NCBI GenBank assembly: GCA_021234155.1
Contig: JAJEKV010000099.1
Coordinates: forward strand, 3,317,453 to 3,381,452
Length of the DNA: 64,000 nt
Direction: 5' to 3'
From: Isoetes taiwanensis
Taxonomy: Eukaryota; Streptophyta; Lycopodiopsida; Isoetales; Isoetaceae
The notes under the pieces are model-generated. The model ran no database searches. It saw only the letters and a program-made list of their open reading frames with translations, and had not been told where the DNA came from. Shown in pieces: positions 1 through 64,000 of this stretch. Position 1 is the first letter of the stretch, and each line of letters opens with the position of its first letter. A program made the position numbers and the translations under genes.

Positions 1-315
1 TTTAGAGCACTCTTGATTGCCTTGGAAGCGCACATCCTCTCCTCCTTGCCATCCCCCTTTGGTTCCCTCCTGACCCTCTTCACATATGTATATTTCCTTT
101 TCCTCTTGAATTGCTTCTCAACATCAGCTTCCAAGCACTCAACTTCTAAATCATCATGTTCGAGAGCAGCAAGAGCTTGTAAATGTTGTGAAACTGTCCT
201 ACCATCATGAAGCAAAACAGCATGGGTCTCCCAGGTTACTAGACTGTTAGCTATAGGCCTCTCAAAGACAAGCATGACATGACCGATATTTTGGTTTCCG
301 TTGGATCTATTATGT
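1..315 (-). CDS. Unidentified open frame, partial, runs off window start
   Basis: Read on the minus strand, a frame of about 100 codons stays open from a stop near 317 to the window edge. It has a hydrophobic then acidic first half (a run of Leu, Ala, Glu and Asp) and a basic second half rich in Lys and Arg (KRKRKY and KRVRRE patches), which could be a nuclear or nucleic-acid-binding segment. I do not recognise a family. It could be a terminal exon of a gene continuing to the left or part of a transposon protein. There is no start codon evidence inside the window. Confidence 0.3.
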
Positions 316-1070
316 TACCCACTCAAAGCCCGACCTTTTGATACACCTAAGAACTCATCGCCTATAGCATCCCCGAGGATCACTAAAGACTATATTAAGC
401 CTCTCAGAATATTTAGATCCTGTGCAGGAGTGAAGAATGTAGCATGGCAAACCTAGTAGATCTGTTTCCGAGTAGTAGATCTGTCTCATCTTCAGGCTTA
501 AACAACCTCGAGACCAAGACGGGCAGCTAGATTCTCATGACCTCCAATCTCCTCTACTATCTCGCCTTCTTCATTTGTTGCTTTGTGTTGCTTGGTTCAC
601 CACGATGAGCAAGTGAAACCGATGTCCGTGAAGCTACTTGACAGATGGACTACTAGATGAATCCCTCTTGTGAAGAGGGCAAATTGAGGGATCTCAAGAC
701 GATCTTCACTTGAGGGCCACTCATTTGGTTTTACATCCCTCTTAGGCCATCTGAATGAATGTGCCCTACCGCTTCACCAATGTTATCCGCCTCAGGGACC
801 GGAAGCTTCGCCGATGGGATCACGGACTGCGGACCTCAATTGCTACATTTGAAGGATCTATTTCCTTCCCATGAAGAGTGATTCTATTCAAAATATGTCC
901 CGGGCAACAATTGTCCTTCCCCTAATAGGTTGTACAGGGGAAAATTAAACCCTGTTTCAATCAAGCAAGGCTTATACTTTTGAACATATGAAATAGAGGA
1001 AAAATAAGCAAAAAAATAAGCTTAAAATGGCTTATTTAGTATAAAAGTATAAATTTTGGTCCAAATTTGG
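316..1070. other. No supported gene
   Basis: I see no long open frame, RNA gene or repeat boundary. A short direct duplication of the AGTAGATCTGT type lies near 456-490. From about 1000 the sequence becomes A/T-rich and leads into the palindromic GGCGCC repeat region. Confidence 0.4.
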
Positions 1071-1134
1071 AGCTAAATGAAGCCATGGCGCCATTTGGTG
1101 TAACGGTGGTGAACACTTGGATCAAAGCCATGGC

Positions 1135-1277
1135 GCCATTTGGTCGAAATGGTATTTGGATCAAATGATTTTATGGCCATTTGATCCAAATTCACACCTA
1201 TGAATGTGCCATAGGTGTGAATTTGGATCAAATGGCTATAGCGCCATTTGATCCAAACACCATTTCGACCAAATGGC
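1135..1277. repeat. Long near-perfect inverted repeat (hairpin), 68-nt arms
   Basis: Positions 1135-1202 and 1210-1277 are reverse complements over almost their whole length, separated by a 7-nt loop. The stem extends outward with a 2-nt bulge to about 1125-1285. The arms are built from the motif CCATTTGATCCAAA and GGCGCC-type palindromes. Such a hairpin would fold as RNA into a pri-miRNA or hpRNA-like stem, or may be a small MITE. Mismatches cluster in one internal block near 1167-1176. Confidence 0.8.
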
Positions 1278-1320
1278 CATGGCTGCCATTTGATCCAACA
1301 CCATTCGACCAAATGGCTTA

Positions 1321-2580
1321 GCTCCATCACAAAATCTACACGAGGTGCCTATGTTATGTATTCTTGCTCCCATTGTTTGATATGTGTCAATAAGAGCGCA
1401 TGCATAACATGGGCACCCCATGCCAACTTTGCAATTGAAACCAAGGTTCTCGTGGTCCTAGCAAAGATTAATGTCAAGATTTGAACACTCTATACACATG
1501 GCAACAATAGAACGTAATTTATACCGTAAATAGTGGACTTACTTGATATTAGATAGATCCATAGTGGTATGTCCCGAGCAATAGATAGAACAGGAAAATG
1601 AAGTTGATCCCGGCAGATATATTGGCGTAAGAATGCGCCAAGAAGAGCCAAGAAGAAAGCGCCAAGAAAGATTCGAGAAGAAGGAGGATTCGCCAAGAAG
1701 AAAGCTAAGAAGAAAAAGCCAAGAATCACCCGGGATTTGCGGAGCTGAAGAAGAAAGCGCCGACAAAGACGCATGCCTTTGCAAAGTTTACGCCTAGGCG
1801 GAGAGAAAAGCGCCTTTCGCGAAGCCGGTACCGAGACTTAACAGCGGATTCGAAAGCGAACTGGCGGTGCACGTAAAAACGTCTAGCGTCGTGGCATGGT
1901 CGCATTAAGTGGGAGCACGGCGACAAAGAGGGAGCTTTTAAAGGCAAAGTACAATTTTCAAAGCGGACGATTCAAATTTGCCAGTGGCGATCAAATTTCA
2001 ATATCTGGCCCGGGAATTTTGACTTTATGTTAATTTGCGGGCGGAATTTTGAATTTTATGTTCAAATTTGGTGAGGCGTTTAGGGGGGAAATATTAATTC
2101 AAAATTCGATTGTGGCGGGCATGGGTGCTGGACGCCACGGGCATGGTCGGGAGTGCTACCGGGCTGGGCATGGTATTTGGGCGCCCGCGAACACCCGCGG
2201 TGGTAATATAGGGGCATGGGCGCTGGACGCCCGCGGGCATGAAAACTGGACGGCGATGGGCCCTAGTTGGCTGCATTTTTTGAAGCTTCTCATCGGGCTT
2301 TATTCGTTTTCGATTCCAGCTCAGCCTCGACCTTAGCCCGGCCCGGGCCCTAAAAGCAACCCTTTTCATCCTTTTTTTTTGATTTTTCGGGCGCCATTTC
2401 CCTTGATTCAAGCGCCTCAACACATCTAGATACAACACGGTTTTCGGACCAAATTCAAAGCCAGCGAAATGGAAATGGACAGTTCGAGCTCAACAAAATG
2501 TGGAGACGAAGTTAGCTTACCTCAAGGGACGTGTATGTCGTCTACTTGCATTGTTTGTTTGGGCTAAATGGCACCTAATT
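1321..2580. other. No recognised gene; charged open stretch and GC-rich repeats
   Basis: A Lys/Arg/Glu-rich plus-strand reading frame spans about 1630-1790 (repeated GCCAAGAAG-type codons) but has no identifiable domain. Around 2110-2245 the motifs GGGCATGG and GCTGGACGCC recur in short tandem form. About 1960-2090 holds repeated AATTTTGAATTT-like words. I cannot assign any of this to a family. Confidence 0.3.
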
Positions 2581-2699
2581 GCTATTTAGATGCCAGTAAC
2601 CACTTTAGGGTCTTATAGTTGACAAATGGCGCCATGGCGCCATTTGGATGATTGAGTGCACTTTAGGAGTCTTAGCTTACTTTTAGGATGCCCGGTAGC

Positions 2700-3015
2700 T
2701 TACTCTCACGGTCTTGTTGCTACCAAATGGCTTCATGGCCATTTGATGTCTTTTAGCTTACCATAGGGTCTTGTTGTTGGCAAATGGCGCCATGGCGCCA
2801 TTTGATGTGTATTAGCATACATTTGGGACTTGTTGTTGGCAAAATGGCCATGGCCATTTGATGTGTATTAGCTTACCATAGGGCCTTGTTGTTGGCAAAA
2901 ATGGCGCCATGGGCCATTTGATGTCTATTAGCTTACCATAGGGCCTTGTTGTTGGCAAATGGCGCCATGGCGCCATTTGATGTCTATTAGCATACATTGG
3001 GAACTTGTTGTTTGC
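2700..3015. repeat. About 58-bp tandem repeat carrying GGCGCC palindromes
   Basis: The word CTTGTTGTTGGCAAA recurs at about 2772, 2829, 2885 and 2945, with degenerate ends at 2703 and 3003. Each unit contains a palindrome such as ATGGCGCCATGGCGCCAT and then a TTTGATGT[GC]TATTAGC segment. Units differ mainly by loss of one GGCGCC half. Similar palindromes occur at 2623-2645, in the intron at 5093-5165 and near 6970-7020, so this is one sequence family spread over the first 7 kb. Confidence 0.8.
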
Positions 3016-3663
3016 CTAGTCATCTGGTCATACGCTTGTTACATTGTGGTATCTCCCTTATCGCAAGTGCCTCCACCCCGTCCGATCCACTCTCCTTGAA
3101 CCATCTTCCTCGAATATTGCGAAGGGGAGGTTTTGACCGGGGGAGGCCTCTTCGACCAAACGCATGGATAGGCATACGATCAGCCTCGCGTGCTTATGCC
3201 TTTGACTGATACAAATGGTTTTACGCGCCATTTGCCAACCACAACCTATTGTGCGCACGCTTGTTCAAACCATTTACCGATGCCTCTTTGTTCTTCGATG
3301 CCTCTTTGTTGCAGCTATCTTACGCGCGGAAACACAATTTCAATCCGACCCGCACTATGATGCCGATAGACGGTACTGGTGCATGGAAGTAATGCGGGTG
3401 AGCCCCTACCGCTCATGGGCTCTAAAAGGAGACTGGCAGAAGAGAGCTCTGCCTCCTTATAAGGGGGAGACAGACACGTAAAACAGCCGGCATTTACAGC
3501 CGTGTATCTTGGTCCAAATGAAGTTGGTTGCCAAGAGCGGCGGCGAGGATTGGATCCGGGTGGTGCGTGGAAGATACTTTGAAGCATAGAATAATTGTGT
3601 ACTATGTGAATTTGGAAGTTTTATGATCCCATCAGTAATAATACGCTAGCATTGCAAATGTAG
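3016..3663. other. No supported gene
   Basis: Short frames are open on both strands but none shows a recognisable domain or paired splice sites. No boundary of a mobile element is visible. Confidence 0.3.
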
Positions 3664-6600
3664 CCGGTTCGAAAGAAAAAGAAAAAGGAAGCTGCCGTAC
3701 AACGACTTTGAAGAAGCCGACATCAAAGGTCCACAAGAAATCTTGAGGGGCTTTATGATTCTTCAATCGGATGAACGAGTCGAAAAACTCGCCTTCATTC
3801 GTTGTCAAGGCAATAGCCCAAATAAACTACCCGCCATTGTGGACACGGCCGGCTAAAACAAAGGAGCAAGAAGAAGACAAGACAACCTAGGGATACACCC
3901 GGCGGCCCGACAAAGACTCCTCATCTTCTACTGAGGATGTCGGGGAACCGGAGGAAGGAAAGGCGGCGGGCAAGAGGAAAGTTAAGAGAAAAGGATCACA
4001 AAGATCCGGATATGGAAAAGAAGGAAAAGAAACAATCTAAAGAAAAGGAAGAGAAGGAAAAGGAAGAGAAGGAAAAGAAAAGAGAAGGAAGATAAAGAAA
4101 AGAGGGAAAAGAAGGAAAAGAAAAGGGCAAGGAAAGAAAAGGATCGGGAAGGCAAGGGCGTAAGGAAGGAAAGGCGACCACAGAAAACGGAGGGAAAGGA
4201 AGTGGAGACAGAGGAAACGGATGGGAAAAGAAGAAGCACAGCCGGAGACCCTTGACAAGGAGAGGACACCAAAAACAAAGGAGAGCCTCGGACTCCAAGT
4301 CCCGGCCGGAAGTCCTAGAAGTGGTGGTGAACCTCCCGAGCCCAAGGCATAGCGAGGATCCCGCGGACACACCGCCAAAAGGGTCCCCATTAAGAAGCTA
4401 GAGCCAAAGAAGCTCGCGATTAAGAATAGCTCAAGACTTGCTAGAGGTGCCTGCAAATCTTCGGGTGGAAAGGTCAGGAAGAGGAAAAGACGGCAGAGAA
4501 TACAGCGCAAAAAATTTACGATCACCGCAGATCTGTTTTTCCTCGTGTCACATTCATTAAAAAATAGACGTGTTCAAATTATATCAAGGACCAAGCAAAT
4601 CGACATCTAGACCAAGGAATATGGAGCACGTCAAAACTTTGGTGGAGTCCTTCGAGGAGAGACCCACATCCAGTCCACTCCACTGATGTGATTCCATTCA
4701 ATCCCCTCACAAACAAACTGGTCCCTTGGAAAACCGAGGATGACCTCATGGGGATGCACTATTATATAGTGAATGGTAATCATTCAGTTATGGCTGCTCA
4801 ACTTGTATGTAGAAGACTCGGCACACCAAAGTCCCAAGAGCAAATGTCAAAGATTTATCTTCAACGGAATTGCCGAGTGTTGTCTGGCACAGTCAACGAA
4901 CAGGAATGCCTGCAGCTCAGTTGTGAAGTCAATGATATCACTGCGAAGACTATTTTCAAAGAGCCATTCATTGATAACATAACCCACCTGCGGCAGCAAT
5001 ATGCTCTATGCGGGAAGCCTGATCCATCGGGACGCGGGCAATCTCGCTCAGAACCATACAAGGTACATGTTTTAATTTTCTGCAAGATTATGAAATGGCG
5101 CCGTGGCGCCATTTGTTCACCAAACGGCGCCACGGCGCCATTTCCTAACCAAAATGGGCCACCCGCGCCATTTGCTCATTAAATATTCGTCTAACTTCTT
5201 GTTGTTTCCAGCGTTATCTGGCTTTGGCTGAAGTTACCATGCGTGGTAAGCATCCTAAAGATTTCAAATTGGGTCTTCATGCCGGAGGATATTTTTCGTT
5301 ATTCGTGTCCCTATGGAACTTGTGGAAATCTTGCAAGCTAAAAGACAACAAGGGACAAACTATTACCCATGGCGGGCAAAAGAATCGACTACCGGTCGGA
5401 CCACCGAGGTGCATGAGGGGTATGGACTCTTAAGGCTGTCGGGTTCCGTTCGTGAAGTCTTTGGATGGGAAGACCGTCAAGGTCACTAGTGATTACTCTG
5501 GGTAAGCAATTCTTCAAGGCAAGGGCAAAGACACTAAGATCCATATCTTTCTTGAAGAAGGAGATTTTTGCATACGTGAAGGATAATTTTTCCGAGGAAG
5601 TTCAAGTCCTTCATCGATCTCGCGATTGCATCTTAGGGCTTCGAGGATACCGACCGATTTCCATGGCCACCTTGCATAGTAAGTGGGTTGAAACCGGAGT
5701 GGGCAAGGAAGGCATTTTCGATAACGTGCCACTGCCTTGGCAAGATTCATACGCTAATCTTTGTCTTGAAGAGAGAGGATACTGAAGACTTCCGCGGTTG
5801 AACTAACGAACGACAAGGGACAAGTTGTTTGCACTCTGTACCCGGTATCCTTGATTGCCCCGGACACTAGAGGCATATTTCCAATGTGGGACAAAACCAC
5901 ACTAACAAATTTCTTTAATCTGGTTTGTAAAGAATACCACGGTGATTCTTTTGGATAGTGGTCTTTGCAAGGGCTGAGCACAACTTTTTGATTTCATCTC
6001 AGATTGGATGATCCGGATTCGGATCCGAGTTTATATTGGCATGTATGAGGATCGAATACAAGAATCCGCCTCCCCGGGGAGTTCGGGAGGCCCATTCACC
6101 AGTGTATGCCACAAAGATTCAGGCCAATCGAAGGTCCTCTGTCGAAGTTATTGACCTCAAGTTCCCCTTCAACGATCATCCTCAAGAAGCGCCACCGGTT
6201 CGTGCCTAAAGAAGGCGAAGACGGGGAGACCGAGGCTATGGCGGGGAAGCTCTGCAACGCCAGATTCAGTCTGGTGGCAAGGCTTGCCGGGGACATAATT
6301 ATGAGAAACCAGGTGGGTCTGCTACATGCTTTCATTACCTCGTGCGAGAAAATGGTACCGCCAGGGAGCAGGGGTGTTTGATTACTTCTCTGTGGTTCTT
6401 TTGGCGGGCTTCATTCTTTGAATAAGAGATTTTGCATTGTATTGAAAGTGACCAGCTTAAGCATGAGTGCCTAAAGGGGATTCTTGATAGGCTTGACCGC
6501 CCTCGAATCCTACCATCGCTGTTATTCTGCGGACAGAGACCACACTGGCCGTAGTTGAAGAAGTCGTAGATCCACCAAATTCAGAGATGCCCGAAGCTCC

Positions 6601-6797
6601 ACCGATGTGGACTATGATGTGATCAAGAATACACAATTCAATATGGACATTCTTGATGATCCCAATTTCCCGCCACGGCGTTCGAGAGCTTTTCGGGAGA
6701 TCCTATGGTTGCTTCTTCTAGCCATGGCCACGGCCATCACGGAACTGATCCTATTGTGGAGCCTTTTGTTCGATGAGGAACCCCTGAATTTTGTATG
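3664..6797 (+). pseudogene. Decayed intron-containing gene with a ParB-like motif
   Basis: Plus-strand coding pieces are scattered through this interval. The first (about 3664-3857) ends at a stop. A Lys/Glu-rich, frame-shifted tract follows (3940-4260). The best piece runs from about 4566 to 5062 and contains YYIVNGNHSVMAAQ, which resembles the (V/I)(D/N)G.HR..A core of ParB/sulfiredoxin-type folds. A clear GT-AG intron (5063-5211, 149 bp) joins it to the next exon. Later pieces lie at about 5212-5433, 5680-5785 and 6040-6220. Stops and frameshifts between pieces make the locus look non-functional, although unrecognised introns could explain some of them. I cannot name the gene; the ParB link is inference from one motif. 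Confidence 0.4.
5063..5211 (+). other. Intron with GGCGCC palindromes
   Basis: The donor AAG|GTACAT and acceptor GTTTCCAG flank a 149-bp insert between two reading frames. The insert contains paired inverted blocks at 5096-5142 of the GGCGCCGTGGCGCC type. These match the palindromic repeats of 1.1-3.2 kb, so the palindrome family has invaded or arisen in an intron. Confidence 0.65.
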
Positions 6798-7130
6798 AAA
6801 ATAATGTAAATTGTACACTAATACTCTTGTATACAGGCTACCTCTTCCGAGTCCTTGCCTGTTTTGGCAAATTTTTTAATATGCAAATCTATGAATTCGG
6901 AATTTTTAACTATTTTTTGTGATGTTATGTTTCTCCAGCTTCATTTTATGCAATGCTAGAATTTTTAATGGCGCCAATAAATGGCACTTTAGATGCATAT
7001 TTTTTTTAAATGGCGCCATGATTGCTCAAAAAATTGGCATAAATTTGACTAAAAAGGATTTTCGTTCCTAATTGGAATCACGAAATTTCTCATTTTAATG
7101 AAATTGTGCTTATTGACGTCGCATGCGACG
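6798..7130. other. No gene seen
   Basis: A/T-rich sequence with scattered ATGGCGCCAT-like words near 6970-7020. This is probably the 3' flank of the decayed gene. Confidence 0.3.
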
Positions 7131-8700
7131 TACACAGCGACGTTTAAAACTCATTTCTTAGTTGGGTGAACATGAGTGGTCTTCTGGTCACAGAACTTGG
7201 TCCCTAGGGCAACGTCGACGTTCTGAGTCCATTGGCAGAGCCAAATCGCAGCTCCGGAGAGGGGAGGTCGCCCGTCCGTCCCCAGGGCCTTGGGGAGAGG
7301 AAATTCGGGACAAGCAGCTTCCGGGGGGATTTTAGGGTCCGTGCTCTGGCGTCAACACCCCCACTCGGCGTCAAGTCACGACGCAAGGTCCCACCTGAAT
7401 CTGACAAGGAGAGGGCCTCCAAAACGTAAACCCTGTGGGTTGCCAGGTTCTAGAAGGGTTTGCGTTTTGGGGGCCGAGACTTGGTCTGTTGCACTTGGGA
7501 CTGGCGAGAAGCTGCAGCCGGAGAATCTGGAGCAAGGGGAACCGGCGGGCCGAGTTTGGGCCTGTCCTCCTCCCGATGTGGCAAGTAGAAGTCGGGGCTT
7601 TTTTGCAAGTGGCAAGACATTCATAAATTCGCAATTAATGCATTGTGCGAAAATAAATTCTGATTTTTGCCAGCTGGATTTCTAATCCATCTCCATCCAC
7701 AGCCCAATTTTCAAATTTTAGGAGAAGGTCTAGGTCAAAGGGTTAGCATTAGAGCGGTCGGGGCAGGCGGATTGGCAACCGAGCTGGCACCCTTCCCCAA
7801 GTCAAACGAGGCCAGGACCTTGCAGGGATCCCTCACAAGAGGGGAGAGTCCGGACCCCAAGAGGCGGGATCCAAAAAAGTTCCCGAGGCAGCCCTTCTGG
7901 CGGCTCCCCTGGGTCGTGACGCTAATGACCACCCTCCCCGGGCCGGTTCCCCTATCCGACCGTTGGATCCTCCGTTCAGGGGCCCCTCTTCGGGAAGGCC
8001 CAAAAGATTCCAGATCGGTCCGGGAGAACTTGTCAAACCGCGGGGCGTCCTGAGGTCGGCCTTGTAGAAACCGCATTGTCTTGTCGTTCGGGCACCGGGA
8101 GGCTCTGGAATGGCAAATCGACCCCCGCCAAAATCGTCGGAATGGCGAAATTACCCTAGGGAGCAAGTTACAAGGTCGGTTTTGCAAAAGATAGAAACAC
8201 TCACGCCCTCCACGACAGTATCCCGCATCCACATCCTAGGCCAATTGACTACGAGTTTGATGGAAGTGAGCTACTTTGGCGCTTCTTAGAGGTCGGGTGG
8301 TCTTCCTCGGCCACGGAACTTGGTCCCCAGGGCAACGTCGGCGTTCGAGTCCATTGGCAGGAGTCAAATCGCGATTAGGAGAGGGGAGGTCGCCCGTCCG
8401 GCCCCAGGGCCTTGGGGAGAGGAAATTCGGGGAAAGCGGCTTAGGGGGATTTTAGGGTCCGTGCTCGGCGTCAACACCTCCCTCCACGTCAAGTCACAGC
8501 GCAAGGTCCCCGAATCGACAGGAGAGGGCCTCCAAAACGTAAACCCCGTGGGTTGCTGTGTTCTAGAAGGGTTTTGCGTTTTGGGGGCGAGACTTAATCT
8601 GTTGCACTTGAAACCGGTAGAAGATGCGGTAGAATACGGAGCAAGGGGAACTGACGGAGCGGATCCCGATGTGGCAAGTAGAAGTCGGGGGAACATCATT
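7130..8700. repeat. About 1.09-kb tandem repeat, roughly 1.5 units
   Basis: The word GGCAAGTAGAAGTCGGG recurs at about 7580 and 8673, and the block CAGGGCAACGTCG at about 7206 and 8328, giving a period near 1.09 kb. The same family occupies 55070-59046. Long frames on both strands here are by-products of GC-rich sequence and are not conserved between units. The unit may be a satellite or a duplicated non-coding part of a larger mobile element; I cannot tell which. Confidence 0.75.
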
Positions 8701-9371
8701 AAAACAAGTTACTCAATAATTCACTTATCATGACAATTTAGTTTATCAAAATTATAAATTAATGTTCGAGGTACTCTTCATTCCTTGCAACACATTCCAA
8801 CAAAATTTGTATTGCAAGTCTTCGTAGCTCGACCTCCTTGCCCTCCGGAGCGCTCTATTGGCCTGCAGGTCGACACTACGTTAGTACCATTTTAATTATT
8901 AGTAAAATTTTGGTTTTATGGTGACCACCCCACCTATCTACATGAATGCATGGCTAATCTCCCGGCGTAGGAAGAGGGTGAATCTTCCATTATGGCCGCG
9001 GAGACAGCGCCTATATGCCTATATGCCGCTCATGCCTACACCTCTAGTTGCCCAGCGTGGAGGATATCCTTCCCGTATATGGGGCGTGAAGGATAGATTC
9101 CTCCTATCAAAGCATATATGGGGCTAAAGGTGCCTTTCCTATCAATGCATCTCTCAGTGACCTCCTTTCTCTCGAGATCGTCTACTTCCGTGGGACAGAA
9201 GTAGACTTTCTAATCTACCTTCCACTCGTCCAAGCGAAAACGTGGTCATGCCTACATTGACATTACACCACGCCCTAGAGATCACCGTAGTGGTCTCATC
9301 ATCGGTAACAACGCATGCAACCCATACCTAGCATAGGTTGCATGCGCAGATTAATCTTAACTATACAAGGA
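8701..9371. other. 3' flank of retrotransposon element A; LTR not identified
   Basis: Relative to the minus-strand chromodomain frame that stops at 9369-9371, this is where a polypurine tract and 3' LTR should lie. I see no sequence matching the LTR at 34459-36025. Short internal repeats occur (GATTAATCT twice near 9350, and a TGCATGCG/ATGCAACC inverted pair near 9310-9350). The 3' LTR seems deleted, rearranged or too diverged to see by eye. Confidence 0.35.
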
Positions 9372-9823
9372 TTAATCTACACAAATTGACATGCCTGAGC
9401 CGATTTCTTCGGAGATGACCTTGCCGTCCCATTGCTCCATGAACTGTGGGTACTGCTTTACTAGATCTTTCTTAAGTACCCATGTCGCGTCTTCCACTGG
9501 CAAGTGTTTCCACTTGACCAAGTATTGGAGGAACTCCGATCTCCTTGTTTTCTTGAAGGTTTTATCAAGAATCAATTCTGGAACTATTTCCAGCTGCTCC
9601 TCCGTCATTTCCAATAACGTTGGAGTGTCCAAGACTTCGTCTGGATTAGGAGTATGCTTCTTTAGCAAACTCACGTGGAAGACTTTATGAATCTTCAGGT
9701 GTGCTGGTAGATCCAATCTGTAGGATTGATTACCTACTCTCTGGACTATTCTGAAAGGTCCAGCCCACCTTGGAGCAAGCTTCTTGCAATTCCCGATCCT
9801 GAGCTTCGCCTGCTTTACCTTGA
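9372..9823 (-). CDS. Ty3/gypsy integrase C-terminus with chromodomain (element A)
   Basis: This minus-strand frame has the chromovirus integrase tail: KLRIGNCKKLAPRW.GPF, then YRLDLPA and HKVFHVSLLKK, then a chromodomain containing LILDKTFKK, FLQYLVKWKHLP and ATWV. The aromatic cage-type residues (F/Y, W, W) are present. The chromodomain of such integrases is known to guide insertion into chromatin with particular histone marks. The frame is separated from the integrase core by the LTR at 9829-11341. Its upstream end at 9824-9828 is the target duplication, so the apparent start codons further upstream are not real. It belongs to the retrotransposon running right to left from 36025. Confidence 0.9.
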
Positions 9824-9828
9824 TCTTG

Positions 9829-11341
9829 TGTGACGGTCCTTCGCCCGACACCGATTAATACTTAGATACATGACACAAATACCTCAGGATCCACGGGTGC
9901 AGAACCTGCATTTCGCCCCACAACCCAAAAATAGTATGTTGCGGCATCCCTGAGCTACTGGTCTCTAGCTCATGAGACCACCTTCATCTAGGTGCAACTT
10001 GACATGACCAATGTCAAGTCCTCACTAGCGAGCTTCATCAGTGCCCACTCGCTAGTGTCGAGTGACTAGCACTCGTGGCCTCGGTTTCTGCTTAGTCTCC
10101 CCGGAGAGCTGTGGGCAGACCAAGGTGCAACTAGGCTAGCAACATGAGCGATTTCCATATTTTTCTATGGATATGCTAACTCGAGAAATATTGTTTATGA
10201 ACGTGCATCCAACTTGATTTGGTAATTATTAAACGACCTTGTTATCGCCTAAGGTTACCCCTAGAATGGGTGTTGCTATCTAAGTCGAGATATTCATGCC
10301 TTAGACGGATTGGCATATGTATATATTTTTCTTTTTGATTTACAACAGTTAATACCTAACCTTAGTTCATATACGTTCGGCATTCCTATAATTATAATGT
10401 GCCAGAATGAAAACTTGGCAACAGTGTTGGCTTGGAAAACGACTCAAGCTTAATATATTTAGGCTTAATTTGCCTTATAAGTCTAAGGAATATTTGTCTA
10501 TATTCTTTACTTGGGTACGCAATTTAATTAGCTACTATAAGTAATAACATTGTATTAAGATTACTAGTTGGCTGATAACGGGTCATCGACCTGTTACTGC
10601 CAATAGGTTATCAGACAAGAAAGCATGGCCGGATGACCATCTTCGTTAAGAAAAAGATCTTTTAGACCTGGGAAAAAGGCCGAATCCTCACAAAGCTTAG
10701 CTGATCTGTCATCGTTTAGCAGAACTTCAGTACTATAGCAGATAGAAGCGGACATATCACGCATAAACAGAGCATAACCGAATGCTAGCATATAACTAGG
10801 TTATGGCCCCAGATGTCTTTGTTTATGCCTGTAAAAGCAGACCAAAACCCATCGATTGTTTCCCTTGTGTTTGCATTTGTTAAGTTCCGATTTTGTTCAG
10901 CGCAGGTAGGAGTCGGGTGGCTTACCCTGCACCATGAAGCAGTTCGATCTACCAGATCCGAAAATGCCCTTAGGCTCACAGAGAACCCATCGATTCATGA
11001 TTTAAGGCAGAAGTTAAGAATCGGATCTGCAAACCCTATTGCTTTCCTTTTCTGATGCCGCAGCCAATAGTTATCTCTATTCTTCTATATCTGTATCATA
11101 TGGATTATCCTCTTCTTAAAAAACACAATCTTACCTCTAAATCGCTTCCTTGAAACACCTCTTGTCTCTCTCTCTTTCAATCCCGAAATCTCTCTCCTCC
11201 TTCCTCTTTCTCACGTTTTTCCTTTTCCCTAATTCTAACCTCTTTCAATTGTTTCGTTGCCACATCACCTCCTATGCCATGTCATCTCCTTATTTATTTA
11301 ATATAGCTTAGAACAAACACCAAAATAAAATTCACATCACA
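9829..11341. mobile_element. Solo LTR, 1,513 bp, inserted in integrase
   Basis: The insert begins TGTGACGG and ends CATCACA, giving a terminal TGTGA/TCACA inverted repeat. It is flanked by a perfect 5-bp duplication TCTTG (9824-9828 and 11342-11346). Both features are typical of an LTR. No pol frame, primer site or second LTR lies inside, so I read it as a solo LTR left by LTR-LTR recombination. Removing it with one TCTTG copy puts the integrase core and tail in one frame, except for a TGA codon just on the core side. Orientation is undecided. Its sequence differs from the LTR at 34459-36025. Confidence 0.85.
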
Positions 11342-11346
11342 TCTTG

Positions 11347-12365
11347 AGTCATACATCATCTCCAACTTGGAACTCTCTGACTGTTCGATGCTTGTCGGCG
11401 ATGCTCTTCTGTCGGCTCCTTGCTGCTAGAAGATATCCTCGAACTTCTTCCACCAGCTGCTGCATATCGGCCAACATCTGCTGCGAAACTTCTACTTTTG
11501 ACACGAGATTGTGCCAGGTGTCTGGTGTTAGGCATTGATAGCCGTAATTGATCATAAACGGCGACATTTGGGATGATTCCTGCTTGGTGCTATTGTATGC
11601 AAACTCCACCAAGTGAATAAATTCCTCCCACATACCTTGCTTATTCGGACATAGTTTCAGTAGCATGTCCTCCAAAATCCCGTTGGTCCGCCTCCGTTTG
11701 GCCATCCGTGCGAGGATGATATGCCGTGCTCATGGATAGCCCGATCGAATGGTGTAAAGAGGTCTTGCCAAAGGCACTCATAAACCGGATCCACGTTTGA
11801 GATAATCTCCCTTGGCATCCCATGAAGCCTCGAAGATCTCTTTGGTGAAGAGCTTCACAGATCCATAGCCGATATCGTGGTCCGCAAGGCACAAAATGTG
11901 CCATCTTCGACAACTTGTCAACCACTACCATCAAAGCATCCTTCCCTCTTCTTGTCCTTGGAAGCCCCCGCGGATGAAATCCATGCGATCACTTCCCACT
12001 TAGCGTTTGGCAATCGCTAATGGTTCTAAAGCTCCGGAATTGGCCGCTCTGCGCTTTGTCTGGCGACATAGCCGACATTCCTTGATGTAGCGAGCTACAC
12101 GCTTCTTCATTCTCGGCCAATAGTAGGCTGCTGCAAGACTTTGAAATATATTTTCATGAATCCCGCATGGCCAGCTATTGGGCTGTTGTGCGTATCGTGG
12201 AGGATCAATTTCCTTACACCTGATGATTCGGGCACGCACAACTTGTTCTTATGGTATAACAGGTTGCCTTCCTTCTTATAATGTTTGAAGGCCTCCCGCT
12301 CTTTATCTGTTCTAGCCTCCCTAGAGAGGCTTGCCCATACTTTCTTGAAATCCACATCCGTTGGC
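11347..12365 (-). pseudogene. Ty3/gypsy integrase core, frameshifted (element A)
   Basis: In order on the minus strand there is an H2C2 zinc-binding region with HDTHNSPIAGHAG and a later CRLC pair (12000-12365), then a core with MDFIRG, VVVDKLSKMAHF and STAYHPRTDGQTE (about 11641-11990), then an AYNS segment and FQVGDDV (11349-11640). Several frameshifts split the core: near 11940-12000, inside the core, and near 11700. It is therefore a defective integrase. The upstream edge is the AGA duplication of the 14-kb CACTA insertion, across which the frame continues from RNase H. Confidence 0.88.
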
Positions 12366-12368
12366 AGA

Positions 12369-13030
12369 CACTACCACCCAAAACTGGGTCCACATGTTGT
12401 TTTTCAGTGTCTTTTTTGCAAAAAAACAACACCAAAAAACTACGTGTTGTTTTTTGTCCGGATTTGCTAGAAACGACGTGTAGTTTTTAGCAAAATTTTT
12501 ATACATGTAGTTTTTGTTGCCAAAAGTCTACGCATAGAGTTTTGTCAAAATTATCAACACGTAGGAATTACATGTGTGTCTACATGTTGTTTTTTAGAAG
12601 TAGGTGTGGTTTTCAAGTGTTGCTTTCCTAAAAAATAGATACGTGGTTCTTTGTAAAGCTTAAAAATCCACATGTCATTTTTAACTGTTATTTTGTAGAA
12701 AAACAACACTAAAAAAACACGTATAGAATTTTGTCCGATTTTGCTAGAAACTACACGTAGTTTTCTGTTTTTTTCTTTTAACTATGTTGTTTTTAAATGT
12801 TGGTTTCCTAAAAAAAATACGTGCTTTTTTAAAGTATGTTGTTTTCGAGTATTGTTTTAAATAAAATCCATATTGGTTTTATATAAATATTTATTTTCAG
12901 ATGTAATTATAAAAAAATTAACACGTCATTTCTTAAAAATAGCTATTGTTTCATGTGTTGTTTTTGTGAAAAATAAAAATAAAAGAAAACACTAGAATTT
13001 ACAAAAACAACGTGCATTTTACCAAATAAA
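12369..13030. repeat. Left subterminal repeats of the 14-kb CACTA element
   Basis: Degenerate copies of a 12-15-bp word of the (C/T)A(C/T)GTGTTGTTTTT type recur through this zone (for example near 12391, 12442, 12581 and 12600). The inverted form (AAAACCACACTTC type) recurs at 26177-26538 next to the right end. Arrays of short subterminal repeats in opposite orientation at the two ends are the usual transposase-binding zones of CACTA elements. Confidence 0.65.
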
Positions 13031-14860
13031 ATATTTAAAGATAAGAATTTCTTGCTGGCTTATATTTTGGTTGTTCTTCTCTTAGAAAAGCCCCTTTGGG
13101 AATCGAACCCAAGAAGTATAAGTTTTAAAGCATAGAGTTCTTCCAAAGTCTTCTTTTGTTTTTATTCTTATTTATAGTTTTTTAAGCCTAAGTTCGAGCT
13201 TTCAATGTTTCTGAACATTGATTCTAGGCTTTTGAAGCATAAGTTAATGCTTGACAAAAATAATTACTAAGTAAATAATAAAAAATGACAAACGTCAAGC
13301 TATGCCCAACTAAATTGTTATGAGGTACAATAAAAACTCTGATAAAAAAAAAATCTGATGTAACAGATTTGGTTCAATAGCCATACTTGCATGCTCTCAG
13401 AGATATCACATCCCGTGATTCCTAGCTGTTATCCTTAGCTGCAAAACAATAGAAAAGCTTTATTATATAAAACAAGAAAAAAAAAGACACAAAGTTAAAG
13501 ACTCAAAAGCATTTGAAATGGCTGCACAAATTTGAGCTTCAAGATACACTTTCCCTCGTTCTACACCAATCCTTGTACTGATTCCAAAATATGCATAATA
13601 AAATCAGGGGCGAATGAAGCTGGAGCAGAAGATTTAAGACGTTTTTCTGCTTCTTGCATGTTTTCCCTTGAGAATATAGAGACAGAATTAAGCTGCAATC
13701 TAGTTTTCATAATGCTTTTTGGTAAAACGAAACAGGGAATAATGTTTTGGTAGGGACAATGCCTTGGACGCAAAACATGAGAACAGGGCAAACACCTGGA
13801 GGAAACAGGCGAAACAGAAGAAACCTTGGAAGCGAAACAGGCGAAACAGGGCAAATCCTTGGAGGCTGAAGGATCTGGCCTTATTCGGGTAAGCTTTCCA
13901 AACAATATGCCTTATTCGGCCAGATCCAAATAAAGATTTTGCTATTTGCCATAGCAGCCGTAGCTTTAGCGGCAGCAGCCTTAGCACCCCCAGCCCTAGC
14001 AGAGGAAAATCTAGGCATGATGTCAAGAATGAGGATAACAGGAATGAACTAGAAAGGTAGAAACTTGGAGTTGAAAAGGAACTAACCTGGGATGAATAAA
14101 AACTGCCCTAGCTTTCTGCTGCAACGCAAAGTCCACCGCCCAGAGAAAACTGCCGAGGAATGAGAATCCACAAACAAAATACCCGGTCTGACTCTGAAAC
14201 CCGATGTCAACAGCGCTAGCACTCAAGGACCTGCGGGCAAAGCAAACAGAAGGAAAGGAAAGGACGTCGGGCTACTCTATAAGAAACCCCTTCACTTCCA
14301 TTAAACTCAAACCAATAAGAACGAATTCCTCCACTGCCACAAGAAACCCAGGCGAACAGCAAAAGGGCCTCCCTGTTTCCAACTTCCCAGCCACCGATTA
14401 TGAGAGCAACCAGATTTAGAGAGGAAAAACCAAAACAACAGAGCCGGAGGAGACTTGCAACGGCTCAAGCAGCAGAGAGCAGGTGTGGGCCTATTTGGAA
14501 AGCTTACCCTATTTGGACGGGCAGCAGTGGAGCTGGAGGCGAATCTGAAGATCTGGCCGTCGTGGAGGCGGCAAGGCGAACCTAGAGCGCAGTGGAGATG
14601 GAGATGGAAGCTGCAATGGACCGGCCGCTGTGGCCTTGAATATCGGCGGCAAGAGGAAGGCGCCATATCTCTGGAAACAAACAATAAAAAACAATAAAAA
14701 GCAGTTCAATTCCACCAATAGGATGTTAGGATGAAGATCACTATCTTAACCGTCTATTTGAATTCATCTCCGCCGTTCATCTCTATTAAATATAAATTTC
14801 GTAGGTTATGATGATGTTAAATGTTTGTTGGTTTTTATAACCTTGTTTTTCACTTTACAC
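13031..14860. other. CACTA interior without recognised gene
   Basis: A/T-rich up to about 13550. At 13770-13865 a short tandem motif GAAACAGGCGAAACAG recurs. GGGTAAGCTTTCCAAA (about 13886) has an inverted partner at about 14493-14510, and GGATCTGGCC/GGCCAGATCC flank 13868-13925. These inverted pairs suggest a foldback structure of about 0.6 kb. No coding family is recognised. Confidence 0.4.
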
Positions 14861-15604
14861 CATAGATACCCGGAACCCCGTTCCGCACTCCGTTCCCGTT
14901 CCAACACGCGTTCCTATGCTTGAGGCGTTCCGGGAACTTCTCCTTACGTTCCCAAAGTGTGTCTTACCGGGAACGTCATTGGGAACTCCGTTCCCGACGT
15001 TCCGGTTACAACGTTCCCAACATGGGAAAAGAAAAATAAAATTTCAACATTATCAAATGACCTAAAAGTTAAATTTTACAAGAAAATAAAACCTAAAATA
15101 AATTAATAAATTGGCGATATGGCGGAAGATAGCGACGTCTGAGTTTTTTCTTCAAGAAACAGGTCGAAATCAACAGTTTTAACAAGGAAACAAGTCGAAA
15201 TCATAAATTTACATGTCTAGAGGTTGAAATCATTTAGTTTCTCTGATTCTTTTTTGAATTTTTGTGCAGAAGGCGGAGCTTGCCTTGCAAACCAAGCCCT
15301 CCAGGTACCACGTTTTTTATCTTTCTGATACTTGTCTTTGTCTTTGAATAGATACTTGTTCTTCTGATTCTTGTCCGATACTTGTCTTTCTTGTCCATAC
15401 TAGGTTTATAATTTCCATGTAAAATAAATTTGATAAACAAAGTAAAGCAAGTAAAAACACTACAAGTATAATAGTTGGGAACTCCATTTTTAAGTTTAAA
15501 AGGTTCAAATTCACGTTCCGACAGTTCCCGTTCCCGCCCGTTCCAGTTCCGGTTCCGGGGAGAAGGTCCACGTGATGAAAACGTTCCCGATCCGGGTATC
15601 TATG
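14861..15604. mobile_element. hAT-type non-autonomous transposon, 744 bp
   Basis: The ends are CATAGATACCCGGA and its inverse TCCGGGTATCTATG. They are flanked by a perfect 8-bp duplication CTTTACAC (14853-14860 and 15605-15612). An 8-bp duplication with short inverted termini is the signature of hAT elements. The subterminal parts are full of the words GTTCC and GTTCCCG in both orientations, probably transposase-binding repeats. There is no transposase frame. It is nested in the 14-kb CACTA element. Confidence 0.9.
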
Positions 15605-15612
15605 CTTTACAC

Positions 15613-16779
15613 TGTTACAAAAGGATGTCTTTGTATGGTGGCATGGTCACGGAAACCACATTACGGTGTGGATCTGTGGGGCCCCACAATCGGTTGCAGT
15701 CGGAAAGGGGTCACTGGCCACACCGAAATGTGGAACCGGTGGCCGTATCACCACAACATGGAAATGGGGAGCTAATTTGCCCCTCCGCCCCCATGTTTTT
15801 TCAGCGAAGGTCTGTCTATGGCGGTGGGCGGCTATGGCGGTGGGCAGCCCTTGGAGCTTGCTATGATGCCGCTTTGTAGCCCCTGGCACTCAATGGCTAT
15901 GGCACCTGCCCTATTTCACAGTACAAGTAGGATTTGCTTTAGATTTTTCAAGTTTTTCTTCCAAGCTTAGGATCTTTGCAAGTTTTTGGGTTGCCCCTAA
16001 GGGGGCAAACCCTCGTTTATATGGGGTTTGTGGCATATCCTAGGTATATGCCAGAATATACCTAGCATATGCTGGTGACTGCTAAAAACCTGCTGTTCCT
16101 TGTAAATTGGCGGTCTCCTCCGTTCTGGATCGGGGATGTTCGAACCGGGTAACTGGCTGCGTTCTGGATCGGGGATATTCGAACCGGGTAACTGGGAAGT
16201 CGAATCTCATCAAGGAAGAAGGCATATCGGCCATGGCAGACTGCGTAGTGTCGTTGGTTTGAAGAACTCTTCTTTGTCGTATTCTTTCTTTTCTGAGATA
16301 AAGTCCAGTTCTTCGGGAAGATGGTCGCCACTCCCTTTCCACAAGGCTACAAATTCGTCCCTTCAGGACAGATAAATAATGATCAGGGACAGTTTTTCCA
16401 AGTTTGCAACGTTCATTGTCATTTCAATATGTAGGCCAGATCTATCTCCACACTTTACTGTTGGCTTTCTGATATATAACTTTGGGCCAGGTGAACAGTA
16501 GGAATCTAATAGTACAGGATGCACTAGGTAAAGAAGTACCATCACAACTGGTACCCTGTAACAAAACGTCTTCTAGAGTTCTATTTGCAAGCCAATCTTG
16601 GCATCTCAACAGAGATGTGTCCTAGCTACTGGCTTGTATTCAAAGTTGTTGTGCCCCCATTAGGCTTTAACTCCTACTTTGTAAGCGTATCAGCCAAAGG
16701 AACTGCAGGTCTGCTTTGCCACCACTCGTCCTATCATTGACATGCTATCGTAGTAATGTCTACCATCTTTATCTTACAG
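15613..16779. other. CACTA interior without recognised gene
   Basis: A 40-bp tandem pair lies at about 16121-16198 (GTTCTGGATCGGGGAT plus TTCGAACCGGGTAACTGG, twice). A palindromic stretch of CCTAGGTATATGCC type lies near 16036-16075. The string TTTTTCTTCCAAGCTTAG near 15953 recurs at about 20498, hinting that parts of the captured DNA are duplicated. Confidence 0.4.
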
Positions 16780-17026
16780 AGATGTCTACCACTCAGAGCT
16801 TACAAGATACTGGCACAATTGAACTTGGGCCCGGGGATTTTACATTGTCATTCTCTGCTGCCAGTGGCCAAGTTATATGTATGGCCAACAAGAAAGCTGG
16901 GGTATGCTTTAATTGAGAGAGAGAGAAATGTGGGATCTTGTACTGATGTTTTGTAGCTGATTCCAGATTGATATCCCAGTATACCAATCGTTTAATTGGT
17001 ATGAAGTATATACAGGAGCGGGCCAG
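16780..17026 (+). pseudogene. Captured alpha-mannosidase gene fragment (two exons)
   Basis: Exon 16780-16901 encodes IELGPGDFTLSFSAASGQV and ends at a GT donor. Exon 16967-17026 encodes IDIPVYQSFNWYEV and lies between an AG acceptor and a GT donor. From memory, this order (LGPG.F..SFS...GQ, then (V/I)D(V/I)P(I/V)QS..WY) matches the beta-sandwich part of plant vacuolar/lysosomal alpha-mannosidase (GH38). The catalytic domain is absent. No further mannosidase exon is recognisable before CLPP6-like exons start 440 bp downstream, so this is a fragment moved by the surrounding transposon. Both exons remain open and correctly spliced, so capture may be fairly recent. Confidence 0.7.
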
Positions 17027-17468
17027 GTTAGTGAATGGATGTCAATAATAATTATAATCCATACAAATTACTTTAATGTTATCTATCTTTATATTTGAAC
17101 AGCTCAGCTACTAATAGATTAAGTATGTTGGTCCTTTGAGGAAGGCCATACTTGTAATAATCAGGTCGTTCTAGCACAGAAAAGATGTGCTCAAATCTTG
17201 CTGCCATAACATGATTGGCCTAATGAATTGCAGCTGCAAAGAATAAGCAGATCTTGTGGGGTTAAAATGCTCATATTTGCTACTGGTCATTCCAGATCGA
17301 AGATAATATGGAGCTTTCCTCGAATAAATTTCCTTCAAATTTGTTTCTGCCCAGTTTATTTTCAAAGTAAGTAAAGCATGGTTCTGCCTTTCTCTTGTCT
17401 TAGTTAGTAATGTGTTCTAGCTTTTTGGTCAGTGATACCAGTAGCTACCTTTTTCTTTGGTCAAACAG

Positions 17469-20181
17469 TCAATTCCCAAGTTGCACAACGGGTCATATCA
17501 CAACTGCTAATGCTTGCTACCATTGACGAGGAAGCTGATATAAAGGTTTGCTCACTGCCTCTTAAGGTCGATATGCCCAAGAATCAAAATTAGAACCTTT
17601 TTCTTTTTATACTGCTCAACATGCTTGATTTAATGCTGCCCCTCTGTTTTGCAAAGATAGCCTATCTTCTCCATGATTCAAGGATATAGATAACATGTTT
17701 AACATTGCAGACCCAGAAGAGTTTAGAGTTAGAAAAACCCTTGTGCAGGCTGATAAGAATTGAGCATTTTACCACCAAAACTGTTTATTTTGAGTTTGTA
17801 TACGTGCTTCAAAACACTTTTCAAAGCAATAGACGTTTTCATAAAGAACTTTCTCGTAGGCAATAGAGGGCTAGAGAAAGACGTTCCCTCTAACATATGA
17901 AAACTGAGGGCGATGATGGAGATGATTATTTTAGCTTGTAATTTAATGCATTTTTGCTTCCTGTTACATCAACATCTGTTCTCTCACATACAATGTCTGT
18001 TTCTTTGTAATAACAGAGTAGAATCATCATTCAACCTTGGATGCCTTGAATCTATGTATTTTCAACATCACGTGCTGGATCAACAAAAAGCCAATGCTGG
18101 ATCAGCAAAATGCCAATCTTCATTCATCCAGGCAATTGACCACAAAGAGCAGGCCCACTGCGATTCTTTAACAAGAAGAAATCATATTGCCCAGGTGTAG
18201 CACTCATGTCAAAATTCCACAACCACCAACCGCATATGCAGCAGCATATTATAATGGGCACACTTCCATAAATCCTCAAATTTCTCAGCATCTCCCATCA
18301 TCATATTGCATTTGCTGAAAAGGCATCAAGTACACCTTCTGTGGGTTGGATATAGCTTTCCATGCTACAATATCAGGGGAATATGTTGTTGAAAAGTTTT
18401 GGGCTTGGTAGCTTAAACCCATACATATTCAACAGAGCAGTCCCATAAATGTTATCCAGGTGAACATGAATTTGTGTGCCCTCAATACTGGCAGGGAAGC
18501 CCCAAAAACCAGCACCAAATCTGGCCCTATTAGGCTGAGATTACATTCCCCCATTTACTAAAATAGTTGATCGGTTATTCATGCATGTTCTCCAAATATT
18601 TTTGATCCTCATCTACACATCCTGCATTTTTTCAGAATGACATGTGACTGATCTTTACTGACTTAAAGGAACTCGAAGCTACTTATAAATATGGACTTTT
18701 CAAGACTAATTATTCGAAAGCATACATATCCAAAAAGTTTTAAAGCTTCCTTCACATGTCTATTCTCTCAAAATGCAACTCATTGCATTCCTTGCAGTTG
18801 TCTTAGTGAACTTCAAGTACACATTTTGAACATTTGTCCACCTTCAATACATCCTAAAGAGGACTTAAACTTGCAGCACACCAGCAAGTACTTGCTTTCC
18901 CTTTTGCTGAGTAACGTGTTCAGACACACACTGAGGACAACACTGCAAAGAGAATGACAGTTTGTTGCCTTCTTTGTTGCATCTGATGTAAGAAACTGAT
19001 TGTCAGTATGGCATATCCACATCTAGCACGTCCCATCATAACCGGTTATCTCACTCTGTTACCTTACCTGTGATAACTTTTTTTGCATCTAGAAGTATTT
19101 GACATCACGCATTTCTTGCTATTTGCTACATTTGAAAGTGTGGGATGTGGACTTTTGCATTGATGCAAGCTTCCCAGCAGCCCTGGGCTTGTAGTGATGT
19201 ATTAATGCACAACCTTGCACATATGGCACTAGCCATGATATTTTACGCATTTATAGATCTGCTGGACCCAGCGCATTCCAAGGTATATCATAGACATACT
19301 ACGTTCAGCCCATTGCCACCTAAAGCAGCCAATAATATGGACAAAAGTAATGGACATTTGTTGTGGATAAAAGGACATAATGCACTCAATATGATATCAA
19401 GCATCAGAACAAACTAAAATCTATGATTGAACTTAGTCATTTGGTTTTGTCTCTTTTCTTGCTTCTCCCTTTGCAGTGTTTTTTACAGATTTTGCTCAGT
19501 TTGGGAGCTTTGTGTTTAATATATGCTTGAAACGTTTAACATAGTGTATAAATTTGTGCATGTCTGCAGATGTACATAAATTGTTCAGGAGGTAGCAGTT
19601 ATTCAATTCTTGGGATATACGATTGCATGACTTGGGTAAATGTCATATAGCTCATGTTGTTTTATACATGTCTTATAGGCTTCAAAATGTACTGCAATGT
19701 TATCTTGTCAGGAATGTTGTGTAATACTTTTCTTCTGAGACAGCTCTCTACAGAGTTGTAACATCGATATGAAAGAAAATGAGAATGTTATTATGCTTTT
19801 GTTGCTGCTATTAATAAACGTCCTCCTTGTAATTTAGATAAAGCCAAAAGTAAGCATTATATGCTTTGGTATGGCTGCCAGTCAAGGCACATTGATCCTA
19901 GCAATGGGAAGAAAGGAATGCATTTGCCATGCCAAATGCTCGCATTATGATCCATCAACCACAAGGTGGTTGTGGGGTAAGTATTAGCAAAATTCATTCA
20001 AGGTGTCAATGAATGTATAGGGTACGATGAAAGATGTAAGATGGCAAGCTAATGAAGTTGTTGCATCCCGAAGTGTAAAATTTCATTGCTAAACACATGA
20101 TAATGTTTATTCTCTCTAATCAAGGAGTCAATGAAATTCAAAAAATTGATCAGATGTATGCTGCCTTCACTGGTCAACCTG
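17469..20181 (+). pseudogene. CLPP6: Captured CLPP6-like plastid Clp protease fragment
   Basis: Four exons are recognisable: 17469-17545 (VAQRVISQLLMLATIDEEADIK), 19570-19635 (MYINCSGGSSYSILGIYDCM), 19838-19976 (IKPKVSIICFGMAASQGTLI, later MPNARIMIHQPQGGCG) and about 20127-20181 (VNEIQKIDQMYAAFTGQP). All have GT-AG borders. The nucleophile Ser of AASQG and the His of MIHQP are kept. Nuclear plant ClpP6 is a subunit of the chloroplast ClpPR protease core. One base is missing inside exon 3 between the TLILA part and MPNAR, shifting the frame. The first exons, the helix just after exon 3 and the last exon are absent or unrecognised. Introns are retained, so it was copied as genomic DNA. Confidence 0.8.
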
Positions 20182-21660
20182 GTTAAGTCATTACCTACAT
20201 GGATGACAGTTTACGCCAAGAGATATTGGGCAGGTTCTTATTTTTTGCACAAACAAAAAATGGTAGCCACTTCACCCTCCGACCATGGAGGGCAACCCTC
20301 CGGGCGCAGCACCTTGTTTCTCATGATTTGCTTAGGAATGTGTTCATTTAATTTTCTTGACTCTTTGGTGGAATTTATGGGTCTTTCCAGCCAATGCCGG
20401 GCATTTGCAAAAGCTTGACGAAGCTGCAGAAAGGTTTACAGGCCGATCTCATGGATTATGCTGCCATGCATTCTGCCATCGATGGATCTTCCAAGTTTTT
20501 CTTCCAAGCTTAGAATCTCTTAAAATTTTCGTTGTTTTTAGCTCTGTTTCGTTGTTTCTATTCTATTCTATTCTATTCTATTCTATTCTAAAAGTTGAGT
20601 GCACATTGCATATTCTTCTATAAATCTTTTGATGCAGCATAAGCTACTTATAGGATTTGCATGTTTTAAGAAGCTCAAAGGACAAAAGATGATTGTCTTA
20701 CGTCAATGAATATCAATGTTGTCAGAATATTTGGCACATCATATATTGACATCCCAATTTGAAACCAAATGTGTTTGAAACCAAATGTGTTAGTCATACA
20801 TTATGATGTGCCACATCTTCAAAAGAAATGCCATGTCATTATAGTGAATATGCTTCTTCTAAGAAGTTTCAAATTGCCTAGGCAAATTCTTCATTTTCTA
20901 TTCCCTCATTTTTCGCCATGTCATCACTCATAGTTGCATCCCACATGCTCATACCATGCTATAATCATTTCTAGTCCCACATCTCCTTATTGCTTGCCAC
21001 TATTGCCTACTTATCTCACTCAAAAAAATTCTCCTTTTCTTTTAATTGGCCTAGTCATTTTCTATCTAAAGTGCATAAAATGCTTAGTCATCATGTCACA
21101 TACCACATCATCCAAGGGAATGCCATGTCACCATGGACAAATATGCTTTATTTTTAAGTTGAAAAGTTGTCTAGGCAAATTCTTTGGTTTTCTAGCCCTT
21201 CATCTTTTCACACCTCACCACTCATCTTTGCCACCTCACCATACTCATGCCATGTCATCTCCCATAATTTTTGCAAAGAATGAAGTTTGCTTGTTGTTTC
21301 GAAGCAACCTCAATATTTCTAGTGCTATATCATTGCCATTTCACCTTATGTGCCACTATTCTACTCTGCTTTGCCACTCTGTCCCAACGAAGTATATTTC
21401 AACCACAACCTGCGGAAACATAAGACAGCAAGGTGCATGATGATGTGGCATGCCATTGGTGATATGTCATGTGCATGATGATGTTGCATGCCATTGATGA
21501 CATGACATGCCAAGTAAGCAAGGCCAACTTTTGACTGGCAAAGTTGACTGGCAAACTTGTGAAAATAGAGACTGGCAAAGGAATTGCACGTTTTGTTAAT
21601 AGAAGTCCTTAAGATCTCAAGAACAAATATTCAATTTCTTACTACAATTCTTAATATCTA
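20182..21660. other. CACTA interior; possible exon near 20400; no firm gene
   Basis: A plus frame from about 20391 to 20510 encodes KLQKGLQADLMDYAAMHSAI and ends at TAG. It might be a last exon of a captured gene, but I cannot place it. The rest (20600-21660) is A/T-rich with repeated words such as GCCATGTCATC and TGATGTGGCATGCCATTG and shows no gene. Confidence 0.3.
20555..20590 (+). repeat. (TTCTA)n microsatellite, about 7 units
   Basis: A perfect pentanucleotide run in the captured region. Confidence 0.95.
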
Positions 21661-21666
21661 GTTTAA

Positions 21667-21740
21667 CCCCCCAGCAGATCCCTAACTACATCATGAGTCA
21701 TGGTTTCAGCCTCTGCTAGTTTTGCATTGAGCAAGAATAC
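21667..21740 (-). pseudogene. Captured class-12 kinesin exon
   Basis: Minus-strand exon between an AG acceptor (TTACTTCAG) and a G|GTTAAA donor. It encodes LNAKLAEAETMTHDVVRDLL, which I recall as a conserved stalk segment of plant phragmoplast kinesin-12 (PAKRP/POK type). No motor domain is present. It lies 92 bp downstream of a J-domain exon on the same strand, so transcription could create a chimera of two unrelated genes. Confidence 0.55.
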
Positions 21741-21832
21741 CTGAAGTAAATGTATGCGTCAGCAAAATCTTTTTTCTTCAGAGTTCATAAATAATAGAAT
21801 ATAAAACAAGTGTAGTACAGGAAGCGTACTAC

Positions 21833-21911
21833 TTTGTCCGGATGATGTCTCAATGCTAGTTTTTGACATGCCTTTTTAATCTCAATAGCTGTTGAGGATG
21901 GCTCAATTCCA
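21833..21911 (-). pseudogene. Captured DnaJ (J-domain) exon
   Basis: Minus-strand exon between a TTTTTGCAG acceptor and a GT donor. It encodes GIEPSSTAIEIKKA followed by a helix and the HHPDK tripeptide motif of helix II-III, the J-domain signature that stimulates Hsp70 ATPase. The family normally has Y.(R/K)LAL..HPDK; here CQKLALRHHPDK is kept. Only this exon is present, and no flanking J-domain exons are visible. Confidence 0.7.
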
Positions 21912-21959
21912 CTGCAAAAACAACAATTAATAAGGACCATAAACACATCTAAGTTTTGA

Positions 21960-22927
21960 GGCTATTGCTTTGCTGCTGTTTGCACTTTGTTGTCAGGGTT
22001 CCTTTGAGATTTCTCTTGGTATGAAATGCTTACATTTAGTGATTCTATATAGGTGGAGAAGGAAGGATTTGTATAACAGATAATGCGCCGAGGAACATTG
22101 GCGGTGCCAGTTTGATACAACTAACATCCAAGTAAACCTAAGGTACCACATATTTTTGTCACGTCTTTGTAAATTGGAAAGGGATTGGCTTCATTATTCA
22201 AGCTTTATAGTTCAACATTCTCTTCAACAGAAAAGCAAATCTAGCCTATTAGATCTTTGAGTTCTTTTGTTATTTACTAAGTATATTTCCAGCTTGATTT
22301 CTGAAAAAGTTCTAACCAGTCAATCATTCTATGTGCATCTTTTTTCCTGCTAATCTAAGCTGAAGGAAGATAATTTAATTTATTATTGGAGTTGAATCAT
22401 TGCAGGAATGCATGGTTTGTCGAATGGCCCAACTTGATGATACATTTATCGAAATGTTAGAAGCGACCTGCATTGGATCTATTTCAATCGGTCCCACAAT
22501 CTGGATGCTTTGCTTTTGGTTTCATTCTGTGTGCACAAAGTAGGGATGCCCGCAATTCCATGACCCTATCCTTGGAGTGTGTGATGAAGGCGAACCACAG
22601 CTTCTGGTAAAACAATTCTTAGACTGTTGGCCTTTGGATATTTCCTTTGGACAAGTGGCATATTATGCATATGCTAAGCTTTCTCTAAGATATTTTTCAT
22701 GTGTTTAGATGGCAGTAACAATCTTAAGTTATGCATGCATGACCGATGTTATTGCTTTGGTGTTGTTTGCACTTTGATGTCAGGGTTCGTTTGAGATTTC
22801 TTTTGGTATGAAATGCTTACATTTAGTGATTCTATATAGGCAGAGAAGGAGCTGTATAACAGATAACTTGCCGAGGAGCATCGGTGATGCAAGTTTGATA
22901 CAACCAACATGCAAGTAAACCTAAGGT
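21960..22927. repeat. Direct duplication of about 180 bp, 785 bp apart
   Basis: 21963-22145 and 22748-22927 are about 90% alike and share GAAATGCTTACATTTAGTGA, then an AG-GTGGAGAAGG or AG-GCAGAGAAGG boundary and a short open stretch ending near AACCTAAGGT. Between them, about 22405-22465 has an exon-like frame (CMVCRMAQLDDTFIEML) after a TTGCAG acceptor. I do not recognise the product. The duplicated segment may be a repeated exon of a captured gene. Confidence 0.6.
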
Positions 22928-23899
22928 AATTATGTGCCTTCATGAGATTTGTTTCAGTTGAAATAGGTATAATTGAGCTCAATTATTAGAAGTGTCAGAC
23001 AATTTGAGTTCGTTTAATTGCAATTATGGTATGTTAGATTCATTTATTGACACCATCCATTTGAAAAACAAATTGTTTCTTCTGGAGGGATGCGAGGCCA
23101 GATCAATGAAAATATCCGCGCAGAGTTGCCAAGCATGTAGTTATATTGTAATGGCTTTGAGCGGATGCTTCCATGAATAGCCCTGTTAACAATGCAGTTT
23201 AGACGATGAAGACACACATAAGAAAAAGATAATTTCCTTTCTTGCACTGTTGGAAATTGGATATTGTCGGACAAAGGGATTGTTTCAAGAGATTGAAAAC
23301 CCATCATTTTTAGAATAATCAAAAGATCTTTCATATCGTGTTCTTAACGCCATTTTTCCTCCATGGTTTTTTTTTTTTTCAACTTTTATGAACCAACAAT
23401 TTACATTATACAATTGGCTTAATCATATAGTTATTAACTTAAATGTTAGGACTCTATTTGCTATGCTTCCTATGGACTATAACTTTAACAATGGCTTTTT
23501 TTCTCTCTTTTACCAGATCAACTATGGGGGATTTCCCTTATATTTACAACACCTATTCATTGCTATTTGGGCATAAGAGAGATTCAAACACTACATGTTG
23601 GAAATGTACCTTGCAACAACAATGTATAATTCATTGCCACGAGAAATTAAAATGTCTTTAGCAAATCCTTAATCTCTATTGTTAACATCCATGTTCAGTT
23701 TCAGTGTTTGTGTAACAACCTATGTGTTGTGCTTCATGGTTTTTGCACAAGTTAGAAACAAGATTTGCATAAGTGTTTGTCTTATGGTTTTTGTTGCATC
23801 AACCTTTGACAATGTGGCGTCTTAAATGCTACTTTAAATAAAAATTTTGCCATCTAAGTTGAAGGTATATGATGCCATGATGTTCATTGCTTTTTGCTG
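22928..23899. other. No gene recognised
   Basis: A/T-rich captured or filler sequence with short frames only, and one poly-T tract at about 23371. Confidence 0.3.
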
Positions 23900-24520
23900 T
23901 CTTAGCCCTCACTCAAATACAAGTCAAATACAACTAACTACTCGACATTGTTTAGGGATAAGGGGAGGCAATTTTAGGGTTTTAGGGTTTGTGTATTTAG
24001 ATATGATATCATGGCTATGTAAGAAATGAACTTACATCTTTTAAACATGGAGACAATTTCAACAGGTTGCCACCATTACTTCTTTCTTGGCACTCACTCA
24101 AATACAACAAACTAATCGACATTGTTTAGGGATAAGGGGTTCAGGGTTTAGGCAATTTCTTGGTTTTAGGGTTTGTGTGATTATATAGGATATCATGGCT
24201 ATGTAACAAACAGACTTGCATCTTTTAAACATAGAGACAATTTCAATTGGTTGCCTCCATTACGCCTACTTATTTCTTCCAATTTATGCTTTCCATTTGC
24301 TACCCGTTCTATGTACCCACGAAAACTACCCAAGGTTGTTTAGGATAAGGGGTTTAGAGTTTAGGCAATTTTAGGGTTTTAGAGTTTGTGTTTAGATAGA
24401 ATATCATGGCTATGTAACAAACGAACTTACATCTTTTAAACATGAAAACAATTTCAATGGTTGCCTCCGTTACGCCTCCCTATTTCTTCCACCTTATGCT
24501 TTTCATTTTTCCTACATATT
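23900..24520. repeat. About 200-bp tandem repeat with telobox motifs, three units
   Basis: Units at about 23910, 24095 and 24325 share GACATTGTTTAGGGATAAGG or close variants, then TTTTAGGGTTTTAGGGTTTG, then ATATCATGGCTATGTAA. The TTTAGGG words equal the plant telomere/telobox motif (AAACCCTAA). Each unit is roughly 190-220 bp. This may be a short interstitial telomere-like array or a telobox-bearing promoter fragment. Confidence 0.75.
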
Positions 24521-25753
24521 CCATATGGCCACGACTAATGCCAGTCATCCCTAAGTGCTAAACCTTTTGTAGTTGATACTACATCACATTTATAGACATG
24601 ATTACCATAGCAAGCCACACACTCTACATCTTCATATATCTTCAACCTCCCAATTACACATATCCCAATTACACTCTACATCTTCATAATCTTTCAGCTT
24701 CCAACTATATAATAAATGCAAAAATGTACTACACTTCATTCATAACTTGGAAATTTGGCATTGTGAAAATCTGTAGAAGATAAAAAGAACTACTACCCTT
24801 TTTAATTCATAATAGACTAATATCCGAAACTTATGGTATTCGATCTACATGCTCCATGACATTGACCTGTTCCATCCCATCTATCAGTTCCATTCCATCC
24901 CTTCCCTGCTATCCTATCTATTATATTCTACCAACAATTCATTCCATTCCACCTAGGTATTTTATTGCCTCTTATCCATTATGTGTGCGAACGGCTAATG
25001 CCCGGCATCGCCGGGCATGCGTTTCTAGTCTCTTTTAAAGTCAGGTTAGAGTCCTGGTAACGTTGCCTAAATAATAACCTACACCAACAACTCTAGGGCT
25101 ATGCGCAAAATGTCCAAGGCATCAAATTTCCACATATTGCATTCTTTACATGCAATATGCCATTTTCAGTGTCAACTACCGGGCCAATTTTTCAAGGTAG
25201 ATAAAGATAGGTTTTTCAACCATTATAAAATTTTGAAGGTCTTACCAACCTTTAAATATGAACTTAAAGCCATAGTATTAAATTAAGACCACGATCTTTA
25301 GACCATGCAACCAAGCAAATGCGGCTCCTGGCATAGTATCCATCTAGCAAATCTAGAGGGCATTTCGCCCTAACTTATTTTTAGTATGCCCTACAAGTAT
25401 TATATTAAACCATAAAATACAAAGACATTGCATGCACATAACAAATTCTATGTCTCTAGAGATGCCAAATTGTCCCCGACTGTCCACGAGGAACTCTAGC
25501 AAGATTATAAAATTGTCAAGTTACTGTATGAATATAGTATTGTAAGTCTATTGGGTAGATTCTTAAGTGTCCCATAAACATATAAATATGGGGTCCGCGT
25601 TAGCTCAAACCTACAATACTAGCTAGGGATGGAAATTAATCCTCCCAGGGAACTAAATCAAGCTTAATTAAATAATACATCATTAGACAGATCGAGGAGC
25701 TTTGTGAAACATCAAATTTCATCTAAAATATACCGTTCAATCAAATGTTATAA
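24521..25753. other. No gene recognised
   Basis: A/T-rich sequence with repeated ATTCCATC-like words at 24870-24950. GCCCGGCATCGCCGGGC at about 25000-25016 is a perfect short palindrome. Confidence 0.3.
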
Positions 25754-26100
25754 CTAAAATTGTAATAGCCTAGAAAAGCACCATCGACGATTAGTCCGAT
25801 GCAATATCCGATTTAATAGTTCGGACGCAAAAATCGACGATATATCCGACGTTATATTTGTCGTGATTTTTCGACGCGATATTCTCGACGTTAAATTTTC
25901 GACGCTTTTTCTGACGATACATATTTGACGTATATTCTGACGATTAATATGACGCTTAACCTGACGAAGGCTTCTGACGATTTGTAGGAAAAGCATCAAA
26001 ATAGTAATCGCCAAGACGCTCGCCACACTGCACGCCGTGCAAAAATCTCTAGAGGGGCCCGACGATTTTTCTGACAAAAAATGCTCATTCTCTTGTAGTG
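25754..26100. mobile_element. Terminal fragment of a second CACTA element
   Basis: The segment ends TTCTTGTAGTG-like (CTCTTGTAGTG, 26090-26100), the inverse of the common plant CACTA terminus CACTACAAGA. Inside it, at least ten copies of short words TCTGACGA, TTCGACG and ATCGACGA recur, a typical subterminal array. No matching left end is visible nearby, so this is a truncated or rearranged copy nested near the right end of the 14-kb element. Confidence 0.7.
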
Positions 26101-26155
26101 TTGGATCTAACCGTTGAAGTTATTTTTCACAACATTCCCAAAGTTGAGCACACAA

Positions 26156-26560
26156 ACAATATTCCAGGTGGTGGTGCTTTGCTTAAAAAATAGCCTAAAA
26201 AAAACCATACTTCCTTAAGAAATAGCTGCGTAAAAACTACGCCACTTCAGAAAACCACACTTCTGTAAAAAAACAGCCACTTAAAACCTACTTAAAAACC
26301 ACACCTCAAAAAACCATACTTACTTTAAAAAATAGCTACGTAAAAACTATACCTAGTTATATAAACCACGCCAAAAAAAATCATATTTCCTTAAAAATAG
26401 CTTCTTAAACACTACACCTAGTTATAAACTACACCACTTCAGAAAACCATACTTCATTAAAAAACAACCACTTAAAAACTACACCCGCTTATAAACCACA
26501 CTTCAAAAAACCATACTTCTTTAAAAAACAGCTATTTAAACAATATTCCAGGTGGTGGTG
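26156..26560. repeat. Right subterminal repeats; terminus duplicated 384 bp apart
   Basis: The last 20 bases of the CACTA element, CAATATTCCAGGTGGTGGTG, occur at 26541-26560 and again at 26157-26176. Between them lies an array of AAAAACCACACTTC and TTAAAAAACAGC words (about 35-45 bp period), the inverse of words in the left subterminal zone. The duplicated terminus suggests end slippage, a tandem end duplication or an abortive insertion. Confidence 0.75.
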
Positions 26561-26563
26561 AGA

Positions 26564-28606
26564 GATTCTTCAATCTTCTTCCCGAAGTCGCTGGAGAGCG
26601 TCGAAATTGCATTGCAATGCACTCTAGTTGCCAGGGGATGCCTTGAAAGCGCATCCGCTACCACATTGAGCTTCCCTGGCTTGTAGACTATATCAAAGTC
26701 ATACTCTTCAAGGAACTCCATCCACCTTCTCTGCCTCAGGTTGAGGTGTGGTTGCGTGAATACATACTGGAGGCTCTGATGATCTGTATACAACTGGAAC
26801 TTCCTTCCCAAAAGGTAATGCCTCCAAAGTCTTAATGCCCTGACAACCGCAAGCAATTCCTGGTCGTGCGTCGAGTAGCGCGTTTCGGCGTCGTTCATCT
26901 TTCTGGAATCATACGCTACCACACGCTCTTCTTGCATGAGCACTGCACCTGTAGCTATCTTACTCGCATCTGTCGCCACAAGCTTATCTTTCTCTGGATC
27001 TGGCAGGGTCAACACAGGGGCGGTCGTTAGAGCTTCCTTCAACAATTCAAACCTCGCTTGGGCTTTCTTGTGCCAATGCTCTGCCCAATGTTTCACCTTT
27101 TCCGCCCTCGTCAAGTCTGTTAGCAGGGCTGCTATCTTAGCAAAGTTCTTCACGAACTTCCTGTAGTGCCCTGCTAGGCCGAGAAAACTTCTGACCTCGT
27201 GCACATTCTTCGGTGCCGGCCACTGAATCACTGCTTCAATCTTGGCAGGATCCGTCGAAATTCCTTCTGCTGATATCACATGACCGAGGTATTCCACCCT
27301 CTCCGTTGTGAAGTGACACTTCGACAACTTGGCGTACAACTGGTGCCTCTTCAACTTCTGTAGCACTCTCCTTAAGTGTTGTACGTGTTCTTCAAGAGAT
27401 CTGCTATACACCAAAATGTTGTCAAAGAATACTATCACAAAGGTATCCAAGAACTCCCTGAAGATGTCGTTCATGAGCCTCATGAACGTCGCGGGGGCGT
27501 TCGATAAGCCGAAAGGCATTACCGTGAACTCATAGTGCCCATACCTGGTCCTAAAAGCCGTCTTATGGATATCTTCCTCCTTTATCCGGATCTGGTGATA
27601 GCCTGACCTTAAGTCGATTTTGGAGAAGACCTTTGCACCTTGGAGCTGATCCATCAAGTCGTCCGATCTGGGGAGCGCATACTTGTTCTTAATGGTGTGC
27701 TTATTCAACTGCCTATAGTTTATGCACATCCTTAAACTGCCATCCTTCTTCTTGACAAAAAGAATAGGCGCTCCAAACGGCGAGACGCTAGGTCTAATGA
27801 AGCCTAGGTCGAGCAACTCCTGCAATTGCTTCTTTAGCTCCATCAACTCCTGCGTCATCATTCTGTATGGAGCCTTACTTGTCGGCTTTGTTCCTGGTTC
27901 GAGTGCTATCTCACACTCGACTCCCCTATAAGGAGGGAGCTGCTTGATCTCATCTGGAAAGAGATCATGGAACTCCGTGATCAAGTTAGCTACCTGCTTA
28001 GGTAACTTGCTGAGCCCCTCATCCTCCTTGCCTTCTTCTGGCTCAGACACTTGGATCTCAAGCTTGAAGATATAAGCTATCTGCTCACTCTTGATGCACT
28101 TGAACAGCCGTTTAGAAGACATACACTGCATGATGGGAACAACTTCTTTACCTGTGATCTCAATGATCTTGCCATCGGGCGTTGGGAAGGTCACCTTCCG
28201 CTTCCCACAATCGATGATGGCTCCTGCTGGTCCAAGATACTCCATTCCTATGATGAGGTCATACTTGCCAATGCCCATTACGTCTGCCCCCATCTGAAAT
28301 ATTAATCCCTGGCAAGTCGATGTCGAAGTTGATCCTCTTGCCTGATGTCTGCCTTACTGCTCCACTTGCTAAAACCACGGGCCTCGGCTTCGACTTCAAT
28401 GGTTTCAACTTCAACATTTCTACCATCCTTGGGGATGCAAAATTATGGCTACTTCCTGAATCTATCAGGACTATGAAAGACTTGGCCTTGGCCTTCTCTA
28501 CTGTGGAAATTACCTTATACTGACTCTCTGCTTGCTCTGTATCTATTGCGGCAAAGATATCTGTAGTCGCGGGCTGCCTCGCCGTCGTCGTCGGGTAGTG
28601 TCCCAA
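26564..28606 (-). pseudogene. Ty3/gypsy protease, reverse transcriptase and RNase H (element A)
   Basis: In order on the minus strand: an aspartic protease with VLIDSGSSHNF (28259-28606) and its second half with DLIIGMEYL after a frameshift near 28290. Then RT with [33 protein letters not shown] and the catalytic box, which reads FFDNILVYS where the family has (Y/F)xDDI(L/I). RNase H follows with [24 protein letters not shown] and ADALSRHP. The second aspartate of the RT box is therefore Asn, which should disable polymerisation. Apart from the protease frameshift the frame is long and clean. It is truncated in place by the CACTA insertion at 26560. Confidence 0.95.
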
Positions 28607-28661
28607 TCTCCCCTAACTCGCTTGTATTTGCACTCATGACGTAGGGGCGATTCGCCGTATT

Positions 28662-29913
28662 CTATGGCTGGCTGAAGCACCGAAGCAAAAGCTTTTCTAT
28701 ACACTCCCGCCTCTTCTCCTTGGGCATAGCCTGCAAAAAGGATCGCACTGCTTTGGAGTAGTTTGACCCCTCCTGCTTGTCCTTGAAGGACACCTGCTTC
28801 TTCTCGTGCTGCTTTCCCTGGTTGCCACCATATGGGGCTCTAGCTGGGCCTGGACTGGCTGCCCTAGGGCTATAACTCCATGTTGCCTTGCCTTTATCCT
28901 GGAAATACTGCTGCCTCTGCCCGCTATTCTGAGGCCCTGTTCCTTGCAAACTTATTGCCTTGGACTCTGCTTCTGATACTGTCTTAGGGTTTATTGCCCT
29001 TACAAGCTTGCGGATCTCATCATTCAGCCCCTCAATATAGCTTTCCACTGCATGCTTTTCACCCAACTTTGGCACATCTGAAATTTTAGCCTCATGAATT
29101 CCTCTCGTATATTTTCGACTGATTTGTTTCGGTTGCAACCTATAGAACTGGCTTTGCATCATCTTTGGACTTGTGCTCTCTTGGGACGTAATGACGCTTG
29201 AAGGCTTTAACAAACTTTCTGAACCTGCAAGCATCCCTGCTCAAGCCATGGGCCTTTGCATACCCCTTCCACCAAATGCGTGTTGCTCCTTTCAGGTTGG
29301 CTGTTGCCACCCTGCCTTTATCCTTGTCCTTCATACTATAAGCGTTGCCATATTCACTCATCTCATCGAGCCAAGCCTCTGCCTCCATGCCTGACCTGTT
29401 CTCGCCTGAGAATTGCTCGAGCTTCCTGGCCTTCCAAACATTTCCCAATGCAGAGTCTACCTTCTTCTGGTAGTCAGAGGCTCTTGTGTCCCTTTGTCGT
29501 CCATCTGTGGTATTCCTCTGCCTTCCATCTGCAGTGTTCCTCTGCCTTTCATCTGTTCGGTCCTGGGCCTGCTCTTCCTCTTCCTCGGAGTCGGAGTCCG
29601 AATCTGAGCTTGAGTCGGAGGATTCTAAGTTGGAGAACCTCCTTCTCTTGCTCCTCTTCTTGTCCCTTCCTGTTTTCCGAGCTGATGCTTGCGGCAATTG
29701 AGCGTTGCCCACCGAACCCACTCCTGCTTGTGCGGCCAGCAAAGCCTTTATCTGCTCAAGGTCCGTCCTCATTCGTGATATTTCCTCTTCTGGGGTCATG
29801 GGTCCAAATTCCTCAAACAGGTTCCTTGCCGGGGGTGGCCTGGGCGGACTCTGTTCTTCCATGTGGTCTCGGCGTTGTCGTTCTCTTGAGCCTAGGCCTC
29901 TAGCTGCATACAC
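28662..29913 (-). pseudogene. Ty3/gypsy gag-like frame with frameshift (element A)
   Basis: The N-terminal part (29140-29913) has a Pro-rich start, an acidic Ser/Asp/Glu tract with NLS-like KKRSKRRRF before it, tandem RQRNT.DGRQR repeats, and a gag core (AWLDEM, TRIWWKGY, FVKAFKRHYVP). After a frameshift at about 29140-29234 the core continues with KHAVESYIEGLNDEIRKLV to 28662. That is the retrotransposon gag (capsid-like) fold that packages element RNA. I cannot see a CCHC zinc knuckle. The start at 29913 is the first Met of the long frame, 172 bp after the acidic-protein gene ends. Confidence 0.85.
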
Positions 29914-30084
29914 AAGTAATTCATGGCTATATGGTTAGTTTTACTTGTTCTCTTGCATTATTTATGTTTTATTGGTATAGTTGGGGAACAAAATACATCA
30001 ACAAAACATTTAAAGTGCAAAAGAAATTATATTTATATTATATAATTATTTTAGTACAAAAAGCCTCCGGGATCAAGAGTTTAA

Positions 30085-31608
30085 CTATTCTTGAAATCGC
30101 CGGTAGGACGGGTTGTCTTCAAGGAACTTCTTAACTTGGGCCGTTCCTACCGAACGTCCCAAGTTCCTGAGGACGTTTGTTGATGAGCCGCCCTGCAAGG
30201 CTCTCGCCAACTCTTCCACCCTGCTGTCGGATGTGTAGGCTGCGGTCACCGCCAATCTTGCCTGCCGTCGATGGGGTATGGCGAAGTCGAAGAGGTCGAG
30301 TGCCATTGCTCTCTTGACTAGGACAACATAGTCGACATTTGCCGCTATTCGAGCATGCCTGCCGAAGCCTGAGAGTGCAATAAGCATAAACACTCCTTCT
30401 TCACCCCGGGGGCTGAATTTGCGGTGTATCACCGCTATTCTTCCATCTAGCAGCAGCGGCAGGTAGTACCTCAGTGACCTGTCATTGTGTGTCGCAGATG
30501 ATTCCCCACTTGCTTGGTCTCCAGCTCTGTGCCGTCCGGCGTACTCGTCGACCTCTACCTCAGTCAGTTCTCGGTAGTCTGCAATTGTCGAGTCGACTCG
30601 CCTGATGTCGATTCCTGCTCCTCTTGCTGGAGGTGGTGTCGAGGGGCTCGGCATCAAGATGCTAGTGGTCTTGCCTCTGATCCCCATCTGTTCTTGGAGG
30701 GCGAGGAACTCCTCCTCCGTTGGCAGCTCTCGCTCTTCCATCATTTGCCTGATGTTGCTGTAGGCCTGGATGTCAGAAGTCGACTCCCATGTATAGGTGT
30801 CGGCTTCTCGCACTTGAAGCGGGAAGTCTGAGGCTCCTCGGACGATGAAGTCGTCCAAGTCGGACTGCCGTAGTTGGTGGAGCAGTTCATCCAATCGGAG
30901 CTCCCTCTCCCTACATTCGGGGAGGTTCTGGATGTCGCTGAGGAGTAAATACTCCTCTCCGTCGATGATGATGGGGGCTAGGCTTGTGATGCCTAGCCCA
31001 AGTGGGGGAGCAACTCTGATGTTCTGTCGGCTCCGCTCGAAGTTGGTCAGCTCCTCTTCTGCTTGTCGCCGTTCTTCCTCTGAGTCGAGCTCGGTGTACT
31101 CTTCGTCGTCCCACTCCTCTTCTTCTTCTCTCCCTTCTTGTTCTTGCTCATACTGCAAAAGCATCTGCTCTTCCGCTCGGGCTGCTATGGGGTCCACCTC
31201 CATGGGAGGGATAGAGGTTGCCCCCAAGGGGTTTTTGGCACGGTGGGAAAGGAAAATGGCTAAAGCTGCGGTGTAGGAGAAATACGTGGTCCTGTCAACT
31301 GTCAGGACCATGTAATCTGGCAGCCTCTGTGCCTTGTTGGTCAAGTATTTGGCGATGTTCGGGATATCGCCCAGGGCTGCTTGAAGGGATGGGCGGGGGA
31401 CAAAATAGCCTATGCAAAGGGGAAGCTGGACGAGGGAGGGTCCTACCCTAGCTTGGAACTCTGCTAAAACTTGTCTATATGCTGGGGTTGCATTCAAAGT
31501 GGCTTGGACATCTATCTCCTTGCGGAAAACTCGGAAGATGTCATTGACATCGGCCTCGGCAGCATGAGCACTGGCGCTGTACCATCGCCTGAAGTCAACA
31601 GTGGCCAT
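30085..31608 (-). CDS. 507-residue acidic protein gene inside element A, unknown family
   Basis: A clean 507-codon minus-strand frame starts MATVDFRRWY. No family is recognised. Visible features are a mixed hydrophobic N-terminal part (residues 50-125, several possible amphipathic helices), a very acidic segment at about 153-188 (EQEGREEEEEWDDEE), a middle part with short acidic runs, a Pro-rich linker near 320-330 and a basic C-terminal third (RRQAR, KKFLEDN). It has its own TATA box 114-123 bp upstream, two 67-bp palindromes further upstream, and an AATAAA-type signal before gag. Acidic tracts are common in histone chaperones, and the gene next door encodes an H3-like histone, so a partner role is an inference only. 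Being intact beside broken pol genes is notable. Confidence 0.75.
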   Translation of the reverse strand: MATVDFRRWYSASAHAAEADVNDIFRVFRKEIDVQATLNATPAYRQVLAEFQARVGPSLVQLPLCIGYFVPRPSLQAALGDIPNIAKYLTNKAQRLPDYMVLTVDRTTYFSYTAALAIFLSHRAKNPLGATSIPPMEVDPIAARAEEQMLLQYEQEQEGREEEEEWDDEEYTELDSEEERRQAEEELTNFERSRQNIRVAPPLGLGITSLAPIIIDGEEYLLLSDIQNLPECRERELRLDELLHQLRQSDLDDFIVRGASDFPLQVREADTYTWESTSDIQAYSNIRQMMEERELPTEEEFLALQEQMGIRGKTTSILMPSPSTPPPARGAGIDIRRVDSTIADYRELTEVEVDEYAGRHRAGDQASGESSATHNDRSLRYYLPLLLDGRIAVIHRKFSPRGEEGVFMLIALSGFGRHARIAANVDYVVLVKRAMALDLFDFAIPHRRQARLAVTAAYTSDSRVEELARALQGGSSTNVLRNLGRSVGTAQVKKFLEDNPSYRRFQE

Positions 31609-31721
31609 TGATCTAGCGGAGAAGATACTAGCAAACGGATGCAGAAGCGCCTCAAGGAGCTGGAAGATCGCCTAAGCAGTGGAGAGCAAACTTGTAAGGT
31701 GCTAAATGAGAAATGGGGGAC

Positions 31722-31731
31722 CTATTTATAG
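31722..31731 (-). promoter_or_regulatory. TATA box of the 507-residue gene
   Basis: Minus strand CTATAAATAG followed by GTCCCCCATTTC. The same TATA core and a CCCCCATTTC tail occur upstream of the H3-like gene (33899-33908). The distance to the ATG at 31608 leaves a leader of roughly 85 bases. Confidence 0.75.
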
Positions 31732-31921
31732 AAAAGGGGGAAACCCTAATTTTTGGATGACCTAGAATTTACTGGGATTGGGCGATTCTGATCTACTAAG
31801 AGGTGCAATTGAGAGTTTGAAGACTACTTTTAGGGTTTGAGCATGCTAAGAACAACTAATGACTCTGTTGCAACAAACTAGAGATCATTTGGATATGGCA
31901 TGGTGAAGAAAATGCTGCGAG

Positions 31922-31988
31922 GTCTCACACGTTGCGCCCAGACCGATAATGAAAAGTTCATTTTCTGCCCTGGCGCGACGTGTGAGAC
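31922..31988. promoter_or_regulatory. 67-bp palindrome, copy 1 (type A)
   Basis: It reads GTCTCACACGTTGCGCC at the left and GGCGCGACGTGTGAGAC at the right, nearly perfect inverses, with an inner inverted pair AATGAA/TTCATT around AAG. It lies about 0.3 kb upstream of the 507-residue gene. It could be a protein-binding operator or an RNA/DNA hairpin. Confidence 0.85.
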
Positions 31989-32120
31989 ATGGGCTCTATA
32001 TGGGCTAAACTTGATCAACTTGGGGGATCTAAGGGTCTAATCCTACTGGACCGATCGAGATAGGCAGAATTAACCCCTTATTTGGTTGATTTGGAGCTGT
32101 TTTGGGCATTTTGGGGCATG

Positions 32121-32187
32121 GTCTCACACGTTGCGCCCAGCCCGAAAATGAAAAGTTCATTTTCTGTCCTGGCGCGACGTGTGAGAC
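32121..32187. promoter_or_regulatory. 67-bp palindrome, copy 2 (type B)
   Basis: Same outer arms as copy 1. The core GAAAATGAA-AAG-TTCATTTTC is fully symmetric. It starts 199 bp from the start of copy 1. It is upstream of the 507-residue gene and downstream of the H3-like gene. Confidence 0.85.
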
Positions 32188-32330
32188 ATCGTCTCAATTT
32201 TGCTCAAAATGTCTAATTTGACTAAAACAAAAGCCAGAATTCAATATCTTAATCTAATTTAGCAAGATAAATATTTTATTTACTCAAAAAATCTTTATAT
32301 TAACAAAAATTTCCATTATTTACAAGAAGT

Positions 32331-33796
32331 TCAAGGGCGTTCTCCCTTGATGTGTCTAGCCAAATGCATATCCTGCCTCATGAGCGTGACCCTCTTCGCG
32401 TGAACTGTGCAGGCCGTCGAATCTTCAAAGTGCTGCACCAGTTTTTGCTCTGCTGCCTCCTGTAGGCACAACAACATTTCGTCGGTCACCCGCATGTCTG
32501 TGTTATACTCTTGCATAACCTCTCGGACCAAGCGTTGAAACGGTGCCCATGGGATCAAGAGTCCGTAACTTCGCTGGAAGTGCCGGATTTCCTTGAGGGC
32601 TCTCTGCTCCTTCTGCTTGCTGTTGGTCCGCTTCTTCCCTGGTGCTCTAGGAGGCTTGGGCTTTGGTGGCGGCTTTAGGGTCTGGCTTTTTGTCGGGTGT
32701 CTGCCTTCAATTGTTCTCACCCCGTTGTATGCCTCCCACTTCACCATGTAGGCGTTGTGCTCCTTGATCTTCTTCTGATAGACCTTGGCGGGGTCTATCA
32801 CATACGCCTCCCGTTGTGGCCGCGGGGCTTTAACCCTATCCCACGTCGGGAAAGGTGGGGGCTTCGGCGCCTGTCGGGGCTGCTCCTGCTCAGGTGCCAC
32901 CTGCTCAGGTACTTCCTTCTCCACGACCGGGGGTTTCAAAGAGCTTGCCCCCTCAGTGTTGGGGACGTAATCTTCGTCCGAGTCGTCGGTAGAAGGCGGG
33001 GTCTGCTTGCCTGATGGCTCATTGATGACGGGACATTTTTTTTTTTATTTTTTTTTGAGGGTAAGAGTATGATATATTAATTAATAGTAAATATTATACA
33101 AGTATCCCTTATATGGGATTATAAAGGGAAGAAACCCTACTACCAAATCAATCATGGAGTAACCTCAGCAAATCCTGATCCTGATTATCCTCAGATAACC
33201 AGTGACACTTGAAAAACAAGTAGAATCCTTGAACTTTGCCAATCCTGTCTAGAGCTTTGTTGTAATTACGGGACATTTCGCTCGCTTACCAACCTTCACA
33301 ACTGTTCTCTTGCCCGCCTTAATGCCTTTGGCCCTCTTCCTCTTATTTCGCCGTATTTGTGGTTGGTTTTCTTCCGTCCCTTTGTCCTCCTCTCTCGGGC
33401 GCTCTTTGGCTTCATACTTGTTGATGAATGCAGCGGAGTCTTCTTCTTGACGAGCTAAGCTTGATTTGCCCTTTGCTTGCTCTCTCTCTCGACTTCCTAT
33501 GAATGAACTTCAGCTTGAGTTGTTCCTCAAATGAGTGCATTCATACTGCTCCATTCCTCCTTGCTCCTCCTTTTTCCTCCTCGGCGATTTCTTGAGGATT
33601 TGGTGCATGACGCATCCATTTTGCCTCCCCTATGACCTACATCCCGTTGCTCTGGTCCAGTGCCTTGCCTCCTCCTTCTGGATGAGATTCGCCTTGCGGA
33701 AAAGCGTTCTTGGGTAATCCTCACAGATCAGGCGGGGTCACTTTGGCCCAGGTCGCCTCGGCGGGAGGGCTTCTGGCGATCTGCTGTCGGGACCAT
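32331..33796 (-). pseudogene. Histone H3-like (CENH3-like) gene inside element A, split by a retroposon
   Basis: The last 90 codons form an H3 histone fold: ALKEIRHFQRSYGLLIPWAP and FQRLVREV (alpha-N and alpha-1), LLCLQEAAEQKLVQHFED (alpha-2), HAKRVTLMRQD and LARHIKGERP (alpha-3 and tail). EIRHFQ...LLIP and VTLMR(Q/K)D are, from memory, CENH3-like rather than canonical H3 (EIRKYQ...LLIR; VTIMPKD). The CENH3-typical longer loop 1 is absent. The N-terminal tail is long, Pro-rich and basic, with KRKRAKGIKAGKR near 33310-33350. The frame continues across a 229-bp retroposon insertion (33039-33267). Upstream of about 33490 the frame breaks; the ATG at 33796 is a guess and exon structure is unresolved. 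A poly(A)-type AATAAA lies near 32275. Confidence 0.8.
33039..33267 (-). mobile_element. Non-LTR retroposon insertion (5'-truncated LINE or SINE)
   Basis: The 229-bp insert has an A-tract tail on the minus strand (T-tract 33039-33055 on plus) and is flanked by an 11-bp direct duplication ACGGGACATTT (33028-33038 and 33268-33278). That is the signature of target-primed reverse transcription. Insert plus one duplication is 240 bp, so the downstream reading phase is kept, but the insert contains stops. The sequence before the tail, with ATATATCATACTC, resembles LINE 3' ends. Confidence 0.85.
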
Positions 33797-33898
33797 CTGA
33801 CGGTTACGCCCGATCGAGCTACTCGCCCGAGAGAAAGATCGCCTTGGCAAACGAGACCAGATTTCTAAGGAAGGGACGCGGAAATGGGGGGTCTAGAT

Positions 33899-33908
33899 CT
33901 ATTTATAG
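33899..33908 (-). promoter_or_regulatory. TATA box of the H3-like gene
   Basis: Minus strand CTATAAATAG followed, after AGATC, by TAGACCCCCCATTTCC. The context matches the promoter of the 507-residue gene (31722-31731), so the two promoters are probably duplicates. Confidence 0.7.
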
Positions 33909-33986
33909 GGGTCGATTTTTTTGGTCAAACTTCAAACTACCTTTTTGTGTCATCTGGAACGCCTAGAACACCTAAATTCAAGCATG

Positions 33987-34053
33987 GTCTCACACGTTGC
34001 GCCCAGACCGATAATGAAAAGTTCATTTTCTGTCCTGGCGCGATGTGTGAGAC
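33987..34053. promoter_or_regulatory. 67-bp palindrome, copy 3 (type A)
   Basis: Nearly identical to copy 1, including the non-symmetric core ACCGATAATGAA. One arm base differs (GCGATGTG). It lies about 80 bp upstream of the H3-like gene's TATA box. Confidence 0.85.
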
Positions 34054-34189
34054 ATGGTGGGTCCCGCTGCTATATTTTATACTTTCTAAGCATATAACAT
34101 GACAATTCTACTAATTCTTAGCTTAAAATTAGAATTATCAAGTTATTTTTCCGTAATTTATGACTTTTTTTGTGTGTTTCAAGCTGAAT

Positions 34190-34255
34190 GTCTCACACGT
34201 TGCGCCCAGCCCGAAAATGAGATTCTCATTATCTGATTGGCGCGACGTGTGATAC
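34190..34255. promoter_or_regulatory. 66-bp palindrome, copy 4 (type B)
   Basis: Matches copy 2 in the left arm and in GCCCGAAAATGA. The core then reads GATTCTCATTATC and the right arm ends GTGTGATAC. It starts 203 bp from copy 3, mirroring the copy 1-copy 2 spacing. It is the most diverged copy. Confidence 0.8.
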
Positions 34256-34445
34256 CACCCTACTTTTTGAAGGTTGGCTCACCAATTTTAGCCTTTTTAT
34301 ATTTTCATTCATTTTAACTGTTACTAGCTTAGCATAAACCACAAAAATGAGAAAACATTTCCCCATTTTTCGAGGTTTAAGGATCCTATCAAGTTAGTAC
34401 TACTGGGAGCATGGCCAGTGCTTTGCTCTTGGTCTCCAAGAACAT

Positions 34446-34457
34446 GCTCTGATACCA
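34446..34457 (-). promoter_or_regulatory. Primer binding site (initiator Met tRNA) of element A
   Basis: Minus strand TGGTATCAGAGC follows the LTR end TGTCACA after one base. It is the standard plant Ty3/gypsy primer site complementary to the 3' end of initiator tRNA-Met. It sets the direction (right to left) and the upstream limit of the internal region. Confidence 0.92.
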
Positions 34458-34458
34458 C

Positions 34459-36025
34459 TGTGACATCCCCTATTCGCATACGGTGTGCTCACCGTATACA
34501 AACAAGAGTTCATCCCCCATACCAGCTCCATGCCGATACAGGGCCCTCCACATGACACTGCAACCGTGACGGGTTCCAGTGGGAAGAGTGAAGGGGTCAT
34601 TTTACCCCGTCTCCCTCAGGGCCTACCTAGCTGCGGAAGCGTAAACATACAAGTCAGTATACACTATCATCACATATCCACCTCGAAGGGTGGTCCATCA
34701 CATCTGCATGACAAAGATCAGCACAATACATATGGGAAGTCCTACCCAAGTCTCAGACTCAAAGGGATGACTGACGGCTTGGGTCTCCAGAGTTCATTGC
34801 AGACAGAATTCATGGCAATGGTTTTGGCTGGCATAAGAACATGGCTTAGGGTTGTCCACTCCATCCGCCCCTCCTGTGCACACTTTGCAAAGCGGTAGGG
34901 CCGGACTCGGGACCGTATCTCACGGTGCATAGCCAAAGGGGTTATTCTCGGGTTGCATCTCCCGGTCCGATGGGGCAGGTAGGGATCACTCCCTCCGAGA
35001 TCTACATGCCTGACTCAAGGTGACTAGAGGGCCTTTGCCGTCTTGACTTGAACCCAATGGAGGGTGACGATCACCCCACGGTGTCGAGCCCATGCCTTGC
35101 CCACACGCAGTTGGCAACCCATTAGGCCTAGTCCACGGTGATCCTGTGAGCACTAACACACCATAGGGATCGTTCAAGAGTCAGAACACGAACCTCCTTA
35201 TAAGCCAGTCTGGCCCCTTCACCATCAACCAGGTGTGGTTCTTGTACACAGGCCGAATCTATAGTGTGCTAGAGAGGCTAATCTAGGAGCATCTACTACC
35301 AAGCTTTAGGTCTCTACCCCCCTTCCCAATACAAGGAGTTCATAGAGATACATCATCCATATACATCACAGAAGAACTAAAGAACTAGATCTATTCTATA
35401 TCATAGAGTTAGGTTCTTTAGTTAGAGTCTGATATCTAGAGATCTAAAGGGCTGCTATGGGCAATTTAATAGGCTAAACCTACTGATTCTATGACTGAAA
35501 GACGGTTTAAGCTATTAATTTGCCTAAATACCTGATCCTTGAGTTGCTCCTCCTGACCTGAGTTCGACCATCCTGCTAAACTGCTCAAATCAAGGGAAAC
35601 TAATGGTGCAATTCTCTCAGACAGAGTCTGGGAGGCGGTTTTGACCCTTGGGGCAGCCAAAGCAGAGCTCTAAAACCCTAGAAACGAAAATTGGGCAAGT
35701 TAGGGTTTTCCCTCCTAAATAGACAAGGGGTTGGGCTAGGGTTTCCAATTATCCCCTTTAGGCATGTGGGATAATTGGGAATGGGCCCACTTGCCTTTAA
35801 TGGTTAGGTGGCAAAATGTGCCCACATGGAAAGGTGTGCACCTTAATAAATGTGCACATTGGTAAATGTGCACATTAATGATAAATGCACATACCTAGCA
35901 AGTTGCCCCCTAGGGGCTACCCGCCTGGCTACACGTCGGCGTACACGTCAGTCAGAGTGGCGTGTACCCGTGACGAGGCAGTACAATATACGTCCTAGGA
36001 CTGTATACTGTGCTGGAACGTCACA
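34459..36025 (-). mobile_element. 5' LTR of element A, 1,567 bp
   Basis: On the minus strand it starts TGTGACGTTCC at 36025 and ends GATGTCACA at 34459, next to the primer site. The TGTGAC/GTCACA termini are inverted repeats. Inside are paired AATGTGCACATT palindromes (35850-35900). The right border coincides with the point where family G coding similarity begins (36026, AAGGC), so element A appears inserted in a G element. The matching 3' LTR and target duplication are not visible, so the LTR call rests on termini plus primer site. Confidence 0.8.
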
Positions 36026-37252
36026 AAGGCTTACTCTGTGCCCTCTTGGTCTTCGACCTCATCCACTGTGAAGACACTGATTTGATCATCTTCCGCGTTG
36101 TTCAGCCGATGGCATACATCTTACATGACTTCTATCTGGCTCATACCCAGCACAAATTCAGAGGTGAGCCACATCGAAATTTTCACGGCAACCCTGATGC
36201 TCACTGGTTGTTAATGGATAACAACCCGTATTTGAAGGATCATGATCGCTCTCACACTCTTGGCTAGGAGTACATGCCTGAGCTTGCTCATCACTTACCC
36301 TTGTGGCAAGCCGAAACACTTGAACAAGTGCGGAAGTGTTTAGCGCATCCTGAGGATTTTCAGTTTGCACAAGTTTATATGCAGCACTTGGCAGGCTACA
36401 ATCAACTGCGTGCCCTTCTGGACAGTAAGACGATACCCACGGGTTGGGATAATCCTCCAGTCTCTACTCCGCTCTCTGCTTAAAATTGGGACCAGTGGTG
36501 CCGTGCTCTTGATCAAGACCTTGTTCGAGAATTCCGGGAGCTGGCTCAGCAGCCCACGCCCACGGGCCTGACTCCCTCTCCATATGCTTCATTGGGTGTC
36601 CCTCAACGCCCCAGGTTTCTCACCTCTGACTGGCGTCTTCCTTTTTAGACCAAGGTCATGGATGCCCACGCAGGATGGACTCCTCCTCAGATTTCCATGG
36701 ACCTCCGCTGGGATCCGCGATTTGTTCGACGCTCAGATTGGGAAAATGGTGCCACCTTGGACCACACCGAAAATTGGATCTATATTGCCAATGAGCGTGG
36801 TTGGCAAACGCCCGCTCATGCTGTTCATGGCCTTGATGCCTTCTTGCAGAATGCCGCCACCTCACCGGATCCTTGAGTTCACCGTCAAAGGCGGCTTCGT
36901 CTTCGCCTCAAGTGCCTCCGTAAGCTTCCTAAATCGGCAAGATCCTATCTTTTATTGCAGCTTAATACCGGGTCGATTGCCTTGGCCTCGACATGCCTTC
37001 TTATGGAATGCCGGTTCGTCCCTTCGAGGCGCATCGCGCCCTTGAAGACATGGTGCGGCTCCAGTTTCTCATTGATGCGAGATCACGCGCGGGCTCAACA
37101 CTCGGCGCTCTTCAAACCCGCCAGGACCTCGCCGGCAATTACCACAATGGTGCCGGCCTCCTCATTCCGTGAGGATCACTTTCAAACCGCGGGTTCCGCC
37201 ATCGGGAAACACTTCCTCCTTTTCTTCACCACGAGTGTCGTTTGGTGGGGAG
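36026..37252 (+). pseudogene. Family G retroelement internal region, partial (plus-strand copy)
   Basis: The first frame (to 36267) encodes ALLVFDLIHCEDTDLIIF and VVQPMAYILHDFYL, clearly homologous to the minus-strand frame at 43752-44417. Later frames encode AQVYMQHLAGYNQL and DLRWDPRFVRR, again with counterparts in the inverted copy. Frameshifts and a stop near 36267 show decay. The upstream part is missing because element A is inserted at 36025/36026. The protein family is unknown to me; with a downstream LTR and no pol it looks like a non-autonomous LTR element. Confidence 0.7.
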
Positions 37253-37841
37253 TGTTAGTCTGGTACGTCGAGTGCGGGACTATTCATGCATACGACGGAC
37301 CAAGTCAAGGCCAAGGATCCAGTTGCTCAGTCGTCAAAGGCCCCGCAGAAGACCAAGCCGCCGCAGGCCACGCCTTGATCAAAGCCCGTGGCCGGGGACC
37401 AAGAGGGCTTCAGAACAAGTGATGGGCCATCCACTTTGCATCCGGCGTCGGCGTGATTCGAGCATTTCAAGAGGCACCGCCCGGCATTCCACCGGGCCTC
37501 CTTCCAGGAGTCGGCACCGAAATCAGTCAGAGTGTCTATGTTGGGCCAAAGGCCCTTGTACTATATATATGAGTAGAGCTAGCCTTCATATTTTTAGATG
37601 AGTTTTGAGTCTTGTCTCACTTCTGTTTTCTCTCGATTGCGAGAGCTCATGTATCTTCATTGACATCAAGGAGTTGTTCTCATTATTGTGATCTTATTGT
37701 TCTCTTTTGTTCTCTCTTTTCTCTTTTCCCTTGTTCTTTTTGCAAATCCCGCGTGACATAGCTCCCGGATTCTCCTGTTTGATCCAAGGGGTCCTCATAG
37801 AGGGCTGTCTTGCAGGAGTTCCCGAACCCAGACCCCAAACA
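37253..37841 (+). mobile_element. 3' LTR of family G (plus copy), about 589 bp
   Basis: It follows the purine-rich TTTGGTGGGGAG, begins TGTTAGTCTGG and ends CCCCAAACA. It contains TATATATATGAGTAGAG and is matched by the inverted copy at 42414-42998 (585 bp) from end to end. An alternative end is the CCCAACA at 37856. Confidence 0.75.
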
Positions 37842-38639
37842 GGTCGGTTCCCAACACTTTTTGCCGAATAAAAATATATTGCAAAATTTTGCAATCGAAA
37901 TATCAAAGCTTGCCAAAAAGCCTTCTCCAAAAAGAAAACTCAGATGAATTCTTTATTTTTTTTATACCTTAAACGATGAGATAATTGATTGCAATTTGCT
38001 CTATTATACTAGTTCATAACTCTTCTAAATTGTTTTTTCATTCGGACATCGTTGATTCGATCTACGGGGCTCCATTCCTTTGTTGCTACTATTTGGTTCA
38101 ACAAACCCCTTCCCCATATTGGTTGGTGAGAAGGAGACACACACCAAAGGCCATCCGAGATGATAAAGTTTTTTTATACAAATTTGCTGCAGAATCAAAG
38201 CTTAAAATAACACTTGACAATCTTTTTCTTCTTGAAATTACACTAGAAGATAAGTCTGTCATCATTCTCCAATGCCAAGGAAAAGAGCATGAGAGCTAAC
38301 CCTGACATAATGGCACCAATGTTAGTTTAGGTTCTGGGTCTATAGCTTGCAGCAACAGTCCATGATTGTCGAATGCTACAAGGCTATTCTAAATGCTCAT
38401 GGATTGGCAAAACAAGGTGGATGGGAACTCCAAGAACAAGGACAATGACAAAGAATGAACAAATGAATCTAAACTGTATTGATGTTCGAAAAAGCTAAAC
38501 AAAAATGAAAAACAATACCCTTAAGAGTAGGACAAAACCTTAAACTTAAACGACGTCTCACCTACCACAGGACTAGATTAAAATTTGGACCTTAGATCTT
38601 GGATGGTCCAATATGATAGAGATATATGGCCGATGCCAC
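37842..38639. other. No supported gene
   Basis: A/T-rich spacer between the two G copies. A frame at 37985-38299 has no recognisable domain. Confidence 0.3.
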
Positions 38640-39260
38640 TTATGCCTGTTATATTAGTCCACAGGGCTAACAAGCTCCATCCACTTTCTTTACCTTAAGT
38701 TATTGGATGAAGACATATTGGACACTCTGGTACTAGTATCCTATCTAAAACCAATACAGTTTCCACAATAAGTAATGTCTCCAAATCTAAGCTCTTAATG
38801 CTATCAAGGGTTCCTTGATCATGGGTGGAGTAGGGATCTTCAATATCTAATTTTCTCATTTTTTGGTCGGAGAGTGGTGCAGCAAATCAAATAAAGTCCT
38901 TTTGTGATACATTTTTAATTTAAGAAAACTTCTAACACCATGCACGTTCTTTGTAACTGCTTTGGTTTTTGCTGGATTAATTGAGCCCTAAGTATTTGAC
39001 TCTTTTTGCTATACAAAGTGATATTTTTAAGCTTAGCATAGACTCGGTATCTGACCACCTCAACGGTATGTTAAGGATTTGTAGGCACCACGTATTAAAA
39101 CTATGTGTTTATTAGCATGTCATTTGCCTTAACAAATTTCAAAATTACATTGTAGGTTTGAGTAAATAAGAGCACATAATAGATATTGTATTTGGAGTTG
39201 CTGTAATCAATGCTTTAGGGAAGTCAAATAATCTACATTGACATTTATAATATACTTTAT
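38640..39260 (-). pseudogene. Highly decayed Ty3/gypsy RT-RNase H remnant
   Basis: The plus sequence parallels the antisense of the pol gene at 26564-28606 block by block. Examples are the stretch around CATCCACTTTCTTTACCTTA, the one around ACTTCTAACACCATGCAC, and the one around GGTGTTAGAAG on the opposite strand. The order is the same as in element A. No frame is open. This is an ancient copy, older than the others in the window. Confidence 0.5.
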
Positions 39261-42200
39261 TAAAAAATATATTCGAACTTAGCAAGTTATAAACACAACT
39301 GGTTTGCTACGAAACTAATGTAAAATCTTTGAAGACTTTCAATCTAGAAGTTCATCAGCCTTTTATCCCACAAAATTGACCAGAAATGTCCATGAAATTT
39401 CGAAAAACATTATATTTGAAAGTGCAAAGGACACAAAATTCAAAAACATGGTAAAGCTTGTTACATTAATGAATTTTTGCTTGCAGGCAAATTAGAGTTA
39501 GCCTACTTTGCTTCTGCAAGTTGAAACACATGGACATACGATTGGCAAGTATTCTACTCTAAGATTTTCAGGTTCCTCATATTAAAGATAAGGCCATTGC
39601 TTAATGGTTACCTGGACTCCTTGACATCACGCTTGAGCCAATACAAAAATGAGTTTAACCATTTAAAAAATAGCTTGCACAAAACTCGTGCTTTCAAGTT
39701 TTAGATCCTACATTTCCATGCAAGAAGTAGTGGAGGAATTAAACAAATGCCCTTTCTTCTAGAAGGGTAGCTCTGTACTTATTGTCTTTGAATTCTATTC
39801 AATCCAATAGCACTTCAAGAATGTCTAGCCATTGCAAATCAGGGCTGTTTTCATAAGGGAATACAACAAAGCCGAAATGCATGGAAAATTATGAAAGATT
39901 TCTACCAATCTGTGGTAAAGAACTTAAATGATAAATGCACAGTCAAGGTGTGTGTAAGATAAGTGTGTCTAGAGTGGATCACATCAATCATAATGGATAG
40001 ATTATCTAAGTTGAGGCAAATGGACAAAATTAGATCTGGGCTTCAATAATTTTCCTAGAAAAGTTATGTGCATAGGATATAGAAATTCACATAATAATGG
40101 AGACAATTTTCAGAGGAGGAATTGCATCTAAAAAATGTCAACAATTAAAAAATGTGCTAGCAAAATGCTCCTCATCAAGTTTAGCACATTAAATACTTTC
40201 AGTTTCAAAACAGTTCTTTTAGAATTGGCTATGCCACATGATGGTCTATAAGTAGCTTCAACTCTTCATTCCAAATAAAAAGAGATGTTTACCTCACAAT
40301 GAAAGCCCAAACCACCTCTTTTTCTCAAACTCCTTTCTCATGACCTGTTGCACTGTCTTCTACAATACTGTCCTCATTACGGACAATAGAGCATGATGGT
40401 GATTGAATTCAAGGACAAATCCAGGGGAATTACATGATATCCAAGTTGTCTTAAGATAAACAGACCTTTGAATACCATTGCCTTGTTTGAAAGTTTAGAG
40501 ATATAAGAATAAGAATGCAAGTGTTGCATGGCTCCATCCCAACAATTTCATTGGAGTATAACGTCCATCTTCGTATGGCGACCTTCAATTTGTCCTAAAA
40601 ACAAATACAGAATCGCGTGTGCAATATTTATAATCTATACTATACTCCAAACGACCTGCTGGAGCATGGAATCTGCCAAAATCAACAACATGAAGAAAGT
40701 GCCTAGGGCTTCGCACATCCATGCAGCCAACTCAAGTTCCCATGTGATGGTCTTTATTCATAATGGATATTTTTATTCAAGTGGTGTAACATCTTCAGCA
40801 TCAAGTAAGAAAGAGCATGATAGTACATAATTCAATTGATCTACATACAGTGCAACAACTCCGCCTATTATAGATTACAATGGGAAGTTAAAATCGCCAT
40901 CCTTAGACAGTGCAATAACACCTATTACAGATTATAATGCCAAGTTAAAATCAGCATCGTGACAAAAGAGCAATCCTAATAATTACAATAAGTACCTTTG
41001 CCATATTCACTTTTAGGAGAAGTTGAAGTTTCGAGAAATAGAGGTCTCCTTTCACAAAGAAGGGCTTGCTTTTGGGGTAAGAATTTGTACAACAACATAA
41101 TAGGGTTGCCAAAGTGCGCAATAAAAAGCAACCAACTCGGTACCTAATAATTCCTGTGCATGTAGAGGGTGTGATCAATTTAAAAAACATGCTGCAAATC
41201 CTTTTATGTTTCTACTTTCTAAATGGCATCAACTGGGTTAAAGCCAGATTTAGAGCAAGTTTGAGTATAACATCCGATTGTGGGGCCAATTTTGGAGCTG
41301 TTAGAATTAACATGCTGCAAAAAATCTACAATACATTTAATTGCAAGGCGAAACCCATTTACAAACTACCAAGCAGCCCACTACTATGAAGCACCAGTTC
41401 GAATATCGATATAGAAGTAACCCCAGACAAAAAGATGCATGGAAGAAACTACAACAGATTGTTTTAAGTTCAGCCAAATAACAATTACAAGCATTGTTAA
41501 AGCGACACACTTTAAGTCTACCCATCTCACTAAGACTTGAATTGTCCTGGGGAGCCTTCACTTATCCTTCGTATGTAGTCACACTTATTTTTGACTATAA
41601 ACCAAACTACAAAGCTTTATGGAATTAATTGTGCCAAAATAAATGAACAAAGAAGGACACTTATGGAAGAGCATGGAGAGACAGAACATGTTATTACCTA
41701 GATTATATTGAACTTGAATAGTTTACATCTCAAGAAAAACTGGTAGCCAGTGCATCAAGCAGAGCTTTTGCCCTTGATCAGGTAGAGCAATAATGCTTTA
41801 TGTGTTAGCGGACCTTCGTGCCACCTTGAATAACACATTATCTGAAATACCAACATCAGACCTGGAAATTTCTCTGCAACATTATGGGGTAATTATTCAT
41901 GACGGAGAGAGAACTACAATTTAACAAACATCTACCAGTTATTTAAGAATTCGTACCTATTCTGATTTTAAGCGCAACCTAAAAAGCATGCGGCCAAATA
42001 AAACTTCTCATTACATTGAAAGAACTTTGTCATCTGGCAGTTTTCAAGTTCAAGGATTGGATTATCAAATCTTTTGGTCAACAATCTCCATCTCTGCATA
42101 TACCTCTGCATATACCTAGTGTTCTAATCATGACTATTGCTTTTGCATTACCAATGAGGAAAATTGCTTGTATGATGGAAGACAATGAGATGAAACAGCA

Positions 42201-42413
42201 AATATAAAGTACCACAGAAAACAGCATATTGAAGCCTCATGGTTTTACCAGGTAAAAACAACATCTTATACATAGTTGCCTAAGCTTAGGATATCCATCG
42301 AGGCTTAGAACCGAGCAACATGCTAGGTCCTGAGCTTAGAATACCTACAGAAGCTTAGTAGGCAATATGCTATGTTTTACTTGATGAATGGTCCTATAAG
42401 AAATCATGCTAAC
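39261..42413. other. No supported gene
   Basis: A/T-rich sequence with only short frames. It may hold further decayed integrase of the 38.6-kb remnant. An inverted or direct structural boundary is visible only at 42414, where the second G copy starts. Small tandem words such as AGCTTAG recur at 42280-42360. Confidence 0.3.
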
Positions 42414-42998
42414 TGTTTGGGGTCTGGGTTCGGGAACTCCTGGAAGACAGCCCTCTGTGAGGACCCGTGGATCTAACAGGAGAGTCCGGGGGACTATGTC
42501 ACGCGGGATTTGCTGAAAGAGAAGAAAAAGAAGAGAACAGAACAAATGAGAGAAAGATGATAAGCTTCCTTGATATCAATGATGAAAATACATGAGCTCT
42601 CGCAATAGAGAGAAAACTGAAAGGAGACAAGACTCAAAACTCATCTAAAAACTTATGAGCTAACTCTACTCATATATATAGTACAATGGCCTTGGGCCCA
42701 ATATAGACACTCTGACTGATCTCGGTGCCGACTCCTGAAAGGAGGCCTGATTTGCAGGAATATTGGCGGTGCCTCTTGAAGTGCCTAGAATCACGCTGAC
42801 GCTGACGCGGGCGGTGACGGGCCATCACTTGTCGAAAGCGGCGCCTCTTGTTGATGACCAAAGGCTTTGACTGCGCGGGTTCGGCCGCTTAATCTTCGGC
42901 GGAGGCTTGGATGTCGACCCCGTGGTTGACCGAGGATCTTTGAGCTTGACTCGTCCGGCGATGCATGAATAGTCCCGTGCCGGAGGCACAGACTAACA
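42414..42998 (-). mobile_element. 3' LTR of family G (minus copy), 585 bp
   Basis: On the minus strand it follows the polypurine tract GGTGGGGGGAG, begins TGTTAGTCTGTG and ends CCCCAAACA. It has the same internal order as 37253-37841: TGTCTATATTGGGCC, a TATATATA box, GAGCTC near a poly-purine stretch, and GTGACATAG. The two LTRs are in opposite orientation 4.6 kb apart. Confidence 0.78.
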
Positions 42999-44417
42999 CT
43001 CCCCCCACCAAACGACACTCGAAAGTGAAGAAAAGGAGGAAGCGTTGGGAGGGGGGGAAGCCATGGGCCTCGAAAGTGATCCTCACGGGAGTGAGGGGCG
43101 GGCACCATTATGGTACCGGGCTGATGAGATCTTGGCGTGATTGAAGAGCTTGAGGTGTGTTTGGCCAAGGGCGGGGATCAGCATCAATAAGAAAACGAGA
43201 GCGCACCATGTCTTCAAGTGCAGCGGCGGGCGCCGGAAGAAATGTAATCGACACTCCATGAGGAGACAAAATGAAGGCCAAAGGCAACCGACACCGGCAT
43301 TTGGATTGCAAAGTGAAAAATGGGACGCCTACCCGATTTAAGGAGCTTAGCAAAATGCATTTGAGGGCAGCGCAAAATCGCTTTGAAGATGGACGAAGGA
43401 TCGAGGTGAGGTGGAGGTTACGCAAGAAGGTGTTGAGACCATGAAGCGCATCCGTGGCTGTTTGCCAACCAGCTCATTAGCAATGTAGATCCAATTGGTG
43501 GTGTTGTCCGAGTAGCACCTTCTTCCCAATGTGATCGGCGAACAAAACGTGGATCCCCACAGGAGATCCGCCGAGATCCGAGGTGGTGTCCGGCTGCAGA
43601 TGACCATCCATGACCTTGGTCCAAAAAGGAAGGCCAATCAGAAGTCAGAACCTGGGGCGTGGAGGTACGCCCGGGGAAGCATAGGGAGAAGGAACCATGC
43701 CCGGCGTGGGTTCTTGCCGAAATCTCCAGAATTGGACCGACAAGATGCGGATCAAGTGCGACACCAGCGATCCCAAAGAGAAGCAGAGAGCTGAGAGTTG
43801 ACAGGAGGGCTATCCCATCCCGTGGGGACCGTCTTGCTATCCAACAGAGCCTGTAACTGATTGTAACCAGCGAGGTGCTGCATATAGACTTGTGCATAGG
43901 GAAGATCTTCGGGATGTCCTAGATACTTCCTAATTTGTTGCGGCCTTAAAGTTGCGAGAGAGATAAATGATTGGCAAGCCGGTATGTACTCGATGAAAAG
44001 TTTTGGTCCGGCGGGATCCGCAAGATATGGATTGTTATCCTGAAGCACCCATTGCGCAGTGGGGTCACCCTGGAAAAGCTGGCGTGGCCCATTGCCAAAG
44101 TTTTCCTGTGTATCACCCAGATAGAAATCATGAAAGATATAAGCCATGGGCTGAACCACACGGAAAGTGAGAAAGTCTGGATCGGCACAGTGTATGAGAT
44201 CAAAGACAACAAGGGCACAACACAACCCTTTGTCTTCAATGGAGAGTTCTGGCCAAATCCGAGAAAAATCAGCACTGCTCAGTGGGATATCCACAGGGCC
44301 ATCAGCTGCATGCCACTTTGAAAGGAAGAGGTGGCGTCGAGCAACCACATAATCATGATAGCAGGAGGGAGCAGGGAAGTCAACTGGCATTCTTTGAAGA
44401 ATTGGTACCGTCGTCAA
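42999..44417 (-). pseudogene. Family G second internal ORF region (minus copy)
   Basis: The best frame is 43752-44417 (221 codons) with LCCALVVFDLIHCADPDF, QPMAYIFHDFYLGDT, VLQDNNPYLADP and AQVYMQHLAGYNQLQALLDS. Beyond 43752 a frameshift leads to a frame with GDPRFVRRSHWEEG and further pieces to the polypurine tract. The counterpart on the plus strand is at 36026-37252. No protease, RT or integrase is present between gag-like ORF and LTR, so the element depends on others for movement. I cannot name the domain. Confidence 0.65.
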
Positions 44418-44607
44418 GTTTTTGAGCCTCCGCCAGACCGGAATAGCTTGTTGCAGGTGTTGTTCGAGATCACGGATCCGGATTTTCCTTTTGAGTAGGA
44501 GGCGGATCGGGTCACGGACCCGTTCGAGAAGGATTGACCTGGGAGGAAGATTTCCCAGTGTATTGAGGCGAACCCAAACAATCTGGGCGTCATCGAAGTA
44601 TTTTCAT

Positions 44608-46238
44608 TTACGCACCTCGTAGGTGATCTTGAAGAGAGGTGAGCTGAGAGGTCTGTGTAGAAAGCTGAGCCGTCAAGGAGGCAACTTGAGCGTCCCGGGC
44701 TGAAAGATTTTGAACTTGAGTGCTGAAATTTTCACACAGTTCCGAGTACAAGGCATTGAGTTTAGCAATATCTTCGTCCTTGGTACTCAGGAGAGCGGCT
44801 TTGGACTTGTTGTGCTCCAATAGAGTCTGAATTTCTGACTGGAGCTGAGCCTGCTGATCTGCAAGTTGGCTGACTTGAGCTTGTGTACTCTTGAGATCCG
44901 CATGAGCCTGTAAGAGAGCTTCATGCTTGTCTTGAAGTTTGGCCTCCAAAGTTGCAACTTGGGCAGTTGCAGCTTGAAGGTCTTGGTGTACCGCATCAGA
45001 GGCCTCGAGTGCCCGTTGAACCCCGCTCATAAGAGCGTCTTGGGATTCTTGTAACTTAAGAGCAGCAGCTTGAGCATCCTGCTGATACTGATACAACAAC
45101 TGACGAGGGTGTTGTGGTGGTGGAACTGGCTGTTGCCTGGTTTGGGAGGTTTGGGAAAAATGGTGTGAAGTGGATGGTGTAGCGGAGGAAGAGACAGTGA
45201 CATGAGTGTGACTGTGGTCATGACCAGGGGAAGATGGGCGTGATGTGCCAACTTGGTGATTGATTGGAAGGGAGCGCTGAGTGGAATTTTGAGAATTTGG
45301 TGGTGTGGGAGGGAAGTAATGACGGATGAGGGCTTGAAAGTGCCCTCCCACAGAAACTTCAGAAATGGAAGTGGTACCCCGAAGGCGGTCCATTTCTTGG
45401 AGAAGACGATAGAACATCATTTGGGGCCAATCTATGTGGTGTTTGGAGTGCGTGGCAGTGAGGACCAGGTTATAGAAAGGCTTATTGATATGGGTGTTCT
45501 TGATAGAATACCCAAGGAATTTCCGCCACAGAAATTTAACAAAGGTCTCGTGAGGCTTGTCGATATTGGTCAGACGATGGACATTGGCATGATAAGCAGG
45601 CGCACCAAACTCTGTGACATCAATATCCTGTATAGCAGACCATGATACACAAGGAGTGTGCAAGGGAATATGAAATACCTCAGAAATCAAATGTTGAGTC
45701 AATGAAATAGTGGTGCCATCGACCACAGTGGTGTAACCTTGCGGGCTGTTAACAATATTGGCGATGAACTGCTGGGTGTAAATATGGTAATGCTACCCAA
45801 AAAGCACCATCCGGACAAGTGCTTTAGGTGCTTTGCTTGAAGACATTTCTCTTCAACGACCTTAGAGTTGTTACTTAAAAAACAATATATATGATGTAGG
45901 AAGGCAAGGAGCGATGATATAGATCTCGTAGAGGAGCATACAAATTGTGGAGGTCAAGTTATGACACATTTTTTCTTAGTCATAGGTGCTTTAGGTGCTA
46001 TGTGCTTTCGCGCTTTTTTGGGTAGCATTACCATATTTACACCCTGCTGCAACTGGGCAGGATTTGGAGCCGGAAGTTCCATTTGAGAGAATTCGTAAAG
46101 CTGGTGTCGTTCAGTGACTTCTTTACTGGGGCCAACAAGGGCTTCACGGAAAGTGGGCGTCAAGAAGGATACAGATGCAAAAAGGGCCGGATCCTTGGGA
46201 GCAGTAGCTTGAAGTGTAGAAAATCTTGGGGCAGCCAT
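44608..46238 (-). pseudogene. Family G gag-like ORF with coiled coil, split by a MITE
   Basis: The frame starts MAAPRFSTLQ at 46238, is interrupted by the MITE at 45775-46043, and continues to 44608. The part after the break has TISLTQHLISEVFHIPLHTP, FVKFLWRKFLGYS and KPFYNLVLTAT, which resemble the putative plant transposon (gag-like) domain found in large plant retroelements. A His/Ser/Pro-rich linker follows, then about 160 residues of Gln/Ala/Leu heptads (AQLQSEIQTLLEH, ATLEAKLQDKH) forming a probable coiled coil. Without the MITE and one CTGCTG copy the frame is continuous, so this ORF was intact when hit. Confidence 0.7.
45775..46043. mobile_element. MITE, 269 bp, about 31-bp terminal inverted repeats
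   Basis: The left end GGTGTAAATATGGTAATGCT and onward to CCCAAAAAGC is repeated inverted at the right end with one extra A. Flanks are CTGCTG on both sides (45769-45774 and 46044-46049), a 6-bp duplication in a CTG-repeat context. The interior repeats GCTTTAGGTGCTTTG / CTTTAGGTGCTATGTGCTTT in subterminal positions. Superfamily is uncertain. Confidence 0.85.
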
Positions 46239-46703
46239 GGGAATGATTTGCAGAACGAAGAGAGATGCCAAAGGCGGAAGACGAAAGTCGAGCACGGAGG
46301 ATGAAGGCGCAGAGGAACGAAAAGGTTTGTTTTAGGGCGCTAACCGGAGGCTTAAGAGGTATGAAGAGTTGAAAACGGAACCGTTGATGATGCCAGGTGT
46401 CAAAAGATGCAAGAAGGGGTTTGAGAGGCAAAAATTGGCTAAGTCCCCAAAAACGTAAGGGAGAAGCAATGAACGGTGAGGATGAGACGTGAAAGAAAGA
46501 TCGGACGTGACAGATGGCAAAGGACATCCATTAATGTTCGACGGGCGTGGAAAGGAGGAATGGCATTCAATGCTGGCAACTCGAAGTGGGATATCATTAA
46601 AAGGAATGTGTCAGAAGGTACCATGGCTAGATATGCGGCGGGAGAACAGATTCTCATTTTAGAAAACAAATTTTGCATTGCAAAACACGCTTGGCGATTT
46701 GTG
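46239..46703. other. 5' region of family G minus copy; no gene seen
   Basis: No 5' LTR or primer site like the 42414-42998 LTR is found. Short frames on both strands have no recognisable domain. Confidence 0.3.
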
Positions 46704-47036
46704 TGATTGGTCCACGTCGACAAGGAGTTCCTCAGTTGGCTATATAAGACGAACCGAGAGAAACGAAGGCATCCGATGGCGCTCAGTATGGCAGCTGCTG
46801 GCTTGAACGAAGATTGCACCATGCCGACTAACTGTCAGGAGTGGATCACTTGTAAGATGAATTGTTCTGATCTTCGCGCCGCCACAACCGTGGGCATCGT
46901 GATGGACGGCCGGTGTGCCGGATGGCTGAACATCCCGACCAAGACCAACGGATGGAGGTGGTTCTCGCACCTTCGCTGGGATCCGGAGCGTAATCCTCTA
47001 CCATCTCCTCGATCACCTCCGCTCCAACCGGAGTAG
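46704..47036 (+). CDS. Small ORF (86 codons) with its own CCAAT/TATA promoter
   Basis: The promoter has GATTGGTCCACGT (inverted CCAAT and an ACGT core) near 46704, then TATATAAG at 46741-46748. An ATG at 46776 opens 86 codons to a TAG at 47034-47036. The product is Cys-, Trp- and Arg-containing (CQEWITCKMNCSDLR, then WRWFSHLRWDPERN and a Pro-rich end) and matches no family I know. WF.LRWDP.R recalls the DLRWDPRFVRR words of family G. The leader would be nearly absent, so this may instead be LTR sequence with a chance frame. Confidence 0.3.
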
Positions 47037-47261
47037 AGGGTTTTTCCTCTTAGGACTTAGTAGATAGGGCTGAGCCTGCTTTTTATATATAGGCAATTGC
47101 CCATAGCGGAAATAGTTGGGGCTGTGCCCACATTTTGTAAAAATCTCCACTATAATATAAGCTACACCTTCTAGTCACTTTCTACGTGGTGTTGGATTCT
47201 TGAATTGTCTCATGTTTGGATGTTCACTTTTCGTGTGATGAAATGCTTTGAGACGAAACCA
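47037..47261. other. Possible LTR-like or 3' flanking sequence
   Basis: It contains TTTTTATATATAGG (about 47080) and TATAATATAAGC (about 47151). Together with the integrase fragment to its right, read on the minus strand, it could be part of a 3' LTR. No borders are visible. Confidence 0.25.
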
Positions 47262-47710
47262 TTAACTAATGTAGGTAATGGAGTGCCATCTAATTCGTGA
47301 GTTGGAAAACACTTGGTCTAACCACTTGAACAATTTGATAAGGGCCAAGCCAACGAAACTTGAGTTTACCCGGAAAATTTTTGTACCGGAATCATAAAGA
47401 AGAACCAAATCTCCTTGTTTGAATGTTTTTGTCTTCAAACGTTTGTCATGTAAAAATTTTTTTGAATCGTTGTCCATGAAGAACACGTAATATAAGCATC
47501 CTTCAAGTTCATCCAATCGTTTCAATTGATAGACCGTTTCTTTGAGAGCAACTGGTGGATTATGAGCAGCCAGTTGAAACGGAGTGTTGGAAGGATGTAT
47601 TGAAAGGGCATGAGAGCTTCCCCGACCATAAACCAATTTAAAAGGAGTGTGACCAGAGCAATCTTGAAACAAGTATTGTAGGCCCAAAGAACAAGAGGAA
47701 GTTTTGTCCG
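47262..47710 (-). pseudogene. Ty3/gypsy integrase C-terminal fragment, cut by a CACTA insertion
   Basis: Minus-strand frames encode KLPLVLWAYNTCFK, then GHTPFKLVYGR, EALMPFQYILPT, and KTFKQGDLVLLYDSGT, the integrase tail pattern in two overlapping frames. The upstream part of pol is missing because CACTACAAAAACC begins at 47714. This belongs to a different family from element A (no chromodomain seen). Confidence 0.75.
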
Positions 47711-47759
47711 CCACACTACAAAAACCAAAGCCCGTTACGACGCCTATTACGACGCCCGC

Positions 47760-48245
47760 ATCGCCGTTGGTATCGCCGATGATCGACCGCTAAACGCCGA
47801 TAAACGACGCCTATTTCGACGCCGGAGGCCGACATATTTACGTGCGCTTATGCGCCGCTATACGCCGCAATCGGGCGCGCCTTTAAGCGAATTTATACAT
47901 GACGCTGCTCAACGCCGCAGACACGCGGGTCAGCCGGGCACCGCCGCCAGAGTGACCGCCAGCCACGTCGGGCCGGGCGGTGGCGATGACCGCAACGCCG
48001 CTCAACGGCGAAAAAGTACACGCCATCATGTCCGGCCCAAATACCGGTATGCGCGGCGTGGCTTGCCAGCGCGCGGTCGCCATGCCAGTTGAAACGCCGC
48101 TCAACGACGCTTCGGGCGGGGTCGACACTGCGCCGTGGGCGCCGGGTTCTGCCGGGCCGGCGCCATCGCGACGACGTGCCGCTCAACGACGCCGCCACGC
48201 GGCGTGGCGATACGCAGATAACGCCGTTCAACGGCGATTAAAGAA
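47760..48245. repeat. Subterminal repeat array (GACGCC / CGCTCAACG words)
   Basis: At least eight copies of a roughly 14-bp word of the (A/C)CGCC(G)CTCAACG(A/G)CG type occur, very CpG-rich. Apparent long frames here on both strands are artefacts of this composition. Confidence 0.75.
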
Positions 48246-49400
48246 TTTTGATAAAAAATATTTATTTAATATTATTCAATATGATTTAACGGACGATTAA
48301 TATTCATATGCAAAATTAACAAATATTTAATATAAATAAATATTTAGTAATATTTATTAATATTAATATTATCAATAATATTAATAGTATTAATAAATAT
48401 TAAATATGAACAAAATAAATCGAGAATAAATATTTAAAAATTTAAAAATTCGAAAAATAGAAACAAATATTGATTAAATTATATTAATGGTAGATAAGCA
48501 TTATTGTTTAATATGTAATTAAATGTTTAATAAATCTAAGAATAAAAAAATAGAATCGAGCATAAAATTAACATAACAAAAAAATCACAAATAATAAGAA
48601 CAAAGCATAAAAATTTAAATTGAATTCAATTAATATATTTCACAATGTAATTTGCACATTACAAAATATATTAAGTCTTTAGTTGTTGCTCTCTTCTTCT
48701 TCTTCTTCATTGGCCGTCTTTCATTTACGCATTATATTGTATCGCAACAATTAGTTCATTGTAGTCACAAATAATTATCTAATGAATGATACACACTTCA
48801 TCCCCCTTTCACGCTTGATGGCATCTGATGTGATGGCCGCATGGTTCGCCTTGTTTTGAAGGCCCTTTGGCGTTCATCTTTAGCGGTAAGGCGACCAGCA
48901 AATGACGCCTAGTGAGAATGAGCACCAAAACTAATGTTAGTGTTCAACTCGGAACCTACATTATAAACCAAATTTATACTTACAAATAGCTTATCCGGAA
49001 AAGCCATAACCGCCCAGACCAGTCTTATTGGCACTATGGTCGCCACTTGCTTCGTCGTACCTCACCACGTCCAGTAGCCTTTGTTCTAGCTTCCCTTTCT
49101 TTTTGATAAATATGTTGGCCTTCAAACACTACAATGCAATACAAGGACTTAGTCCACATGGCATCATCTAATTATACGACTCATGGGAGAGATGATGTAC
49201 TTGAAATGCCTCATTAGTCAACCCGGATAGGTCCGTGCCACTTCCTCTGCTCGGGACTCCCGTAGCTTTGCAAGATCTTTCAGCTGCTTCTTCTGATTAC
49301 CTCTGCAAAATATAAATAAAATATGAGTACAATGAGGTTATAATGAAGAACGAAAGAGCCTAATACCTGGTGGATTTAACATGTTTACCCTGCTTTGAAC
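48246..49400. other. A/T-rich spacer; possible decayed transposon exons
   Basis: 48246-48700 is extremely A/T-rich. From about 48980 to 49310 the minus strand has short frames (KANIFIKKKGKLEQRLLDVV near 49090) that could be exons of a CACTA accessory protein. No domain can be named with confidence. Confidence 0.3.
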
Positions 49401-50145
49401 AAAGCTCCCTCCATGAGATCTCTCCTGACTTGAGCTCGGGATATTACCTTCTAAAATCTCCTTGATCCTCTCTTTTCCTCATCATAGGCTCCCCGAGTTC
49501 ATTCACCCTTGTGGACGTTATGGCAAACGCTATTTGTGACATTATTAGCCATCTTCCAAAAATTGTCGCCATCTGCAGTGCTGTGGCGCGGCAACTTCTT
49601 GCTACTACACTCAACATACGACTAACATATGAATATGTGTTAGTGAACAAAAAAGGGCATAATTCAAGATGAACTCACTCATATTGAAAGAGATGCCTTC
49701 GTGGAGGTGGTGCGGTGGTGCAACGATCTTTACCGAGCTTGAAGAGGAATTGCGTCCACTCTCAATGCGTGGGCGGCCGGTCGGGCTCCGCCATTGGGGG
49801 TTCATTCTCCTCGTGCTCGGGAGCGGCCCCAAGATTGAATTCTGAAGGAGTGTATGAGCTATGACGTGGAGGGTCATGGGGGCCAGACCTCCGCCTACTT
49901 TGTTCAACAGCCTGGCGCGCAATCTCCATTTCCCGCGACATCCCGAATTGCAAGGCATTCCACCTATCTTGAGGGGTTATCGCCTCGTTGATATCTCGGA
50001 GTTCCCTGCTCTTCGTCTTCTTCCTGCTGGATCGAGGTCCTTTTCCGTCTCTTGGCGGTGGTGATGAGAAGAAGATCCGCCTATAATAACAATGGCATTG
50101 ACGAACATTATGCATAGGAAAAGAAGGACGCGAAAACCGCATTTA
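49401..50145 (-). pseudogene. Possible CACTA accessory-protein exons
   Basis: Minus-strand frames at 49762-50142 encode a charged segment (RSSRKKTKSRELRDINEAI, MSREMEIARQAVEQSRRRS) and a Pro-rich end. Pieces at 49444-49650 encode QMATIFGRWLIMS. The arrangement recalls TNP1/transposase_24-like proteins next to CACTA transposases, but I cannot see a defining motif. A partial copy lies at 59080-59400. Confidence 0.3.
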
Positions 50146-50739
50146 CACGCTACATTTAAAAACATTAGAACGTAAAAATAAATGGTTAACTTACATTTTA
50201 TCCTAGAAAAAATCCCAAATCCACCAATGGTGGAGGTGGCGGTGGTGGCGAGCTAAACCCGAGCGACCAACCCGCCTCTTAAAGGCCTTTGGGTTTAGTT
50301 TAGGGTCGCCAATAAGGCTACCAAGCCATGAGAAAGTAAAGTTGTGAACAATAGATATGCCATCGTGCCAAATCCCATGGTTCTTTGGACATGTGCAAAA
50401 ACTTGCAAGTTATTTATATGGAGTGCGATGAATAACATAGTAGGAAAGCAACAAATGTTAGCAACATGGGAAGTTCATTACAAAACATTGGGATTTGAAT
50501 AATTAAAAGTGTCTTTATATATTTGGTTATTAGACAATTAAAAAAATTTAATACTCTTAAACATGGCAAGATATACAATATTGTATTCATTATTTGAGTT
50601 GTGACAACAACAATTTTGACATCTCAAGGCATCCATGCACTTCATGTGTCGTCTTTGTCTCACAACCATGGTAGAAGATATTCCAACACTTTGTAAAGGC
50701 TTCAACAACCCGGAAGCTTTGGGTCGTGATGAGAATCGT

Positions 50740-51480
50740 CTTCACGTAGGCACATCATTCTTGTTTTTGCTCCTCCAACTTGTCAAGGCGTCGTTGGTAC
50801 ATATGGGTTGGATTAATCCATTGGGCATTGTTGTTATTATTAAACCACTCCATTCGTCGCGCATAGCTTGCACGAAATCCAAGCATCTCATAAATATATC
50901 CCAATGCATAGACATCATGAATTTCGTGTCCCCATACACGATCATCATCCTTTGATTTCTCAAACACGGTTTCCTCTAACCATGGATATTTTGCTTGTCC
51001 ATCCGAAAGTAAGTCACAAACACTTCAACAAGGGACGACGCTCTTTGGCGTAAAAATGAATTACATTGTCCCAATCACCAATGGCCACCCACACATTTTG
51101 GTACTCATCATCAAAATGTAATTTGACTCTCTTGCAATTAAGCTTTGTGTGAGTGAAGTGGCCTTTGTGGATCTCAACGACACCATACGCTGGGGCAAGA
51201 GCTATCTACGGAACATCTTGATATACAACTTCGCATTTTGCTCCTAAGTTCAGCGCCTATGTGTTTGTCGGGTTCTTCTTGGCGCTCTAGCAATTGCATT
51301 TGACCATCTTCTAAAACGTGACAAGTTATTAGGTAAATAGTCAAACAAGTGTGCAAGTGTCTCTCCATTCATGAAAGGTAGAATCACCATTGGCCCTATG
51401 GTATCCCACTAGAGCTAGCAACTTCATATGCAAGTCCAATGGATGTAGCCAAGCGGGGATCACCGGGCTCTTGAAGCGTA
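50740..51480 (-). pseudogene. Captured protein-kinase-like gene fragment (copy 1)
   Basis: In minus-strand order: a hinge-like segment GPMV.LPFMNGETLAHL (better kept in copy 2), then VVEIHKGHFTHTKLN.K in the place of a catalytic loop, then NVWVAIGDWDNVIHF where kinases have the DFG region, then HEIHDVYALGYIYEMLG resembling the subdomain IX DV(Y/W)(S/A)LG pattern. HRD and DFG are not conserved (HTK, DWD), so even the intact ancestor may have been a pseudokinase. Stops and frameshifts are frequent. Copy 2 lies at about 59990-60745. Confidence 0.45.
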
Positions 51481-52450
51481 TGTATCTTTGAGCCATCTCA
51501 TCGTCTACGCCCTATCTTTGCCCTTGAAAACCCATCCTTTGTATAGCTCATCATCTTGGAAGTGTTGTGTTCCGTTGATTTTGATTTGATCGTGCGATGT
51601 GTTGGTTTCTCCTCAATAAGGTGTATCACATCCACGGCCTCACGGGCATGGGATCAACAAAGATTGATGTGTTCATGTGATTCTCTCAAAGAAAAGTGGG
51701 CTTGCTAGGCCCCTGCTCCACTAGAGCTTCCCCACGATGCAAAGCATTTTTTAATTACCTCAAGCGGCGTGCATTGAGATCCGCAATGATGTTCTTGTGA
51801 TCAAGCATTCGCTTCTTTGAGAATTCCATGAAGCTACCCATTCCTTGACACGAGCCTCGGCATTGGGACTTTTAAAATTTTGCAGATCAATACTTCAAAC
51901 ATGTCTTGAGTTCATCCATGGGGTTTCCAATCATTGGCTTTACATGTGTCAAGGAGAGAAGTCAACATTTCTTCTTGACCTGGCCATTTTGTGCTAACTC
52001 AAATTGGCACTTCCTTTTCACATGTCGACAAAATGGTGCGACCGCGTTGACGGTTTGCATCTCGGTCGGGACTTTCGTTAGCACATATCTCATTTTATGA
52101 CCATCGTCTAATCTCACTAATCATTAGTGTCTTCACGGTCGGGGCCATACCTACAAACCAATTTAGATTCATTAATCTTGCTTTGTGACTTTTTCAAACC
52201 TTCATTATGAATCTTTACCTACTTTCTTAAGAGTTAGTTTCCTTTTAATTTTTTTTTTAAAACCAACTATTTAAATTTTTCTTGCTCTTAACCACTCCAC
52301 ATCGGTGTTTCTTTGACATCCCTAACATCTTTAAAAACAACATTCTTAACTAGAAACCGAAAATCAATAATGCAATTTTTTTCAAAAACCCACCCTTGTC
52401 AATCCAGTAAAGATTTCTATTTATTGATATATTAATAAAAAAAAAATAAA
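51481..52450. other. Decayed coding-like sequence, unassigned
   Basis: Minus-strand pieces (CRHVKRKCQFELAQNGQVKK near 52000; DWKPMDELKTCF near 51920) are coding-like and are shared with 61150-61400. I cannot name the source gene. 52140-52440 is A/T-rich. Confidence 0.3.
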
Positions 52451-52454
52451 CAAA

Positions 52455-52800
52455 GTGGCGGTGAGCTTGGACCCGGAACACCTAGTCTTCTCCACTCAAG
52501 GCGGGCCGACCATGCCTTGTCCAAGTCTCCCCAATTTTTTCTAAACTAAATACATTAATCAATAAAATTTCAAAGTAAGCGGTGAGCTTGGACCGGAACA
52601 CCTAGTCTTTCTCCACTCAAGGCGGGCCGACCATGCCTGTCCAAGTCTCCCCATTTTTTTTCTAAACTAAATACATTAATCAATAAAATTACAAGAGTAA
52701 AGCGGTGAGCTTGGACCGGAACACCTAGTCTTCTCCACTCAAAGGCGGGCCGACCATGCCCCCTGTCCAAGTCTCCCCAAGTTTTTTTTAACCTAAATAA
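52455..52800. repeat. About 122-bp tandem repeat, three units
   Basis: GGTGAGCTTGGACCGGAACA-type starts at about 52459, 52581 and 52704. Each unit continues with CCTAGTCTTCTCCACTCAA, a GGCGGGCCGACCATGCC segment, CTGTCCAAGTCTCCCC and an A/T-rich spacer. It is duplicated at 61740-62070. Confidence 0.9.
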
Positions 52801-53205
52801 AACATTAAAATTTTATTCTCCTACTCAAACTCAAATTCTTACCTAGAATGTCTTGAGCTCTTGAAAATCGATTTCCAAGAAGCGGCGCATTTTGTTATTA
52901 GTGTACATGCAAAAAAAAATAAAGGCATTCAATAATTAGAAAACTTACATAAATAAATAAATAAAAAAAAAAAAAAAAAACAAAAAGGCGATTCACATTG
53001 AAAAGATCATTGACATTAAAACTATTTACATTGTTAATTAAAAGAACTATATATTGACATGTAAAAATGAAAATAAAAAAAAAAAAGAAGAACATAAAAA
53101 GAAGGGGCCTGCAAATCTTTCAACGGCGTCCCTTCTTGTAATAAAAAATAGAGGAAGAATGGGCCTCGTCTTTCAGCGGCGTCCTTCTTCCATGGAAAAA
53201 AAAAT

Positions 53206-53388
53206 AGAAGAGGAAGAAGAAGAAGAAGAAGAAGAAGAAGAAGAAGAAGAAGAAGAAGAAGAAGAAGAAGAAGAAGAAGAAGAAGAAGAAGAAGAAGAAG
53301 AAGAAGAAAGAAGAAGAAAGAAAGAAGAAGAAGAAGAAGAAGAAGAAGAAGAAAGAAGAAGAAGAAGAAGAAGAAGAAAGATAGGAAA
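53206..53388 (+). repeat. (GAA)n microsatellite, interrupted
   Basis: About 180 bp of GAA repeats with a few GAAA interruptions. Long Glu- or Phe-rich frames here are artefacts. Confidence 0.97.
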
Positions 53389-53824
53389 GAAAGATTGAAT
53401 AGAATGAGAAAGTGGTGAAGAAGAAGAAGAAAATGAATAGAAGATTGGAAGAGCGGAAGATTAGAAGGAAGAAACCAATGATTGGAAGATCATTGGAAGA
53501 AGAAAGGAGGAGGATTCGATTCATACTAATAAGAGGCGAAATGGATTGAAGAAAAACAAGGATGGGAAGAGGAGGATAGAAATGGGATGGATTGAAAACA
53601 AATAAGAAAAAACAAGAAGCCCTAAATCTATCAAACAACAAGCCTAATTCAAAAATAGAGTTGATTGATCCATTGAAATACCTTTGGATGCTTGCTTGAA
53701 GCTTGGAAAGGACCGCAAGGATGATCCGCGCCAAAATCGCCCGCAACGCTCCTCCGGCCGCTTAGAACCAAAAAAAACTAGGCGGGCGGAAAAAGATGAC
53801 TCATTTACGATAAAAAGTTCTGGG

Positions 53825-53910
53825 GCGTCGTTGAGCAAAAGTTTGGTCGTTGCGGCGTTGTCAATAGTCGTTAAGCGGCGTCTATAAACGTCTTTGTGTT
53901 AAGCGGCGTG
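53825..53910. repeat. Inverse-oriented subterminal-type repeats
   Basis: GGGGCGTCGTTGAGC, TCGTTAAGCGGCGTC and TTAAGCGGCGTGCC are inverse forms of words in 47760-48245. They mark either the right-hand subterminal zone of the CACTA element or an internal copy. Confidence 0.6.
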
Positions 53911-54000
53911 CCCTTTTTTATTAAGTTATAATTATAAGTTATTATTATAATTATAATAATAACGGATTAAGTCAAGTGCACACTGCAGTTCAATCCTTAC

Positions 54001-54275
54001 AATTGCAATTGATGGTGAATTTGGCGAGAATGGGGCTCCATGTGACACATCCATTCCAAAGATTATAGTTGGCTCCTGGAGACCTTTTGGAAGACCACGA
54101 CGAAATTCCGCCGATAACATCGTATTATATCCTCCACACTCTGTTTTGAAAGTAAGTCTTGAGTTCAATGAAACGGGGAGCCATTATGGGGTACCAAGTG
54201 AGTTACCTTGGCATTAATTTTCAAAGCCACATTAAGTCAAATCTTGATCATTTATATTACGGGGAGGAACTATAC
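54001..54275 (-). pseudogene. Captured Argonaute PIWI-domain fragment (copy 1)
   Basis: Exon 54207-54275 ends NVALKINAK at a GT donor. A 66-bp intron (54141-54206) follows. Exon 54001-54140 encodes CGGYNTML, then EPTIIFGMDVSHGAPF and SPSIAI, ending at a GTAAGG donor. From memory, (V)ALKINAK..GG.N..L then PTII.G(M/A)DV(S/T)H is the start of the plant Argonaute PIWI domain. GMDVSHG.P matches the AGO4/6/9 clade, which acts in RNA-directed DNA methylation. The first catalytic Asp (of MDVSH) is kept; the rest of the slicer site is absent. One frameshift breaks the upstream exon (near NDQDL). Copy 2 lies at about 63272-63520. Confidence 0.7.
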
Positions 54276-54563
54276 AACGATTAACAACTCCAACGTCATG
54301 AAGCAGTTTGTTAAGCGGCCACCGCAAAACATCTCTGCATAAGTATGCATTGCATCTTCACCGTAAACTACATATAAAGGAATCAAACCATTACGACATA
54401 GAATCGGTCTTTACGAGGTAGAATGCATAGAATAAACTACTGGTGGCTCTTTTTTTTGAGATTTTAAAGCATTGAACATCATTGAAACTTCTGTGAATAT
54501 CGATGGGGAGGAAATCAACATGATGCTATTGGTAACAATGATCTGAGATAACAAGGAATCGGT

Positions 54564-54670
54564 GAGAATGATAGTTGGGGAATTGCATCAAATGGAAATA
54601 GCGGATGGGGAGGAGGCCTTTCGGATGCCAATGATTCTTGGGGTATTGCTTCAATGAAACTCACACATCT
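54564..54670 (+). pseudogene. WG/GW-repeat coding fragment (possible AGO-hook source)
   Basis: A plus frame encodes ENDSWGIASNGNSGWGGG and then SDANDSWGIASMK: three WG dipeptides in a Ser/Asn/Gly setting within 35 residues. An upstream WGGNQ occurs near 54504 but a stop lies between. Such WG/GW repeats are the Argonaute-binding hook of plant NRPE1 and SPT5L/KTF1. The frame is short and could be coincidence, but it sits 290 bp from an Argonaute PIWI fragment. Copy 2 lies at 63840-63940. Confidence 0.35.
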
Positions 54671-54719
54671 GGAGGCGGATAATAATGGAGCACTAGTTGG
54701 CAATGATTACTTATGTATT

Positions 54720-55069
54720 TTATCTATCCTTCTTTATCTATCCATAGATTTCTCTCCATCCTTGTTTATCTATCCACTTTAATAAACCAGACTTGTGCAC
54801 CATTGAGCTTCACTTGCATACTTTCATACTAAATCAAGCTTGCCAATCACTTGGTCATGGTACATGGCGATTGCAAACATATAGCTCACCGAGGTTGCTC
54901 TACGCATACAATCTACACAAGGCATGCCCATTACGGTCCATGCAAAGGCTGCAAGAAGAGCTTCTTTGATTTGCCATATTCTCTCGTGCATGATCACATA
55001 CAACTTCATATATGGTTGCGACCTCTTCATAGATTGCTATAGGGTTTTGGACGACTTCTTGAGGGTTTC
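54720..55069. other. No gene recognised
   Basis: A frame at 54851-55042 is Cys/His-rich (CKHIAHRGCSTH, CKGCKKSFF) but has no defined zinc-finger spacing that I can name. Repeated TATCTATCC words lie near 54720-54780. Confidence 0.25.
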
Positions 55070-58000
55070 AGGCGTCTCACCTTGAATTTCAGGTTCAGGG
55101 GCCTTGGGGAGGGAATTTGGAGACGAAAAAGCAACCTCCGGAGGGATTTTTAGAGGTCCGGCTCACCAAGCGTCAACACTAACCCACTTCAAGACGGCGC
55201 AAAGGTCCACGGCCGTCGACAAGGAGGGCCTCGAAGCGTAAACCACGTGGGTTGCGAGGAGCTCTAAGGGTTCGTTTTGGGGGCGAGGTATCTGCATTAC
55301 CTGGGACCTGGCGAGAAGAAGCGGCTGTACTGCGAGAATCACGGAGCAAAGAGGCCAGCGGGCGGAGTTTGAGCCTCCTCTCCGATGTGGCAAGTAGAAG
55401 TCGGTAGCTTTCTTGATGGCAGAACATTAAAGCGAAATTCACCAATTAATGCATTACCCACCCGAAAATAAATTCGGTTTTTGCCGAGGATACATTGCAT
55501 CTCCGCAGCACATTTTGGTCTTACGTACCGAACTTTTTCCGACGAGAGTCCATTGGCGGTCGGTCGCGGTCGGGAGGCGGAGGTCAAAGGGCCTTAGGCA
55601 TTTAGAGCCTCAGTCTGGCGGCATACGGCGCAAGGGGTTGCGAGACGTAAACCTGTGGGTTGCGGAGGCTCTAGAAGGGTCCCCAAGTTGCAAGGCGAGG
55701 CCAGGACCTTGGGGACTCCTCCTCACAAGAGTGGGCGCTTTGCGGTGGCAAGACCCGTAAGGTAATTAAGGCGGGATCAAAAAAATTCATCTCCGGCTAC
55801 GGCCCCAATTTTGAATTTTGGAGAGGAATCTAGGTCAAAGGTTCCGGTCGGGGCAGCGGGTGCAGGCTGGGCGCACCTCCCCTCAAGCGAGGCGGGACCC
55901 CGGTTCCCCCTCGGACCCCGGGAGGCGGGATCAAAAAGCGTTCCGTTGGATCCTCTATCAAATAGTTGGATCCTCCGTTGAGGACCTCTTGGGAAGGTCC
56001 AAAAAAAGATTCAGATCGGTCAAGGAGAACTTGTCAAACAGCGGGCGTCTGATGCCGGCCTTGTAGAAACCACCTTTGTTTGTCGTTCGGCCAAGGGATG
56101 CTCGGGAATGGCAAATAGACCACCGCCAAATCGTCGGAATGGCGAAATTACCCTAGGGAGCAAGTTACGGTCGGTTTTGCGAAGAAAGAAACCTCCGCCC
56201 TCACGGCGGTGTATCCGCATGCATCCTAGGCCAGTGGCTCTGAGTGTGATTGAAGTATGACTGCTGGCGCTTCTTGGAGTTGAATTGGTCTTGGCAGCGA
56301 ACTTGGTCCCGGGGCAGCTCAGCGTTGGGTCCATTGTTGTGGATATGGAAGTCAGCCCGTCCGTCCCAGACCCAGGAAATTTGGGCAGCGACCTCAGGAG
56401 TTTTAAGTCCTTCTGGCGTCACCCCAACCCCACTTCAAGACCACGGTATAAGGTCGGTAGGGTCGACAAGGAGAGGGCCTCAGCGATTCCGGGAAGGCGG
56501 AGGTCGCCGTCGAATCCCCAGGGCCTTGGGGAGGAGAAATTTGGGGAACAGCGACCTCCGGAGGGTTTAGGGTCCAGCTCTGAAAGATGCTTTTGACCCC
56601 ACTTCAAGACAGGCGCAAGGTCCGGCGGGTCGACAAGGAGAGGGCCTCGAAAGCGTAAACCACAAGTTCAGGACCCTTGCCGGGGCTCTGTGACCACCCT
56701 CCGGGGTTCCCCTATCCGACCGTTGGATCTCACCTCCGTTGAGGCCCTCTTGATCCGGAATTCGGTCAGTCAGGAGAACTTGTCGACCCGGGCGTCTGAT
56801 GCTAAGCCTTATAGAAACCGCCTTTGTTTTATCGTTCGGGCAGGGATGCTCGGGAATAATAGACCACCAAATCGTCCGGAATGGCGGTACTAGGGCAATT
56901 CTGGGTCGGTTTTCGCGAAGAGGAAACCTCCGCCCTCCCGTGATTATCCGCATGCACATCTGGCTACGAGTGTGATCGATGAGCTACTTTGGCGCTAACG
57001 GGTTGAATTGGTCTTACGTACCGAACTTAGTCCCAGGGCAATGCTCCGACGTTACGAGTCCATTGGCGGTCGGTCGCGGTCGGGAGGCGGAGGTCGCGTC
57101 CGTCCCCGAGGGCCTTAGGGAGAGAGGAAATTTGGGGCAAGCGGCCTCGGGAGATTTTAAGTCCTTTCTGGCGTCAACACCCCAACACTTCAAGACCATA
57201 CGGCGCAAGGTCGGCGAATACGACAGGAGGGGCCTCGAGAAGCGTAAACCACAGTGGGTTGCGAGGGTTCTAGAAGGGTTTGCGTTTTGGGGAACCCGGG
57301 CAGTGCATTGCCTGGGGCTGGCCAGAAGGCGCAATGGGAAGAATGAACAAAGGCGGCGGTGAGTTTGGGCCTGTCCTCCTCCAGATGTGGCAAGTAGAAG
57401 TCCGGGCGCTTTTGCGATGGCAAGACATTCATAAATTCGCAATTAATGCATTGTCTGAAAATAAATTCGATTTTTGCCGGTAAGGATTCTAATTCATCTC
57501 TGACTGCACGGCCCAATTTTGAATTTTAGGAGAAGGTCTAGGTCAAGGGTTAGCATTAGAGCGGTCGGGCGGCGTTCTTGAGAACAAGCCCGAGCACCCT
57601 TCCCAAGTCAAGCGAGGCCGGGACCTTGGGATCCCTCACAAGAGGGTCACGGACCCCAAGGCGGGATCCAAAAAGTTCGAGGCAGCCCTTCTGGCGCGCT
57701 CCCCGGGGGTTGCAGCTAATGACCACCCTCCGGGCCGGTTCCCCTATCCGACCGTTGGATCCCTCCGTTCGAGGGGCCCCTCTTGGGAAGGTCAAAAGAT
57801 TCGGATCGGTCCGGAGAACTTGTCAAACAGCGGGGCGTCGATGTCGGCCTTGTAGAAACCGCCTTGTTTTGTCGTTCGGGCAAGGGATGCTCGGGAATGG
57901 CAAATAGACCCTGCCAAATCGTCCGGAATGGCGAAATTACCTAGGGAGCAAGTTACACGGTCGGTTTTTGCGAAAGAAAAACCTCACGCCCTCCACGTGG

Positions 58001-59046
58001 GTATCCGCATGCACATCCTGAAGGCCAATTGACTCACAGTGTGATGGAAGTGAGCTACTTTGGGCGCTTCTTGGAGTTCAGGTGGTCTTGGGCCCGGAAC
58101 TTGGTCCCCAGGGGGCAATGTCGGCGTTCGAGTCCATTGGCGGAGTCCGGATCGCGATTCGGGAGAGGGGAGGTCGCCGTCCGATCCCGGGGCCTTGGGG
58201 AGGAATTTAAAGACAGCGGCCTCGGAGGATTTCAGGGTCAGCTCAGGCGTCAACTTTTAACCCACTTCAGACACGTGCGGGGTCGGCCGAATCCCGACAA
58301 GGAGAGGGCCTCGAGCGCGTAAGCCACATGGGTTGCAGCGGGCTCTGGGAGGTTTCGTTTGGGGTAGGTCACAATCTGTTGCACTGGGACGTGAGAAGCG
58401 TGAGAATGGGCAAGAGGCCCAGCGGGCGGTTGGGCCTTTCCTCCTCCCAGGTATGGCAAGTAGAAGTGGGCGCTTTTGCGATGGCAAGACATTCGTAGAA
58501 TTAATTAATACATTACACGAAAATAAATTCCGGTTTGCCGGTAGGATCCTAATTCATCTCGACTGCATTACCCGAATTTTGGAAGGTCTAGGTCGAGGTT
58601 AGCATTAGAACGGTCCAGGGCGGCGTTGCGAGAGCAACAGTAGCACCCTCCCAAGTCAAGCGAGCCCGGGACCTTGCGGATCCCTCCTACAGAGGAGAGT
58701 CCGGACCGGAGGCGGGATCAAAAAAAAGTTCCGTGACCCTTCACAGCAGCGCTCCCGGGAGCTGCTGCGCTATGACCACCCTCGGGAACCCGGTTCCCCT
58801 GTCAAGCCAGAGTTGGATCCTCAGATTAAGGGGAGCCCCTCTTGGGGAAGGTCAAAGATTCGGATCGGTCCGGGAGAACTTGTCAAACCAGCGGGCGTCT
58901 GATGTCGGCCTTGTAGAAACTGCAGTATTTTTGTCGTTCGGGCAAGGATACTCGGAATGGCAAATAGACACATAAATCGTCGGAATGTTGAAATTACCCT
59001 AAAGGGCAAGTTACGGTCGGTTTCTGAAAAAACCTCCGCCCTCCAC
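55070..59046. repeat. 1.07-kb tandem repeat block, about 3.5 degenerate units
   Basis: This is the same family as 7130-8700. GGCAAGTAGAAGTC recurs at about 55389, 57390 and 58456, and AACTTGTCAAAC(A/C) at about 56028, 57822 and 58881. Units differ by many small insertions and deletions, mostly at C/G-rich sites. Runs of these units end at an N gap. Frames here are not conserved and I annotate no genes. Confidence 0.8.
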
Positions 59047-59050
59047 NNNN
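59047..59050. other. Assembly gap (4 N)
   Basis: Four unknown bases join the 1.1-kb repeat block to the second copy of the 49.7-54.7-kb block. The true distance is unknown. Confidence 1.
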
Positions 59051-59989
59051 TTGGTATGCTTCGTTCAGTTACGTATTGCTTCGTGAATGACGGTCAGTGG
59101 CTCGCCATTGGGGTTCATCACCGTTAACAAGGGAGCGGCCCCAAGATTGGTCTGAAGGTGTATGAGCTATGGCGTGGAGGTCATGGGGGCGGACCTCCAT
59201 ACTTTTGTTCAACGGCACGGCGGCGCAATCTCCATTTCTGCGGGCGACATCGAATTGCAAGACATTCCACCTATCGCCGAGTTATCGCCTCGTTGATATC
59301 GGAGTTCCACGCTCTTCCGTCTTCTATTTGGATCGCGAGGTCCTTTCCGTCTCTTGGCGGTGGTGATGAGAAGAAGATCAGCCCCTTAACCTGACGACGA
59401 ACATTATGCATAGGAAAAGAAGGGCCTTAACCGCGTTACCGCTACATTTAAAACATTAGAGCGTTAAAATAAATGGATTTAACATTTTATCTGAAAAAAT
59501 CCATACCGGTGGGCGGTGGTGGCCCGAGCTAAACCGAGCAGCCAACTTCGCCTCTTAAAGGCCTTTTGCAGGTTAGGGCTGTCAATAAGGCTGCAAGCCA
59601 GCGAGAAATAAAGTTGTGAACAATAGATATGCCATCGTCGCATCCATGGTTCTTTGGACATGTGCAAAAACTTGCAAGTTATTTATATGGAGTCACGATG
59701 AATAACATAGTAGGGAAAGCAACAAATGTTAGCAACATGGAAGTTCATTACAAAACATTGGGATTTGAATAATTAAAAGTGTCTTTATATATTTGGTTAT
59801 TAGACAATTAAAAAAATTTAATACTCTTAAACATGGCAAGATATACAATATTGTATTCATTATTTGAGTTGTGACAACAACAATTTTGACATCTCAAGGC
59901 ATCCATGCACTTCATGTGTAGTCTTTGTCTCACAACCATGGTAGAAGATATTCCAACACTTTGTAAGGCTTCAACAACCCGGAAGCTTT

Positions 59990-60745
59990 AGTGCATTGAT
60001 GAGAATCGTCTTCGCGTAGGCACATCATTCTTGTTTTTGCTCCTCCAACTTGTCAAGGCGTCGTTGGTACATATGGGTTGGATTAATCCATTGGGCATTG
60101 TTGTTATTATTAAACCCTCCATTAAATTCGCATAGCTTGCCACGCGAAATCGAAGCATCTCATAAATATATCCCAATGCATAGACATCATGAATTTATTG
60201 TCCCCATACGATCATCATCCTTTGATTTCTCAAACCACGGTTTCCTCTAACCATGGATATTTTGCTTGTCCATCCGAAAGTAAAGAACCGACACTTCAAC
60301 AAGGGGCGGCGGCTCTTTGGCGTAAAATGAATTGCATTGTCCCAATCACCAATGGCCACCCACACATTTTGGTACTCATCATCAAAATGTAATTTTTTCT
60401 CTCTTGCAATTAAGCTTTGTGTGAGTGAAGTGGCCTTTGTGGATCTCAAGCGACACCTTACGCTAGGGCAAAGAGCTATCTACGGAACATCTTGATATAC
60501 AACTTTCGCATTTTGCTCCTAAGTTCGGCCTTTATGTGTTTGTCGGTTCTTCTTGAAACTCTAGCAATTGCATTTGACCATCTTCTAAAGCGTGACAAGT
60601 TATTAGGTAAATAGTCAAACAAGTGTGCAAGTGTCTCTCCATTCATGAAAGGTAGAATCACCATTGGCCCTATGGTATCCCCACTAGAGCTAGCAACTTC
60701 ATATGCAAGTCCAATGGATGTAGCCAAAGCGGGGATCTTGGGCTC
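59990..60745 (-). pseudogene. Captured protein-kinase-like fragment (copy 2)
   Basis: The 60476-60727 frame keeps SSSGDTIGPMVILPFMNGE and continues to a helix region. 60195-60449 keeps FDDEYQNVWVAIGDWDNAIHF. The subdomain IX-like part follows in another frame. It is colinear with copy 1 at 50740-51480, with different frameshifts, so the two copies have separate errors. Confidence 0.45.
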
Positions 60746-61739
60746 TTGAAGCGTATGTATCTTTGAGCCATCTCATCGTCTACGCCCTATCTTTTGCCCT
60801 TGAAAACCCATCCCACTGTATAGCTCATCATCTTGGAAGTGTTGTGTTCGTTGATTTTGATTTGTCGTGCGATGTGTTGGTTTTCTCCTCAATAAGGTGT
60901 ATCACATCCCGGCCTCTCACGGGCATGGGATCAACAAAGATTGATGTGTTCATGTGATTCTCCAAAGAAAAGTGGGGCTTGCTAGGCCTGCTCCACTAGA
61001 GCTTCCCCCGATGCAAAGCATTTTAATTACCTCAAGCCCTGGCGTGCATTGAGATCCATAATGATGTTCTTGTGATCAAGCGTAAGCTTCTTTGAGGAAT
61101 TCCATGAAGCTACCCATTCCTTGACACGAGCCTCGGCATTGGGACTTTTAAAATTTTGCCTTTGAATGCTTCAAACATGTCTTCAGTTCATCCATGGGGT
61201 TTCCAATCATTGGCTTTACATGTGTGTCAAGGAGAGAAGTCAACATTTCTTCTTGACCTGGCCATTTTTGTGCTAACTCAAATTGGCACTTCCTTTTCAC
61301 ATGTCGACAAAATGGTCGACCGCGTTGACCGGTTGCATCTCCCGGTCGGGACTTTCGTTAGCACATATCTCATTTATGACCATGCGTCTAATCTCACTAA
61401 TCATTAGTGTCTTCCGATCGGGGCCATACCTACAAACCAATTTAGATTCATTAATCTTGCTTTGTGACTTTTTCAAACCTTCATTATGAATCTTTACCTA
61501 CTTTCTTAAGAGTTAGTTTCCCTTTTAATTTTTTTTTTAAAACCAACTATTTAAATTTTTTTCTTGCTCTTAACCACTCCACATCGGTGTTTCTTTGACA
61601 TCCCTAACATCTTTAAAAACAACATTCTTAACTAGAAACAGAAAATCAATAATGCAATTTTTTCAAAACCCAGCCCTTGTCCAATCAGTAAAGATTTCTA
61701 TTTATTGATATATTAATAAAAAAAAAAATAAACAAAGTG

Positions 61740-62070
61740 GCGGTGAGCTTGGACCGGAACACCTAGTCTTCTCCACTCAAAAGGCGGAGCCGACCAGCCC
61801 CTTGTCCAAGTCTCCCAAATTTTTCTAAACTAAATACATTAATCAATAAAATTTCAAAAGTAAGCGGTGAGCTTGGACCGGAACACCTAGTCTTCTCCAC
61901 TCAAAGTGAACCCGACCATGCCCTGTCCAAGTCTCCCCAATTTTTCTAAACTAAATACATTAATCAATAAAATTACAAGAGTAAGCGGTGAGCTTGGACG
62001 GAACACCTAGTCTTCTCCACTCAAGGGGGATGACCATGCCCTTTGTCCAAGTCTCCCCAAGTTTTTTTAA
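61740..62070. repeat. About 120-bp tandem repeat, three units (copy 2)
   Basis: Starts at about 61741, 61865 and 61985. Colinear with 52455-52800. Confidence 0.9.
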
Positions 62071-62471
62071 CCTAAATAAAACATTAAATTTTTATTCTCC
62101 TACTCAAACTCAAATTCTTACCTAGAATGTCTTGACTCCGAAAAATCGATTTCCAAGAGCGGCGCATTTTGTTATTAGTGTACATGCAAAAAATAAAGGC
62201 ATTCAATAATTAGAAAACTTACATAAATAAAGAAATAAAAAAAAAAAAAAAACAAAAGGCGATTCACATTGAAAAGATCATTGACATTAAAACTATTTAC
62301 ATTGTTAATTAAAAAGAACTATATATTGACATGTAAAAAATGAAAAAAAAAAAAAAAGAACATAAAAGAAGGGGCCTCGATCTTTCAGCGGCGTCCCCTT
62401 CTTGTAATAAAAATAGAGGAAGAATGGGCCTAGATCTTTCAGCGGCGTCCTTCTTCCATGGAAAAAAAAAA

Positions 62472-62660
62472 AAAGGAAGAAGAAGAAGAAAGAAGAAGAA
62501 GAAGAAGAAGAAGAAGAAGAAGAAGAAGAAGAAGAAGAAGAAGAAGAAGAAGAAGAAGAAGAAGAAGAAGAAGAAGAAGAAGAAGAAGAAGAAGAAGAAG
62601 AAGAAGAAGAAGAAGAAGAAGAAGAAGAAGAAGAAGAAGAAGAAGAAGAAGAAGAATAGA
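62472..62660 (+). repeat. (GAA)n microsatellite, about 60 units
   Basis: Longer and purer than the copy at 53206-53388, consistent with repeat-length change after duplication or with two alleles. Confidence 0.97.
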
Positions 62661-63271
62661 AGAATGAAGAAAGAAAGATTGAATAGTGAAAGAAGAAGAA
62701 GAAGAAAATGAATAGAAGATTGGAAGAGCGGAAGATTAGAAGGAAGAAACCAATGATTGGAAGATCATTGGAAGAAGAAAAGGAGGATTCGATTCATACT
62801 AATAAAATGAAATGGATTGAAGAAAAACAAGGATGGAAAGAAGAGGAGGATAGAAATGGGATGGATTGAAAACAAATAAGAAAAAAAAGAAAGCCTAAAT
62901 CTATCAAACAACAAGCCTAATTCAAAAATAGAGTTGATTGATCCATTGAAATACCTTTGGATGCTTGCTTGAAGCTTGGAAAGGACATAAGGATGATCAG
63001 CGCAAAAATGCGCCACGAAAAAGCGGCTCCTCGGCCGGCAGAACCAAAAAACTAGGCGCGGGAAAACTCTGTTTACGATAAAAGATTCTGGGGCGTCGTT
63101 GAGCGGCGTCAGCGAGGTCGTTAACGGCGTACGCAATAGTCGTTAAGCGGCGTCTATAACCGGCGTCTTTGTGTTAAACGGCGTGCCCTTTTTTATTAAG
63201 TTATAATTATAAGTTATTATTATAATTATAATAATAACGATTAAGTCAAGTGCACACAGTTCAATCCTTAC

Positions 63272-63520
63272 AATTGCAATTGATGGTGAATTTGGCGAGA
63301 ATGGGGCTCCATGTGACACATCCATTCCAAAGATTATAGTTGGCTCCACGGAGACCTTTGGAAGACCACGACGAAATTCCATCGATAACATCGTATTATA
63401 TCCTCCACACTTCTGGTTTGAAAGTAAGTCTTAGGTTCAATGAGCAGGGGAGCCATTATGGGGTACCAAGTGAGTTACCTTGGCATTAATTTTCAAAGCC
63501 ACATTAAGGTTAATCTTGAT
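63272..63520 (-). pseudogene. Captured Argonaute PIWI-domain fragment (copy 2)
   Basis: Encodes EPTIIFGMDVSHGAPF and SPSIAI with the same GTAAGG donor and short intron as copy 1. It differs by a few indels near CG-rich codons. Confidence 0.65.
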
Positions 63521-63839
63521 CATTTATATTACGGGGAGGAACTATACAGCGATTAACAACTCCAACGTCGTCGTGACTTGGTTTGTTAAGCGTACGCAAA
63601 AAACATCTCTGCATAAGTATGCATTGCATCTTCCTTAAGTAAACTACATATAAAAGGAATCAAACCATTACCTGACATAGAGATCGGTCTTTACGAGGTA
63701 GAATGCATAGAATAAACTACGGTGGCTCTTTTTTTTGAGATTTTAAAGCATTGAACATCATTGAAACTCTGTGAATATCGATGGGGAGAAATCAACATGA
63801 TGCTATTGGTAACAATGATCTGAGGATAACAAGGAATCG

Positions 63840-63940
63840 GTGAGAATGATAGTTGGGGAATTGCATCAAATGGAAATGGCCGGATGGGGAGGAGGCAACT
63901 CGGATGCCAATGATTCTTGGGGTATTGCTTCAATGAAACT
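63840..63940 (+). pseudogene. WG/GW-repeat fragment (copy 2)
   Basis: ENDSWGIASNGN is kept, then a frameshift follows at a CCGG site before GWGGG; DANDSWGIASMK is again readable in the other frame. Confidence 0.35.
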
Positions 63941-64000
63941 CACACACGGGCGGATAATAATGGAGCACTAGTTGCAATGATTACTTATGTATTTTATCTA

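Follow-up and report, generated by a model that had tools for sequence, protein, structure and literature searches.

Why does a gene for histone H3 lie inside a retrotransposon? Histones are normally the property of the host, and the tails of H3 are the main surface on which transposon silencing is written. The question is raised by a 64,000-nucleotide stretch of the Isoetes taiwanensis genome (assembly GCA_021234155.1, contig JAJEKV010000099.1, positions 3,317,453 to 3,381,452; hereafter the window), in which a first-pass annotation had described a CENH3-like histone gene within an LTR retrotransposon of the chromodomain kind. We show that a broken copy of an element lies there, from a chromovirus (Ty3/gypsy) lineage in which histone H3 is a regular accessory gene, and we consider, with a probability of roughly 0.7, that the histone changes chromatin to the advantage of the element.

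An H3 reading frame within an LTR retrotransposon

The minus-strand ORF at 33044..32331 encodes 237 amino acids and matches the Pfam histone family PF00125 with 96.4 bits and an E-value of 1.8e-27 (cut-off 26.4), and a solved H3.3 with an E-value of 2e-27. The histone fold occupies approximately the last 95 residues (about 32624-32331) and spans the whole region from alpha-N to alpha-3, so that the complete H3 fold previously read from the letters is confirmed by profile search. Table 1 lists the parts of the surrounding element, which are arranged in the order 5' LTR, H3 fusion ORF, ORF2, gag, protease (PR), reverse transcriptase (RT), RNase H (RH), integrase (IN) and chromodomain. The 5' LTR has a short terminal inverted repeat and is directly followed by a primer binding site, which we take to be of the tRNA-Met type.

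Table 1. Features of the H3-carrying element and of the sequences inserted into it (window positions).
Feature	Position	Strand	Remarks
Integrase C-terminal SH3 domain and chromodomain	9372..9854	-	SH3_Tf2-1 5.1e-20, Chromo 1.7e-10
Integrase zinc and core region, decayed	11349..12366	-	ORFs read by eye
14.2-kb insertion(s) splitting pol, foreign to the element	12366..26564	.	missing from second copy L057/L058
Reverse transcriptase and RNase H	26536..28353	-	RVT_1 1.4e-39, RNaseH 1.1e-35
Protease	28259..28612	-	Pfam Asp_protease_2 3.6e-5
gag, two overlapping frames	28662..29934	-	weak Ty3 capsid/gag Pfam matches, below cut-off; conserved in relatives
ORF2, 528 aa	30085..31671	-	between H3 and gag; other subfamilies have relatives in this position
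TATA box of ORF2 unit, CTATAAATAG	31722..31731	-	region resembles H3 promoter region
Hairpin 4, between H3 and ORF2	31921..31992	-	present in second copy too
Hairpin 3, between H3 and ORF2	32120..32189	-	present in second copy too
H3 ORF 3' part: linker and histone fold	32331..33044	-	Pfam and H3.3 matches
PolyA-tailed insertion, SINE-like or retroposed transcript end	33039..33267	-	~230 bp; interrupts H3 ORF
Charged-linker frame remnant, upstream of insertion	33249..33509	-	same residues continuous in relatives
Decayed start of H3 ORF, MVPTADRQKPSRRGDLGQSDPA and stop	33728..33796	-	relatives MARTKQTARKPRRGE..SDPALIQ; start codon at 33796
TATA box of H3 unit, CTATAAATAG	33899..33908	-	TATAAA conserved in W
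Hairpin 2, upstream of H3 gene	33986..34057	-	inverted repeat
Hairpin 1, upstream of H3 gene	34190..34255	-	inverted repeat, -29.9 kcal/mol
Primer binding site TGGTATCAGAGC	34446..34457	-	follows 5' LTR; ~1.4 kb ahead of H3 ORF 33044..32331
5' LTR (TGTGACG...GATGTCACA)	34459..36025	-	~1.57 kb; border set by second copy L057/L058 aligning from 36025

It can be seen that the H3 ORF lies between the primer site and gag, as the first-pass annotation had it, with gag, protease and RT-RNase H downstream on the same strand. By Pfam the pol region has the order PR-RT-RH-IN with a Ty3-type RT, the integrase being split off by the insertion; in the second copy the integrase region is continuous with RT, and the integrase core is conserved in two further loci (L015 and L017). 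The integrase ends in a chromodomain, and four of the 20 10-kb loci described below (L015, L017, L022 and L025) match the chromodomain region of the window, a count that may be low since other loci may run off their 10 kb. The description of a histone gene borne by a chromodomain LTR retrotransposon is strongly supported. The 3' LTR of the H3 element was not found within the 64-kb window; partial direct repeats consistent with LTR pairs are present in L015 (94.6% over 501) and L022 (92.2% over 307).

The window copy of the H3 gene is broken, by a decayed start and by a polyA-tailed insertion. The gene had been assigned the span 32331..33796, and 33796 is indeed the start position of H3, but the start has decayed and the frame is interrupted: where relatives read MARTKQTARKP, the window copy reads MVPTADRQKPSRRGDLGQSDPA and then a stop. 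The insertion is flanked by an 11-bp target duplication, aaatgtcccgt (33278-33268 and 33038-33028), and is absent from the second copy.

The H3 gene recurs at the same place in other copies

We searched the genome (1,658,258,908 bases in 1,110 contigs) for relatives of the histone. The best 150 of 8,705 candidates scored in the Pfam H3 search all lay above the cut-off, and the eight top matches taken as loci encode canonical H3. When the window protein was used as the query, the best 150 of 11,487 candidates scored comprised the window itself and 149 sequences of 78-94% identity, and a stop fell inside the H3 match in 37 of the best 150 (counted by hand from the table). Codon-degenerate patterns were then counted genome-wide, irrespective of element context. 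The pattern HAKRVTLMRQDM has 747 exact sites, HAKRVTIM(P/T)KD(L/F) has 1,176, and the tail pattern MARTKQTARKP has 419, with varied codons and with proline at residue 10 where canonical H3 has serine; each reversed control gave 0. Allowing up to two mismatches raised the tail count to 1,422 sites (control 0), which would include canonical H3 genes. Many of the 'histone H3' annotation models in such a genome may be transposon genes. The main text of the I. taiwanensis genome paper does not contain the word 'histone' (PMC8566536).

Linkage to gag-pol was scored in 20 loci of 10 kb (L009-L028), hand-picked, with a preference for long frames, from about 135 Pfam matches below 15 canonical-looking ones. 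All 20 carry the H3 fold, and in 18 the lineage's gag, PR and/or RT lies downstream of H3 on the same strand, mostly at steady spacing. Among these 18, L021 has gag only, L014 is without gag and L015 is without ORF2. Of the remaining two, L016 has a distant gag piece only, and L026 has no gag-pol of the lineage within 10 kb; the latter carries two H3 folds on opposite strands, about 3 kb apart (3043-3309 and 5922-6188). The primer-site motif is present upstream of H3 in 13 of the 20 loci; in those with a full-length H3 frame it precedes the ATG by about 0.6-0.8 kb.

A comparison that does not depend on choosing loci by H3 set the best 71 RT relatives (of 41,507 candidates 72 were scored, one of them the window) against the best 149 H3 relatives. 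At least 19 of the best 71 RT relatives have an H3 match 2.7-4.3 kb upstream on the same strand, and for 17 of these 19 the distance is 3.9-4.3 kb; no H3 match (0) fell on the wrong side or strand within 1.5-8 kb among these best 71 RT and best 149 H3 relatives. The conserved ORF keeps its place and strand in many copies, and many frames are intact.

Across 15 loci the distances for H3 show no correlation with those for RT (r -0.04, p 0.64). Gag distances do track RT distances (r 0.82, p 0.0002), but those for RNase H, which adjoins RT, do so only weakly (r 0.45, p 0.08). Elements may therefore swap their 5' modules, as judged by a test that is noisy.

Two protein architectures share the H3 fold

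The element histones have one of two architectures. In the tail-type, which comprises the window's own subfamily (W) and lineages X, Y and Z, the H3 tail MARTKQTARK comes first, then a charged linker, which in W spans about 300 residues, and then the fold. In the N-type, seen in those of L009-L028 with a long frame, the protein begins with another N-terminal part, which contains a domain of some 200 residues, and continues through a linker to a near-canonical H3 fold, which in L009 and L018 is 88% and 85% identical, respectively, to that of host H3. Intact copies of W and X have the ARTKQTARK tail, as do broken copies of Y and Z; the tail is decayed in the window copy and is absent from N-type ORFs. 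Since the tail is confined to the tail-type, no single tail function can be shared by all subfamilies.

Subfamily W was sampled at 20 loci taken at steps down the list of best window-protein matches (two steps dropped), giving 21 sequences with the window. Sixteen of the 20 loci match the tail at 8 or more of its 11 residues, and 12 of them read exactly MARTKQTARKP. Two loci, L041 and L047, carry valine in place of K9 (MARTKETARV and MARTKQTARV) and possibly represent a sister lineage without the K9 position. A further eight loci were chosen for codon variety among the 419 exact tail sites; an H3 fold lies within 1.4 kb of the tail in seven of these (none at L054), and the frame is open from tail through fold in one (L053). 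Within the fold, R69, R72, R83, C110, H113, R116, T118 and D123, which we take to be residues of H3-H3', H4 and DNA contact, are kept in 20-21 of the 21 W sequences and in 20 of 20 N-type sequences. W carries P63, A65 and V84 where canonical H3 has R63, L65 and F84.

The histone is under purifying selection

Substitution rates were estimated by the Nei-Gojobori method as pairwise means. For the fold of 21 W sequences dN was 0.046 and dS 0.846, a ratio of 0.054, and for the tail (16 sequences) the ratio was 0.053, beside a faster-evolving linker; such ratios may be biased downward because the loci were drawn from high-scoring matches, and the contrast of tail and linker inside one protein is less dependent on the choice of loci. 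Windows of 20 codons along the whole ORF of 14 full-length W sequences gave values of 0.08-0.53, low in the fold and in a patch preceding it. The N-type fold (20 sequences, none with stops) had a median dN/dS of 0.053 over the 29 pairs with dS between 0.05 and 0.8, 123 of the 190 pairs being without a defined dS through saturation. For comparison, the values were 0.051 for the RT core (15 sequences, of which 5 contain stops), 0.080 for RNase H, 0.070 for protease and 0.202 for gag. The first-pass annotation had named a dN/dS below 1 as support for its proposal; the fold, at about 0.05, is as constrained as RT. We conclude that the H3 fold, and in W also the H3 tail, bears the mark of purifying selection.

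Promoter-like motifs, hairpins and ORF2

In every W sequence whose ATG could be located (19, the window among them), a TATAAA motif lies 93-112 bp before it, with a chance of 0.009 each in mononucleotide shuffles. No such fixed spacing of TATA and ATG was seen in the N-type loci. The window copy has four similar palindromes of 65-72 nt, one pair before H3 and one before ORF2, with CTATAAATAG after each pair, and the second copy likewise has four. The hairpin core is found upstream of the H3 ORF in 20 of the 21 W sequences (window included).

ORF2 was matched in 16 of the 20 10-kb loci (tblastn E <= 1e-4, best 2e-9). Its relatives are of about 450-530 aa, with 20% identity across the widest split, and searches of ORF2 gave no Pfam match and no fold match.

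Resemblance of subfamily W to CENH3

The histone was initially called CENH3-like, and part of this holds. Subfamily W does have the CENH3-like residues EIRHFQ, LLIP.APF and MRQD, but its loop 1 and N-terminal tail are canonical, and the fold of the other subfamilies retrieved by Pfam score is that of a near-canonical H3. The earlier remark that the longer CENH3 loop 1 is missing is borne out by alignment: W has no extra residues relative to canonical H3, whereas the loop is one residue longer in rice CENH3 and two residues longer in Arabidopsis CENH3. The CENH3 references used for comparison begin MARTKH.

A phylogeny with host H3 and CENH3 had been proposed as a check. A host CENH3 was looked for and not found, and the trees were built without one. 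In these trees the N-type H3s group with host H3, and W falls on the CENH3 side with support of 97/92 and 96/94 in two trees. When X, Y and Z were added, the tail-type formed a weak clade (81/77) next to CENH3 (87/89). The alternatives were not rejected by the AU test, either with all element H3s together (p 0.055 and 0.076) or with W placed with canonical H3 (p 0.059). One tree placed human CENP-A apart from plant CENH3, a sign that the signal in the 93 columns is limited. The element H3s may go back to a single capture or to two. By alignment score W is nearer to host H3 (239) than to any of three CENH3s (at most 229), and the fold of one W locus, L029_W, has 58% identity with that of rice CENH3 against 56% with that of host H3. 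In lineage X the residues are intermediate (LLIRKAPF), suggesting a stepwise convergence of the element histones toward CENH3-like residues.

A possible role of the element histone in chromatin

Elements that alter the packaging of DNA for their own benefit are suggested by the fact that selection has kept the H3 gene working. The protein would be made in the plant and enter the nucleus, where it would pair with host H4 through its fold and become part of nucleosomes, either over the element itself or in target chromatin. The N-terminal part brought there, which is the full ARTKQTARK tail with the charged linker in W and a separate domain of about 200 residues in other subfamilies, would then change the chromatin in the element's favour, either by resisting silencing or by preparing insertion sites. 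That a selected, element-carried H3 alters chromatin to the benefit of the element is probably the best explanation overall, and a little likelier through resistance to silencing than through targeting. Counting against it are the many broken copies, the missing correlation between H3 and RT distances, the restriction of the tail to the tail-type, the replacement of R63, L65 and F84 in W, the seemingly incomplete cage of the chromodomain and the possible downward bias of the dN/dS ratios.

A more elaborate version, which we put forward tentatively, is that the lineage builds its own nucleosomes: an H3 variant whose K4/K9 tail is complete, expressed from an internal promoter, might be placed on element DNA or at target sites, there to act as a chromatin mark private to the element or as a decoy for silencing, and might possibly be the partner of the element's type II integrase chromodomain. 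The chromodomain (..EFLQYLVKWKHLPVEDATW..), read by eye, has no aromatic residues at what we take to be the first and third methyl-lysine cage sites, and so looks like the plant type II kind, without most of the cage. Because most of the cage is missing, we do not favour the integrase reading K9 methylation on the element's own H3; some reading of that H3 by the integrase is possible but unsupported. Type II chromodomains are described as being without the first and third cage aromatics and as having binding partners that were not identified, in the portion of the survey available (PMC6317226).

The proposal that H3 alters chromatin for the element has to be weighed against four others. The window copy does sit among nested insertions, as would be expected had a host H3 retrogene or another transposon landed by chance in one copy, yet independent copies agree in where the gene sits and in its strand, which refutes such an accident, and we give it practically no weight. 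Transposons often carry pieces of host genes, and with many H3 copies broken here, the gene might have been captured once and copied along unused. The H3-like gene of a fungal hAT element, present in 26 very similar copies, offers a parallel for a passenger of this kind (the accessible part of PMC3538342). Against it stand a dN/dS of about 0.05 at a dS of about 0.85 in the 21 W sequences, an N-type value equal to that of RT, and the 419 exact tails, so that an unused passenger is very improbable.

More serious, although still doubtful, is that the protein acts chiefly as a free histone mimic, its ARTKQTARK tail occupying the writers or readers of H3K4 and H3K9 and its fold serving as a chromatin anchor or as a trap for H4. 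The constraint on the tail beside the faster linker argues for this, as do the varied codons of the exact tails and the proline at residue 10 in place of serine; the fold, however, is as constrained as the tail, and the N-type subfamilies keep the fold without an ARTKQTARK tail. Finally, the W histone might descend from, or compete with, the host CENH3 and direct the element to centromeres. EIRHFQ, P63, A65 and MRQD, the placement of W on the CENH3 side (97/92, 96/94 and 87/89) and the slightly higher identity of L029_W to rice CENH3 speak in favour. The canonical loop length, the ARTKQTARK tail, the higher score with host H3, the intermediate residues of X, the other groupings that the AU tests left standing (p 0.055-0.076) and the failure to find a host CENH3 point the other way, and we regard a centromeric histone as rather unlikely.

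Comparison with known systems

Our literature searches, with preprints and most subscription papers outside their scope, found no retrotransposon-encoded histone. Within that scope, what is new here is a histone gene kept by selection in a chromovirus lineage; viral histones are already known, as is a fungal hAT transposon that carries a gene resembling H3. With plant chromoviruses the window element shares the LTR, the primer site, the gag-PR-RT-RH-IN order and the C-terminal chromodomain, and it differs in having two extra ORFs before gag, one of them with an H3 fold. The available portions of a survey of plant LTR elements (PMC6317226) and of a paper on chromodomains (PMC3350952) mention no such gene.

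The nearest parallel is the hAT element of Pyrenophora tritici-repentis, which carries the H3-like gene H3L. According to the part of the paper available, H3L matches neither H3 nor CenH3 completely, and it resembles the present case in being mobile and H3-like, with insertions in the N-terminal tail, and in having been amplified with its element; the carrier is a DNA transposon with terminal inverted repeats (TIRs), and the authors suggested drift for its recent copies (PMC3538342). The window lineage, in contrast, is one of LTR retrotransposons; it has several diverged subfamilies, two H3 motifs that occur intact at 747 and 1,176 sites, purifying selection that is strong, and a chromodomain integrase linked to the gene. 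Around the H3 gene of the window, TIRs and a hAT transposase were looked for, and an LTR, a primer site and gag-pol were found instead; none of the 16 window ORFs searched against Pfam contains a hAT domain. DNA viruses, including those with the bracovirus H4, are likewise selfish genomes encoding their own histones, and the accessible text of a review of viral histones uses the word retrotransposon 0 times (PMC9145170). As for plant CENH3, subfamily W shares with it the EIRHFQ, LLIP.APF and MR.D-type residues; the CENH3s compared differ in their longer loop 1 and MARTKH start.

If the chromatin reading is correct, this would be the first retroelement-encoded histone in the literature that we searched, and a direct contest between element and host over the nucleosome. 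If selection makes a high-copy retrotransposon lineage retain an H3 of its own, some copies having the ARTKQTARK tail intact, then the conflict over silencing would extend to the nucleosome. The lineage would also serve as a test case for whether the action of elements on chromatin extends in trans, for what plant type II chromodomains bind, and for how CENH3-like features converge.

Other features of the window

The 14.2-kb insertion in pol (12366-26564) has minisatellite-like ends and, near 26101, the terminus CACTACAAGAG, which we take to be a CACTA-like terminal motif. Two inverted copies (74%) of another element, with uncharacterised ORFs, lie at 36037-37842 and 42413-44219, the first of them adjoining the 5' LTR of the H3 element. 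A direct repeat of about 5 kb with 91% identity, containing 9-bp tandem arrays, occupies 49778-54726 and 59091-64000 and represents either two large LTRs of one element or a duplication in tandem. The segments at 7176-8651 and 55099-59046 belong to one repeat family, in several tandem or partial copies.
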